A DNA stretch of 64,000 nucleotides, taken from Norana najaformis. Lineage: Eukaryota; Annelida; Clitellata; Crassiclitellata; Hormogastridae. Positions 1 to 64,000 of this stretch are shown here, piece after piece. The position numbers and the translations under genes are program-made. The notes beneath the pieces were generated by a model, which was not told where the DNA came from, ran no database searches, and saw nothing but the letters and a program-made list of their open reading frames with translations. Within the stretch, counting starts at the first letter, position 1. Each line of letters starts with the position of its first letter. The stretch covers positions 51,166,530 through 51,230,529 of the forward strand of contig OZ029914.1 of assembly GCA_964023275.1 (NCBI GenBank). The letters are read 5' to 3'.

Positions 1-658
1 TGATCATGCACCTGGCATGCAATCTGTTGTAGGTAATTAGATGAACTGCTAAGCGGGACTTCTTGCACTTTAGGTTTCACCTTTTTGCAACTAAAGGTCA
101 CTTACTTAAATGGAATAAAAGCTGTATTTGATTTTTATGACATTCAATAAAAGCTTCAATCAATCAATCAAATCATTTAAATCAACTGACAAAACTTTGT
201 TCATCGATACTTCTATACACATAAGCTTAGTTTAGGTTCTCAATTGTTTTAGTTTTTATGTCAGTTGGTGATGTATATTGAGGACCTTTTGTTACCTGTA
301 AAAATTGTCACAATGATCACAATATCTGGTGCTTGTTGTCTGAGTTCATTTGATGAAAGTTTTACACATTGATTACACATCCAAGTTTTAATAACGAGTC
401 TTTGCCGGTTTAAACACAAAACCATTATTTGAAGAAGTGAAGTAGTGAAATTGTCTCCTAATTAACATAAAATTTTCATCTCTGGAAAATGCTGTTAAGA
501 TAAAGGAGTAAAATTCAGTTTCAAGAGAATAATTATTGCTGCTTTTTAATTTTTAAAGAAAATATTTGCTCTGCTTATTTGCATTTGCTGACTTGTCTAA
601 AATTGCCTTTATAATTTTAAGATTGAATAATTTTTTTTTAAATTGTTATTTGTGGTAG
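1..658. other. Intron or intergenic sequence before the first visible exon
   Basis: No coding exon is seen here. A short TCAA-type repeat at about 156-174, just after an AATAAA, looks like the 3' tail of an old non-LTR retroelement, but no protein match supports it. The rest is AT-rich and unremarkable. The upstream exons of gene 1 (signal peptide, D1) must lie before the window. Confidence 0.5.
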
Positions 659-1024
659 ATTCTGACCCAGTTTGCAGTATGATGCCAACTGCTCCTACAG
701 AACTCATGTATAACCAAATGGTGCAGATGTCTTGCAGCATCAGTTACACGGCCACTACTGCATATGTTGCTGTGGTTATGAACTGGACAAAGGACAGTCC
801 AACTACCAATGTCACCAGCCCTCCAACTAATTATACAACTTCTGGGACTCTGACTACCGCCATTTCCAGAATCCCTCAAACGCCTGGAAACTTTACCCCT
901 TTCCCCATTTACAGATGTAATACTTCATTCAGAATTACTGGTAATCCACCAAATGGATCAGCAAAGAATCCACTTGGATATTCTAAATCAAAACCATTGT
1001 TCAATTCACCGATTAAAGTCATCT
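659..1024 (+). CDS. Gene 1 exon: divergent D2-like Ig domain
   Basis: A 366-nt phase 1-1 exon between acceptor tttgtggtag and donor gtaagt. It encodes about 122 residues with the D2 layout: N-terminal DPVC, B-strand VQMSCSISY, C-strand tryptophan in VVMNWTKD, a Thr-rich middle, and F-strand IYRCNTSF. Several Asn-X-Ser/Thr sequons suggest an extracellular, glycosylated domain. It is longer and more divergent than the other D2 exons here. The frame joins the next exon through a TAT codon. It is the first visible exon of a 5'-truncated gene. Confidence 0.8.
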
Positions 1025-1246
1025 GTAAGTAAAGGACTCTTGATATCTTTGCAGATCACATTTGTGGTGCTTGTTATCTGGATTTTGTAATCTTGAATTT
1101 AATGTTTTTAAATATCGATGGTGCTAAACAGGATTTTGAAAAAACACTTGTTTTTTATGTGAATTCGACTATTCTAAAAAGAATATTGTAAAGTAAAATA
1201 TGTAAAGATGCCATTATGTGTCGATAGTTTGCCTCAACTACTAGAA

Positions 1247-1425
1247 ACATACATAATACATGAAACATGCATGCATGCCTGCATACATACATTTATACAT
1301 AATACATATATACATACAGATAAACATACATACGTACATACATACGTACATACGTACATGCATACATACGTGTACACTGTACAGACACATATATACATAT
1401 ATACATACATACATGCATTGGTATG
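1247..1425. repeat. ACAT/ATAC microsatellite
   Basis: Imperfect tetranucleotide repeat (ACAT, ATAC and GTAC variants) inside the intron between the two Ig exons of gene 1. It creates open frames on both strands that are rich in Tyr, His, Ile and Thr; these are not genes. Confidence 0.9.
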
Positions 1426-1483
1426 TAATAAATCTGTGCAATAAGAGGAATTAAATTTAGAAAAACTGTGCTTCATTTTTCAG

Positions 1484-1726
1484 ATGTGAAGCCAGCAAAT
1501 GAAAGCTCAATTACTGGAGCCAGATCGCGAGACTCTGTCTACCTAGGGACAACTGTTAAGTGCAGTGTGGAAGCCAATCCACCACCCAGTTATAGTTGGT
1601 TGGATGTTACATATAGAAATAGAACAAATTCTTCAAGTATTCGGATATGGCACGACGGCGAATATCAGTGCACAGCCTGGAACAAAGCTGCGAGCACTTC
1701 GGCTTCAATAAATGTCACAATATACA
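1484..1726 (+). CDS. Gene 1 exon: I-set Ig domain
   Basis: A 243-nt phase 1-1 exon (acceptor tttttcag, donor gtatgt) encoding 81 residues. It shows I-set hallmarks: VKCSVEANPPPSYSWL with the B-strand Cys and C-strand Trp, then DGEYQCTAWNKA with the F-strand Tyr-X-Cys and the A-X-N motif after it. Four sequons are present. This is the most conventional Ig domain in the window. A decayed copy of the same exon lies at 29754-29994, so the I-set domain is an old part of the family's architecture that only gene 1 keeps intact here. Confidence 0.88.
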
Positions 1727-2734
1727 GTATGTAAATACCTAACCTTTTCGACTCTAGGTAAGGTGTGTTGTTTGAGCTTATTAGAATTCAATAATGCAGC
1801 CCGGACGGTTTTACCGACACTGCCTGAGTAATATGGCAAAGAGGGTGACTAGTGGATGAACCTCATGCCTGCACTGTTTTTTGCTAATGCTATTTATTGT
1901 GTAAATTAGATTCCTATAAAGAAATACAGGAGATTTAAAATTTCTGGTGGTGCCTTTCTCGTGTAAAATCGGGAAGGCATGGTTTCCTCTTTTGCCACAG
2001 AGGTTTGATGGGTCATCTATGTTCCTTTCTTATACTGTATGCATCTGAGAGAGGAACCAGCAAACTTTGCAGTTCATCTTGTATGCACTACTCAAGGAAT
2101 GCCTTGACTGAATCAAGTTCTCGACAATACTTCACTGACTATAATTATATCTTTTTCCTCTTCTGTTTGATAGGTCACTTAGCATGAGTGTATGTATGCT
2201 TGAATGTGTGCATCTGAATATTTGTATAGCGTTTTTATTGAACCTCTCAAGGGCACTGGACCATAGAGATCTAAGAGATCTCATACGAAGCGTCTTAAAT
2301 TATATTAGGCGTATATAAGTCGCAGGGCCACCCATGATCTTATGTGCAATGACGTACAATTTATGCTCTTTGCATTACTGAAGTGTACGTGTGACAGTTT
2401 TCAGATGAGGTCAACATCGTTATTGCAGCATTTATGAATCTGCAGAAATGGGAGCATACACGTAAAAGCGCTGTCTGAAGGTTGCTTAGTTGCAAGAGGA
2501 CTGATGACATGTGAAGAAACCGTCGCCTTCCCAGTAGGCCTAGTTATAGAAACACTATGGATTAGCATAACTGAGATTCATTTAATTTTTGTTTTTTAAA
2601 TCTTATTATCTAAATAAAGCACTGAGTCATTTTTAAACATTTATGAATGCTACTTAATTATGGATGCTGTGATTCTTTCATCTGCTAAAGTACATCTGGT
2701 TTTGTTTGTCACTCTGTGCATTGATATGTTTCAG
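1727..2734. other. Gene 1 intron without recognisable content
   Basis: About 1 kb between the I-set exon and the stalk exon. I see no exon and no transposon protein on either strand. Confidence 0.6.
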
Positions 2735-2812
2735 TCACAACCTCTACATCCACCGCTAGAATTACGACCGCTCCCGCCATCATAATCACCTCAAGTTCTA
2801 TCAGCAGATCAA
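2735..2812 (+). CDS. Gene 1 exon: Ser/Thr-rich stalk
   Basis: A 78-nt phase 1-1 exon with acceptor gtttcag and a weaker donor gtagta. It encodes TTSTSTARITTAPAIITSSS plus a few residues, a short membrane-proximal stalk likely to be O-glycosylated. Without splicing, the frame stops at a TAG 14 bases past the donor. Intron sequence from about 2820 resembles that after the stalk2 exons at 9830 and 15725, so this exon occupies the equivalent slot. Confidence 0.65.
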
Positions 2813-3742
2813 GTAGTATAGTTTAGATGTAGATGTTGCATGAAATGGGATCAGAACTGCATTTTCCACTAGTCATTGAATTTCGTGTTATCAAGCACTA
2901 GTATCTGTTCAATGGCTGAGGTTCTTTGTTTCAAGTTCTGCAAATTCAACCCTGTCCGCTTTGCTAATAGATTTCGCTATTTCACTTTTCACGTGCATGT
3001 TAAAACTACTATTAAGTATATTATGTTCTGCGGATCGGTGTCTGAACGTAGAGCATGCTTTATTTCTGTGTAAACTCATAACACTTGTAGTTTATGTTGA
3101 ACTTTTTCTTGACAGTCTCAGTCAGTTGATATCATGCTTATCACCTTCTCTTCAATCAGAAAACCATGTCACTGATTAGCATTTGTATTCATGTAATCTA
3201 ACACCATGAAAGCAGTATGCATATAGTTGCAGAAAGATGTTCCATTTATATCAATACTATGGATTTTATTGAAGAAATATTCATGTTGTTTGCTACATAG
3301 CAGTGTATCTTATTGATCTGTACTTTTTATGACGTGTTGGTATTGTCTTATGAAAGTAGACTACTACACGTTCTGTATGTGTCACATGAATCATACTGCA
3401 TTTGTCTTATACTCTCACCTAATTTAACTGCTGCTCAAAACGGTTCAAGAGTAGATGACTTATATCACGAAGTTCAGTGAATTGAAATGAATTTCGAATG
3501 GAATACTCGATTTCAGAAGGAGACGTGTTTCTTTAAACCTGTACCTATTCTGAGCTTGCATTCAGTTTATAGTTTTTTTTGCTAAGGGAATAATTCGAAA
3601 ACGTTCCATTTTAAACTTTGGTAGTATCCTCTACAGTTCCAAGCCACGGTTTTGGTTTAAGCAATCATTTTCTCTCATCAATTGCAAAGACCTAGATTGT
3701 CTTAATAGGACTAGTTAATCAGCTAAATGTTATTATGCACAG
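2813..3742. other. Gene 1 intron, start shared with the stalk2 introns
   Basis: The first ~140 bases are homologous to 9830-9970 and 15720-15860 (block beginning gatgtagatgttg). The last ~130 bases match the sequence upstream of the other two TM exons (about 16957 and 20230). The middle holds nothing I recognise. Confidence 0.6.
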
Positions 3743-3871
3743 ATGGATTATCAGATGGAAGTAAGATCGGAATTGGCATTGGCATTGGAGTCGGTGGACT
3801 AATTGTGGTGAGCGGAATTCTCTTCGGCGTCCTGTGCAAGAAATATGAATGCGTCAAAAGAACTAAGACAG
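3743..3871 (+). CDS. Gene 1 exon: glycine-rich transmembrane segment
   Basis: A 129-nt phase 1-1 exon, 43 residues. GLSDGSK is followed by a hydrophobic segment starting IGIGIGIGVGGLIVVSG and ending near FGVL, then the basic stop-transfer stretch CKKYECVKRTK. The small-residue spacing (repeated G-X-G and GxxxG) could favour helix packing or dimerisation. Two paralogous exons of the same length are at 17015 and 20354. The reading frame stays open past the donor in all three (see findings). Confidence 0.9.
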
Positions 3872-4268
3872 GTATTTTAGGGAATAGCGTAGTGGTAACG
3901 TCATGGATGGTTGTAGCAGGAATGTGTTATATCGCATCGTGCTATCATAGATTATTTAGCATTAATTTGGTAGTATAACCGAACGTCATCGCATTGCTCA
4001 GAATCATAGACACGTTCATTCTACATTCGTTCGTTCATTCATTATAACCTTACTTTAGCTGATTTACTATATTGTTGTGATAATTGTATTGTTTGTTATA
4101 ATGATAGTTTTATTTTTTTAATTTCTTGAAATAAATGTTCGCATAGATTTAGTGGAAATTTTTTTTGTTGACGGACGGAGGGCAAGTGAATCAGAGATAC
4201 AATTTAAGCAAATAAAAATACTTAAGATTGTTACATATATTTTAGTTTCACTGTAACTTCTGTTGTAG

Positions 4269-4453
4269 ATGATCAAACAACAGACAGAATCCATGACATG
4301 AGAGCTGAAAATAATACTCCACATTACCAACCTCTCAACGTTCTCTCTGCGCAAAGGTTGAACTCCGAACCAACCTATGCACAGTTGAGACAAACTACAG
4401 TTGAACAGAGTTTCTCGGGCGTAGCAACTTACGATAACGTTGTGTACACATGA
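4269..4453 (+). CDS. Gene 1 last exon: cytoplasmic tail with YxxL/V motifs
   Basis: Terminal coding exon after acceptor gttgtag, entering in phase 1 and ending at TGA 4451-4453. About 60 residues carry four tyrosines: HYQPL, PTYAQL, ATYDNV and VVYT. The first two form YxxL-x13-YxxL, one residue wider than the usual ITAM limit, and none has the S/I/V/L at -2 needed for a canonical ITIM. SH2-dependent signalling by tyrosine phosphorylation is inferred. The tail is clearly paralogous to 20881-21110. Confidence 0.88.
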
Positions 4454-5030
4454 AACGAATCCAGTTCAGTCGAATATTTAAATCTTCTAAACAGAGAGAA
4501 CTGACTCTCAGATGAATAGGAGATCATAAAACCAAAGGAAGGGAACAAAAATGACAACAAATTTTAAAGCATTTTTATAATATACTTTGTGAACAATTGT
4601 TCTGCATTTCTGTCTAGAAGTCATTGTGATTATTATTTATATATAGATTACTGTAGCTATTTAACAATATAGTAACTACTCAAGATTCGCTTACGTGGCA
4701 AACTGCACATTGCAATTCCTTGTCAATGTCTAAATGTACGATACTGTCACTAACGGAATGAATTTAATACTGGATTGCATGCAATGTTAAAAATCAGAAC
4801 TCTTGCTCACATTTACAATACACTGAACACTGGTCACGTGATAAAGTGTTCTTATTTCTGATTGTTTCGAGTCCTATCCTAGAATACTGGCTTCGGTTTT
4901 TTCACCGCCTACTATTTCGTTTACTATCTGTAATTCTCCAACGGTTGCCAATCTATGGATGTCAAATTTTATTTACGCGATTTTCCTAATCAACAAAATT
5001 CATGGATTAATGAAAATAAAATTACACCTC
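4454..5030 (+). other. Gene 1 3' untranslated and flanking sequence
   Basis: Homologous to the regions after the other two tail exons (17803-18110 and 21111-21460). At the position of their AATAAA (18089 and 21436) this copy has the variant AATGAA at 4757-4762, so polyadenylation may be weaker or use another site. Confidence 0.55.
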
Positions 5031-5871
5031 GTTTTATGTCTGTTTTAACTTGTAACAACTATATTGCTAATATTGATGTCAGCCTGGACTATCATTAATA
5101 GCAATATAACTAGGCTAATTTGCTCACGCCTATTATAAAATGAGACTGAAAGAGGGAGACGTATAAAAGGGACAGGGGTCATTCAGAAAGACCGAGAGAA
5201 GGAAACATGAAGGACGGATAGGGATGGGTCGGCTAATTGGAGCGTGGATGAGCCAAAGATGGCTGCTTCACAGGCGGAGATGAAAGACGAAAAAGGAACA
5301 AAGAAAGTTAAAAGAGGAGAAAGCTGGAGAAAAGGAATTTCCTAAATTGGGGGTCAAGCGGGCGGCATGCGAGAACCAAAAGATTAATCAATTCGTGCAA
5401 CTCATGAACAGGTCGACTATACGATGGAGGCGAATCGTGGACTCTATGTTGTTAGGCATAGGTCACTGTACATTGTACGTATTTGTTATTAATTGAAAGC
5501 ACAAAAAGCGCTACTCGTTTCTTTCGGACGATTCACGACCGACCTGCTAGAGTAGCATAAAGTAAGCGGAAGTTTTACTCCCCACTCTAGCACAAGAACA
5601 ACAATCGTTTTTTCGGGCCTGCTACAAAAGCTCCTTATAGCATTCGCTTGTGTGTGCATACTTGGCTGAGCATGGGCAGCGTGTATAACCACCTGCGTGA
5701 AAGAGATATTTTGCCTAATGTATAACATTCGTCTATTAGGCCAAAGATTCCCAACGCTCTTTACCAGAAAAAAAGTAGTTACCGACACTGTGTAAAACTG
5801 TTATCAGCATTTTGTCTGGATTGCTGCTCATGGTTGCACAGATTACCTAGATTCTTTGATTCGACGCTCGA
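5031..5871 (+). promoter_or_regulatory. Conserved 5' block of gene 2 (promoter / 5' UTR candidate)
   Basis: About 840 bases homologous to 22440-23283 and, from about 5410, to 18720-19270; a shorter copy is at 30600-30990. The block always precedes the signal-peptide exon or where it should be. A TATA-like GTATAAAAGG sits at about 5162, but roughly 700 bases before the ATG, so a long leader or another start site is needed. Promoter function is inferred from position and conservation only. Confidence 0.45.
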
Positions 5872-5935
5872 ATGTTGATAAACTTTATGGAGCTGCTATT
5901 AATTGTATTGCTGTGTTTTCACTTTTCTATGACAG
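5872..5935 (+). CDS. Gene 2 exon 1: signal peptide
   Basis: Starts at ATG 5872 and ends in phase 1 at donor gtaatt. It encodes MLINFMELLLIVLLCFHF then SMTG, a typical signal peptide with a Leu/Ile/Val core. A second in-frame ATG at 5887 could also start it. The copy at 23284 keeps the same frame (MINFMELLLIVGLCFHF), while the copy at 19271 has lost it; conservation of the frame in two copies supports coding. It joins the D1 exon at 6931 in frame. Confidence 0.8.
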
Positions 5936-6930
5936 GTAATTGACCCAAATTTTAGACTCGACCTATTTTTGATGCAAACTCTTCAGTTATTCCTGGGGGA
6001 CTGGCGAAACTGTGGTAAGAGGATGATCTAGTAGAGCGAGTTGATTGGATGGCGAAGAATCTGCGAAGATAAGTGGGTTGGAAAAATTCGAGACTTGTGG
6101 GTTAGCGAAAGAACTTTGAAATGAATGCCTCCGGGATTTTCAGCCGGTGGAGTGATATAAGAACAGAAGCGGGTCACTACCCCAAGTATTGATAGGCTTC
6201 GTGTCCAACCGATCTTGGATATTGACGGTTATAGCTGTAGGTTGCTACCCTAGACTAAGCCTGAATACCATTGTTAGGCCTATTTGACTTTTCTCCTGAG
6301 ATATTATAGCACAGTTTCTCTTCAAAATATTTTTAGTCAAATGCAAATGAATATTAACTTACGGGTTGCGTTGTATTTACAAGCAGTTTGCATATTTATA
6401 AAGTTCCTCTCCTCACAGGAAGTAAAACATTTACTTAGCTCAAAATAGGTTGCGTGTAGATACATGCATTACTTGGACCAATCCCGTAGTACCAATAAAC
6501 CATCATCAGTAGATTCGCTCATCTAAACAATACGTTGAAATTCACTTATTTCGGTTTTAAATGTACCAGGTGATTGGGCTTTAGCCAAAAATGGAGGGAA
6601 TTCATTTCAGATATTAACAATACCACTAGAGAAGAAATATGTAGGGGCATAAATGCGTAGTAATCAATAGGTAACATATAAGGTCGCATGCTTAACATTT
6701 TCAAATGCAATTACACTTTCTACCATTTAAAAATTGTCAGGTAGCCTATCAGTTAAAGATGAGAACAATACAGGGCGATTATATTAAGCAGAGAAATCAA
6801 AAATTCTGACAGGGAGATTATTCTTGCATCTCATATTTCATAAAGAATCATTGCTTCAGTCTTGAGTTTGAAAATAAATTGCAGGAAATGAACTGATGGG
6901 ATTTTTAACCACAATTCCTTTTTATTCCAG
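5936..6930. other. First intron of gene 2
   Basis: Homologous throughout to parts of 23345-25833 (first intron of gene 3). Segments of it also reappear in the spacer of the 2239-bp array and before the D1 exon at 58343. No exon or transposon protein seen. Confidence 0.6.
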
Positions 6931-7260
6931 GTTCGATTGCTCCATGTACGGCGACGCTCAAGAACATCGCCGTTTATGAGGGAGATCAGAATACATTAAT
7001 ATATTTTCCAGCTGACCCTAACGGCGTTCAGTACACGTTTACTCCAACGACGGATGAGAAGCAGGAATACACAATAGTAAATTATGACGGCACAGTAGAA
7101 TCTTCATTGGCGGGAGACTACGCAATTAATTCGTCCGGTTTAACAATACTCAACGCAACAACAACTGCTGGAAATGAACATCCGATATCAACGGCTGGGT
7201 TGTATTACGCACAATGCGCCAGCCAAACCGAAAGACACGGTGTCAAAGTTCTTGTCGTGC
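6931..7260 (+). CDS. Gene 2 exon: Ig-like domain D1 (module 1)
   Basis: A 330-nt phase 1-1 exon with no ATG (acceptor tattccag, donor gtaagt), 110 residues. It begins SIAPCTATLKNIAVYEGDQN and contains the family signature PISTAGLYYAQCA. Only two cysteines occur, one at the extreme N-terminus and one in the AQC motif; the usual B-strand Cys is absent. The C-strand Trp seen in other D1 copies is Tyr here (VQYTFTPTTDE). It is an extracellular recognition-type domain by family resemblance; the ligand is unknown. Confidence 0.82.
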
Positions 7261-7480
7261 GTAAGTAATTCGATTCCCTACGGCCAATCCTGACTCTTCA
7301 TATTGGTATTTATCATCTCAGTCTTTGAGAGAAAACGAATTGGTAGGCAATGACAAAAGGTAAACGACCAAGTAGTTATTATTTGCTTAACTTTTATCGA
7401 AACGATTCAAACATTAAACAACTTACTTTGGTAATCTGAGACTTCTAACTATAGCATTAAGCTTTAACACCGCGTTTCAG

Positions 7481-7804
7481 GACAAGGTCCAACATGTTCG
7501 TGCAGTCAGGGCAATTCCTCAACCAGCGTTGATTTTTCGTGCAGAGTCATTTATGCTGATAGCACTTACGATCCTATCCCAGCAGTTATGACATGGTATC
7601 GTAATGGTGTTTACTATGCCAATTATACGACTACAAGGACCCGTTATGACGAATATGTCTATACTGCAACATCAACCATTACAGTGAATGACGACACGCA
7701 AGCGACCTACGAATGCGTTCAGACATTTGGCGAAACAATAGAACGTCAGTCTGGTGACATTGCAACGAATGCACCGGAGTTTAATCAGAATTGCTCTATA
7801 TCGG
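7481..7804 (+). CDS. Gene 2 exon: Ig domain D2 (module 1)
   Basis: A 324-nt phase 1-1 exon, 108 residues. Order of motifs: PTCSC, B-strand VDFSCRVIYADS, C-strand AVMTWYRNG, E-strand STITVND, F-strand ATYECVQTF, C-terminal NQNCSIS. Five cysteines here plus one at the start of the following stalk exon give an even six. It is very close in sequence to the D2 at 26375, closer than to the D2 of its own gene at 12860. Confidence 0.88.
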
Positions 7805-8179
7805 GTGAGTTTAGAGCCAATTAAATCCACCCTTTCAAAGTTCTAGTGGTGTTATGCTAAAGAAAGAAATCGGCTTTTCGTCCAGTGACAGATTTGTTTT
7901 TCAGTACTGAATGCTCGTAAGATACCATCTTTTCTCAACTAAGTAAGAAAATGCCCATAGGCCAGACACATATTGAACGAATTCGTCACTCGGTTTATTT
8001 GTACAGCTCTGCAATTCGTCGCTGGACAAGGTATTTTTACCTGTAGGTCAAAATGGCCGTCTTTGATGCGTACCTTCACTGAAGAAGGCTTGAGTAGATC
8101 CGGAATATATGTTAATTCCGAGCCAATCTCGAACCTTACTTTTTTTATCGAAGGTAGGCCTAATTGAGAAAATTATTGC

Positions 8180-8930
8180 TAAGCAGATGGTGTGCTATAC
8201 TTAGGATGGAGTGACCTCATATTATTCGTACATGAGTGGAGGTTCTCGATCCGTGTGATCTTTTTAGATCGGAATCCAGGAGTTGTCTTAGATGATCTCT
8301 TTCTCTAGGCAGTCTCCGCTCGATCGTAACTCATGTCCGAAGCATGAAAGAAAGCTTCATCTGCATTATTAGCCCGAACAGGTTCATGTCTTCTTCCGCA
8401 TTCTCTATGACCCACTCTTTAGTCTTTTTAGCAGTCCACGGAACTCTACGTGTCTGCCGCAGACACTTCATTTCAAATGCATTGATTCTTCCTTTTCATC
8501 TTTCTTAATGGTCCAGCTCTCACACCCATTCATTGCCACTGGCCATACAAGAACTTCCAGAAGTCGTATCTTTGTTGTAAGCAACGTGCCGTGACTTTTA
8601 CCTACATTCTTTAATGCTTTCCAACACCTTGTCCTTTTGCCACTCCTGTCCGAATCTCTTTACTGCGTTCAGAGTCCTTGGGTATAAGCGGGCCAAGATA
8701 CGGAAATCTGTTAACTTGCTCCAGCTTGTTACCTTGTGCTTTGTTGTTGCGTTAAACCATATCTTACCATAATCTTAGGGTTAAAGCCCCTGCCTGCTGC
8801 CGTGTGGTCAAGACTATTTTCTATAGCTATGCTTCCGAGCTTGCCAGTAGAACGCTTTTATCAGCACATCGCAGATTTGTAAGTTATCTCTGCCCTATTT
8901 GAAATCCACATTCTTATAACTCTGCTGCAC
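8180..8930 (-). mobile_element. Decayed antisense RTE-like retroelement fragment
   Basis: On the minus strand, broken frames read like the C-terminal half of a non-LTR reverse transcriptase: a stretch NRFPYLGPLIPKDSERS-KEIR, then the CESWT-type block and a degenerate thumb. Many stops, no intact frame. Homologous antisense copies lie at the same place in modules 2 and 3 (13790-14560, 27080-27620), so the insertion predates module duplication. Confidence 0.65.
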
Positions 8931-9037
8931 CTCCCTCAAGACATTCTGTCTGCTTGGGATGTTGAATATTTATGTTGAAATCACACAGTCCGTATTTGTA
9001 GATGGCTCTTGAGAGTTCTGCTTTTGTATTCATGCAG

Positions 9038-9118
9038 TCTGCGGTGGAGCAACGACTACCACGAAAATATTTACACCTGTCCGGCTATCAACTACAGCTA
9101 CTACGCCTTCGATAACAG
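9038..9118 (+). CDS. Gene 2 exon: Cys-Thr stalk (module 1)
   Basis: An 81-nt phase 1-1 exon after acceptor catgcag. Its first full codon is Cys (VCGG across the junction), followed by a Thr-rich stretch ending LSTTATTPSIT. The Cys is present in every stalk exon directly after D2 and probably pairs with a free Cys of D2. Confidence 0.72.
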
Positions 9119-9567
9119 GTACACAACCAACAAAACAGTAGAACTACGACGTACTGAAGCAAGTTGTGGTGTATCAATTTAATTAAAACTTCGTTTAATG
9201 TTTGTCTGACGTCAGTCTCTGCCGAGTCCCTTTTGCTTTCACAACATGGCTTTCTCTAATTTACGTTATGTAGAAACTTGAAAATAATCATCATGAAATC
9301 GTGAGGTTTTTAGAAGAGAGTGAATGAGTTCAGTTTGTGTTAAAATGTTTCAAGCTGCTTCATATCCTTGGAATCGATAACACTCGAGACAAGCTTTGCA
9401 TGTATTAAGAAGCTCTACTTAGTTCGTGAGTGCATCAGACCATCTAAAAGCACTGGTGCAATAGATGAAGGCTGTTCTGACAACGGTAGCTGGGACTGTT
9501 TTTGCTCTGTCTGTCTATTTAAGTGCGTTTGTCTTTGATTGCCATTGCATGCATTTGTTTCTTTCAG

Positions 9568-9768
9568 TTAGGACCAATACATCCACAATTACAACTACAA
9601 AGACTCCCACCACCACCACCACCACCACCACCACCACAGTCACCTTGTCGTCTACCCGTAGATCCAGCCCGAGTGGAGCACATACAGGAAGTAGCATGCA
9701 ATTATCTTCGACTAAACCACCCACATCTGCCCTGCCACCAACTACAGCTACAACGCCTTCGACAACAG
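9568..9768 (+). CDS. Gene 2 exon: Thr-rich stalk2 (module 1)
   Basis: A 201-nt phase 1-1 exon of 67 residues, starting VRTNTSTITTTKT, then ten Thr coded mostly by ACC, then VTLSSTRRSSPSG and a Thr/Pro/Ser end. It reads as a mucin-like extended spacer. The ACC run is a coding microsatellite and differs in length between the three stalk2 exons (201, 186, 189 nt). The minus-strand open frame of 135 residues over it is a shadow. Confidence 0.78.
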
Positions 9769-9987
9769 GTACACATTGAACAATAACAGTAGACCTACAA
9801 CCTTTTGTACAGGTACAGAGGGACAGGAATACAGTGTAGATGTAGATGTTGCATGAAATGGGATCGCTACTTTGTTTTCCATAATCAGTTTCTTTCGTAA
9901 CAAGCACTCTTCTTTCATACACTAATGGCTGTGGTTCTTCGTTTTACCTTTCACTTCTGTTAACTCGGTACTTTCTGCTTTGCCCCT

Positions 9988-10032
9988 GTTACCCCGATAA
10001 TACCGTCTCAACTCCAGTATTATCGGGGTAAC
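9988..10032. repeat. Perfect inverted repeat, 16-bp arms
   Basis: Arms gttaccccgataatac (9988-10003) and its exact complement (10017-10032) flank a 13-base loop. The same hairpin is preserved at 15879-15923 within the duplicated segment. It could be the core of a small non-autonomous DNA element; nothing else about its function is visible. Confidence 0.75.
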
Positions 10033-10164
10033 CGACCCGGACTATGATGTACCGGGTATTTCCTTGGTCTGCGTCTGAATCCGGTCTCTTACGTACCGGG
10101 GCTTCTCTTGGTCTGCGTTAGGATCTTCAGTGTCTTCATCTTATTTTTCCTGCCGTCTGAATTT

Positions 10165-10985
10165 CGACAAGAAGATATCTGATGTTTCGTTCGTCAGCAG
10201 TTCGACGATTTCACAAGCTCGATCTGCTGGCGCACCATGCTCCTTTAATGTGTAATACTCTGACATTTCTCGTATATCTGGAAAGAGTATCTTCATTAGC
10301 AGGACAAATAAGCACCATTACGTTAGGTTCCACGAAGTGTATCCCTGTTCTGCCAAGTGTAGAAGCACCTACCGAAATCATTGGCTATTGACCGAAAGTC
10401 GAGCGAGCGTGAAGTAAACGATTCCCAGGGATGTTCTTCTTAGCGACGGCAGCATACAAACGATCATTTTGACTATTCGACGATGGTGCAGCGAGAGTGA
10501 AAAGTTTCTTTATCATCAGTGAACGAAATGAAATGGACCATATGCGCAGGATAACGTGTTAACAAAACATTGAGCTCTCAAGTCTTTTGTTGCTTGTTGG
10601 CCTCAGTGAGTTCAGTCACTTTACACTTTTTGAAACATTTTAATCCAAGGTATTTCTTCACAATTTCATTTACTGAACACTGAGAAATGCCTAGTTCTTG
10701 TACAGTTGGACTCTGTGTCAGATGAGTTTGCAGTTTGTCCTGTTAACTCAAAACACAATCTTGAACCTTTTCGATGTTCTCGTTACTTCTCGAAGTTCGT
10801 GGTCTGCTGCTACCTACCTGACGACCCGTTGATCCGTTTCTATGAATCTTCCTCAAGAGAGCCTTACGTCCACCGAGATTCCATCCCTTTTCTGGAAATT
10901 CTCTTAGGAAACGTTTGGTCTCAAAATTCTTTTTTGGCCGTAAAAAGTTTATGGTTTTGTCCTTTTCGCTGAACGCCATTTTCCC
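10165..10985 (-). mobile_element. Mariner/Tc1-type transposase relic, antisense
   Basis: Reading the minus strand from about 10979, the N-terminus MAFSEKDKTINFLRPKK leads into a helix-turn-helix region with GSTGRQVGSSRPRT and ENIEKVQDCVL. Further on, broken frames give YPAHMVHFISFTDDKE and, near 10240-10170, HGAPADRACEIVELL, matching the order of a mariner/Tc1 transposase ending near its third catalytic region. Several stops and frameshifts; the 3' end is cut at the duplication border at 10174. It lies in the intron between modules 1 and 2 of gene 2. Confidence 0.75.
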
Positions 10986-12109
10986 GTAGATAGTGTGTTC
11001 GCAAATGACTTCAAGGTGACGTCACATTTAGGGAGAGACTAATGACAATCCAAGATTCAAATATCCTTAGTCGTTACAGTCAAGATTAAAATCCATTTGA
11101 ATATCCTTACATTTACGAATATTTCGGAGTTATATAAACAACAGTTGTAGGGATATTTGAATCTGTTCCCACTTCAAGTATTCTGCAATATAGCAGCATG
11201 AACGATCTTTGTAATTACGCAAATATTCCTGCGTTTATCTTTGTAAATCTGATTGTTGCTAATACCCTGAAAATCGTAACTGTATTATTCATTCGTATCG
11301 TCATTGTCACCATCATCTTTATTATGGTGATGAAAATTATGATGATAATGAGGCTGTCATCATAATCAACATTATTGTCATCGTCTTCGATGTCAAGCTA
11401 ATGTTCAGTAATCGTTCTCATGATATCACCATTAACAACAACAATATTAGCGTCGTTTTCAGACAATCGTTCACTGAAATCTTATTATCATACCATCATT
11501 ATGCCATCAGCAGTTCATCATCGTTATAAATAGCAACCTAAAAAATCACATCACTGTCACTTTATCAACATATGCTCATCTTTACTATCAATCTATGCAT
11601 ATATTTAAAAAGGATTGTACAGTAACCTTCGTAATGCCACTGTAGTTATTACGCCAAACATGTCCAAAACCAGTAAAAATGTTGCTATTGAGATTGCCCT
11701 TAGTATATCCTATGGAACCTTAGTATATCCTATGGAACCTTAGTATATCCTATGGAACCTTAGTATATCCTATGGAACCTTAGTATATCTTATGGAACCT
11801 TACTCAAATCGCAAACGCTGTAGCAAAAATAATGTCGACAATTCTGCACATGTTTCTTAAATTTCACAAATAAACCTGGATTCATGGCATCCGCATTAAG
11901 CAATAATTTTTTATAAGAAAACCTCAACTGCGACTCTGATGAGAAGAGAATTGTTTATATTGATCGCATCTTTGCACTAACAACTGACTGAAACAGTGTA
12001 ATGGGTTCCATCCTTGCTATTGAATGCTTAATGATAAACCACAAAAAGTGTCAACAAGAATTCTTTTCAGAATTTTATGATCAAGCATTTTCAAATTTAT
12101 GGTTTTTAG
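10986..12109. other. Intron between modules 1 and 2 of gene 2
   Basis: AT-rich, with ATC/ATT-rich low-complexity sequence at about 11290-11530 and the minisatellite listed separately. An open frame from 12001 runs into the D1 exon, but its upstream part lies before the splice acceptor and has no signal-peptide character. Confidence 0.6.
11699..11801 (+). repeat. 20-bp minisatellite, five copies
   Basis: Five consecutive copies of cttagtatatcctatggaac; the fifth has a single C-to-T change. Intronic. Confidence 0.92.
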
Positions 12110-12439
12110 AAGGTATCCAGTGTTTATCAAATCTGAAGAATATTGCGGTTTACGAGGGCACCATGAGCATAATAATGAATTTAACAGCTGATTCTCAGAA
12201 CGTAAGGTGGAGAATTAATGCAACTAGCGATGAGTTGCTAAGTTACACTATCAAGAACTTTGGCGATCCTGTGGATCCCTCGTTGACTGGACTCTGCTAC
12301 ACTAATCTCACCGGTCTAGTAATATTGAACTCGACAACGACTGAAAATGGAAATCCGATTTCAACTGCTGGGCTGTACGTTGCAGAATGTGGAAACAGTA
12401 CCAGCAACAACAGGACCGGAGCAAAGCTTCTTGTCATCC
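12110..12439 (+). CDS. Gene 2 exon: Ig-like domain D1 (module 2)
   Basis: A 330-nt phase 1-1 exon (acceptor gtttttag, donor gtaagt), 110 residues. It has IQCLSNLKNIAVYEG near the start, the C-strand Trp in VRWRINATSDE, and the signature PISTAGLYVAECGN. An extra third Cys (TGLCYTN) is unique to this copy. Sequence is closer to the array D1 than to the module 1 D1 of the same gene, suggesting the array descends from a module 2-like ancestor. Confidence 0.85.
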
Positions 12440-12859
12440 GTAAGTAATTTAGTTGAATTTGATATGACGCCATGTGAAATACAGTAGGATTATCAGCTTT
12501 ACGGTAATAGTACTGAAAGTGAAAAAATCAAGTATGCCTTAATTTCTTAAAAATTATATGTAATGAAGTTTTAGTTTAAATTTTGCCTTTATACCAATTT
12601 GACTTTAGCACAGTGATCTTTAGTTCTAATTTCGTTAGGCTTATTGCAATAACCATAAGGGGCAATGCTACCTTAAGCTTGAATATGCATCTCTTGATTC
12701 CAACGGAACGGCCTCCGTCTCTTAAAACTTACGACAGAAGTATATAAAACGGCAGAAATGAAATGAAGGCAACAAAGAACTTTTCGGTGAAATATTGACT
12801 TTAAAAACTTCACTAAACCAAACTATTCTAGTTTCTATTTTTTAATTTAAATTTGACAG

Positions 12860-13180
12860 GGAAAGGTCCAGAGTGTTCATGTGATGCTAGTTCGCCAAAC
12901 AGCGTCCAACTCTCCTGCAGTGTGATATACGCCGATAGCATGACGCATCCCATTGACGCCATTATGACGTGGTTTGTCAATGGAATTATTTACCCTACAG
13001 AGACGCCTCAGAGGACGAGGATTGATCCGTATGTGTACGAATCAACATCAACCATTACAGTAGATAGTAGCGATGTCAATATCTATGAATGTCTACTGCG
13101 TTTCAGTGCAACGACTAGCAATCAGTATGCATATATCGCAACGAATGCTCCTGAGTTTGAAGCATCTTGTTCAGTACAAG
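12860..13180 (+). CDS. Gene 2 exon: Ig domain D2 (module 2)
   Basis: A 321-nt phase 1-1 exon, 107 residues: PECSC, VQLSCSVIYADS, AIMTWFVNG, STITVDSSDV, IYECLLRF, EASCSVQ. Five cysteines in the same places as the other D2 copies. The run TWFVNG..Y..TETP resembles the array D2 (TWIVNGAYHSTETP) more than the D2 at 7481. Confidence 0.88.
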
Positions 13181-13789
13181 GTGAGTTTCACAGTAACCTA
13201 AATCGCCAAATAATCCACTAAAAACAATTAACAATAAAAGGGAAGGGCGCAATTATAGTATAGAAATAAACATGCCTGCCATTATTGCTAAAAACTCAAC
13301 ATTTGCACACAATACTTAATAATGTGTTCTAACACACACTGACACTCTGGCAAAGGGTCAAGGTAGTTCGTACGAAATTCTGGAGTATATTATTTTGTAA
13401 AATGACATTCCATACTGCTTCTTTTGTCTTAAGGTAAACACTGCTCACCGGATCTGAGGAATAATGTTGTTTATAGAGCTTCAACAAGAGTGTTTCGTTG
13501 AGAATGTTATGGTCACACGTTTTATGTAGATGTGACTGAATTCACGTAAAACCACGATTTCATACTAAATATTTGTGAAAAAAGCTTTTGCTTTACTTTC
13601 GAAGACTATAGAAGAACTCTGATAATTTGATCGCATTTCGTCGGCGGCTGAGGGATTTTTTCCACAGGTCAAAAGCGTTTGATTTTTCTAACTTTGCTGA
13701 TAAAGTCTTGAGTTGTTTTGTCTTTAACCGTCCTTTAGCCGTGGACTGGCTATACAATGGACAATTTTCCATCTGTTTGTGTCTCTAGA

Positions 13790-14560
13790 CTCAATCATGA
13801 ACGGGATGAACGATAATATTATTCAGTCCATGACTTCACGTTGCCAATCCATCCTTTTTAGATCTTCACCGAATCGAAATCCAGGAGTTGGTCCTTGGTT
13901 GACCTCCTTTCCTAGGCAATCTCTACTCTTTCATAGCACATGCCCAAACCATGAAAGCTTCGTCTGCATCACTAACCCGAGCAGGCTCCTCTCTACTCCC
14001 ATATTCTTCAGGACCCATTCACTTCTCTTCTTGGCAGTCTACGAGTCCGCCGCAGGTACTTAATTTCAAATGCTCTGATTCTTGCCTGTTAATTTTATCG
14101 GCCCAGTTCTCACAGCCATACACTGCCACTTGCCATACAAGGGCTTTCTCTGTTGCAAGCACTATGTATGCTGTGACTTTTCCATACCTTCTTCAGTGCT
14201 GCCCAACACCTTGTTCTTTTGCTTTTTCTTGACCGAATCTCTTTCCTGCATTCAGAGTATTAGTTTGTAATGAACCAAGATATAAAAATGTGTCAACTTG
14301 CTCGAGATGTTCAACTTGTATTTTGTTTCAGCAGGTAGTACCACATGTTACCATGATCTTGGTTTTACCGAAATTAATTAGTAAACCCTGCCTGCTAAAG
14401 CTTGCCTGATGAATACGATCCCCTTTAATAGCTCTGCTTCTGAGCTTGCCGGTAGACATCTTCATCGGCAAATCGCAGATTTGTAAATTTTTTCCTCATT
14501 TTTGAATTCCACAGTCATAACCGTCCAGCGCTTTCCTCATCACCATCTCTGCCAGGATGT
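13790..14560 (-). mobile_element. Decayed antisense RTE-like fragment (module 2 copy)
   Basis: Homologous to 8180-8930, same orientation and same intron position between D2 and the stalk exon. Open frames of 60-95 residues on the plus strand over it are shadows of the decayed element. Confidence 0.6.
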
Positions 14561-14644
14561 TGAATAGTTTTATGGCGAGATTAGACATCCTTGTCTTCTT
14601 ACTCGTATTTGGCTTTTGCGAGTTCTGTTTGCGTATTTATGCAG

Positions 14645-14740
14645 GCTGCGATTTAGCAACAGCTACCTGGCAAGTGACTACGACTGAACCACCTGCAGCT
14701 GCCCTGATAACAACTACAGCTACAACGCCTTCGACCACAG
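14645..14740 (+). CDS. Gene 2 exon: Cys-Thr stalk (module 2)
   Basis: A 96-nt phase 1-1 exon, 32 residues, starting GCDLATATWQVTTTEPPAAA and ending in a Thr-rich stretch. It begins with the stalk Cys. Confidence 0.72.
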
Positions 14741-14920
14741 GTACACAATCAACAATAGCAGTACTTACACCTACGACCAACTGAAGCAATTGTAATGTAT
14801 CAATTTCATTAAAACTGAGTTTAAAGTAGCTCAGATTATTTTTAGTTATCGTTGTTTTAATAGTTATATTTAGTGAACAGGGTCAGCACCAGACAGTTGC
14901 TGTTTCAAGAAAAAACATGA

Positions 14921-15120
14921 TATGCTAGGCAGATGGTAAAGAAACCGTATTTTAAGTCAGGCTTCGTAAATTGTCTCACGACTATCAACGATTTCGGGTT
15001 CGAACCTCCTTAGCTTATTCGGTCGGTGTAAGAACCCCAGGCAAATTGTTTGCGTGCATATGACTTTGCCATGAATCGGTGTAAAGTCGGTTCTTGGGTG
15101 CGATTTTAAAATTATTTTGA
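14921..15120 (+). mobile_element. tRNA-derived SINE-like element
   Basis: A box A-like TAGGCAGATGGTAAAG at 14926-14941 and an exact pol III box B GGTTCGAACC at 14997-15006 have tRNA-like spacing. The sequence is not a plausible tRNA fold end to end. A homologous copy at about 27957-28200 lies in the same intron of module 3 but not in module 1. Confidence 0.5.
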
Positions 15121-15473
15121 TGGTTGCTTGACTTTAGCTTGTGCTAACACAACGTCATTCTCTATATTACGTTATACATACACTGGAAAATAATTAACAT
15201 AAAATTGTCGATATGACGCCTTTAGAGGCAGTGCATGTGCTTAGGTTTGTGTTGACATTTCTTTTAGATGCTTCATGTTCTTAAACTTGAATAATAATAC
15301 TAGAAGCAAGCTTGTCATGTGACAATGATCTTGAATTATTTTACGATTGAATCAGACCTTCGTAAAGCACGGACGAATGCTATTTTGACAACGGCTACTG
15401 TGGTTGTCTTTTCTGTCTTTCTATTTAAGTGCATCTGTCTTTGATTGCCATTGTGTGCATTTATTTCTTTCAG

Positions 15474-15659
15474 TTAGGACAAATACATCCACAAATACAA
15501 CTACAAAGACTACCACCACCACCACCACAGTCACCTTGTCGTCTACCCGTAGATCCAGCCCGAGTGGAGCACATACAGGAAGTAGCATGCAATTATCTAC
15601 GACTAAACCACCCACATCTGCCCTGCCACCAACTACAGCTACAACGACTTCGACAACAG
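15474..15659 (+). CDS. Gene 2 exon: Thr-rich stalk2 (module 2)
   Basis: A 186-nt phase 1-1 exon, 62 residues, nearly identical to 9568-9768 except for a shorter ACC-coded Thr run (seven Thr). It joins the TM exon at 17015 through a GGT codon. Confidence 0.78.
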
Positions 15660-15878
15660 GTACACAGTGAACAATAACAGTAGACCTACCACCTTTTGTA
15701 CAGGTACAGGGGGACAGGAATACAGTGTAGATGTAGATGTTGAATGAAATGGGATCGCTACTTTGTTTTCCATAATCAGTTTCTTTCGTAACAAGCACTC
15801 TTCTTTTATACACTAACGGCTGTAGTTCTTCGTTTTGTCTTTCAATTCTGTTAACTCGGTACTTTCTGCTTTGCCCCT

Positions 15879-15923
15879 GTTACCCCGATAATACCGTCTC
15901 AACTCCAGTATTATCGGGGTAAC
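15879..15923. repeat. Perfect inverted repeat, second copy
   Basis: Same 16-bp arms and 13-base loop as 9988-10032, carried by the duplicated segment. Confidence 0.75.
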
Positions 15924-16079
15924 CGACCCGGACTATGATGTACCGGGTATTTCCTTGGTCTGCGTCTGAATCCGGTCTCTTACGTACCGGGCTTCTGTTG
16001 GTCTGCGTTAGGATCTTCGGTGTCTTCATCTTACTTTTCCTGCCGTCTGAATTTCGACAAGAAGTAATGCGGCCGCGTC

Positions 16080-16400
16080 TTTACCCGCGTTTAGCACAAC
16101 CTTCATCTTGACCCCAATGATATCTCTAACTACCGGCCTATCTCTAACCTTTTCTTCCTCTCTAAGCTTCTCGAAAGATGTGTGTCCGTCCAACTGGTTG
16201 ACTACCTTGACTCTAAATCCCTCATGCCTCCTCTTCAATCTGGATTTAGGAAGTTCCACTCTACTGAATCACTTATTCCACGTCTCCTGACCGACATCTT
16301 AGGAGCTTTTGACAGTGGACAGGTTACTCTTCTTGCCCTCTATGACTGGTTCGGGTCGGGAGCGCCTCAGATGAGTCTATTATTGAAGTGGCGCTTTATA
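16080..16400 (+). mobile_element. CR1-like LINE fragment
   Basis: Plus-strand frame reads DPNDISNYRPISNLFFLSKL, then LERCV, LQSGFRKFHSTESL and LTDILGAFDSGQVTL, the fingers region of a CR1-type reverse transcriptase. It then jumps to a 3'-tail-like gcgctttataaatg, so the middle of the element is missing. Confidence 0.75.
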
Positions 16401-16504
16401 AATGTCAGATTACAATTACAATTCCCACCGTCTATCAGTCCTCAGGGTAGGTCCTCGCCCCGCACAAGGCCGCAAGCCGGTCTCTGGTCAGGATAGCGAA
16501 TGTT

Positions 16505-16935
16505 TCGGCTGTATGCTATCTCTCAGAAGGGAATCACCTCACAGTATGTGTGCAGTCCATTTCCTCTGTTTCGTTCTTATTGTAGCCATCAGAGATCTTT
16601 TCTCCTCCACCTGCTGAAGCACCTCTTCATTTGTTTCATGCTCTGTCCAACTAAACCTCTTCATCCTGCGCCATACCCATAACTCAAAACCCTCCAGTCT
16701 TTTGAAGTCTTCTTTTCTGATTATCCTTGTTTCCAATTCATATAAGACCACCCTCCATATCGATGTTTTGACCATTTTCTTCTCTAGGTTTCTGTTTAGT
16801 GCTCCTCTCATTAATTGTTTCCTCTTCGTTAAAGCTTCTTTCCCAGTCGACATCCTTCTTTTTATTTTATTATGACATTTTGAATCTGTGGTACTCATAC
16901 TTCCTAAGTTGCAGAACTGCTTGTACTGTCCCAAT
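16505..16935 (-). mobile_element. RTE-like LINE fragment, antisense
   Basis: A 131-residue minus-strand open frame reads FCNLGSMSTTDSKCHNKIKR, then VVLYELETRIIRKEDFKRLE and RMKRFSWTEHETNEEVLQQV, the C-terminal region of an RTE-type retrotransposon. The typical YGSETW has become YELETR. The element is truncated at both ends. Confidence 0.8.
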
Positions 16936-17014
16936 TATTCATCATTCTTGACCTTGCAAAGACCTAGACTGTATGAATACGACTATTTAATAAATTGAAT
17001 GTTATTAGGCACAG

Positions 17015-17143
17015 GTGGATTATCAGATGGAAGTAAGATCGGATTTGGCGTCGGCATTGGAGTCGGTGGTCTAATAATCGTGAGCGGAATTCTGTTCGGT
17101 GTCTTATTCATGAGATACGAATGCATCAAAAAATCTAAGACAG
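17015..17143 (+). CDS. Gene 2 exon: glycine-rich transmembrane segment
   Basis: A 129-nt phase 1-1 exon, 43 residues: GLSDGSK, a membrane segment beginning IGFGVGIGVGGLIIVSG, then MRYECIKKSK. It has fewer cysteines after the membrane than the paralogs (FMRYE instead of CKKYE). Confidence 0.9.
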
Positions 17144-17536
17144 GTATTTTAGAAATAGCGTCATGGATGGTTTTAGCATGGATATGTTATATTGCATCTG
17201 ACCATGAATGACTCTTGAACATTAATTCGATATTTTAACCGTACGTCGACGCATTGTCAGAATGATGGTTCCATCTACTTTCGATCGTTCATTCATTCAT
17301 TATAACCTTAATTTAACTCGTTTCTTGATGTTCTGAAATAACAATGTTCGCCGTAATAACAGTTTATGAATTCCACAATTTGTCTAATTTCCTTAGATAA
17401 TATTTTGGGTAGATTTGGCGGAAAAATCCGTGTTGAACGAACACAGGTAGAAGCCAAACAAATAAAACTTACATTTTGTAAATTTTACTTTTAAGATTGT
17501 TACGAATATTTAATTTCGCTCTGACCTGTTTGGCAG

Positions 17537-17802
17537 ACACTCAAACGACAGTCACACTCGACGATGCGGGATATGAAGATATTGAAACATTTCGAACCCA
17601 AAGTAATGGTGCAGATACTCTTCCCTACGAATCTCTTTCTGAAGAATGGCTGAACTCCGAACCACCCTATAGTGATTTGACAACAGACACTAATGTTCAT
17701 GTAGTTGAACAAAGTGTCTCGGACATAGCAACTAACGAGAACAATGAATACCATTTACAGGCAAACGAATCCAGTTCAGCCGAATATGAAAGCCAATTAT
17801 GA
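17537..17802 (+). CDS. Gene 2 last exon: cytoplasmic tail with ITAM-like pair
   Basis: Terminal coding exon (acceptor tggcag), stop TGA 17800-17802, about 88 residues and longer than the other tails. Tyrosine motifs in order: GYEDI, LPYESL, PPYSDL, EYHLQ, AEYESQL. LPYESL meets the ITIM pattern (L at -2, L at +3). YESL and YSDL are 10 residues apart with acidic residues around them, which fits an ITAM (YxxL-x6-12-YxxL). Coupling to SH2 kinases or phosphatases is inferred from known receptors. With the upstream exons it completes a predicted 775-residue type I membrane protein. Confidence 0.88.
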
Positions 17803-18719
17803 AAACAGAAAGAACTGGCACGATCAGTGGAATATGAGATCATAAAACCCAAGCAAGATGGCAATCATGATAACAGATTTTGTAGCAATTTATATGGTAC
17901 TCTCTTCATGTATTTCTGTGTAGAGGAAATTCTGGTTCTTGGTATAAAATTTACTGTAAGTGTATAACATAACTATAATAACTGCTTGTAAGATATTTTC
18001 TGATAGACAACTCAGGATTCGCTTACGTGGCGAAAAGTAGCCCACAGTCCTTGTCAAGATCTGAATGCATGATACTGAAACTGACAAAAATAAATTTAAT
18101 CCAAGATTGCATATAACTGTTTAAAATCTAACCTCTGCTGATGATGGCAGTTTGTTATACTCTGAAAAACATTGAACATTGGTCAAATGAAAAGAATTTT
18201 CATTTGTGATTATTTTTATTCGTATCCAAGAAGATTGGTTGCGGTTTCCTCACCACAGATTTTATTAGCTGAATATCTGTAAATAGTCAACGATTGCCAA
18301 TGTTTGTGACCTTATAATTTTCATAACTAAGATTTAAAATGTATACAAAACAACGTCGCTATTGGCGTTGCATATTAATTGGGGGCCCTAACTAAGCAGA
18401 ACTATGGTCTCTACTGGGTCTACCGCTTGTTCTAGGTAACCTGACAATGTTTCATGTCAAACTTGTATATTGATTGTTGTCAATTTCCTTTTGAGGTCAA
18501 TAAAGGAATAATATAATTAATGAAAATCAAGTTTTATTTCCGAGCTTTTCTTTATAAAAAAATTCATGTTTTAATGAGAATAAAACCACACCCCATTTTA
18601 AGTCTACATGCATACATATGTTTTTGCGTAAATACGCATACACGGAGGTTCGTATATATGTAATGTATATGTGTAGTGGACCTATTTATTAATTCATATC
18701 TGCATCTTTTAAACGGGTA
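17803..18719 (+). other. Gene 2 3' UTR and intergenic sequence
   Basis: The first ~300 bases match the sequence after the other two tails. AATAAA at 18089-18094, in the context conserved at 21436, is the likely polyadenylation signal. The rest is AT-rich with no visible exon. Confidence 0.6.
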
Positions 18720-19270
18720 CGGGTTGACCACGCGTAGTCATTGATCAGACGATCCGCTGACTACGTCGTTTTGCAAAGACGCTGTAATTACGTTGAACAC
18801 ATTTATTAACACATGAAAGCACAAAACGTGCGACTCGTTTTTTTTCACAACCCGCCAGCTACAATAGGCATAAGTCTCTCGAATATTAATCCAGCGGAAC
18901 TTGAACACCGCTTGACACCAAACTACATGGAAGAAGATTCTCGTCGTCAGATCCTTTCGTGGACGACAGACGAGAACAATAATCGTTTCTTCCTCTACAG
19001 TACACCGGCTACAATAATACCTCATAGAATTCGTGTGCATGTGGCTGTGCAAGCATGCGCGTGTAAGGACCTGCATGTCGTTAACGAAATAACTATGAAC
19101 AAGATGCATTGCTTAATGTGTTACATAGGGCCTACGTCTATTAGACCAACGATTCTCAGTGTATTGCCCAAGGAAGTAAAACGTTACCGATATTTGGCAA
19201 AATTAATAGAAACATTTTGTCTGGATTGCTGTTAATAACATAGTGCATAATTCGATTCAACGTTCGTACG
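18720..19270 (+). promoter_or_regulatory. Conserved 5' block, copy preceding the mini-gene
   Basis: Homologous to 22727-23283, 5410-5871 and 30610-30980. A 140-codon open frame crosses it, but the other copies have frameshifts and stops across the same stretch, so it is not treated as a gene. Confidence 0.45.
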
Positions 19271-19326
19271 CTGATAAACTTTATTTGATGCTCATTTTAG
19301 GCCTGTGTTTTAATTTTTTACAACAG
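19271..19326 (+). pseudogene. Dead signal-peptide exon
   Basis: Aligns with 5872-5935 and 23284-23344 and keeps the donor (caacag then gtatgt). The ATG has become CTG, and the old frame meets TGA and TAG (tttgatgctcattttag). No signal peptide can be made from it. Confidence 0.75.
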
Positions 19327-20097
19327 GTATGTTACAACGCAAGTTTAGGCTAGACCTACTTGTAAATGTAAACTGCCTTCATTTAGATTTTAAGAACTTT
19401 CCTACCGTGTACTCGCAGTCGGCGAGGCTTTATGCAGATGCAAAAATAACCTGCATGTCTATATAAGTCTGGAATTTTGATATGTAAATAGGCCTAACCT
19501 AATGGTATTCTTCTAAGACAGTTATAAATGTCTTTGACAAGTTAGCAAATGTCTTTTCAAGAGGTTAGACCTAAAGTGGTTTTGAACTAATTTTGCTATG
19601 TCGGATGATAGTTATATTCTGATTCCATCAAATAGCAGAATTTCTGGCAAGTGAAACAAGGCCTGAGTCAAATAAAATTATTAACTATATGCCTCTTCTT
19701 TCCTGAGTTTCAGCTGTCCTATCAAAACAGGCATTTTCAATTACAATATAAAGAACACTGGATCTTCTATTGTCATTCTCATCGCGCCCTTTTAGAATTA
19801 TTCTTTTAAGAAGGCTTATCTTATGTTGTGCAGCAATGCTAATCGATAGGATGACCTTCCCTCAGAAGATTACATATGCATTGAATGGCCCTTTAGAACT
19901 GGTCACTGAAGTTGTATAGGATAATTAGTAGATAATTCGATCAGGTAAAGTGGCTTTAATTCAGAAGACACATCAATATATAAAAACTCTGAAACTCTCA
20001 ACTCAGCATTATTCACTATTACTCAAAAGCAACATGCAACATGGAGAAAAATCTTGCAAAGCAGAATGTGTTCAATTGTACAGAAGACACATGCGTG

Positions 20098-20164
20098 ATG
20101 GCAAATACTTCGCTGAAGTTCCTTCTGTTGTGTATTTGGATTCTGCTTCCACTGACAACAAACA
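20098..20164 (+). CDS. Putative new signal-peptide exon of a mini-receptor
   Basis: ATG 20098 opens MANTSLK, then a hydrophobic core FLLLCIWILLPL and TTN, ending in phase 1 at a strong donor gtaagt (20165). Composition and length fit a signal peptide, and the phase fits the TM exon 189 bases downstream. It is unrelated in sequence to the MLINFMELL signal exons. No counterpart is recognisable in the 31.7-31.9 kb duplicate, so conservation does not back it. If real, mature protein begins almost directly at the membrane. Confidence 0.45.
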
Positions 20165-20353
20165 GTAAGTCATTGCCATAATACACCATAATTGCACTGC
20201 AATTTTTAAATAATGATCCATTTTAAGCCTTGCTACTATCCACTATAGTTCCGAGGCACGGTTTTGGTTTAAGCAATCATTTTCTCTCATCAATTGCAAA
20301 GACCTAGATTGTCTTAATAGGCTACTTAATCAGTTAAATGTTATTATGTGCAG

Positions 20354-20482
20354 ATGGATTATCAGATGGAAGTAAGATCGGAATTGGTGTTGGCATTGGA
20401 GTCGGTGGACTAATTGTGGTGAGCGGAATTCTCTTCGGCGTCCTGTGCAAGAAATATGAATGCGTCAAAAGAACTAAGTCAG
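20354..20482 (+). CDS. Mini-gene exon: glycine-rich transmembrane segment
   Basis: A 129-nt phase 1-1 exon, almost identical to gene 1's 3743-3871 (IGIGVGIGVGGLIVVSG, then CKKYECVKRTKS). No Ig or long stalk exon is seen between the 5' block at 18.7 kb and this exon. It could alternatively be a second, alternatively spliced 3' end for gene 2. Confidence 0.85.
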
Positions 20483-20880
20483 GTATTTTAGGATTAGGGT
20501 CATGTATGGTTTTAGCAGGGATGTGTTATATCGCATCGTGCTATGATTGATTATTTAGCATTAATTTGATAGTATAACCGTACGTCATCGCATTGCCCAG
20601 AATGATAGTACCTGTTCCTTCTTCATTCGTTCGTTCATTCATTATAACTTTTATTTAACTCATTTACTATATTGCTGTGATAAAAATATTTTGTTATAAT
20701 AATAGTTTTATTTGTTTAATTTCGTCAAATAAACGTTTGCATAGATTTTGTAGAAACATTCTGTGCTGAAAGGATGGGGGACAAATGAATCAGAGATACA
20801 ATTTAAGCAAATAAGAGAAAATTGCACCTCTTAATAAGATTGTTACATTTATTTTAATTTCACTGTAACTTGTGTGGTAG

Positions 20881-21110
20881 ATGATCAAAAGACAGACAGA
20901 ATTCATGACAAGAGGCCTGAAAATAATGAAAGAAACCAAAACCATAGGAAGTGTTCCAATGCTCCGCATTACGAACATCTCAATGTTCTCTCTGCACAAA
21001 GGTTGAACACCGAACCAACCTATGAAAAATTGAGAACAACTACTAATGTTGATGCAGTTGAACAAAATATCTCGGACATAACAATTTACGATAACGTTGA
21101 GTACATGTGA
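20881..21110 (+). CDS. Mini-gene last exon: cytoplasmic tail
   Basis: Terminal coding exon (acceptor gtggtag), stop TGA 21108-21110, about 76 residues. Tyrosine motifs: HYEHL, TYEKL, IYDNV, EYM. YEHL and YEKL are 13 residues apart, as in gene 1. Compared with the gene 1 tail it has an insertion rich in Asn/Arg/His (ERNQNHRKCSN). The open frame and preserved motifs argue that this 3' end is still functional. Confidence 0.85.
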
Positions 21111-21435
21111 AACGCAAACGAATACAGTTCAACTGAATATTCAACAAAGAGAACTGGCGCTGTAAGCTGAACATGAGATCATAATCCCAAGGAAGAGAAC
21201 AATAATGACAACAAATTTTAAAGCAATTTATAATTTATGAAAATTTATTCATGTATTCCGAATGTATTTCTGAATAATTATTTAGGTATTTCTGTGTAAA
21301 AGTAATTCTGGTTCCTGGAATGAAAATTACTCTAACTGTATGAAATAATTATAGTAACTGATAAGCTATTCTAGAATCGCCTACGTGGCGTACAGTAAAA
21401 TCTCTGGCCTAAATGCATAACACTAAAAATGACAA

Positions 21436-21441
21436 AATAAA
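21436..21441 (+). terminator. Polyadenylation signal AATAAA
   Basis: Exact AATAAA in the context gacaaaataaatttaat, shared with 18089 (gene 2) and, as AATGAA, with 4757 (gene 1). Confidence 0.55.
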
Positions 21442-22439
21442 TTTAATGCTTGATTGTGAATAATTGTTTAAAGTTTGGACTCGTGCAATTTAGTGCATTC
21501 TAAAAACACCGAACATTGGTCAAGTGATAAGTGCTTTTATTTGAAAAAGAAATTGCATATCCGGTTAGGTCTGTTAAAAAGTCGTGCTTCACCGCTTTTG
21601 CGCGATCACAAAAGGCACTATCTTAAGTGTCTTGATAAACACATTCCTACGTACATATGTACGTATGTAAGCATGCAAGTACGTATGTAGATATGAATGC
21701 ATGCATTCAGGTAGACTTATGTATGCATGCTAATGTGATGGTTTAAGTTGGTCCTATAAAGAATTAAGTAGCGTCACTGTCTAATGCACCAGGAATCAAC
21801 CGATGGTGCACTAAAGTCAAGCCGTAGTCAGGTCAATATCCAGAAAGTCAGTCCGTTGAAGCAGAGTGGCATTCCATAGGGAATAAGCCAAATGAAAAAG
21901 TAAGTCTTGAGATGAGGCTAAAATGGCACCAGAGACTGAGCATAAGAAACAGACTCAGGAAGAGTTCAAAAATTCAGTTCCAGGAAACGAGAAAACTCGT
22001 CCACTAAGAACAGTTCTAGTTTTCGGCACAACCCGAGAAAGCGAGATAATCTGATAGAATGGTGATGCAAGGGAAGAGGACTAATTTTAAGTATTGTGGT
22101 TGACCATAGTTTAATTAATAGTGAAATAGAGGAGATGAAGAATCAAAATTAGGAAATTTATCCGATGCATAGGAATATACAAAATCAAGAATTAAGTGGC
22201 AAGATAGTGAGCTACCGAGCACCCAGTAGGGGATAAATTTAACTTCTCCCTATGTAATAACTTAATAAAGGCTAACTACAAGGCGTTTGGTAACGCAGAA
22301 CTGTCAGCAATTAAATTAGTTAAATATCCAGAGTTGGCAGATGAAAGAAGTGTTCGTAGAGTTACGTCGATGTAGTGAAATTCGAGCAATATGATGATGA
22401 TGTCAGTTTCAAACATAAAATGTAGATTTTATTCTTTAG
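21442..22439. other. Intergenic sequence
   Basis: About 1 kb with a short ACGT/ACAT-rich patch at 21640-21730 and otherwise no exon, repeat or transposon protein I can recognise. Confidence 0.5.
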
Positions 22440-23283
22440 TTTGTCTTACCTATATTCGTTTAAGCTAACTTGTTCCAACTATATTATTAATATATAAAGC
22501 CTGATTATCATTAATAGCGACACAACTAGTTTGCTCAAACCTGTTATAAAATGAGACTAAATGAGAACGACGTATAAATTGGACAGAGATCATAAAAGTA
22601 GACAGATAGAGGTGACCTGAGAGACCGATAGAGGTCCGCTGATTGGAGTGTGGATGTGGCAAAGATGGCTGATTCACAGGCGGAGATGAAAGGCGAAAGG
22701 GAAACGTTCATCTCATAGACGGGTTGGCCACGCGTAATTGATTGAGGAGAATCGCGGAATCTAAGTTGTTCGGTCTCGTTGCAAATACGTTGTATATATT
22801 TTATTGATAATTATACGATAACAAAGCGCGACTCATTATTTTCGGAATATTCACAGTCCACCAGGTAAAGTAGGCGTATGTCCTCCGAACATTGAGCAAG
22901 CGGAACTTTAACTTCCTTTGCCAACAAGATACTGGAAGAAGATTCTCGTCGTCAGATCCTTTCGTGAACGACAGACGGGAAAAACAGTATTTTATTCCAG
23001 TGTGGTAGGCCTGCTATAATAATGCCTCGTAGAATTCTTGTGTTTTGTGGCTGTGCATTCATGCGTGCATAACTACCTGCGTGTCGTCCGTTAGCAAAAT
23101 AACTATGAAAGAGGTATATCGCTTAATGCGTGACATTCATCTACTAGGCCAACGATTTCCAATGCAATTGCTCACTAGGAAGAAAAAAGTTACCGACATC
23201 GTGTAAAATAAATGAGAAGATTTTGTCTGGATTGTTGCTTATGGCTGCACAGATTGTCTAAATATTCGAATCCACGTTCGTAC
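22440..23283 (+). promoter_or_regulatory. Conserved 5' block of gene 3 (promoter / 5' UTR candidate)
   Basis: Collinear with 5031-5871, including the shared segment ending caaagatggctg, cacaggcggagatgaaag and the stretch ttttgtctggattg just before the signal exon. The TATA-like site reads GTATAAATTG at about 22571. Confidence 0.45.
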
Positions 23284-23344
23284 ATGATAAACTTTATGGA
23301 GCTGCTTCTAATTGTCGGCTTGTGTTTTCACTTTTCTATAACAG
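23284..23344 (+). CDS. Gene 3 exon 1: signal peptide
   Basis: ATG 23284 opens MINFMELLLIVGLCFHF then SITG, phase 1 at donor gtaaga. Paralog of 5872-5935 with the frame kept. It is the only intact signal exon between the mini-gene and the array, so it may supply the signal peptide for the 23-64 kb transcript. Confidence 0.8.
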
Positions 23345-24589
23345 GTAAGATTTGACGAAAGCCTAAGCTCGACCAGCATAACCTTCATTTAGACCATAAA
23401 AACTTTCCAAATGTGCACCAGTGTTAGCCGAGTTTCACGCAGATGCTAATTTACGTAAATTTTTCTATAAGAAGGTTTACTATTGTGGTTTTGAACTAAT
23501 TACGCTACGTCGAATGATAATTAATTGTAGTCTGATTCCAGAAAATAATTGCATTAACATGGCATTTGAAGCTAGAGCTGAGTCTATTCAAGTCTGGTCA
23601 TGCCTAACGCTATACCTGTTCTTGGTGAACGGGCTTTTCGGTTGCTGGACCTAAATTTTGGAGCTCTTTTCCTGTGTCTGTTCGTTCAGCTCAGTGGCTT
23701 GTGTCGTTTCGTTCTCAACTTAAGACTTGTGTTTTTTTCAATTGTTTACCCACCATTGGCTGTCTCTTTGCCTTTAGGTACTGATCTTATTGATAATGAC
23801 CTAATTACGGCTTGGTGTTGGCGCGCCATCGGTTGATGCCTAGTTAATTAGACACTGGCGCGATAGAAGTTTATAATTTAAATAAGTTAGTGTGGTAGGT
23901 CAATGGCGAATTTGCAAATTCAGGAGGGATATCGTTTCAGAATCGACTAGGTATGTGGAACCGTTAGAGAACTTATGATGAGTAATTACTGGCAGAAGGG
24001 CAAGAGTAAAACAAGAGGATGATCAGGTAGAATGAGTTGATTGGATGGTGAAGAGTTTGCGAACATAAGTAGGTTGGGAGTACTGAAGAAGTTGATGGTT
24101 AGCGGAAAAACTTTGAAATGCATGGTTCCGGGATTTTCAGTCAGTGGAAATGATTTACGGATAGGAGTGTGTTAGGCTACTACCCCGGTATTGATGGGGT
24201 TCGTGTCCAACTGACTTTAGATACTGACGGTCCTAGCTGTAGGCTGCTACCCTAGACTAAGCCTGAATACTATTGTTAGGCCTATTTAAGTTTCCTCCTG
24301 AGATGTTACAACATATGTTGTCTTTAAAATATTTTACGGTCAAATGTAAATGAAAAGTTACATACGGTTTGCGTCGTATCAACAAGCAATTTGTCTGTTT
24401 ACAAAGATCCTCTCCTCACAAGGAGCTGAACAGTTACTTGGTTCGAAATACAGCAGGTTGCATGTAGATACATGCACTACTTTGATCATCATATAAAACC
24501 AAAAAACCATCGTCGGTAGATTCGCTTACACTGCTACGTGCGCTCATCTAGTAAATACATTGGAATTCATTTATTAAGTAAGTAAGTAA

Positions 24590-25340
24590 GGCATTTGATA
24601 ACACGCCATATGTCAATCGGCTGAGCGAGGAATCGTAGGCGTGGATGAGTCACTTCGATCAGACAACAAAAGCAAGACGGTACAAATTATTTCTTAAGCC
24701 GCTTTACTAAAATATCTAATGAGATGTTTCTGTGAGTAACGTAAACAGGGAGACTGTTTCAGATGACTGGTGCAGGATTGCTGAATCCGCTTCTGGAGAA
24801 TTCAGACCGGTAGTCACGGATGTCAGGAAGAGACAAATGGCTTTTTGTAGTCGAACACAGATATCTGGATGGCTGATAGCGCTGTAAGGACGATGACAGA
24901 TAAGCAGGCTGATTGGTTGAGAGAGTCTTCTATGTAAGGAGAACTATTTTGTAAGTGATCCTGGAACTGATAGGCAGCCAGTGTAACTTTGCGAGCATGG
25001 TAGTGACATGATCAAACCTGCGGTTTCCTGTCACTAGTCGGGCCAGCGAGTTCTGGACTCGTTGAACTTTGACAAGGTTGGACTTTGTAGTGCCGTACAA
25101 TAGGGAATTACAGTAATCGAGTTTTGCCTTCACTACACTACAAGCGAATGTTTTCATTAGTTCGGGTGGCAAGCACCGATCGAATATGACCCATGGCTTT
25201 AATGTGGAAATACGAAGCCTTGCAGACAGCGGTGACACGCTGGTTGAATGTTAGTTTAGAGTCGAGTGTCACTCCGAGATTCGTAAATGTTCTTTCTTAA
25301 ATGTTATTTCGGTCTTGAATGCACCCAGTCATTGCGCTTC
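24590..25340 (-). mobile_element. CR1-like LINE fragment, antisense
   Basis: A minus-strand open frame of 102 residues (24930-25238) reads VVKAKLDYCNSLLYGTTKS, then QRVQNSLARLVTG, RFDHVTTMLAKLHWLPISSR and ITYKIVLLT, the typical C-terminal region of a CR1-type element. Broken sequence continues toward 24590, ending near a TAAG repeat. Inserted in the first intron of gene 3; absent from the matching intron of gene 2. Confidence 0.85.
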
Positions 25341-25833
25341 AGTCTTAGATGGAGGAAGTCCATTCAAGAGATTAACAATACGACTAGAGAAGAAATATTT
25401 ACGGGCATCAATGCATAGACGCCAGATATAAGTTCGCATGATTAACATTTTCAAATACAATGACACTTTTTGTCATTAAAAATGTTTCGGCGTTTAAAAT
25501 AGACCGGTAAAGGGCTTCAGTTCAAGATAAGAACAATACAGGGCGATGATATTATGATTGAAAAACATAAGTATCAAAGGTTCTAAAATGGCGACTATTC
25601 ATGCATCTTACATAAAATGTTAATGTACATGATTTTCTACAGAGACCGTATGGCCTCGACCCTGCTCGCTTTTCAATGAATTTATCGGGTGAGATCCTTC
25701 ACCATCGCTGCCCGTCTGAATGAGCGCCACGCCATTTAAGGTCCCCGTGTACCGTGTTAGGGTTCCTTAAGAATCATTGCTGCAGTAGGGAAATGAACTG
25801 ATGCGACCTTACCACGATATCTTTAAATTTCAG

Positions 25834-26157
25834 GTTCAACTGGTGCATGTAATGCGGCTCTCAAGAACATCGCCGTTTATGAGGGAGCACTGAATACACT
25901 CATGTCTTTTCCAGCTGATCCTCACGACGTTATGTGGTTTGTAACACCAACGACCGATGAGCAAATCGAATACAACATCACAAATTCTGACGGCACAGTA
26001 GATTCTTCTATGGCGGGAGACTACGCAACAGGTCCGTCCGGTTTAACAATACGCAACGCAACAACAGTGCCTGAAAATGGACACTCGATATCAACTGCTG
26101 GGTTGTACTACGCACAATGCGCTGACCATACCAACGCCGTCAAGTTCCTTGTCATTC
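25834..26157 (+). CDS. Gene 3 exon: Ig-like domain D1 (module 3)
   Basis: A 324-nt phase 1-1 exon, 108 residues. Starts STGACNAALKNIAVYEGALN, has C-strand VMWFVTPTTDE and the signature SISTAGLYYAQCAD. Two cysteines only, in the D1 positions. Closest to the module 1 D1 at 6931. Confidence 0.85.
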
Positions 26158-26374
26158 GTAAGTAATTCGACTTCCAAAGGACCAATCTTTCGCCCACGTT
26201 GTGCATTTTGGTATTTATCATTTTAGTTTATGAGGAAGACGTTTTGTAAAAATGATGTAGTGTAAATGACCAAGTGATTATTTTTTCCATAACTCATATA
26301 AAAATTTTAACATTTGATTGGTTACTTCGGCGAATTTAGACTTCTAACTGTTAGACTTTAACGTTGTGTTTCAG

Positions 26375-26698
26375 GGGATGGTCCAACGTGTACGTGCAGC
26401 CAGGGCAGTTCCTCAACCAGCTTTGATTTGTCGTGCAGTGTCATTTATGCTGATAGCACTTACGATCCTATCCCAGCAGTTTTTACTTGGTATCGTAATG
26501 GTGTTTACTATGCTAATAATACGCCTACAAGGACCAATTATGACCCATATGTCTTCATTTCTACATCAACCATTACAGTGAATGATGCCACGCAAGCGAC
26601 CTACCAATGCGTTCAGACATTTGGCGAAACAACAGAACGTCAGTCTGGTGACATTGCGACGAACGCGCCAGCGTTTAATCAGAGTTGCTCAATATCGC
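26375..26698 (+). CDS. Gene 3 exon: Ig domain D2 (module 3)
   Basis: A 324-nt phase 1-1 exon, 108 residues: PTCTCSQ, FDLSCSVIYADS, AVFTWYRNG, STITVND, ATYQCVQTF, NQSCSIS. Differs at few positions from 7481-7804. The changes cluster in the middle (ANNTPTRTNYDPYVFIS against ANYTTTRTRYDEYVYTA), the likely exposed loops. Confidence 0.88.
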
Positions 26699-27079
26699 GT
26701 GAGTTTAGAGTCAATTAATTCCACCATTTCAATGTTCTACTGGTGCTATGGTAAAAAAAAGAAATTGATTGTTCTTCCAAAGATAGAGCTCAGTTACAAT
26801 TCTGATTGCTTTTAGGGAATTATTAAGAGGATGTCATCATTCTTCTTAACTCCTCCTGAATTAAGTAAGATACGTGTTCATAGCCCAATCACTCACTGCA
26901 TATATTCTGTGATGAGCTTCTGTCTTTCCTTGTGCAACTCAGCAATTCGTCGATGGCTGAGTGATTTTTCCAAAAGATAAAAAGCGCGCGATATTTATGC
27001 CTTCGCTGAAGCAACCTGGAGTTGTCTTGTCTTCAACAGTCCTTGAGCTGAAGATTGGCTGCACCATGGACAAGTTTGT

Positions 27080-27620
27080 TCCACCTTCTTGTGTCCCTAG
27101 TCTTTTCAATAACTGGTAGAATGATTATATTATTCAGTCTATGACTTGATGTTCTCAATCCACGTCACTTTGGGTCTTCCCAGAACCTGGAATCCAGCAG
27201 TCGTTTCCTTGGATGATCTTTTACTCTAGACACTCTTAACTTTTTCGAAGCACATACACGAAGTATAACATCTTCCTCCTCTTGGTTATCCAGAGACGAC
27301 TCCTCTCTACTCCATAGTTTCCAACAACGTGTCCTTTTGCAACTTCTGACCAAATCTCTTCACTGCATTCAGATTCATCGGTTATAAGTGAGCCAAGATA
27401 TGGAATCTGTAAATTTACCCCACCTGGTTACCTCGTACTTTGTTGCTGCAGGTTGTACCATGTGTTACCATAAAATTGGTTCTATATCAAAGGATAATCA
27501 CTGGACCCTGTGTGCTGAGTATCCGGTCAAGATGATCCACTATTCTTCTGTAGCTCTGCTCCCGAGCTTGCCAATAGAACAATTTCATCGACATGTCACA
27601 GATTTGTAACATTTCTATCT
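27080..27620 (-). mobile_element. Decayed antisense RTE-like fragment (module 3 copy)
   Basis: Shorter relative of 8180-8930 and 13790-14560 in the same intron and orientation, with an internal deletion. Confidence 0.55.
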
Positions 27621-27710
27621 CTTATTTTAATTCCACCGTCATAACCGTCGAACATCTTCCTTGTGACCATTTATGCTACGATGTTGAGTTCTGTTTTCGT
27701 ATTCATGCAG

Positions 27711-27806
27711 CCTGTGGTGACTCAGAAGATAACCAGCAAATATCTACGACTAAACCAGCTACAGCTGTCATGCCAACAACTACAACTACAAAGCCTTCGA
27801 TAACAG
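27711..27806 (+). CDS. Gene 3 exon: Cys-Thr stalk
   Basis: A 96-nt phase 1-1 exon: PCGDSEDNQQISTTKPATAV then Thr-rich to the donor gtaaac. Contains the stalk Cys. Confidence 0.72.
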
Positions 27807-27956
27807 GTAAACAATCAACGACACGAGACCAATTGAAGCAAATTCTGGTGATTCAATTTGATTAAAACTGAGTTGAAGGAGTTCAAAATAGTTTTATGAC
27901 CGTTGCTTTTGGGTGACATAGCTAACCAAACAGTCGCTGTTCGAAGAAAAAATTTA

Positions 27957-28200
27957 GTATGCTAGGCAGTTGGTGAAGCAACTGTGCTTTGTCATGCTGC
28001 ACGAATGACACAAACAGTATATAACAGATTTTTAGGCTGTCTTTGTAAATTGTCACGAGCAACGATCGGGGGTTCAAACTTGCTTAGCATGCTCATTGCC
28101 AGGAAAATTGTTTGCTTGCATATGCCTCCGTCACGAACCGTTTTAAAGGCGGTTTTAGGCGTGCGATTTTTTAACTTCGTTCAGTTTTCTTATTGCTGCG
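27957..28200 (+). mobile_element. tRNA-derived SINE-like element, second copy
   Basis: Homologous to 14921-15120 (box A-like aggcagttggtgaagc; box B decayed to gggttcaaac). Same intron position as in module 2. Confidence 0.45.
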
Positions 28201-28488
28201 TCTCGTTTCTGTCATAACACGACGTTTGAATATAATCAGCGTGAAAATCATAAGCTTTTTAGAAAACAGCGCAGAAGCTCAGTTTTGCGTTGAAATGTTT
28301 CAAGGGCTGCATGTCGTTGGAATCGAATAATGCGTGTGATAAGACACTCCAATTAGTTCTGAGTGCATCAGCCATCTTAATTAAAGCACTGATGAAACGG
28401 GTGATTGCTCTTCTCACAACGGCTACTGTGGCCGTCGTTTTCTGTCTTTCTATTTAGGTGCGTCTGTCATTGCATTTATTTCTTTCAG

Positions 28489-28677
28489 TTAGGACCAATA
28501 CATCCACAATTACAACTACAAAGACTCCCACTACCACCACCACCACAGTCACCTTGTCGTCTATCCGTAGATCCAGCCCCAGTGGAGCAGGTACAGGAAG
28601 TAGCATGCAAATATCTACAATAAAACCTTCTACAGCCGCCCTGCCACCAACTACAGTTACAATGCCTTCGACAATAG
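28489..28677 (+). CDS. Gene 3 exon: Thr-rich stalk2
   Basis: A 189-nt phase 1-1 exon, 63 residues: VRTNTSTITTTKTPTTTTTT, then VTLSSIRRSSPSG and a Thr/Pro end with donor gtacac. Unlike modules 1 and 2, homology stops about 45 bases after this exon. Confidence 0.76.
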
Positions 28678-29753
28678 GTACACGTTCACCAATAACAGTA
28701 GGCCTGCCACGTTTTGTACAGGTAAAGACGGTGGCCCGTAAGGGAGTTTTAGATGGTTGCAATTATTCCGCCAGCCCTCTACCTCTCGTCTGTCTGACAA
28801 GTGGCTCTGAAAACTTGTGTTTTGCCAAATTATTGCTTTCTGTTGCTGTGGAATCTACAGCAGTTCACTGGTGGTTAACAGCTTTGCTTGCTTATTCCAA
28901 CTGCATGCCAACATATGGCTCCTTAAGTGTTGATATGTCATTGATTTCATAATTCGTTGCTTGTATAAACATATGTAGTTTATTTCTATATAAAATTTCA
29001 GACTTTCTTTGCAAATAGATCTAAACTTTTTGGCTATACTGAGAGGTATATTTGCGTCATGTTTGGCAGCCAGTGGCGGAGTGAACGAAAGAACAGGTGG
29101 TTGCTTTGATAAACGCTTTGGTATGTAGTTGAAAGCAAAATGAGTCACTGTGACTGAGCAGCATGAATTGTTGGGAAAGCGCTGGGCTTGAAACAAACTG
29201 ATATCATTTTAACTTCCTCTTTGTTCTTACATGACCTGATACGCACTGAGCCAGGCCTAAACTCTGCAATGTGCATTCGTCTGTGACTGCAGGCAGGGAG
29301 CTCAAACACCTTCGAGAGAAATTCTTTGTAAGCGCTATGCACATACACAGATGCATACTGTACATACATGCAAACATACATACGTACATACACACATGGA
29401 TACATACATACATACATACATACATACAAAGATATATGCATACACAAAGACTTTGTTTGATTTGTGATATATAAAGACAAAATTATATGCCAGTTAAATT
29501 ATGTGTGGGAATCCGAGTGAATAAGTATCATGGGGCAAATGCGCTAACGGTTTTGAGAGCAGTAGTATTGACGGGCTGATCCAAATGGGAGGAAGTAAGG
29601 AAGATTCCAATTTATGTCGCTACAATTTTTATTTTAGTCATCGAGAATTAGCCGACCATTTACAAGTCACCAATTTTCTTATGATCTTTTTGTTCGTACC
29701 TTCTGTATATCCACTTTAATTCTCTATCTTTCCCAGTAGACCCGCTCATGCTC
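28678..29753. other. Gene 3 intron with microsatellite
   Basis: No exon recognised. An ACAT/ATAC microsatellite lies at about 29338-29437. An open frame continuing from the stalk2 exon past the donor is a frame accident, without any Ig or membrane signature. Confidence 0.55.
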
Positions 29754-29994
29754 ATGTGAAGCCAAATAATTGAAACTTAATAATTGAAGCCAGATCGGGA
29801 GACTCGGTCTACCTAGGGACAACTGTAACATGTGACGTTGCTGCTATCCCCCATTCACAGTTGATTAGACGTTACATATAGAAACACAACAGACTGTTCA
29901 ATTATCCAGATTTGGCACAACGGAGATTATTACCGGTGCACCGCCACAAACAAAGTTGCCGGCATTCCGGTTTCCGAAAATGTCACAATCTGCA
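29754..29994 (+). pseudogene. Decayed I-set Ig exon
   Basis: Aligns with gene 1's 1484-1726 over its whole length (shared gactcggtctacctagggac and tgttacatatagaaa-type words). In-frame TGA follows VKPNN, indels shift the frame, and a TAG interrupts RYI. The Trp of SWLD is lost and the donor has become ctgca|gcaggt. It cannot encode a domain, but shows gene 3 once had the same I-set domain as gene 1. Confidence 0.8.
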
Positions 29995-30487
29995 GCAGGT
30001 ATAGCACAGAGAAAAGTTCGTCTGTTATGCGTGAATGCTTCAATAAATGAAATGTTGTATATAAGAAGCCGGATCACGTAAACTTCCATTTTATATGAAG
30101 TTCTTACAAAGTTCAACTGTTGTTGCTGAGAAAGCTTTGAGTTGAGCCTCTTAGAAGGTCGACATAAGAGGGGGACGCTTGTATTGTGAGCCTCATGGTA
30201 GCTTGGATCGGAAACGATGCGTTAATTGGGCAGGAACAACTATGGTTTTTTCTAAGCAAATCTTCTTTAGAGAGGTTGCATTTTAAAAAGGAAAAGTGTG
30301 AGAATACCAAAATTCAGGATTAAAACGATTAAACGAGTTAAATGATTCCAGATATAGTTGTGTATGCATGCAAGTACGCATGTTTGTATGCGCATATATC
30401 TACAATATTGAGCAGCGGCTTGTAATGAAAGGCACTGAAACACTAAAACCGCTGTTGTGCGATAGTTAATAAAAGGCATCATAATAA

Positions 30488-30560
30488 GCGTCTCCACACC
30501 TACATACCTACCTACCTACAAGCCTAAGTACATATATGAATGCATACATACATATGTCTG
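30488..30560. repeat. ACCT/ACAT microsatellite
   Basis: Short run of ACCT then ACAT units just upstream of the fourth 5' block. Confidence 0.7.
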
Positions 30561-30599
30561 TGCGTTCATGCACGACCGAACGTATTCACGTGTGACTAG

Positions 30600-31999
30600 C
30601 CTACGCGTATGTAGGCAGACCAGTCTATTAATTGACACTAACGAGCGAAGAGCTGACTACGTTGTTTTGCAAAGACGCTGTAAATATGCTGAACACATTC
30701 TAAAAACATATGAAAACAAAAAAAGGACTTGTTCTTTTTCGGACGATTTGCGACCCACCAGGTACAATAGGCGTACTTCCCAGAAAATTTAACCCAGCGG
30801 AAAGTTACCAACTCTTGCTGCAAAGATAATAGAAAAATACCCCTGCTGTCAAACCCTTTTGTTGACGACAAACGAAAACAACAATATTTTCTTCCAATAA
30901 AGTAGGCCTACTACAGTAATGCGTCATAAAATTTTTGTGTGTATATGCCTCTGCCTACTTGTGTGTGTATATCTACCTGCGTAGATAAGATACAACACAA
31001 GCTAAGCTTCGACCTACTTCTTAATGTGAACTATACAGGCATAGCCTTCACTTAGAACTTCAGAACTTTCTTATTGCGCACGTGTAGTGGGGCAATGTAG
31101 TTGAACAAAACAGTCTATATATCTCGGACAAAACAACTTACGAGTGCTTGGCACGAGATACCCGGATACCGGGCCTTATTTTATCTGATTTTTTGGGCCG
31201 GGCTACAAGCAAGTGCAAAATACGCAAGATGTCTATATAACTTTGAAATTTTCCTGAGGCAGTTAGAAACGTCTTTTGCAAGGTGTGACTTACAGTTTTT
31301 GAAGGTTTGTACGATAATTTTTTAAAAACTAATTTTGCTACATCGTATGATAGTTGCAATTTGATTCCAACAAAGAGTAGAACTTATAGCAAATCAAGTT
31401 TGATCTGAGGTCGTTCAAGTCAGAAATTATGCCACTTCTTTGCCGAGTTTCAGCTGCCCTATCAAAGCTAATATTTTCAATTTTAAGAAACTCTGGTTCT
31501 TTTAAGGCCACTGTTATCATGCTCTTAACTATTATTTTTTTAAGTAGGGCTTTCTCATGATATGCAGCAATGATAATTGATAGATCAATCTTCCCTCGGG
31601 AAAGGAAATAATGCATTGAATGGTCTTTCTAGAAGTCCTTCAGGTGTTGAGTAACTGAAGTGCTGCAGGCTGCTCAATAGATCGTTCGATTAAGTAACAC
31701 AGCTTCAAAACAGAATACACCTCAACATGCGATCTGTGTGAACATATCAGTATCGACCATTATTCAAATGCATGGAAACTTTAATTCTTTTTCACTATAT
31801 AGAGCTGCAATAAGTCGCTCAGAATTACTGTTAATTCTATACACCAAGGGGATCATCAAAGAATGTACCTGTCTATTCCAAGTAAACGCCATTAACCAAT
31901 TAATGTCATCTTTACGTAACTGACTCTAAATATGTTTTTAAATCACAACTTCTGTTCATTATTATGCCTGAATTTAAATCTTTTGTCTTTTCAAAACTA
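30600..31999 (+). pseudogene. Fourth 5' block with signal exon deleted
   Basis: 30610-30985 matches the 5' block at 18750-19060. The sequence then jumps, after ctacctgcgt, to intron sequence equivalent to 19330, so a deletion of about 260 bases has removed the end of the block and the signal-peptide exon. Homology to the mini-gene intron continues to about 31750 (equivalent of 20010) and then fades. No TM exon follows, so this is a broken gene start. Nothing else coding is seen in 31-32 kb. Confidence 0.6.
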
Positions 32000-32079
32000 G
32001 CGAAGGTCCTAAAGCAGGTGTCCGAAAACAGCAATAAACAGGTTTGGTGTGAAAAAATATTGTTGCTTTTGTGACAAGT

Positions 32080-32500
32080 TGCATATCATAGACCATGAGT
32101 TCAAAAAGCTGACATTGTCTCTGCCTTTGGTGTATCTGCCTCACAAAATTCGCAAATTCTCCGTTAATCTACCCCTCCGTTGTTCACCCACCATCATCTG
32201 TCTCAAGTCCCTCTTTCTGTCACTCCCTAGGCTCTCCATTGAAAATTATAATCTTACATCACTTCTCAAAAAATCTTGCCGTATTCCATATAATGCATCG
32301 CCTTCCCATTTCTCTCAACCTAAGCACCACCTATTGCAACAGCTTCCCTCTTCTCTTCCCTCTCTGGTCTTCTGGAAATCCGGACTTGTTTTTTATATGG
32401 TATCTTTGGACAACCCCTCTGACTTGAGGAAACGCGCTTGAATAAGAAGGCGCTATGTGCTTAAATTTAAGTAGCGCTTTAGAATTCTCGAAGTTAAGAT
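32080..32500 (+). mobile_element. Possible LINE 3' end relic
   Basis: A 130-codon open frame ends NPSDLRKRA and is followed by gaaggcgctatgtgcttaaat, similar in style to the CR1-like 3' tail at 63530. No diagnostic reverse transcriptase motif is seen, so this is tentative. Confidence 0.3.
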
Positions 32501-33030
32501 TACGATTACCTGGATTTAACAGCTGCAATTTTCCAAGTCAGGAATCAAAAGGTGATTTATTGTAAATGACATAATTATAAAAACAGCAACACAGGAACTC
32601 AGTCTCTCGATGGCCTCCAACAATTATTGAGTTGGATAACACTGGATCACAACGATTTTGCTACTGAAAGTAATGCATGTGCCTTATATTGTTTCAAATG
32701 TGTTGATTCCAAATATGAAGTCAGAATCTGCCCAGCACGTCTGGATTTTAAGTTATGCATGCATTCAAGTAATGACGTAAGGATTCGTTTTCGGTTATGT
32801 CTGTACATTCTGTTGTATGTGTCTCCACGATTGCTGCCAGTGATACGTGCATGCCTGCAAGTGTCGCCTGAAATATTCCTAACAGCAAGCTTGCAGCAGC
32901 CGCTAGACATGATTGGGCATGTCAGCGAGCTGACGTCAGCATCAATACCAGTATTTAAGGCGAGATTGCATAGAACGAAGGTGAAGTTTTCTTATATAGC
33001 TGTAGCTAGTGTGTGAGATTTAATTTTGAA

Positions 33031-34180
33031 ATGAATAGGCGAGGCTGTGTTAACCATCCAGACAATTTTTGCTATGTTTGTGGTAAATATACTCTTTGTG
33101 ACCAGCGCAATTAGTTAACTAAGCGAGTGATGATTGCTTACAAGTATTATTTTGGATGTCAAATCGGAGACCAGGATAAAAGTTGGGCACCTCATGTCTG
33201 CTGCACCGTGTGCTACTCTGGGCTTACACAGTGGCTGAATGGCAAAAGGAATTCAATGCCGTTTGCTGTGCTTATGGTGTGGCGCGAGCCAAGAAATCAT
33301 CATGCAGACTGTTATTTCTGCATTACTAAAGTTGCTGGATTTTCAAAGAAAAATAAGTCTAAAATCGTTTATCCTGATTGCGAGTCCGCTCTAAAGCCAG
33401 TGCCGCATGATGAAGAGAATCCAGTACCATTTCCGCCTGCTGCGGGTGCTGATGAAACGGACAGTTCTGATGGTAATACAGAAGATGACGTTACTGTTTA
33501 TGAATCCAGTGATCAAGATTTGGAAGAGGGTAGGCCGCATTTGATAAGGCAAGGTGAGTTAGATGATCTGGTGAGGGACCTATCTTTGTCAAAGGAGAAA
33601 TCTGAACTGTTGGCCTCCAGACTAGGGGAGTGGAACTTGCTTCAAAAAGGTACCACAACATCAGACTTCCGTTATCGTCACAAACAGTTAGCTACATATT
33701 ACAAACTGGAAAATGATATCTGTTTCTGTACTGACTTGAACTGTCGCATGCTGAATTTAGGTTGCGAATACGTTCCTGATCAGTGGAGACTGTTCATAGA
33801 TTCCAGCCAAGCGAGCTTGAAAGCTGTGTTGGTGCACAATGGTAACGAAAAGCCGTCTGTTCCTATAGCCCACGCTGTAGGCCTCAAAGAGACATATGAT
33901 TCAATGAAACTCATTTTGAAAGTGATCAACTACTCAGACCACAAATGGAACATCTGTGCGGACCTCAAAGTGGAAGCACTTATTCTAGGCCTACAGCTGG
34001 GGTACACAAAACATATGTGCTTTTTGTGCTTGTGGAACAGTCGTGATGACAGCAACCATTACAAAGTGAAACTGTGGCCTCCTAGAAACATTGGTTGATC
34101 CACCACTTCACATTAAACTGGGCCTCATGAGGAATTTCGTAGTGGCAATGGATCGTACTGGAAAAGGCTTCCAGTAAAAA
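33031..34180 (+). pseudogene. Broken copy of a dispersed zinc-motif gene family (transposon-associated)
   Basis: From ATG 33031 the frame reads FCYVCGKYTLCDQRN, meets TAG at 33112, and continues in the same frame as a 323-codon open stretch: DQDKSWAPHVCCTVCYSG, MPFAVLMVWREPRNHHADCY, QGELDDLVRDLSLSKEKSEL, EWNLLQKGTTTSDFR, WRLFIDSSQASLKAVLVHNG and CADLKVEALILGLQLGYTKH. I recognise this as an uncharacterised protein family found in many copies in invertebrate genomes, probably mobile-element derived. After 34090 a frameshift moves the continuation (DPPLHIKLGLMRNFVVAMDR) to another frame, then a stop; the usual C-terminal part is missing. Function unknown. Confidence 0.7.
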
Positions 34181-35319
34181 TTGATGTTTCAAGTTGTGGG
34201 CAAATCTTCTCAACATAATCTGCTTGTTAGCGAATAACACTTCGATGCAAAGATAAGTTATAACTTTCGTAACTTAGACTCTTAGACCTTCACCAGTCAC
34301 ATCCAACGGGTGTGTTCCTCCATGTCAGTGACATCATTTCGATCCAAAGCCGCAGCCACCTATTTAGAAACAAAGGAAGTATTGCTGGTTTCATTAGATG
34401 AATGTTGCTTTCTCATTCTTCATGATGCATTAGCATACTCAGAGTTACTGTCTTCACACGCCTTATCGGTGATATTACTGCTCCAATTCTATAGTAATAA
34501 ATAGGAAATTCATTTGCTTTTCATCTCTTATGGCGTGCTTCCTTCACTCTGTATTTATAGCTTTAAATTCCATTTTCCGTGTTATATTGATTAAAACGTT
34601 AACCAAGTATATTTAATTAAAATGAAATTCAGCATTTATTGGCATGGGATAGTTACCTACACTCAACTTTCCATTCACCACGTAATTGACCGAAAGAAAG
34701 TCAAAACGACATGCTGGGTAAAACTTCCAAGTGAATTTGCAACCTTTTGAAAAGTCTCCAAGTTAATAAAAATTTTTATCCGACTGTTATTTTACATAGT
34801 CGACTTACTTGTCACCTCCCAATTCAAAAACTGAAACGTTATTATTGACCAACTAAGCGTGCACCGCCCTAATATACAGACATACACACGTTTACAATAA
34901 ATACTTACGCTACATAGTGCATGCGGCACATACGTAATTCTCGCCTATGCGTACATATATGTACACTTAATTATTGTTCACCTTGTGATAGGTTTTTTGA
35001 ATTCATACATTCTGTTGCATGAAGCACAACATTTGGAAGTATTGACATTTTCGTGAACGAAGAATTGTGAGTCGCAACTCAGTTTAGGTCAATATTTATT
35101 ATGCAGTCATTAGGATTTGCCAAAACCTAAAGATCCGACGAGGCCGTATAGGAGATAAATAAAATAAAATTATTGAAAAGTAGAACACATGCAAACGATG
35201 TATTGTGTAATAAACTGAAGAAGAATATGAAATAGCATAATATAGGCTAAAGATATATGTTGTACAAACTTAAAAGTAGCCAAAAAATATTTAAAAAACA
35301 CACTGAGGACATAATGTAG
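34181..35319. other. AT-rich sequence before the array
   Basis: No exon, signal peptide or transposon protein recognised. This matters because the array would need a signal exon here if it were a separate gene. Confidence 0.55.
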
Positions 35320-35368
35320 AATAATCGACTGTGAATAACATTAACTAAACCAAAGTAATTGTTTTTAG

Positions 35369-35707
35369 GAAGCCAGTGTTCACAGAGTTTGCAGAATGTC
35401 AAGAACATAGCAGTTTACGAGGGACAGCTGAATACAATAATGAATCTATCAGCTAACCCACAAGACACAATGTGGACAATTAAACCAACGAATGACGAAT
35501 TTGAAACTTACACTATAACCAATTATGACGGCACTATAGATCCCTCGTTGACTGGGCTCTTTGCCATAAACGAGACCGGTCTAATGGTAAAGAATGCGAC
35601 AACGACTGAAAATAACGATAAAGGTGATCCGATATCAACGGCCGGGTTGTACATCGGACAATGTGCTAACAATCCGAACAAGACCGGCGCCAAGTTACTC
35701 GTCGTTC
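35369..35707 (+). CDS. Array copy 1: Ig-like domain D1
   Basis: A 339-nt phase 1-1 exon (acceptor gtttttag, donor gtaagt), 113 residues. Begins SQCSQSLQNVKNIAVYEG; this copy has Ser where all others have Asn. C-strand Trp lies in TMWTIKPTNDE, and the signature is PISTAGLYIGQCAN. The only cysteines are the N-terminal one and that of GQC; the B-strand position (NTIMNLSAN) has none. Sequons NLS, NET and NAT suggest glycosylation. Frame and motifs are intact. Confidence 0.88.
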
Positions 35708-35805
35708 GTAAGTTTTTTGACTATTTTTTCTGCCTTTCTCTCTTTTTATCATGTGTCTGAAATTGTATTGGAAAAATAATGATAGGTAAGCTTTCGGGGA
35801 AACTT

Positions 35806-35874
35806 ATTTGACATCGACGGCTGGGTTATTCATCGCAAAATGTGCCAAAAACACGAAGAAGACTGGCGCGAGTC
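35806..35874 (+). pseudogene. Truncated D1 relic inside every unit
   Basis: About 100 bases after D1, the sequence acatcgacggctgggttatt and onward repeats the 3' end of D1 (STAGLFIAKCAKN-like) and ends in its own cgtaagt donor, but the 5' two-thirds are gone and a deletion precedes the donor. It recurs at +2239 intervals in all ten units. A longer half-D1 sits at the same place at 58772. Confidence 0.7.
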
Positions 35875-36159
35875 GTAAGTAAATTTAATCGGATCTGGTG
35901 TGCAAACTATAACTGAAATAATATTGGAAGTATGAAAACAAGCGACTCTGTTTGAACTAAATTTACCTGTAAAGCTGCTTATCTTTGTCTAATACCAAAT
36001 TTACCGAATACTGTGCATGGATGGTAACAGGTGACAACAAACTTTGTTTAAATTGCAAATTGACCTTTGGCTTTGACACAGAAGACTTAACAAATATTTT
36101 TTCACTGAACTCGTTCCGTAATTCATTGCATATTTGTGTTACATAATCTTATCTTACAG

Positions 36160-36483
36160 GCAGTGGTCCACAATGTTCATGCAATCCCATCAATTCGAAC
36201 ACCAGCGTCAACCTGTCATGCAGTGTCTCTTATGCCGATGGCACCATCCACCCTATCGATGCTGTTATGACCTGGATAGTCAACGGAGCATATCATTCAA
36301 CGGAGACACCTATTCGGAATAAGACGGACGGATATGTCTTCGTGGCAACGTCAACCATTACAGTTGATAGTAGCGTTGTCAGTAATTATCAATGTCTACT
36401 GACATTTGATGCACCAACGGGTATTCGATATAATTATATCGCGGTGAACGCACCGAAGTTCAACGAATCTTGCTCAACGCCTG
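36160..36483 (+). CDS. Array copy 1: Ig domain D2
   Basis: A 324-nt phase 1-1 exon, 108 residues: PQCSCNPIN, B-strand VNLSCSVSYADG, C-strand AVMTWIVNG, E-strand STITVDSS, F-strand SNYQCLLTF, C-terminal NESCSTP. Canonical Ig cysteines and Trp present plus three extra Cys. Sequons NTS, NKT, NES. Confidence 0.9.
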
Positions 36484-36709
36484 GTGAGTTTGCAGTAGGA
36501 AATTAAAAAAAAAACAGGAAAATATGATAAAATGCATTAATTAACATGTAAACATTAGCCCAATAGTTTTCTATGAAATTCCAGTGTACAATTCTGCAGT
36601 ACTGTTAAGGATAATCATGTGTTTTATTCGCTCGTTTGATGAGAACTTAAAGCAATACTTTTTTCCAGAATATTGATCACTTACAAAATTTTCTGCATAT
36701 TGCTTTCAG

Positions 36710-36763
36710 TGTGCGGCAGTCAGTCAACGACAACAGCCGTTTCAACTGCTGCAGTGACAACAA
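36710..36763 (+). CDS. Array copy 1: short Cys-Thr stalk exon
   Basis: A 54-nt phase 1-1 exon after acceptor gctttcag, reading VCGSQSTTTAVSTAAVTT. The Cys is the partner-less sixth Cys of the D2-stalk pair. The A left at the donor plus GA of the next unit's D1 makes AGA, so units splice in frame. Copies 2-10 have the same exon at 38949, 41188, 43427, 45668, 47908, 50156, 52404, 54645 and 56884. Confidence 0.75.
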
Positions 36764-36837
36764 GTAAGAAGACTTAACATTAAAAAGTGATTATATGGCG
36801 TTTTATTACAGTTTAGGCTATTCGGTGGAAGTGTGAA

Positions 36838-36918
36838 TGTCATTTTATTAAAACATTGTGCATAATCGTGAATGTCATTTTATTAAAACATTGTGCATAA
36901 TCGTAATCGTAATCGTTA
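36838..36918 (+). repeat. Short direct repeat in the unit spacer
   Basis: A 35-base segment beginning tgaatgtcattttattaaaa occurs twice in a row, followed by three taatcg hexamers. Present in all ten units. Confidence 0.85.
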
Positions 36919-37607
36919 AATCGACAATTTTAAGCGTTACTTAAAGGTTAGGCGCAGTGCACAGGCTTAATCATGAGCGCTGCGTCAAGTCAAAGGGGGT
37001 TATTTAAATCCAGAGATTCCATGTGAAGAACAATATCCGGTTACGACGGAAGTGAAAGGGGAATTTGCGGAATTCAGGAGGGAGATCGTTCCAGGGTCGA
37101 CATGCATTGTAGTATATAGATCGGTTAGAGACTTTAAGATCATTGGAGGCGGGAAGGAGTGAGGTAAGAGGATGATCGGGTATAGCGGGGAGACTGGATG
37201 ATGAGTTTGGCTTATAGGTTAGCGAAAAAACTTGAAAATAAATGCGTTCTGGGATTTAAGAATAGCAGTGATATGGTGCAGAGATGCCATATCTTCTTCG
37301 CATGACAGCCCTCCGATAAAAGTTAAATGACGTCAAATGTTTCATTTGATTTCTTCGAATAATTCATAATACAGTAGCGCAAAACTAGCCGTTACTGTTG
37401 CAAAACTAACCGCATATACAACTAGTATATTCCTAAAGTTGTGAAGAATGAACATTGACCTACGCCTTGAAAACTGCTAAGTGAAGATGCTAACAGTGAA
37501 AGTGGTAAAGACAACTAAAATACTAAACCAGTGAAAACGATTAAACTAAACCAGTGAAAATAATCGACTGTGAATAACATTAACTAAACCAAAGTAATTG
37601 TTTTTAG

Positions 37608-37946
37608 GAAGCCAGTGTTCACAGAATTTGCAGAATGTCAAGAACATAGCAGTTTACGAGGGACAGCTGAATACAATAATGAATCTATCAGCTAACCCAC
37701 AAGACACAATGTGGACAATTAAACCAACGAATGACGAATTTGAAACTTACACTATAACCAATTATGACGGCACTATAGATCCCTCGTTGACTGGGCTCTT
37801 TGCCATAAACGAGACCGGTCTAATGGTAAAGAATGCGACAACGACTGAAAATAACGATAAAGGTGATCCGATATCAACGGCCGGGTTGTACATCGGACAA
37901 TGTGCTAACAATCCGAACAAGACCGGCGCCAAGTTACTCGTCGTTC
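37608..37946 (+). CDS. Array copy 2: D1
   Basis: Consensus D1 (CSQNLQN); frame intact. Confidence 0.88.
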
Positions 37947-38398
37947 GTAAGTTTTTTGACTATTTTTTCTGCCTTTCTCTCTTTTTATCATGTGTCTGAA
38001 ATTGTATTGGAAAAATAATGATAGGTAAGCTTTCGGGGAAACTTATTTGACATCGACGGCTGGGTTATTCATCGCAAAATGTGCCAAAAACACGAAGAAG
38101 ACTGGCGCGAGTCGTAAGTAAATTTAATCGGATCTGGTGTGCAAACTATAACTGAAATAATATTGGAAGTATGAAAACAAGCGACTCTGTTTGAACTAAA
38201 TTTACCTGTAAAGCTGCTTATCTTTGTCTAATACCAAATTTACCGAATACTGTGCATGGATGGTAACAGGTGACAACAAACTTTGTTTAAATTGCAAATT
38301 GACCTTTGGCTTTGACACAGAAGACTTAACAAATATTTTTTCACTGAACTCGTTCCGTAATTCATTGCATATTTGTGTTACATAATCTTATCTTACAG

Positions 38399-38722
38399 GC
38401 AGTGGTCCACAATGTTCATGCAATCCCATCAATTCGAACACCAGCGTCAACCTGTCATGCAGTGTCTCTTATGCCGATGGCACCATCCACCCTATCGATG
38501 CTGTTATGACCTGGATAGTCAACGGAGCATATCATTCAACGGAGACACCTATTCGGAATAAGACGGACGGATATGTCTTCGTGGCAACGTCAACCATTAC
38601 AGTTGATAGTAGCGTTGTCAGTAATTATCAATGTCTACTGACATTTGATGCACCAACGGGTATTCGATATAATTATATCGCGGTGAACGCACCGAAGTTC
38701 AACGAATCTTGCTCAACGCCTG
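38399..38722 (+). CDS. Array copy 2: D2
   Basis: Consensus D2; frame intact. Confidence 0.9.
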
Positions 38723-39846
38723 GTGAGTTTGCAGTAGGAAATTAAAAAAAAAACAGGAAAATATGATAAAATGCATTAATTAACATGTAAACATTAGCCC
38801 AATAGTTTTCTATGAAATTCCAGTGTACAATTCTGCAGTACTGTTAAGGATAATCATGTGTTTTATTCGCTCGTTTGATGAGAACTTAAAGCAATACTTT
38901 TTTCCAGAATATTGATCACTTACAAAATTTTCTGCATATTGCTTTCAGTGTGCGGCAGTCAGTCAACGACAACAGCCGTTTCAACTGCTGCAGTGACAAC
39001 AAGTAAGAAGACTTAACATTAAAAAGTGATTATATGGCGTTTTATTACAGTTTAGGCTATTCGGTGGAAGTGTGAATGTCATTTTATTAAAACATTGTGC
39101 ATAATCGTGAATGTCATTTTATTAAAACATTGTGCATAATCGTAATCGTAATCGTTAAATCGACAATTTTAAGCGTTACTTAAAGGTTAGGCGCAGTGCA
39201 CAGGCTTAATCATGAGCGCTGCGTCAAGTCAAAGGGGGTTATTTAAATCCAGAGATTCCATGTGAAGAACAATATCCGGTTACGACGGAAGTGAAAGGGG
39301 AATTTGCGGAATTCAGGAGGGAGATCGTTCCAGGGTCGACATGCATTGTAGTATATAGATCGGTTAGAGACTTTAAGATCATTGGAGGCGGGAAGGAGTG
39401 AGGTAAGAGGATGATCGGGTATAGCGGGGAGACTGGATGATGAGTTTGGCTTATAGGTTAGCGAAAAAACTTGAAAATAAATGCGTTCTGGGATTTAAGA
39501 ATAGCAGTGATATGGTGCAGAGATGCCATATCTTCTTCGCATGACAGCCCTCCGATAAAAGTTAAATGACGTCAAATGTTTCATTTGATTTCTTCGAATA
39601 ATTCATAATACAGTAGCGCAAAACTAGCCGTTACTGTTGCAAAACTAACCGCATATACAACTAGTATATTCCTAAAGTTGTGAAGAATGAACATTGACCT
39701 ACGCCTTGAAAACTGCTAAGTGAAGATGCTAACAGTGAAAGTGGTAAAGACAACTAAAATACTAAACCAGTGAAAACGATTAAACTAAACCAGTGAAAAT
39801 AATCGACTGTGAATAACATTAACTAAACCAAAGTAATTGTTTTTAG

Positions 39847-40185
39847 GAAGCCAGTGTTCACAGAATTTGCAGAATGTCAAGAACATAGCAGTTTACGAGG
39901 GACAGCTGAATACAATAATGAATCTATCAGCTAACCCACAAGACACAATGTGGACAATTAAACCAACGAATGACGAATTTGAAACTTACACTATAACCAA
40001 TTATGACGGCACTATAGATCCCTCGTTGACTGGGCTCTTTGCCATAAACGAGACCGGTCTAATGGTAAAGAATGCGACAACGACTGAAAATAACGATAAA
40101 GGTGATCCGATATCAACGGCCGGGTTGTACATCGGACAATGTGCTAACAATCCGAACAAGACCGGCGCCAAGTTACTCGTCGTTC
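39847..40185 (+). CDS. Array copy 3: D1
   Basis: Frame intact, identical to copy 2 by eye. Confidence 0.88.
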
Positions 40186-40637
40186 GTAAGTTTTTTGACT
40201 ATTTTTTCTGCCTTTCTCTCTTTTTATCATGTGTCTGAAATTGTATTGGAAAAATAATGATAGGTAAGCTTTCGGGGAAACTTATTTGACATCGACGGCT
40301 GGGTTATTCATCGCAAAATGTGCCAAAAACACGAAGAAGACTGGCGCGAGTCGTAAGTAAATTTAATCGGATCTGGTGTGCAAACTATAACTGAAATAAT
40401 ATTGGAAGTATGAAAACAAGCGACTCTGTTTGAACTAAATTTACCTGTAAAGCTGCTTATCTTTGTCTAATACCAAATTTACCGAATACTGTGCATGGAT
40501 GGTAACAGGTGACAACAAACTTTGTTTAAATTGCAAATTGACCTTTGGCTTTGACACAGAAGACTTAACAAATATTTTTTCACTGAACTCGTTCCGTAAT
40601 TCATTGCATATTTGTGTTACATAATCTTATCTTACAG

Positions 40638-40961
40638 GCAGTGGTCCACAATGTTCATGCAATCCCATCAATTCGAACACCAGCGTCAACCTGTCATGCA
40701 GTGTCTCTTATGCCGATGGCACCATCCACCCTATCGATGCTGTTATGACCTGGATAGTCAACGGAGCATATCATTCAACGGAGACACCTATTCGGAATAA
40801 GACGGACGGATATGTCTTCGTGGCAACGTCAACCATTACAGTTGATAGTAGCGTTGTCAGTAATTATCAATGTCTACTGACATTTGATGCACCAACGGGT
40901 ATTCGATATAATTATATCGCGGTGAACGCACCGAAGTTCAACGAATCTTGCTCAACGCCTG
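40638..40961 (+). CDS. Array copy 3: D2
   Basis: Frame intact, identical to copy 2 by eye. Confidence 0.9.
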
Positions 40962-42085
40962 GTGAGTTTGCAGTAGGAAATTAAAAAAAAAACAGGAAAA
41001 TATGATAAAATGCATTAATTAACATGTAAACATTAGCCCAATAGTTTTCTATGAAATTCCAGTGTACAATTCTGCAGTACTGTTAAGGATAATCATGTGT
41101 TTTATTCGCTCGTTTGATGAGAACTTAAAGCAATACTTTTTTCCAGAATATTGATCACTTACAAAATTTTCTGCATATTGCTTTCAGTGTGCGGCAGTCA
41201 GTCAACGACAACAGCCGTTTCAACTGCTGCAGTGACAACAAGTAAGAAGACTTAACATTAAAAAGTGATTATATGGCGTTTTATTACAGTTTAGGCTATT
41301 CGGTGGAAGTGTGAATGTCATTTTATTAAAACATTGTGCATAATCGTGAATGTCATTTTATTAAAACATTGTGCATAATCGTAATCGTAATCGTTAAATC
41401 GACAATTTTAAGCGTTACTTAAAGGTTAGGCGCAGTGCACAGGCTTAATCATGAGCGCTGCGTCAAGTCAAAGGGGGTTATTTAAATCCAGAGATTCCAT
41501 GTGAAGAACAATATCCGGTTACGACGGAAGTGAAAGGGGAATTTGCGGAATTCAGGAGGGAGATCGTTCCAGGGTCGACATGCATTGTAGTATATAGATC
41601 GGTTAGAGACTTTAAGATCATTGGAGGCGGGAAGGAGTGAGGTAAGAGGATGATCGGGTATAGCGGGGAGACTGGATGATGAGTTTGGCTTATAGGTTAG
41701 CGAAAAAACTTGAAAATAAATGCGTTCTGGGATTTAAGAATAGCAGTGATATGGTGCAGAGATGCCATATCTTCTTCGCATGACAGCCCTCCGATAAAAG
41801 TTAAATGACGTCAAATGTTTCATTTGATTTCTTCGAATAATTCATAATACAGTAGCGCAAAACTAGCCGTTACTGTTGCAAAACTAACCGCATATACAAC
41901 TAGTATATTCCTAAAGTTGTGAAGAATGAACATTGACCTACGCCTTGAAAACTGCTAAGTGAAGATGCTAACAGTGAAAGTGGTAAAGACAACTAAAATA
42001 CTAAACCAGTGAAAACGATTAAACTAAACCAGTGAAAATAATCGACTGTGAATAACATTAACTAAACCAAAGTAATTGTTTTTAG

Positions 42086-42424
42086 GAAGCCAGTGTTCAC
42101 AGAATTTGCAGAATGTCAAGAACATAGCAGTTTACGAGGGACAGCTGAATACAATAATGAATCTATCAGCTAACCCACAAGACACAATGTGGACAATTAA
42201 ACCAACGAATGACGAATTTGAAACTTACACTATAACCAATTATGACGGCACTATAGATCCCTCGTTGACTGGGCTCTTTGCCATAAACGAGACCGGTCTA
42301 ATGGTAAAGAATGCGACAACGACTGAAAATAACGATAAAGGTGATCCGATATCAACGGCCGGGTTGTACATCGGACAATGTGCTAACAATCCGAACAAGA
42401 CCGGCGCCAAGTTACTCGTCGTTC
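42086..42424 (+). CDS. Array copy 4: D1
   Basis: Frame intact. Confidence 0.88.
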
Positions 42425-42876
42425 GTAAGTTTTTTGACTATTTTTTCTGCCTTTCTCTCTTTTTATCATGTGTCTGAAATTGTATTGGAAAAATAATGAT
42501 AGGTAAGCTTTCGGGGAAACTTATTTGACATCGACGGCTGGGTTATTCATCGCAAAATGTGCCAAAAACACGAAGAAGACTGGCGCGAGTCGTAAGTAAA
42601 TTTAATCGGATCTGGTGTGCAAACTATAACTGAAATAATATTGGAAGTATGAAAACAAGCGACTCTGTTTGAACTAAATTTACCTGTAAAGCTGCTTATC
42701 TTTGTCTAATACCAAATTTACCGAATACTGTGCATGGATGGTAACAGGTGACAACAAACTTTGTTTAAATTGCAAATTGACCTTTGGCTTTGACACAGAA
42801 GACTTAACAAATATTTTTTCACTGAACTCGTTCCGTAATTCATTGCATATTTGTGTTACATAATCTTATCTTACAG

Positions 42877-43200
42877 GCAGTGGTCCACAATGTTCATGCA
42901 ATCCCATCAATTCGAACACCAGCGTCAACCTGTCATGCAGTGTCTCTTATGCCGATGGCACCATCCACCCTATCGATGCTGTTATGACCTGGATAGTCAA
43001 CGGAGCATATCATTCAACGGAGACACCTATTCGGAATAAGACGGACGGATATGTCTTCGTGGCAACGTCAACCATTACAGTTGATAGTAGCGTTGTCAGT
43101 AATTATCAATGTCTACTGACATTTGATGCACCAACGGGTATTCGATATAATTATATCGCGGTGAACGCACCGAAGTTCAACGAATCTTGCTCAACGCCTG
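42877..43200 (+). CDS. Array copy 4: D2
   Basis: Frame intact. Confidence 0.9.
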
Positions 43201-44324
43201 GTGAGTTTGCAGTAGGAAATTAAAAAAAAAACAGGAAAATATGATAAAATGCATTAATTAACATGTAAACATTAGCCCAATAGTTTTCTATGAAATTCCA
43301 GTGTACAATTCTGCAGTACTGTTAAGGATAATCATGTGTTTTATTCGCTCGTTTGATGAGAACTTAAAGCAATACTTTTTTCCAGAATATTGATCACTTA
43401 CAAAATTTTCTGCATATTGCTTTCAGTGTGCGGCAGTCAGTCAACGACAACAGCCGTTTCAACTGCTGCAGTGACAACAAGTAAGAAGACTTAACATTAA
43501 AAAGTGATTATATGGCGTTTTATTACAGTTTAGGCTATTCGGTGGAAGTGTGAATGTCATTTTATTAAAACATTGTGCATAATCGTGAATGTCATTTTAT
43601 TAAAACATTGTGCATAATCGTAATCGTAATCGTTAAATCGACAATTTTAAGCGTTACTTAAAGGTTAGGCGCAGTGCACAGGCTTAATCATGAGCGCTGC
43701 GTCAAGTCAAAGGGGGTTATTTAAATCCAGAGATTCCATGTGAAGAACAATATCCGGTTACGACGGAAGTGAAAGGGGAATTTGCGGAATTCAGGAGGGA
43801 GATCGTTCCAGGGTCGACATGCATTGTAGTATATAGATCGGTTAGAGACTTTAAGATCATTGGAGGCGGGAAGGAGTGAGGTAAGAGGATGATCGGGTAT
43901 AGCGGGGAGACTGGATGATGAGTTTGGCTTATAGGTTAGCGAAAAAACTTGAAAATAAATGCGTTCTGGGATTTAAGAATAGCAGTGATATGGTGCAGAG
44001 ATGCCATATCTTCTTCGCATGACAGCCCTCCGATAAAAGTTAAATGACGTCAAATGTTTCATTTGATTTCTTCGAATAATTCATAATACAGTAGCGCAAA
44101 ACTAGCCGTTACTGTTGCAAAACTAACCGCATATACAACTAGTATATTCCTAAAGTTGTGAAGAATGAACATTGACCTACGCCTTGAAAACTGCTAAGTG
44201 AAGATGCTAACAGTGAAAGTGGTAAAGACAACTAAAATACTAAACCAGTGAAAACGATTAAACTAAACCAGTGAAAATAATCGACTGTGAATAACATTAA
44301 CTAAACCAAAGTAATTGTTTTTAG

Positions 44325-44663
44325 GAAGCCAGTGTTCACAGAATTTGCAGAATGTCAAGAACATAGCAGTTTACGAGGGACAGCTGAATACAATAATGAA
44401 TCTATCAGCTAACCCACAAGACACAATGTGGACAATTAAACCAACGAATGACGAATTTGAAACTTACACTATAACCAATTATGACGGCACTATAGATCCC
44501 TCGTTGACTGGGCTCTTTGCCATAAACGAGACCGGTCTAATGGTAAAGAATGCGACAACGACTGAAAATAACGATAAAGGTGATCCGATATCAACGGCCG
44601 GGTTGTACATCGGACAATGTGCTAACAATCCGAACAAGACCGGCGCCAAGTTACTCGTCGTTC
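44325..44663 (+). CDS. Array copy 5: D1
   Basis: Frame intact. Confidence 0.88.
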
Positions 44664-45115
44664 GTAAGTTTTTTGACTATTTTTTCTGCCTTTCTCTCTT
44701 TTTATCATGTGTCTGAAATTGTATTGGAAAAATAATGATAGGTAAGCTTTCGGGGAAACTTATTTGACATCGACGGCTGGGTTATTCATCGCAAAATGTG
44801 CCAAAAACACGAAGAAGACTGGCGCGAGTCGTAAGTAAATTTAATCGGATCTGGTGTGCAAACTATAACTGAAATAATATTGGAAGTATGAAAACAAGCG
44901 ACTCTGTTTGAACTAAATTTACCTGTAAAGCTGCTTATCTTTGTCTAATACCAAATTTACCGAATACTGTGCATGGATGGTAACAGGTGACAACAAACTT
45001 TGTTTAAATTGCAAATTGACCTTTGGCTTTGACACAGAAGACTTAACAAATATTTTTTCACTGAACTCGTTCCGTAATTCATTGCATATTTGTGTTACAT
45101 AATCTTATCTTACAG

Positions 45116-45440
45116 GCAGTGGTCCACAATGTTCATGCAATCCCATCAATTCGAACACCAGCGTCAACCTGTCATGCAGTGTCTCTTATGCCGATGGCAC
45201 CATCCACCCTATCGATGCTGTTATGACCTGGATAGTCAACGGAGCATATCATTCAACGGAGACACCTATTCGGAATAAGACGGACGGATATGTCTTCGTG
45301 GCAACGTCAACCATTACAGTTGATAGTAGCGTTTGTCAGTAATTATCAATGTCTACTGACATTTGATGCACCAACGGGTATTCGATATAATTATATCGCG
45401 GTGAACGCACCGAAGTTCAACGAATCTTGCTCAACGCCTG
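45116..45440 (+). CDS. Array copy 5: D2, one-base frameshift
   Basis: One extra T (gcgtttgtcag for gcgttgtcag near 45332) breaks the frame just before the F strand. Probably a sequence error, since it opens the noisy patch. Confidence 0.65.
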
Positions 45441-46565
45441 GTGAGTTTGCAGTAGGAAATTAAAAAAAAACAGGAAAATATGATAAAATGCATTAATTAA
45501 CATGTAAACATTAGCCCAATAGTTTTCTATGAAATTCCAGTGTACAATTCTGCAGTACTGTTAAGGATAATCATGTGTTTTATTCGCTCGTTTGATGAGA
45601 ACTTAAAGCAATACTTTTTTCCCAGAATATTGATCACTTACAAAAATTTTCTGCATATTGCTTTCAGTGTGCGGCAGTCAGTCAACGACAACAGCCGTTT
45701 CAACTGCTGCAGTGACAACAAGTAAGAAGACTTAACATTAAAAAGTGATTATATGGCGTTTTATTACAGTTTAGGCTATTCGGTGGAAGTGTGAATGTCA
45801 TTTTATTAAAACATTGTGCATAATCGTGAATGTCATTTTATTAAAACATTGTGCATAATCGTAATCGTAATCGTTAAATCGACAATTTTAAGCGTTACTT
45901 AAAGGTTAGGCGCAGTGCACAGGCTTAATCATGAGCGCTGCGTCATGTCAAAGGGGGTTATTTAAATCCAGAGATTCCATGTGAAGAACAATATCCGGTT
46001 ACGACGGAAGTGAAAGGGGAATTTGCGGAATTCAGGAGGGAGATCGTTCCAGGGTCGACATGCATTGTAGTATATAGATCGGTTAGAGACTTTAAGATCA
46101 TTGGAGGCGGGAAGGAGTGAGGTAAGAGGATGATCGGGTATAGCGGGGAGACTGGATGATGAGTTTGGGCTTATAGGTTAGCGAAAAAACTTGAAAATAA
46201 ATGCGTTCTGGGATTTAAGAATAGCAGTGATATGGTGCAGAGATGCCATATCTTCTTCGCAAGACAGCCCTCCGATAAAGTTAAATGACGTCAAATGTTT
46301 CATTTGATTTCTTCGAATAATTCATAATACAGTAGCGCAAAACTAGCCGTTACTGTTGCAAAACTAACCGCATATACAACTAGTATATTCCTAAAGTTGT
46401 GAAGAATGAACATTGACCTACGCCTTGAAAACTGCTAAGTGAAGATGCTAACAGTGAAAGTGGTAAAGACAACTAAAATACTAAACCAGTGAAAACGATT
46501 AAACTAAACCAGTGAAAATAATCGACTGTGAATAACATTAACTAAACCAAAGTAATTGTTTTTAG

Positions 46566-46904
46566 GAAGCCAGTGTTCACAGAATTTGCAGAATGTCAAG
46601 AACATAGCAGTTTACGAGGGGACAGCTGAATACAATAATGAATCTATCAGCTAACCCACAAGACACAATGTGGACAATTAAACCAACGAATGACGAATTT
46701 GAAACTTACACTATAACCAATTATGACGGCACTATAGATCCCTCGTTGACTGGGCTCTTTGCCATAAACGAGACCGGTCTAATGGTAAAGAATGCGACAA
46801 CGACTGAAAATAACGATAAAGGTGATCCGATATCAACGGCCGGTTGTACATCGGACAATGTGCTAACAATCCGAACAAGACCGGCGCCAAGTTACTCGTC
46901 GTTC
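46566..46904 (+). CDS. Array copy 6: D1, compensating frameshifts
   Basis: Extra G near 46620 (gaggggac) and missing G near 46842 (gccggttg). The length is again 339 nt but the codons between the two changes are shifted, destroying most of the domain as written. Confidence 0.6.
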
Positions 46905-47355
46905 GTAAGTTTTTTGACTATTTTTTCTGCCTTTCTCTCTTTTATCATGTGTCTGAAATTGTATTGGAAAAATAATGATAGGTAAGCTTTCGGGGAAACT
47001 TATTTGACATCGACGGCTGGGTTATTCATCGCAAAATGTGCCAAAAACACGAAGAAGACTGGCGCGAGTCGTAAGTAAATTTAATCGGATCTGGTGTGCA
47101 AACTATAACTGAAATAATATTGGAAGTATGAAAACAAGCGACTCTGTTTGAACTAAATTTACCTGTAAAGCTGCTTATCTTTGTCTAATACCAAATTTAC
47201 CGAATACTGTGCATGGATGGTAACAGGTGACAACAAACTTTGTTTAAATTGCAAATTGACCTTTGGCTTTGACACAGAAGACTTAACAAATATTTTTTCA
47301 CTGAACTCGTTCCGTAATTCATTGCATATTTGTGTTACATAATCTTATCTTACAG

Positions 47356-47681
47356 GCAGTGGTCCACAATGTTCATGCAATCCCATCAATTCGAACACCA
47401 GCGTCAACCTGTCATGCAGTGTCTCTTATGCCGATGGCACCATCCACCCTATCGATGCTGTTATGACCTGGATAGTCAACGGAGCATATCATTCAACGGA
47501 GACACCTATTCGGGAATAAGACGGACGGATATGTCTTCGTGGCAACGTCAACCATTACAGTTGATAGTAGCGTTGTCAGTAATTATCAATGTCTACTGAC
47601 ATTTGATGCACCAACGGGGTATTCGATATAATTATATCGCGGTGAACGCACCGAAGTTCAACGAATCTTGCTCAACGCCTG
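47356..47681 (+). CDS. Array copy 6: D2, two extra bases
   Basis: Extra G near 47513 (attcgggaat) and near 47617 (acggggta). Confidence 0.6.
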
Positions 47682-48811
47682 GTGAGTTTGCAGTAGGAAA
47701 TTAAAAAAAAAACAGGAAAATATGATAAAATGCATTAATTAACATGTAAACATTAGCCCAATAGTTTTCTATGAAATTCCAGTGTACAATTCTGCAGTAC
47801 TGTTAAGGATAATCATGTGTTTTATTCGCTCGTTTGATGAGAACTTAAAGCAATACTTTTTTCCAGAATATTGATCACTTACAAAATTTTCTGCATATTG
47901 CTTTCAGTGTGCGGCAGTCAGTCAACGACAACAGCCGTTTCAACTGCTGCAGTGACAACAAGTAAGAAGACTTAACATTAAAAAGTGATTATATGGCGTT
48001 TTTATTACAGTTTAGGCTATTCGGTGGAAGTGTGAATGTCATTTTATTAAAACATTGTGCATAATCGTGAATGTCATTTTATTAAAACATTGTGCATAAT
48101 CGTAATCGTAATCGTTTAAATCGACAATTTTAAGCGTTACTTAAAGGTTAGGCGCAGTGCACAGGCTTAATCATGAGCGCTGCGTCAAGTCAAAGGGGGT
48201 TATTTAAATCCAGAGATTCCATGTGAAGAACAATATCCGGTTACGACGGAAGTGAGAAAGGGGGGGAATTTGCGGAATTCAGGAGGGAGATCGTTCCAGG
48301 GTCGACATGCATTGTAGTATATAGATCGGTTAGAGACTTTAAGATCATTGGAGGCGGGAAGGAGTGAGTAAGAGGATGATCGGGTATAGCGGGGAGACTG
48401 GATGATGAGTTTGGCTTATAGGTTAGCGAAAAAACTTGAAAATAAATGCGTTCTGGGATTTAAGAATAGCAGTGATATGGTGCAGAGATGCCATATCTTC
48501 TTCGCATGACAGCCCTCCGATAAAAAGTTAAATGACGTCAAATGTTTCATTTGATTTCTTCGAATAATTCATAATACAGTAGCGCAAAACTAGCCGTTAC
48601 TGTTGCAAAACTAACCGCATATACAACTAGTATATCCTAAAGTTGTGAAGAATGAACATTGACCTACGCCTTGAAAACTGCTAAGTGAAGATGCTAACAG
48701 TGAAAGTGGTAAAGACAACTAAAATACTAAACCAGTGAAAACGATTAAACTAAACCAGTGAAAATAATCGACTGTGAATAACATTAACTAAACCAAAGTA
48801 ATTGTTTTTAG

Positions 48812-49149
48812 GAAGCCAGTGTTCACAGAATTTGCAGGAATGTCAAGAACATAGCAGTTTACGAGGGACAGCTGAATACAATAATGAATCTATCAGCTAA
48901 CCCACAAGACACAATGTGGACAATTAAACCAACGAATGACGAATTGAAACTTACACTATAACCAATTATGACGGCACTATAGATCCCTCGTTGACTGGGC
49001 TCTTTGCCATAAACGAGACCGGTCTAATGGTAAGAATGCGACAACGACTGAAAATAACGATAAAGGTGATCCGATATCAACGGCCGGGTTGTACATCGGA
49101 CAATGTGCTAACAATCCGAACAAGACCGGCGCCAAGTTACTCGTCGTTC
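48812..49149 (+). CDS. Array copy 7: D1, three one-base indels
   Basis: Extra G near 48837 (gcaggaatg), missing T near 48945 (gaattgaaac), missing A near 49031 (ggtaagaatg). Confidence 0.6.
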
Positions 49150-49603
49150 GTAAGTTTTTTGACTATTTTTTCTGCCTTTCTCTCTTTTTATCATGTGTCT
49201 GAAATTGTATTGGAAAAATAATGATAGGTAAGCTTTCGGGGAAACTTATTTGACATCGACGGCTGGGTTATTCATCGCAAAATGTGCCCAAAAACACGAA
49301 GAAGACTGGCGCGAGTCGTAAGTAAATTTAATCGGATCTGGGTGTGCAAACTATAACTGAAATAATATTGGAAGTATGAAAACAAGCGACTCTGTTTGAA
49401 CTAAATTTACCTGTAAAGCTGCTTATCTTTGTCTAATACCAAATTTACCGAATACTGTGCATGGATGGTAACAGGTGACAACAAACTTTGTTTAAATTGC
49501 AAATTGACCTTTGGCTTTGACACAGAAGACTTAACAAATATTTTTTCACTGAACTCGTTCCGTAATTCATTGCATATTTGTGTTACATAATCTTATCTTA
49601 CAG

Positions 49604-49929
49604 GCAGTGGTCCACAATGTTCATGCAATCCCATCAATTCGAACACCAGCGTCAACCTGTCATGCAGTGTCTCTTATGCCGATGGCACCATCCACCCTAT
49701 CGATGCTGTTATGACCTGGATAGTCAACGGAGCATATCATTCAACGGAGACACCTATTCGGAATAAGACGGACGGATATGTCTTCGTGGCAACGTCAACC
49801 CATTACAGTTGATAGTAGCGGTTGTCAGTAATTATCAATGTCTACTGACATTTGATGCACCAACGGGTATTCGATATAATTATATCGCGGTGAACGCACC
49901 GAAGTTCAACGAATCTTGCTCAACGCCTG
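49604..49929 (+). CDS. Array copy 7: D2, two extra bases
   Basis: Extra C near 49800 (caacccatta) and extra G near 49820 (agcggttg). Confidence 0.6.
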
Positions 49930-51058
49930 GTGAGTTTGCAGTAGGAAATTAAAAAAAAAACAGGAAAATATGATAAAATGCATTAATTAACATGTAAACA
50001 TTAGCCCAATAGTTTTCTATGAAATTCCAGTGTACAATTCTGCAGTACTGTTAAGGATAATCATGTGTTTTATTCGCTCGTTTGATGAGAACTTAAAGCA
50101 ATACTTTTTTCCAGAATATTGATCACTTACAAAATTTTCTGCATATTGCTTTCAGTGTGCGGCAGTCAGTCAACGACAACAGCCGTTTCAACTGCTGCAG
50201 TGACAACAAGTAAGAAGACTTAACATTAAAAAGTGATTATATGGCGTTTTATTACAGTTTAGGGCTATTCGGTGGAAGTGTGAATGTCATTTTATTAAAA
50301 CATTGTGCATAATCGTGAATGTCATTTTATTAAAACATTGTGCATAATCGTAATCGTAATCGTTAAATCGACAATTTTAAGCGTTACTTAAAGGTTAGGC
50401 GCAGTGCACAGGCTTAATCATGAGCGCTGCGTCAAGTCAAAGGGGGTTATTTAAATCCAGAGATTCCATGTGAAGAACAATATCCGTTACGACGGAAGTG
50501 AAAGGGGAATTTGCGGAATTCAGGAGGGGAGATCGTTCCAGGGTCGACATGCATTGTAGTATATAGATCGGTTAGAGACTTTAAGATCATTGGAGGCGGG
50601 AAGGAGTGAGGTAAGAGGATGATCGGGTATAGCGGGGGAGACTGGATGATGAGTTTGGCTTATAGGTTAGCGAAAAAACTTGAAAATAAATGCGTTCTGG
50701 GATTTAAGAATAGCAGTGATATGGTGCAGAGATGCCATATCTTCTTCGCATGACAGCCCTCCGATAAAAGTTAAATGACGTCAAATGTTTCATTTGATTT
50801 CTTCGAATAATTCATAATACAGTAGCGCAAAACTAGCCGTTACTGTTGCAAAACTAACCGCATATACAACTAGTATATTCCTAAAGTTGTGAAGAATGAA
50901 CATTGACCTACGCCTTGAAAAACTGCTAAGTGAAGATGCTAACAGTGAAAGTGGTAAAGACAACTAAAATACTAAACCAGTGAAAACGGATTAAACTAAA
51001 CCAGTGAAAATAATCGACTGTGAATAACATTAACTAAACCAAAGTAATTGTTTTTTAG

Positions 51059-51398
51059 GAAGCCAGTGTTCACAGAATTTGCAGAATGTCAAGAACATAG
51101 CAGTTTACGAGGGACAGCTGAATACAATAATGAATCTATCAGCTAACCCACAAGACACAATGTGGACAATTAAACCAACGAATGACGAATTTGAAACTTA
51201 CACTATAACCAATTATGACGGCACTATAGATCCCTCGTTGACTGGGCTCTTTGCCATAAACGAGACCGGTCTAATGGTAAAGAATGCGACAACGACTGAA
51301 AAATAACGATAAAGGTGATCCGATATCAACGGCCGGGTTGTACATCGGACAATGTGCTAACAATCCGAACAAGACCGGCGCCAAGTTACTCGTCGTTC
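51059..51398 (+). CDS. Array copy 8: D1, one extra base
   Basis: One extra A in the run near 51300 (ctgaaaaataac). Confidence 0.62.
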
Positions 51399-51851
51399 GT
51401 AAGTTTTTTGACTATTTTTTCTGCCTTTCTCTCTTTTTATCATGTGTCTGAAATTGTATTGGAAAAATAATGATAGGTAAGCTTTCGGGGAAACTTATTT
51501 GACATCGACGGCTGGGTTATTCATCGCAAAATGTGCCAAAAACACGAAGAAGACTGGCGCGAGGTCGTAAGTAAATTTAATCGGATCTGGTGTGCAAACT
51601 ATAACTGAAATAATATTGGAAGTATGAAAACAAGCGACTCTGTTTGAACTAAATTTACCTGTAAAGCTGCTTATCTTTGTCTAATACCAAATTTACCGAA
51701 TACTGTGCATGGATGGTAACAGGTGACAACAAACTTTGTTTAAATTGCAAATTGACCTTTGGCTTTGACACAGAAGACTTAACAAATATTTTTTCACTGA
51801 ACTCGTTCCGTAATTCATTGCATATTTGTGTTACATAATCTTATCTTACAG

Positions 51852-52177
51852 GCAGTGGTCCACAATGTTCATGCAATCCCATCAATTCGGAACACCAGCG
51901 TCAACCTGTCATGCAGTGTCTCTTATGCCGATGGCACCATCCACCCTATCGATGCTGTTATGGACCTGGATAGTCAACGGAGCATATCATTCAACGGAGA
52001 CACCTATTCGGAATAAGACGGACGGATATGTCTTCGTGGCAACGTCAACCATTACAGTTGATAGTAGCGTTGTCAGTAATTATCAATGTCTACTGACATT
52101 TGATGCACCAACGGGTATTCGATATAATTATATCGCGGTGAACGCACCGAAGTTCAACGAATCTTGCTCAACGCCTG
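51852..52177 (+). CDS. Array copy 8: D2, two extra bases
   Basis: Extra G near 51890 (attcggaaca) and near 51962 (atggacctgg). Confidence 0.6.
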
Positions 52178-53303
52178 GTGAGTTTGCAGTAGGAAATTAA
52201 AAAAAAAACAGGAAAATATGATAAAATGCATTAATTAACATGTAAACATTAGCCCAATAGTTTTCTATGAAATTCCAGTGTACAATTCTGCAGTACTGTT
52301 AAGGATAATCATGTGTTTTATTCGCTCGTTTGATGAGAACTTAAAGCAATACTTTTTTCCAGAATATTGATCACTTACAAAATTTTCTGCATATTGCTTT
52401 CAGTGTGCGGCAGTCAGTCAACGACAACAGCCGTTTCAACTGCTGCAGTGACAACAAGTAAGAAGACTTAACATTAAAAAGTGATTATATGGCGTTTTAT
52501 TACAGTTTAGGCTATTCGGTGGAAGTGTGAATGTCATTTTATTAAAACATTGTGCATAATCGTGAATGTCATTTTATTAAAACATTGTGCATAATCGTAA
52601 TCGTAATCGTTAAATCGACAATTTTAAGCGTTACTTAAAGGTTAGGCGCAGTGCACAGGCTTAATCATGAGCGCTGCGTCAAGTCAAAGGGGGTTATTTA
52701 AATCCAGAGATTCCATGTGAAGAACAATATCCGGTTACGACGGAAGTGAAAGGGGAATTTGCGGAATTCAGGAGGGAGATCGTTCCAGGGTCGACATGCA
52801 TTGTAGTATATAGATCGGTTAGAGACTTTAAGATCATTGGAGGCGGGAAGGAGTGAGGTAAGAGGATGATCGGGTATAGCGGGGAGACTGGATGATGAGT
52901 TTGGCTTATAGGTTAGCGAAAAAACTTGAAAATAAATGCGTTCTGGGATTTAAGAATAGCAGTGATATGGTGCAGAGATGCCATATCTTCTTCGCATGAC
53001 AGCCCTCCGATAAAAAGTTAAATGACGTCAAATGTTTCATTTGATTTCTTCGAATAATTCATAATACAGTAGCGCAAAACTAGCCGTTACTGTTGCAAAA
53101 CTAACCGCATATACAACTAGTATATTCCTAAAGTTGTGAAGAATGAACATTGACCTACGCCTTGAAAACTGCTAAGTGAAGATGCTAACAGTGAAAGTGG
53201 TAAAGGACAACTAAAATACTAAACCAGTGAAAACGATTAAACTAAACCAGTGAAAATAATCGACTGTGAATAACATTAACTAAACCAAAGTAATTGTTTT
53301 TAG

Positions 53304-53642
53304 GAAGCCAGTGTTCACAGAATTTGCAGAATGTCAAGAACATAGCAGTTTACGAGGGACAGCTGAATACAATAATGAATCTATCAGCTAACCCACAAGA
53401 CACAATGTGGACAATTAAACCAACGAATGACGAATTTGAAACTTACACTATAACCAATTATGACGGCACTATAGATCCCTCGTTGACTGGGCTCTTTGCC
53501 ATAAACGAGACCGGTCTAATGGTAAAGAATGCGACAACGACTGAAAATAACGATAAAGGTGATCCGATATCAACGGCCGGGTTGTACATCGGACAATGTG
53601 CTAACAATCCGAACAAGACCGGCGCCAAGTTACTCGTCGTTC
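53304..53642 (+). CDS. Array copy 9: D1
   Basis: Frame intact. Confidence 0.88.
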
Positions 53643-54094
53643 GTAAGTTTTTTGACTATTTTTTCTGCCTTTCTCTCTTTTTATCATGTGTCTGAAATTG
53701 TATTGGAAAAATAATGATAGGTAAGCTTTCGGGGAAACTTATTTGACATCGACGGCTGGGTTATTCATCGCAAAATGTGCCAAAAACACGAAGAAGACTG
53801 GCGCGAGTCGTAAGTAAATTTAATCGGATCTGGTGTGCAAACTATAACTGAAATAATATTGGAAGTATGAAAACAAGCGACTCTGTTTGAACTAAATTTA
53901 CCTGTAAAGCTGCTTATCTTTGTCTAATACCAAATTTACCGAATACTGTGCATGGATGGTAACAGGTGACAACAAACTTTGTTTAAATTGCAAATTGACC
54001 TTTGGCTTTGACACAGAAGACTTAACAAATATTTTTTCACTGAACTCGTTCCGTAATTCATTGCATATTTGTGTTACATAATCTTATCTTACAG

Positions 54095-54418
54095 GCAGTG
54101 GTCCACAATGTTCATGCAATCCCATCAATTCGAACACCAGCGTCAACCTGTCATGCAGTGTCTCTTATGCCGATGGCACCATCCACCCTATCGATGCTGT
54201 TATGACCTGGATAGTCAACGGAGCATATCATTCAACGGAGACACCTATTCGGAATAAGACGGACGGATATGTCTTCGTGGCAACGTCAACCATTACAGTT
54301 GATAGTAGCGTTGTCAGTAATTATCAATGTCTACTGACATTTGATGCACCAACGGGTATTCGATATAATTATATCGCGGTGAACGCACCGAAGTTCAACG
54401 AATCTTGCTCAACGCCTG
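54095..54418 (+). CDS. Array copy 9: D2
   Basis: Frame intact. Confidence 0.9.
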
Positions 54419-55542
54419 GTGAGTTTGCAGTAGGAAATTAAAAAAAAAACAGGAAAATATGATAAAATGCATTAATTAACATGTAAACATTAGCCCAATA
54501 GTTTTCTATGAAATTCCAGTGTACAATTCTGCAGTACTGTTAAGGATAATCATGTGTTTTATTCGCTCGTTTGATGAGAACTTAAAGCAATACTTTTTTC
54601 CAGAATATTGATCACTTACAAAATTTTCTGCATATTGCTTTCAGTGTGCGGCAGTCAGTCAACGACAACAGCCGTTTCAACTGCTGCAGTGACAACAAGT
54701 AAGAAGACTTAACATTAAAAAGTGATTATATGGCGTTTTATTACAGTTTAGGCTATTCGGTGGAAGTGTGAATGTCATTTTATTAAAACATTGTGCATAA
54801 TCGTGAATGTCATTTTATTAAAACATTGTGCATAATCGTAATCGTAATCGTTAAATCGACAATTTTAAGCGTTACTTAAAGGTTAGGCGCAGTGCACAGG
54901 CTTAATCATGAGCGCTGCGTCAAGTCAAAGGGGGTTATTTAAATCCAGAGATTCCATGTGAAGAACAATATCCGGTTACGACGGAAGTGAAAGGGGAATT
55001 TGCGGAATTCAGGAGGGAGATCGTTCCAGGGTCGACATGCATTGTAGTATATAGATCGGTTAGAGACTTTAAGATCATTGGAGGCGGGAAGGAGTGAGGT
55101 AAGAGGATGATCGGGTATAGCGGGGAGACTGGATGATGAGTTTGGCTTATAGGTTAGCGAAAAAACTTGAAAATAAATGCGTTCTGGGATTTAAGAATAG
55201 CAGTGATATGGTGCAGAGATGCCATATCTTCTTCGCATGACAGCCCTCCGATAAAAGTTAAATGACGTCAAATGTTTCATTTGATTTCTTCGAATAATTC
55301 ATAATACAGTAGCGCAAAACTAGCCGTTACTGTTGCAAAACTAACCGCATATACAACTAGTATATTCCTAAAGTTGTGAAGAATGAACATTGACCTACGC
55401 CTTGAAAACTGCTAAGTGAAGATGCTAACAGTGAAAGTGGTAAAGACAACTAAAATACTAAACCAGTGAAAACGATTAAACTAAACCAGTGAAAATAATC
55501 GACTGTGAATAACATTAACTAAACCAAAGTAATTGTTTTTAG

Positions 55543-55881
55543 GAAGCCAGTGTTCACAGAATTTGCAGAATGTCAAGAACATAGCAGTTTACGAGGGACA
55601 GCTGAATACAATAATGAATCTATCAGCTAACCCACAAGACACAATGTGGACAATTAAACCAACGAATGACGAATTTGAAACTTACACTATAACCAATTAT
55701 GACGGCACTATAGATCCCTCGTTGACTGGGCTCTTTGCCATAAACGAGACCGGTCTAATGGTAAAGAATGCGACAACGACTGAAAATAACGATAAAGGTG
55801 ATCCGATATCAACGGCCGGGTTGTACATCGGACAATGTGCTAACAATCCGAACAAGACCGGCGCCAAGTTACTCGTCGTTC
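55543..55881 (+). CDS. Array copy 10: D1
   Basis: Frame intact. Confidence 0.88.
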
Positions 55882-56333
55882 GTAAGTTTTTTGACTATTT
55901 TTTCTGCCTTTCTCTCTTTTTATCATGTGTCTGAAATTGTATTGGAAAAATAATGATAGGTAAGCTTTCGGGGAAACTTATTTGACATCGACGGCTGGGT
56001 TATTCATCGCAAAATGTGCCAAAAACACGAAGAAGACTGGCGCGAGTCGTAAGTAAATTTAATCGGATCTGGTGTGCAAACTATAACTGAAATAATATTG
56101 GAAGTATGAAAACAAGCGACTCTGTTTGAACTAAATTTACCTGTAAAGCTGCTTATCTTTGTCTAATACCAAATTTACCGAATACTGTGCATGGATGGTA
56201 ACAGGTGACAACAAACTTTGTTTAAATTGCAAATTGACCTTTGGCTTTGACACAGAAGACTTAACAAATATTTTTTCACTGAACTCGTTCCGTAATTCAT
56301 TGCATATTTGTGTTACATAATCTTATCTTACAG

Positions 56334-56657
56334 GCAGTGGTCCACAATGTTCATGCAATCCCATCAATTCGAACACCAGCGTCAACCTGTCATGCAGTGT
56401 CTCTTATGCCGATGGCACCATCCACCCTATCGATGCTGTTATGACCTGGATAGTCAACGGAGCATATCATTCAACGGAGACACCTATTCGGAATAAGACG
56501 GACGGATATGTCTTCGTGGCAACGTCAACCATTACAGTTGATAGTAGCGTTGTCAGTAATTATCAATGTCTACTGACATTTGATGCACCAACGGGTATTC
56601 GATATAATTATATCGCGGTGAACGCACCGAAGTTCAACGAATCTTGCTCAACGCCTG
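56334..56657 (+). CDS. Array copy 10: D2
   Basis: Frame intact. Confidence 0.9.
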
Positions 56658-57732
56658 GTGAGTTTGCAGTAGGAAATTAAAAAAAAAACAGGAAAATATG
56701 ATAAAATGCATTAATTAACATGTAAACATTAGCCCAATAGTTTTCTATGAAATTCCAGTGTACAATTCTGCAGTACTGTTAAGGATAATCATGTGTTTTA
56801 TTCGCTCGTTTGATGAGAACTTAAAGCAATACTTTTTTCCAGAATATTGATCACTTACAAAATTTTCTGCATATTGCTTTCAGTGTGCGGCAGTCAGTCA
56901 ACGACAACAGCCGTTTCAACTGCTGCAGTGACAACAAGTAAGAAGACTTAACATTAAAAAGTGATTATATGGCGTTTTATTACAGTTTAGGCTATTCGGT
57001 GGAAGTGTGAATGTCATTTTATTAAAACATTGTGCATAATCGTGAATGTCATTTTATTAAAACATTGTGCATAATCGTAATCGTAATCGTTAAATCGACA
57101 ATTTTAAGCGTTACTTAAAGGTTAGGCGCAGTGCACAGGCTTAATCATGAGCGCTGCGTCAAGTCAAAGGGGGTTATTTAAATCCAGAGATTCCATGTGA
57201 AGAACAATATCCGGTTACGACGGAAGTGAAAGGGGAATTTGCGGAATTCAGGAGGGAGATCGTTCCAGGGTCGACATGCATTGTAGTATATAGATCGGTT
57301 AGAGACTTTAAGATCATTGGAGGCGGGAAGGAGTGAGGTAAGAGGATGATCGGGTATAGCGGGGAGACTGGATGATGAGTTTGGCTTATAGGTTAGCGAA
57401 AAAACTTGAAAATAAATGCGTTCTGGGATTTAAGAATAGCAGTGATATGGTGCAGAGATGCCATATCTTCTTCGCATGACAGCCCTCCGATAAAAGTTAA
57501 ATGACGTCAAATGTTTCATTTGATTTCTTCGAATAATTCATAATACAGTAGCGCAAAACTAGCCGTTACTGTTGCAAAACTAACCGCATATACAACTAGT
57601 ATATTCCTAAAGTTGTGAAGAATGAACATTGACCTACGCCTTGAAAACTGCTAAGTGAAGATGCTAACAATGAAAGTGGTAAAGACAACTAAAATACTAA
57701 ACCAGTGAAAACGATTAAACTAAACCACTGAA

Positions 57733-58342
57733 AATAATGAAACAATGAAAATATTAACAGAATTAAAAGCTCTAAAAATCAATGAGAAACAATGAACAGT
57801 ATGCAGATTTTTAATTGGTTAGTCTACACATCAGAAGACTAAAAATCGGGAGTGAATCCATAAATGTGTAATGTTGGTTGTCAACAAGCAGAGCTCAACT
57901 GCAGAGTACAGATATCTGTGAAAAGAAAGCTAGTTAGTTTCTGTCTTGAATGTAACAAGTGATGGGGCTTCAGTCACAAAAAGAGGAAGTTCGTTTGAAA
58001 TATTAACAATAGAACCAGAGAAGAAATTTCTACAAGCATCAAATCATAGTTATCAATATGTAGAATATGATCTTGAATGCTTAACATTTTAAATACAATT
58101 ACACTCTTACTCATTTAAAATTGTTCGGTGTTAAAAGTAGTTTGATGAAGAGTTTCTTTTCAAATTTAAAAGAATTCAGAGCGATGATATTGTGATCGGG
58201 AAAGAAAATGATCTGGGATTCTAAAGGGCGATTATTAATCATGCATCTCATGTTCTCAAAGAGTCATTGCTCGAATCCTGAATTTGATAACACATGGCAG
58301 GAAACTGATACCATTTTAAACCACAATTTCCGTTTATTTCAG
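57733..58342. other. Intron between array and last module
   Basis: From about 57990 to the exon it is homologous to the 3' part of the introns before the D1 exons at 6931 and 25834, so it descends from the same first intron. No signal exon present. Confidence 0.6.
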
Positions 58343-58675
58343 CTTCGATTGCTCCATGCTCAGCGCCACTCAAGAACACCGCAGATTACGAGGGAGATCA
58401 GAATACACTCCTATATTTTCCAGCTGAACCCAGCAACGTTAAGTGGACGGTTTTTTCAACGACAAATGAGTTAGACGAATACGTGATCACAAATTTTGAC
58501 GGTACAGTAGATCCTTCTATGGCGGGAGACTATGCAATTGGTCCATCGGGTTTAACGGTACTCAATGCAACAACAACAACAGCTGAAAATCAACATCCGT
58601 TATCAACGGCTGGATTGTACAAGGTAGAATGCGCCGGCCAAACCGTAACCCGCAGCGTCAAACTTCTTGTCGTCC
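58343..58675 (+). CDS. Last module: Ig-like domain D1
   Basis: A 333-nt phase 1-1 exon, 111 residues. Starts SIAPCSAPLKNTADYEGDQN (the usual IAVYEG is TADYEG), has VKWTVFSTTNE and PLSTAGLYKVECAG. Cysteine pattern as in other D1. Clearly diverged from the array copies and nearer to modules 1 and 3. Confidence 0.85.
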
Positions 58676-58771
58676 GTAAGTAACTACTGTTCCATGGTCA
58701 ATCTTCCGCCATCTTCGTCACTCATTATTTCAGTATTTGTCAACCCAGTGTTTGAAAAATGCCTTTAAGAA

Positions 58772-58980
58772 ATGCGATGGAACGTTAATCCAACTTCTGA
58801 TGAGTTAAGCAGTTCCTGTGTAACAGAATTTCCTGAGTTCTACGAAGTTAACGAGACAAGTCTAATAATAAAGCACGCGGCAGCGACGGACAATGATTAT
58901 GGGATATCAACGTCTGGTTTGTACATCGCACAATGTGCTGACAATACGATTAGGACTGCACCAAGTTACTCGTCGTACGT
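58772..58980 (+). pseudogene. Half-D1 relic
   Basis: Encodes the second half of a D1 (MRWNVNPTSDE, NETSLIIKHAAAT, GISTSGLYIAQCADN), then a one-base shift so that the last residues read APSYSSYV instead of AKLLVVR. No 5' half or acceptor. Its position ~100 bases after D1 matches the small D1 relic in each array unit. Confidence 0.7.
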
Positions 58981-59507
58981 GAGCAAATTTAATTGGATTT
59001 GATGTTGCATGCACTGCACACTATATCTGGATGTATTGAAGTTATAGTATTGGAATTATGGAAATAAGCGACTCTGTTCATTAGAAATTTATCTGTAAAG
59101 CAGATTTGGGTATTTTTTATTATATACCAACTGTCCTTTAGAGCCGTATTCATCTTCAGCTCCAAGGTCAATAGGTCTTATTGGAACGGCCACGTGCAGA
59201 AATGCTGTTTGAGACTTGTTCATAAATCTCTTGATTCACAATGGAACTTGTATATGAAAGTTTGAATATCATTTGTGAAACTTTAGTGTGCATTCAGTAT
59301 GGAGTTATTCGGCTGTTAATGTCTATCTGTATATGCAAGTGAACTGTAGGGACTACATAGTGTTTTCTTGAAACCAGGAAAAGCGAATTAAATAAGAGGC
59401 AAATGATCAGATAATTATTTATTGCATAACTTATATGGAAAAGTTCAACATTTGATAGATTGACAAACTCATACTTCTAACTATTAAGCTTTAACGTTGT
59501 GTTGCAG

Positions 59508-59834
59508 ATGAAGGTCCAACGTGTACGTGCACTCAGGGCAGTTCCTCAACCAGCGTTGATTTGTCGTGCGGTGTCACTTATGCTGATAGCACATACTCTC
59601 CTATCCCAGCAGGTTTTACTTGGTATCGTGATGGTATTTTCTATGCTAATTATACGCCTGACGTCAGGACTACCTCTGCGGACAGTTTGTACGTCATTGA
59701 GAAATCCACCATTACGGTCGATGATAGTACGACTTCGACCTATACATGCGTTCAGACATTTGGCCAACCAAAGGACATTCATGATAATATTGCAACGAAC
59801 GCGCCGAAGTATATTCGGGAATGCACACCATCGG
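59508..59834 (+). CDS. Last module: Ig domain D2
   Basis: A 327-nt phase 1-1 exon, 109 residues: PTCTCTQ, VDLSCGVTYADS, AGFTWYRDG, STITVDDS, STYTCVQTF, IRECTPS. Same five-Cys pattern. Loop region DVRTTSADSLYVIEK differs strongly from the other D2 copies. Confidence 0.88.
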
Positions 59835-60289
59835 GTAAGTTTAGAGCTAATTAATTTCACTGTTACAAAGCTCTAGTGGTCTTTTGGTAAAGATAGAATT
59901 TGGTGTTGTTCTGACAATAGATGTGAGTTTCAGTTCTGAATGCTCGTAGGAATTTGTTCAGAATATCATCTTTCCTCAGCTAAATAAGATAAGTGTCCAT
60001 GGCTCAGTCATACAATGAATGAATTCGTCAATTAGCTGTCCGTTCCTGGGCAGCTCTGCAATTCGTAGTTGACTGAAGGATTTTTACCAGCAGATCAAAA
60101 GCGCGCGATTTTTTTACCCTCGCTGAGGAAGCCTGGACTAGATCCGGAAAATAGCATAAATGACCGGCCAATCTCGAAGTTTACATTTCCATCGAAGGTA
60201 ATTGAGAAAATTATTGCTCACAAGATGGAATGATGTATTTATGACATAGTGACCTCGTACCGAGCCTACAGTCAGGCTTCAGGCATGAA

Positions 60290-61335
60290 CATTCTACGGA
60301 GACGGTCTTGCTAAGACTCACCTCGATTCTCTGTGACGCCATTGATTCTGGTTGCGTCACGCTTCATGCTGTCTCTTATTGCGGATCATGACCTCCGAAT
60401 CCCTTGCGGATTCACTGGACGACCTCTGGACCGGTTTTGTTTCTTCCTGGACAAACATACAATGGTGGTGACCATTGGCTCGGATTGCACGGCATGGAAG
60501 CAAGGTTTTTAGGTATTACACAATGCTGATTACGCGGGCCTCTCCTGTGCATCTTATACACGGCCTTATGCTTATTATACTTAAGACGTGCAACTGTACT
60601 TTGCATGTCATTCGTCTGATGCACATACTTGAGTGCCCTCTGTGCGGGTCATCAGAACGGAAGTAGGCCTACAGAACTGGATATCTTCAAATCTGCTGCG
60701 ACTGAATCCGAAAAAGACCCAGTATCTATGGCTGAGCACGCCACAGGTGACGACGAAAACTGATAACGAACCGATTACATCGCGATTTCCGGATTGGAAT
60801 CAACAGTTTATCTTCCGCAGGCTGGGTTTGGATAAAGGTGGAGATGCTTGTGGGTGTGGATGCCTATGGGTGGAGATGGGGACCACGTACACCATATTTG
60901 AAGGTTCTGTTTCAACTAGTTGCGCCAGATCATACAATCTGTCGTACAGCGATGCAATCATACTCGTTCACGCATTCACAATGTTGCGCCTGCATTATTC
61001 AATTCTATCGTTGGCAAATTTCCGCTTACGCCAAATCCAGTCCATCTTTTACTGCGCTGCTCACGTCGTAACCAGGCAGCTGAAATGTTCGGGTAGAAGT
61101 GGATGTACTTGTATGCGAGACACATGTACTGGCTTCCTGATGTGGCGCGCATTGCATTTAAAATCGTCATACTGGCACGAGGGTCAGTTGTTGTCAAAGT
61201 CCCGGCATACACCAAAGAGCACTTTGTTATAGCCCAGAGTCAGATGGGATGGCGATCGTTGCGCTCTGCGGCCAGTGGAGATATGCAAGTTTCTCCAATG
61301 CACTATGCTACTTTTCCAAAATAAAAAAACTTTGA
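60290..61335 (+). mobile_element. Degenerate CR1-like LINE
   Basis: Broken plus-strand frames in order: DAIDSGCVTLH, then WISSNLLRLNPKKTQYLWLS, LRLHYSILSLANFRLRQIQS and MGWRSLRSAASGD, the reverse transcriptase and C-terminal order of CR1 elements. It ends before an A-rich attattgttatt tail at about 61330. Inserted between D2 and the stalk of the last module. Confidence 0.8.
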
Positions 61336-61786
61336 TTATTGTTATTGCTGCTGAGCAACCTTATGATGTCATAAGAGGTGACTAGATATTGCTAAATTTC
61401 AAATGAAATGAGAAAACACATGACACATTTATAAAATTAATGCGACCATCATATGTCCTGGTAACATGTCAAACATCACACGCAATAGAATTTCATTATA
61501 GCTTATAATTGCAATCAACGATTTGTCCCAGAACGACATAAATTCAAGTGTCCTACTGCCTTGTCGTTGGCTACGAAACATATAAGCATGTTTAGATGTA
61601 CGTTCTATGGTTTCTGAAAAGAATATGAAAAACTAAAAGACGAAGGTTAGGACGGTTTTTCGTTCTCATGCCATAGTATATGAGTGTTTGTCGAGAGCAG
61701 CAGCGTTTATGGTTTGATTTTAAATGTCTGAATGTTCCTATTTGATTATTCGGTGTTTAACGAATTGTGTTTCTCAATCTGTTTAG

Positions 61787-61897
61787 CATGTGGAACCGCT
61801 GCTCAATTCCTACAGCTTCCTGTTGTTCCAGCACCTCAAGACCCTCCAACTGCAACGACCCTCCAACCACAAGGGGTCGTTGCTTCAACCACAAGAG
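61787..61897 (+). CDS. Last module: Cys-Thr/Pro stalk exon
   Basis: A 111-nt phase 1-1 exon (acceptor gtttag, donor gtcagt), 37 residues: ACGTAAQFLQLPVVPAPQDP then PTATTLQPQGVVASTTR. It starts with the stalk Cys but is richer in Pro and Gln than the other stalks. Confidence 0.7.
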
Positions 61898-62295
61898 GTC
61901 AGTTTTGTCATTCGTCTATTCGCCTCCTCAGGCTGAAACAATCGCAATAGGGCAGGTGGCCTTTGCAACAAGTAAGAAAACGTCTGCTCATTTGTCAGAA
62001 TGGTACCACTTTGTATTTCAGCTGAAAGATCATTCACAGCCGCATAGTTGCACCTATTACAGCTAACAGGTTTATTTCACATCGTTTCATCCGATGTAGC
62101 GTATTATAGAGCCACATGAACACCAGAGCTTCATTAAAGTTTAGGGTAAGAGTTATTCTGGTCAAGTGAAAAGCATAAACCTTAACTGCAGCTCGAACTC
62201 TTCATGTATAAGCTTATAATTTATCTTACTCGCCAGTTAAATGAGCATTGAGCAGGATATATGATATGTGTTCTGTTCTGGTGTTGATCTTGTAG

Positions 62296-62425
62296 ATTCT
62301 GCTCTGACGACTTTGGAAATTGTACTGATTGTTATTGTCGGGTGTTTGCTTCTGACGGTTCTTGCCTTCTTCATTTGGTGTTGTCGGTTCTGTTCTGGAG
62401 GAAAGCGAATTACAAGAACTCACTG
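62296..62425 (+). CDS. Last gene: distinct transmembrane exon
   Basis: Acceptor cttgtag, donor gtaagc; enters in phase 1 and leaves in phase 2, unlike all other exons. SALTTLE is followed by a hydrophobic segment IVLIVIVGCLLLTVLAFFIW and the cysteine/basic stretch CCRFCSGGKRITR. It shares no similarity with the glycine-rich TM exons. The CCRFC cluster just inside the membrane could be palmitoylated (inference). Confidence 0.8.
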
Positions 62426-62499
62426 GTAAGCACCATCTAAACACAATTCACCATTTATTGTTAGATTATCTATTGTTTTCCTAATACAAACCTTTTCAT

Positions 62500-63575
62500 T
62501 TTCGAACTGATGATATATAATTGGTTGACCTCCTTTCTATATGAGCGCAAGCTCTGTGTTGTTTATGGCCAATCCCGCTCACCTTGGGTTCCTTCCTTGT
62601 TTGGATTGCCTCAGGGGTCAGTTTTGGGTCCCTTTATATACTGTTTACTGCTTACCTTGGCTCTGTGGTAGCCGCGAGCTCGGCTTCAAGCCAGTCCTAT
62701 GCTGATGATGTGCAGGCCTATATTCATTGTTCTGCTTCTGATGCCGCAGTTGCTGTTCGAGCTATGTGTTGTGCTTCTGACTCCCTTGTGGCTTGGATGT
62801 CTTCAAATCGATTGAGATTGAATCCTTCCAAGACTCAATATATTTGGTTGGGCACTAGGCAGCAATTGGCTAAAATCAATCTACCTGAACTGCATTTAGA
62901 GTTTCTTCACATCACTTTCTCAGTCACTGTTTATGACCTTGGCATTGAGTTAGATCAGGAGCTCTCTTTTAAGGCTCAGGTTCATCGTCTCTGTCGTAGT
63001 TGCTACTACCAGCTACGGCAACTTCGTGTTGTCTCACGTTCTGTCTCAGTTACCTCATCTAAGACTCTGGTTCATGCATTTGTCACTAGTCGGTTGGATT
63101 ACTGCTCTTCTTTATATGTTGGACTCCCTGATGTGCGGCTTTTGTGCCTGGAGCGTGTGTTGCGGGCGGCTGCACGGATTATTGGTGGTATCTCTAGATT
63201 TGGTCATGTCTCCGATTTCATGCGGGATGAGTTGCACTGGCTTCCTATGAGTCAGCGCATCCACTATAGGGTCATTGTATTTGTTTGGAACTCGTTGTTG
63301 GGTATTGCCCCCTCTTATTTGCCCCGGTCTAATTTGGGACGTGCTTCTCTTCGTTCCGCCGTTAGCGGTAATCTATTAGTGCTGGCCCAACCACCTGGAA
63401 TGGACTTCCTGTTTCTCTACGTCTTCTACCCCGGGATTTTACTTCTATCTTGTATCTTCTATTCTTCTCTTAAGACTGTTCTCTTTCGCCGAGGTTGGTT
63501 TGGAAGCGCTTCTGAGTAGTTTTCTTGAAGGGGCGCTATATAAGTGCTTTGTATAAATAAATAAAATAAAATATA
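62500..63575 (+). mobile_element. CR1-like LINE, 3' part with reverse transcriptase
   Basis: Plus strand. GLPQGSVLGPF (frame of 62585), then a one-base frameshift near 62635 into a long open frame with the catalytic SYADDVQAY, WMSSNRLRLNPSKTQYIWLG, VTSRLDYCSSLYVGLP and LHWLPMSQRIHY. The 3' end ggggcgctatataagtgc is followed by an AATAAAT-rich tail at about 63555. Apart from the shift it is well preserved, so fairly recent. Inserted in the last visible intron, in the sense orientation. Confidence 0.9.
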
Positions 63576-63901
63576 AAAACAGTATCACTGATTGCAATCA
63601 CTCTGGATTTGTTCCCTCTTAATTCTCACCCTAAATATGGTGAGAGTAAGAGGACAATTTCTTACCTCTAATGATACAACGAATTTAGCTGAAATCCAGG
63701 TATACTCTAAAGCTTACTGGCAAAAGTCTAGTACAAGAATGTCTGCACTTTTAATTTTTATCAGTGGCATTTTGGAAGCCACCAATGACACATAATCTCG
63801 AATCTCTTGACAATATATTGTGAGATCGATATACGGCCTATGCTAAGGCTTCTTCAGCGAGGAATTTACGCTGTATAATAGTTTCTGTTCTTTGACTGCA
63901 G

Positions 63902-64000
63902 GAAAAGGCGTGAAAGCTTGGAGCCGTACACTGCGTGGGATTACAGTTTGGAAGGAAGAGCGAGAGTCCCGATGCCGGTGAATCGCTCTTGGGTGCTGTC
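63902..64000 (+). CDS. Last gene: start of a different cytoplasmic tail (cut by window end)
   Basis: Acceptor gactgcag; joins the TM exon's phase 2 end through a TGG codon. Reads WKRRESLEPYTAWDYSLEGR then ARVPMPVNRSWVL and continues beyond 64000. Two tyrosines in an acidic-aromatic setting are visible, but no YxxL pair as in the other tails. The tail belongs to a different signalling type or binds other partners. Confidence 0.65.

Follow-up and report, generated by a model that had tools for sequence, protein, structure and literature searches.

A tandem array of a two-Ig exon cassette in a predicted receptor gene of Norana najaformis

The 64,000-nucleotide stretch of Norana najaformis DNA analysed here (the window) contains a long tandem array which is a repeat of an exon cassette and not a row of ten receptors. 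We consider it fairly probable that the array lies within one gene of the immunoglobulin (Ig) superfamily, encoding a receptor, and that it was made by duplication, expansion, and gene fusion. The copy number of ten is provisional.

The repeated cassette

35320-57738, plus strand: tandem array of ten units, period 2239
35320, 37559, 39798, 42037, 44278, 46519, 48767, 51014, 53255, and 55494, plus strand: unit starts

The ten head-to-tail units and the period of 2239 described in the earlier note were borne out by alignment and by the anchor spacings between units (2239, 2239, 2239, 2241, 2241, 2248, 2247, 2241, and 2239); the starts of units 5-8 are offset by a few bases by indels in the centre. 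The start of the array was also confirmed, while its end was placed at 57738, 6 bp beyond the previous 57732. When one unit was aligned to the rest, it was 98.8-99.6% identical to them over 2.24 kb, which rules out chance and agrees with the claimed uniformity across exons, introns, and spacer. Units 1-4, 9, and 10 were clean, that is, identical save for three edge substitutions (one in unit 1, at 35387, and two in unit 10, at 57670 and 57728), and the protein of these copies is the same except for one residue in unit 1. The following features are present in every unit, with coordinates given for the first.

35369-35707, plus strand: Ig1 exon, 113 aa, phase 1-1
36160-36483, plus strand: Ig2 exon, 108 aa, phase 1-1, Ig fold from a model
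36710-36763, plus strand: Ser/Thr stalk exon, 18 aa, VCGSQSTTTAVSTAAVTT, phase 1-1
37004-37255, minus strand: open reading frame (ORF) in a dispersed-repeat fragment

All three exons have AG/GT borders. Since they begin and end in phase 1, an added unit keeps the frame, as does any change in copy number, and each further unit corresponds to 239 aa (two Ig domains and the stalk). The Ig1 acceptor of the unit is pyrimidine-poor, and the exon scan omitted this exon yet listed the Ig1 exon of the paralog. No leader was recognised within a unit by a scan that recovered control leaders at the same settings, and no stop was recognised there. Queries with transmembrane (TM) and tail sequences of the cluster gave no match over 21.1-66.2 kb but one weak one on the minus strand (E 0.92). 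That each unit is a receptor gene of its own was rejected because neither a leader nor a cluster-type TM was found in the unit. Thus the earlier term Ig-receptor module holds for the module, two Ig exons and a stalk, but not for a receptor in each unit. Parts of the dispersed-repeat fragment matched other chromosomes, and we read the fragment as LINE-like; its minus-strand ORF had no Pfam match.

The structural model of Ig2 matched Ig folds in Foldseek with a probability of 1.00, a TM-score of up to 0.58, and a best E value of 4.8e-3, no match reaching E 0.001. The match of Ig2 to the Pfam ig family was weak and below the cut-off (E 0.009). The second domain of the unit is thus assigned to the Ig fold on the model. 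Ig1 had no Pfam match, and its fold model (pLDDT 47) was not usable.

The predicted gene around the array

23296-23344, plus strand: leader exon, MELLLIVGLCFHFSIT, ends in phase 1
25834-26157, plus strand: Ig1 exon of the upstream pair, phase 1-1
26375-26698, plus strand: Ig2 exon of the upstream pair, phase 1-1
28489-28737, plus strand: Ser/Thr-rich stalk exon, phase 1-1 (further candidate, 27711-27806)
58343-58675, plus strand: Ig1 exon 3' of the array, phase 1-1
59508-59834, plus strand: Ig2 exon 3' of the array, phase 1-1
61787-61897, plus strand: Pro/Thr-rich stalk exon, phase 1-1, weak donor GTCAGT
62296-62425, plus strand: transmembrane exon, LEIVLIVIVGCLLLTVLAFFIWCCRFC, phase 1 to 2
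63902-64000, plus strand: terminal cytoplasmic exon, running beyond the window to a TAG stop at 64095

In the predicted order, the leader at 23296 is followed by an Ig pair, the array, a second Ig pair, the TM exon, and the stop at 64095. This is the layout of a type I membrane receptor, with a leader, a single TM segment, and a cytoplasmic tail, and it places whole exon-intron units in tandem inside one gene, as predicted from sequence. Splicing the leader through unit 4 gave 1,271 aa with 0 stops, and splicing unit 9 to the stop at 64095 gave an open frame of 843 aa. Ten clean units would yield a protein of about 3,070 aa with some 24 Ig domains. Two weak alternative leaders were found at 31429 and 32797, and a separate gene may start at either of them before the array. 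Leaders resembling the one at 23296 occur at 5887 and, outside the window, at 69203.

An array gene without a TM segment had been considered and was dropped when a looser scan with controls revealed the TM at 62.3 kb; the stricter scan had also missed known TMs of the cluster. TM-region sequence recurs in five other cluster loci that were examined, and sequence related to the TM exon lies on C2 at 51.46-51.65 Mb. L037-L040 share the terminal stop. The region 61873-64117 was dropped as an insertion in the array gene, since all or part of it, except 62516-63572, is present in L037-L040; it was probably lost from paralogs C, E, and F. The stretch at about 62516-63572 is an insertion that contains a reverse-transcriptase-like ORF. 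No Y-x-x-L/I/V tyrosine motif was found in the tail of the array gene; other tails of the cluster, e.g., at 17536 and 20877, do have such motifs.

Central differences and the number of units

45332-53205, no strand: central stretch with 44 noise-like differences, from the second half of unit 5 to unit 8

Among the units 47 single-letter differences were counted, and 44 of them fell within these central 7.9 kb. The edges hold the other three, so that the claim of differences concentrated at the outer edges did not survive the count. The central differences look like homopolymer-length noise: all 32 insertions duplicate a neighbouring base and all nine deletions fall within runs. As assembled, units 5-8 are frameshifted, with the frame of the unit 5 Ig1 exon open (44315-44716). 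Decay was rejected as the cause of these frameshifts by comparison with the divergence between the two paralogous segments. The core has 37 one-base indel events and three substitutions (a 5-bp insertion being counted once), whereas the two segments differ by 19 one-base gaps and 459 substitutions (Fisher p 7e-39). Since the central differences are read as noise, units 5-8 appear poorly polished, and it is for this reason that ten is provisional.

The count could be inflated if the assembler, by cycling through the repeat or using an odd read, had stretched a true array of two to four units to ten. The edge markers would fit cycling over two copies, with a private G in unit 1, one right edge shared by units 1-9, and the ancestral right edge in unit 10, and the noise of the central 7.9 kb would suit a stretch backed by few reads. 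However, walking around a cycle would give the same consensus each time, whereas units 5-8 each have noise of their own, a sign that at least 3.5 consecutive units derive from real reads. We regard such inflation as unlikely. If the number were inflated after all, the array would call for caution on counts of tandem exons in long-read assemblies.

Origin of the array and comparison with known systems

A neighbouring paralogous segment, which is not another allele, is 93-97% identical and carries one unit, and the expansion is therefore taken to be recent. Together with the near-identity of the clean units and with unit 10, which retains right-edge states seen in single-copy paralogs, this segment backs the recent, homogenised amplification proposed previously. 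The single-unit paralog, 26 kb downstream of the array end, also serves as a built-in control on when and how the array arose. We rejected the view of the segment as a false haplotype duplication, since no block extends the 18492/64413 alignment leftward (matches of at least 400 bp).

29752-29753, no strand: breakpoint at which the paralog has an extra 2.2 kb (75614-77830) with a TM exon and a YxxL-type tail
32640-34174, no strand: sequence without a match in the 224-kb region, replacing 80724-82535 of the paralog

The leader exon of the single-unit gene (81521) lies in the replaced part of the paralog, and the duplication junction in the array shows a 6-bp microhomology, AATAAT. In the reading that we favour, a tandem duplication at AATAAT of a single 2.24-kb block (Ig1, Ig2, stalk, and introns) would have come first; unequal crossing-over or gene conversion would then have enlarged the array and left just the outer edges distinct. 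Relative to the paralogous segment, the TM and tail of the upstream gene and the unit gene's own leader would have been lost, and both losses probably fused two adjacent receptor genes. The fused gene would extend from the leader at 23296 to the stop at 64095; its product would be a type I membrane protein that, if none of the ten units is spurious, has about 24 Ig domains.

The same losses adjoin the array, and they could be taken as signs of a dead relic, a gene damaged by the fusion whose cassette is amplified passively and yields no product. Paralog C, whose second Ig1 exon is interrupted by a stop and which has no TM segment, would fit such a relic, as would the insertion with the reverse-transcriptase-like ORF. 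Against this, the array gene has open, in-phase exons wherever the assembly is clean, it has both the TM and the stop, and Ig1 of the unit has a dN/dS of 0.31-0.36 against three paralogs (C, E, and G). For Ig2 the ratio was 1.23 against paralog C, on two synonymous and eight nonsynonymous changes, and gives no sign of constraint. A relic is, in our judgment, improbable.

The hypervariable Ig exons of Dscam differ from each other and are selected by splicing. The array resembles Dscam in having tandem Ig exons within one gene, and mutually exclusive use of the units would be suggested by this likeness. The Dscam variants are divergent, whereas a choice among the clean copies, alike in protein but for the one residue in unit 1, yields no diversity, and joint inclusion of the symmetric exons preserves the frame. 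Exclusive splicing is thus very improbable here. In the literature searched on copy number in Ig exon arrays, only work on Dscam surfaced, which does not prove that no other case has been published.

The nearest known kind is an intragenic exon VNTR such as LPA KIV-2, and the array, which the earlier note had called an unusual coding satellite, therefore belongs to a kind already known (PMC4378929). KIV-2 is described there as whole exon-intron units in tandem inside one gene, as in the array, with 5.5-kb units of two exons each, the exons being 98-100% alike, and the size of the LPA protein follows the copy number, which ranges from 1 to more than 40 in people. The two differ in that LPA encodes kringles of a plasma protein, whereas the array encodes Ig domains of a predicted membrane receptor known from one assembly.

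Clustered families of recognition receptors offer a second comparison. Alr proteins, like FcoRs, have Ig domains. In the excerpts of PMC12065747 used here, FcoR of Botryllus and Alr of Hydractinia are clustered multigene cell-surface recognition receptors with tyrosine-motif tails, FcoRs combining Ig domains with a sushi domain, and the ALRs of Podocoryna are a family of the same kind in the part of PMC13119343 used. The present cluster resembles these descriptions in being multigene with some tyrosine-motif tails; no near-identical exon array is described in those excerpts (PMC12065747). The array gene itself differs from such ITIM/ITAM-type receptors in its tail, which lacks Y-x-x-L/I/V.

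Because the exons are of phase 1-1 and nothing interrupts the clean parts of the predicted gene between its leader and its final stop, it is plausible that copy number changes the length of the receptor, provided that the gene is expressed and spliced as predicted. We infer that copy number could be polymorphic between individuals and could affect avidity, as had been proposed. More tentatively, unequal exchange might add and remove Ig-pair cassettes in a fused gene of an invertebrate recognition cluster, so that receptor reach and avidity differ individually, although we hold this to be doubtful. If true, the array would be an LPA-like VNTR of Ig domains, in which germline individuality is given by domain number and not by sequence. 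Should the copy number be both genuine and variable, the length of the receptor would be an inherited trait readable from DNA, and the array would offer a natural series for relating ectodomain length and domain number to recognition.

Searches for GH6 and GFP sequences gave no match, nor did any control register in them. Phosphagen-kinase exons were also noted, with the arginine kinase of a sea anemone (PDB 4rf6) as the best match at 235 bits, closely followed by taurocyamine kinase (230 bits), lombricine kinase (221 bits), and creatine kinases (at most 180 bits).

Tandem units and the differences among them

The window occupies C2 51,166,530-51,230,529 of 51,800,131 in a 608-Mb genome of 17 contigs. 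A period scan from 100 to 12,000 gave 2239 as the dominant period, and the array was resolved into ten units from 35320 to 57738, with 35-bp markers common to all units spaced by 2239, 2239, 2239, 2241, 2241, 2248, 2247, 2241, and 2239. With one unit as the query, identity to the eight other full-length copies was 98.8-99.6%, each alignment having two mismatches, and identity to the two partial array ends was 99.5% and 99.2%. The scan, the spacings, and the full-length alignments bear out, for the sequence as assembled, the ten near-identical tandem units of period 2239 described in the earlier note. Each unit contains three coding exons, located in unit 1 as follows.

35369-35707, +, Ig1 exon, 113 aa, AG/GT borders, phase 1-1
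36160-36483, +, Ig2 exon, 108 aa, AG/GT borders, phase 1-1
36710-36763, +, stalk exon, 18 aa, AG/GT borders, phase 1-1

The Ig1 acceptor is pyrimidine-poor and absent from the exon-scan list; this exon was placed by homology, its open frame, and its AG/GT borders. The 239-aa unit has eight cysteines and eight N-glycosylation sequons. The remainder is intron and spacer, which include part of a repeat present on other chromosomes and a degenerate remnant of an Ig1 3' end. A hydrophobic stretch at 38894 (mean hydropathy 2.0) lies outside the recognised exons. Under the settings used, the units yielded no leader-like exon, and cluster TM and tail queries gave one weak minus-strand match and no other within 21.1-66.2 kb. 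The Ig2 model, from a 12-sequence alignment (A2), had a pLDDT of 67.6 and seven strands. Its best PDB matches, among the 50 listed of 1,931, were Ig-fold proteins (FcRn, MHC, VCAM-1, antibody) with a probability of 1.00 for most and TM-scores up to 0.58; none of these 50 reached E <= 0.001. In Pfam, Ig2 gave a weak PF00047 match below the cut-off (E 0.009) and Ig1 gave no match; the Ig1 model (pLDDT 47) was too poor for use.

Column counting revealed 46 single-letter differences among the ten aligned units, and one more was located at 57728 near the right edge of unit 10. The earlier note had described such differences as concentrated at the outer edges of the array, which was not confirmed: 44 of the 47 fall within 45332-53205, leaving three true substitutions at the edges. 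The central 44, six of which are crowded into one 7-bp stretch, consist of 32 insertions, nine deletions, and three substitutions. All 32 insertions copy an adjacent base (45% expected for random insertions), and all nine deletions lie inside runs. The ratio is reversed between two paralogous segments of the locus, where 459 substitutions were found versus 19 one-base gaps (13,728 aligned bases, six compared stretches). Since the central differences are indel-dominated and run-bound whereas the paralogous segments show the reverse ratio, they look like sequencing noise, presumably of the PacBio homopolymer kind, rather than decay. Units 5-8 are frameshifted as assembled, and with indels of such noise-like character they should not be taken for pseudogenes.

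The true substitutions are at position 68 of unit 1 (35387) and positions 2177 (57670) and 2235 (57728) of unit 10. The base G at position 68 is private to unit 1. At the other two positions, unit 10 agrees with C, the downstream paralogous segment, and with the further paralog E, and units 1-9 have another state in common; in paralog G, the base at 2177 is that of unit 10, and 2235 carries a third base. The direct comparison with paralogs took in units 1, 2, and 10. Distinct edges with agreeing interiors are what unequal crossing-over would leave, and this pattern, together with the single unit of C, fits the recent unequal crossing-over or gene conversion that the earlier note had proposed. 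An assembler cycling through a two-copy repeat would yield an identical edge-marker pattern, which alone is therefore no proof of ten copies. Every noisy unit bears noise of its own, which argues that real read sequence spans at least 3.5 consecutive units in the array centre. Because this centre is poorly polished, the count of ten units is provisional.

The predicted gene around the array

The array lies within one predicted receptor gene, whose other exons are as follows.

23296-23344, +, leader exon
25834-26157, +, upstream Ig1 exon
26375-26698, +, upstream Ig2 exon
28489-28737, +, upstream stalk exon
58343-58675, +, post-array Ig1 exon
59508-59834, +, post-array Ig2 exon
61787-61897, +, post-array stalk exon
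62296-62425, +, TM exon
from 63902, +, terminal tail exon, stop TAG at 64095, just past the window

When the predicted exons were joined to the clean units, the leader to unit 4 gave 1,271 aa with zero stops, and unit 9 to the stop gave 843 open aa. Ten clean units would give a computed coding length of 9,210 nt, about 3,070 aa with 24 Ig domains. At the level of sequence, the array and its predicted intragenic setting are well supported.

TM-region-related sequence was found at six other places in the cluster (seven matches, one being the window itself). Among five fetched loci of the cluster, the pattern used recognised the TM peptide in three (L036, L037, and L040) but gave no hit in L038 or L039. 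The TM segment is present in whole or part in L036-L040 and missing from the paralogs C, E, and F. The terminal exon and stop are common to the array gene and L037-L040; L036 ends ahead of the stop. In the array gene, a stretch at 62516-63572, after the TM exon and before the tail exon, contains a reverse-transcriptase-like ORF with no Pfam match; we read this stretch, also present in L036 (a 96%-identical relative) and absent from L037-L040, as a LINE.

Every unit would lengthen the ectodomain of one receptor by a stalk and two Ig domains. Since the symmetric phase may make whole-unit gain or loss tolerable, the array would be free to expand and contract. More units would be expected to give longer reach, and higher avidity if the domains bind themselves or a repeated ligand. 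The array-gene tail has no Y-x-x-L/I/V motif, which other cluster tails have, and signalling would therefore need a partner.

Paralogs, probable fusion, and known systems

In a downstream segment, 64413-88010 in continued window numbering, blocks match 18492-59875 with 93-97% identity, and a single unit stands where the window carries ten. The duplication therefore postdates the split from this paralog C. A single matching place was likewise found for each of two further paralogs, E (near 158.9 kb) and G (C2:51.4524 Mb); these counts are lower bounds, since the search behind them scored 39 of 1,511 candidates and left the array itself unlisted. The unit-unit junction fuses right-flank to left-flank sequence at AATAAT, which occurs in both flanks. 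Microhomology-mediated tandem duplication at AATAAT followed by unequal exchange probably produced the array. The unit and C are 94.8% identical outside gaps, with 5.9% noncoding divergence and dN/dS of 0.36 for Ig1 and 1.23 for Ig2 (2 synonymous, 8 nonsynonymous changes); over six comparisons the ranges were 0.31-0.85 and 0.50-1.23.

In C, a TM (75981) and a tail (76456) belong to the first gene, and a separate leader at 81521, MANTPIKFLLLCTCILLPPTTN, belongs to the single-unit gene; the second Ig1 exon carries an in-frame stop. The window copy has no counterpart of 75614-77830, and other sequence replaces 80724-82535. Because these intervening TM/tail and leader stretches are lacking, the array gene is left with a single tail and a single well-supported leader, which lies 12 kb upstream of the array. 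It is probable from this comparison that two neighbouring receptor genes were fused into the array gene. The array could instead have a gene start of its own ahead of it, for which leader-like sequences at 31429 and 32797 are two weak candidates.

As judged from the predicted exons, the array is of the intragenic exon VNTR kind, best exemplified, to our knowledge, by human LPA KIV-2. PMC4378929 describes KIV-2 units of 5.5 kb with two exons each, the exons being 98-100% alike, in 1 to more than 40 copies. The setting appears to resemble invertebrate allorecognition clusters, Botryllus FcoR and Hydractinia Alr (PMC12065747). A comparison of phosphagen kinases pointed weakly towards a cnidarian source for the sequence. 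The general mechanism is already known; what is striking is the presence of near-identical Ig cassettes within one open receptor gene.

A second coding-type repeat expansion of the cluster was observed in paralog E, where a 7.9-kb minisatellite of 42-bp period (150198-158068, window numbering continued; L022 to L023) has a leader (149348) on one side and the single-unit Ig1 exon (158.9 kb) on the other. It can be read as a mucin-like Thr/Pro exon with repeats of about 14 aa, with different Thr/Pro frames at its start and end. At 20098-21107, a TM exon and a tyrosine-motif tail lie within 200 bp downstream of a leader exon, MANTSLKFLLLCIWILLPLTTN, and no Ig exon intervenes; this may be a short gene of adaptor type. 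In its duplicate at 66.0-67.0 kb, the tail contains a stop. A further tandem duplication, also recent, of a segment of about 25 kb (95-98% identity) lies on C2 at -44414 to 1144 in continued window numbering, negative numbers preceding the window; its TM and tail exons are related, and its Ig exons are more divergent. The receptor gene at 5887-17799 appears complete and contains two Ig pairs, stalk exons, a TM at 17017, and Y-x-x-L/I tail motifs.
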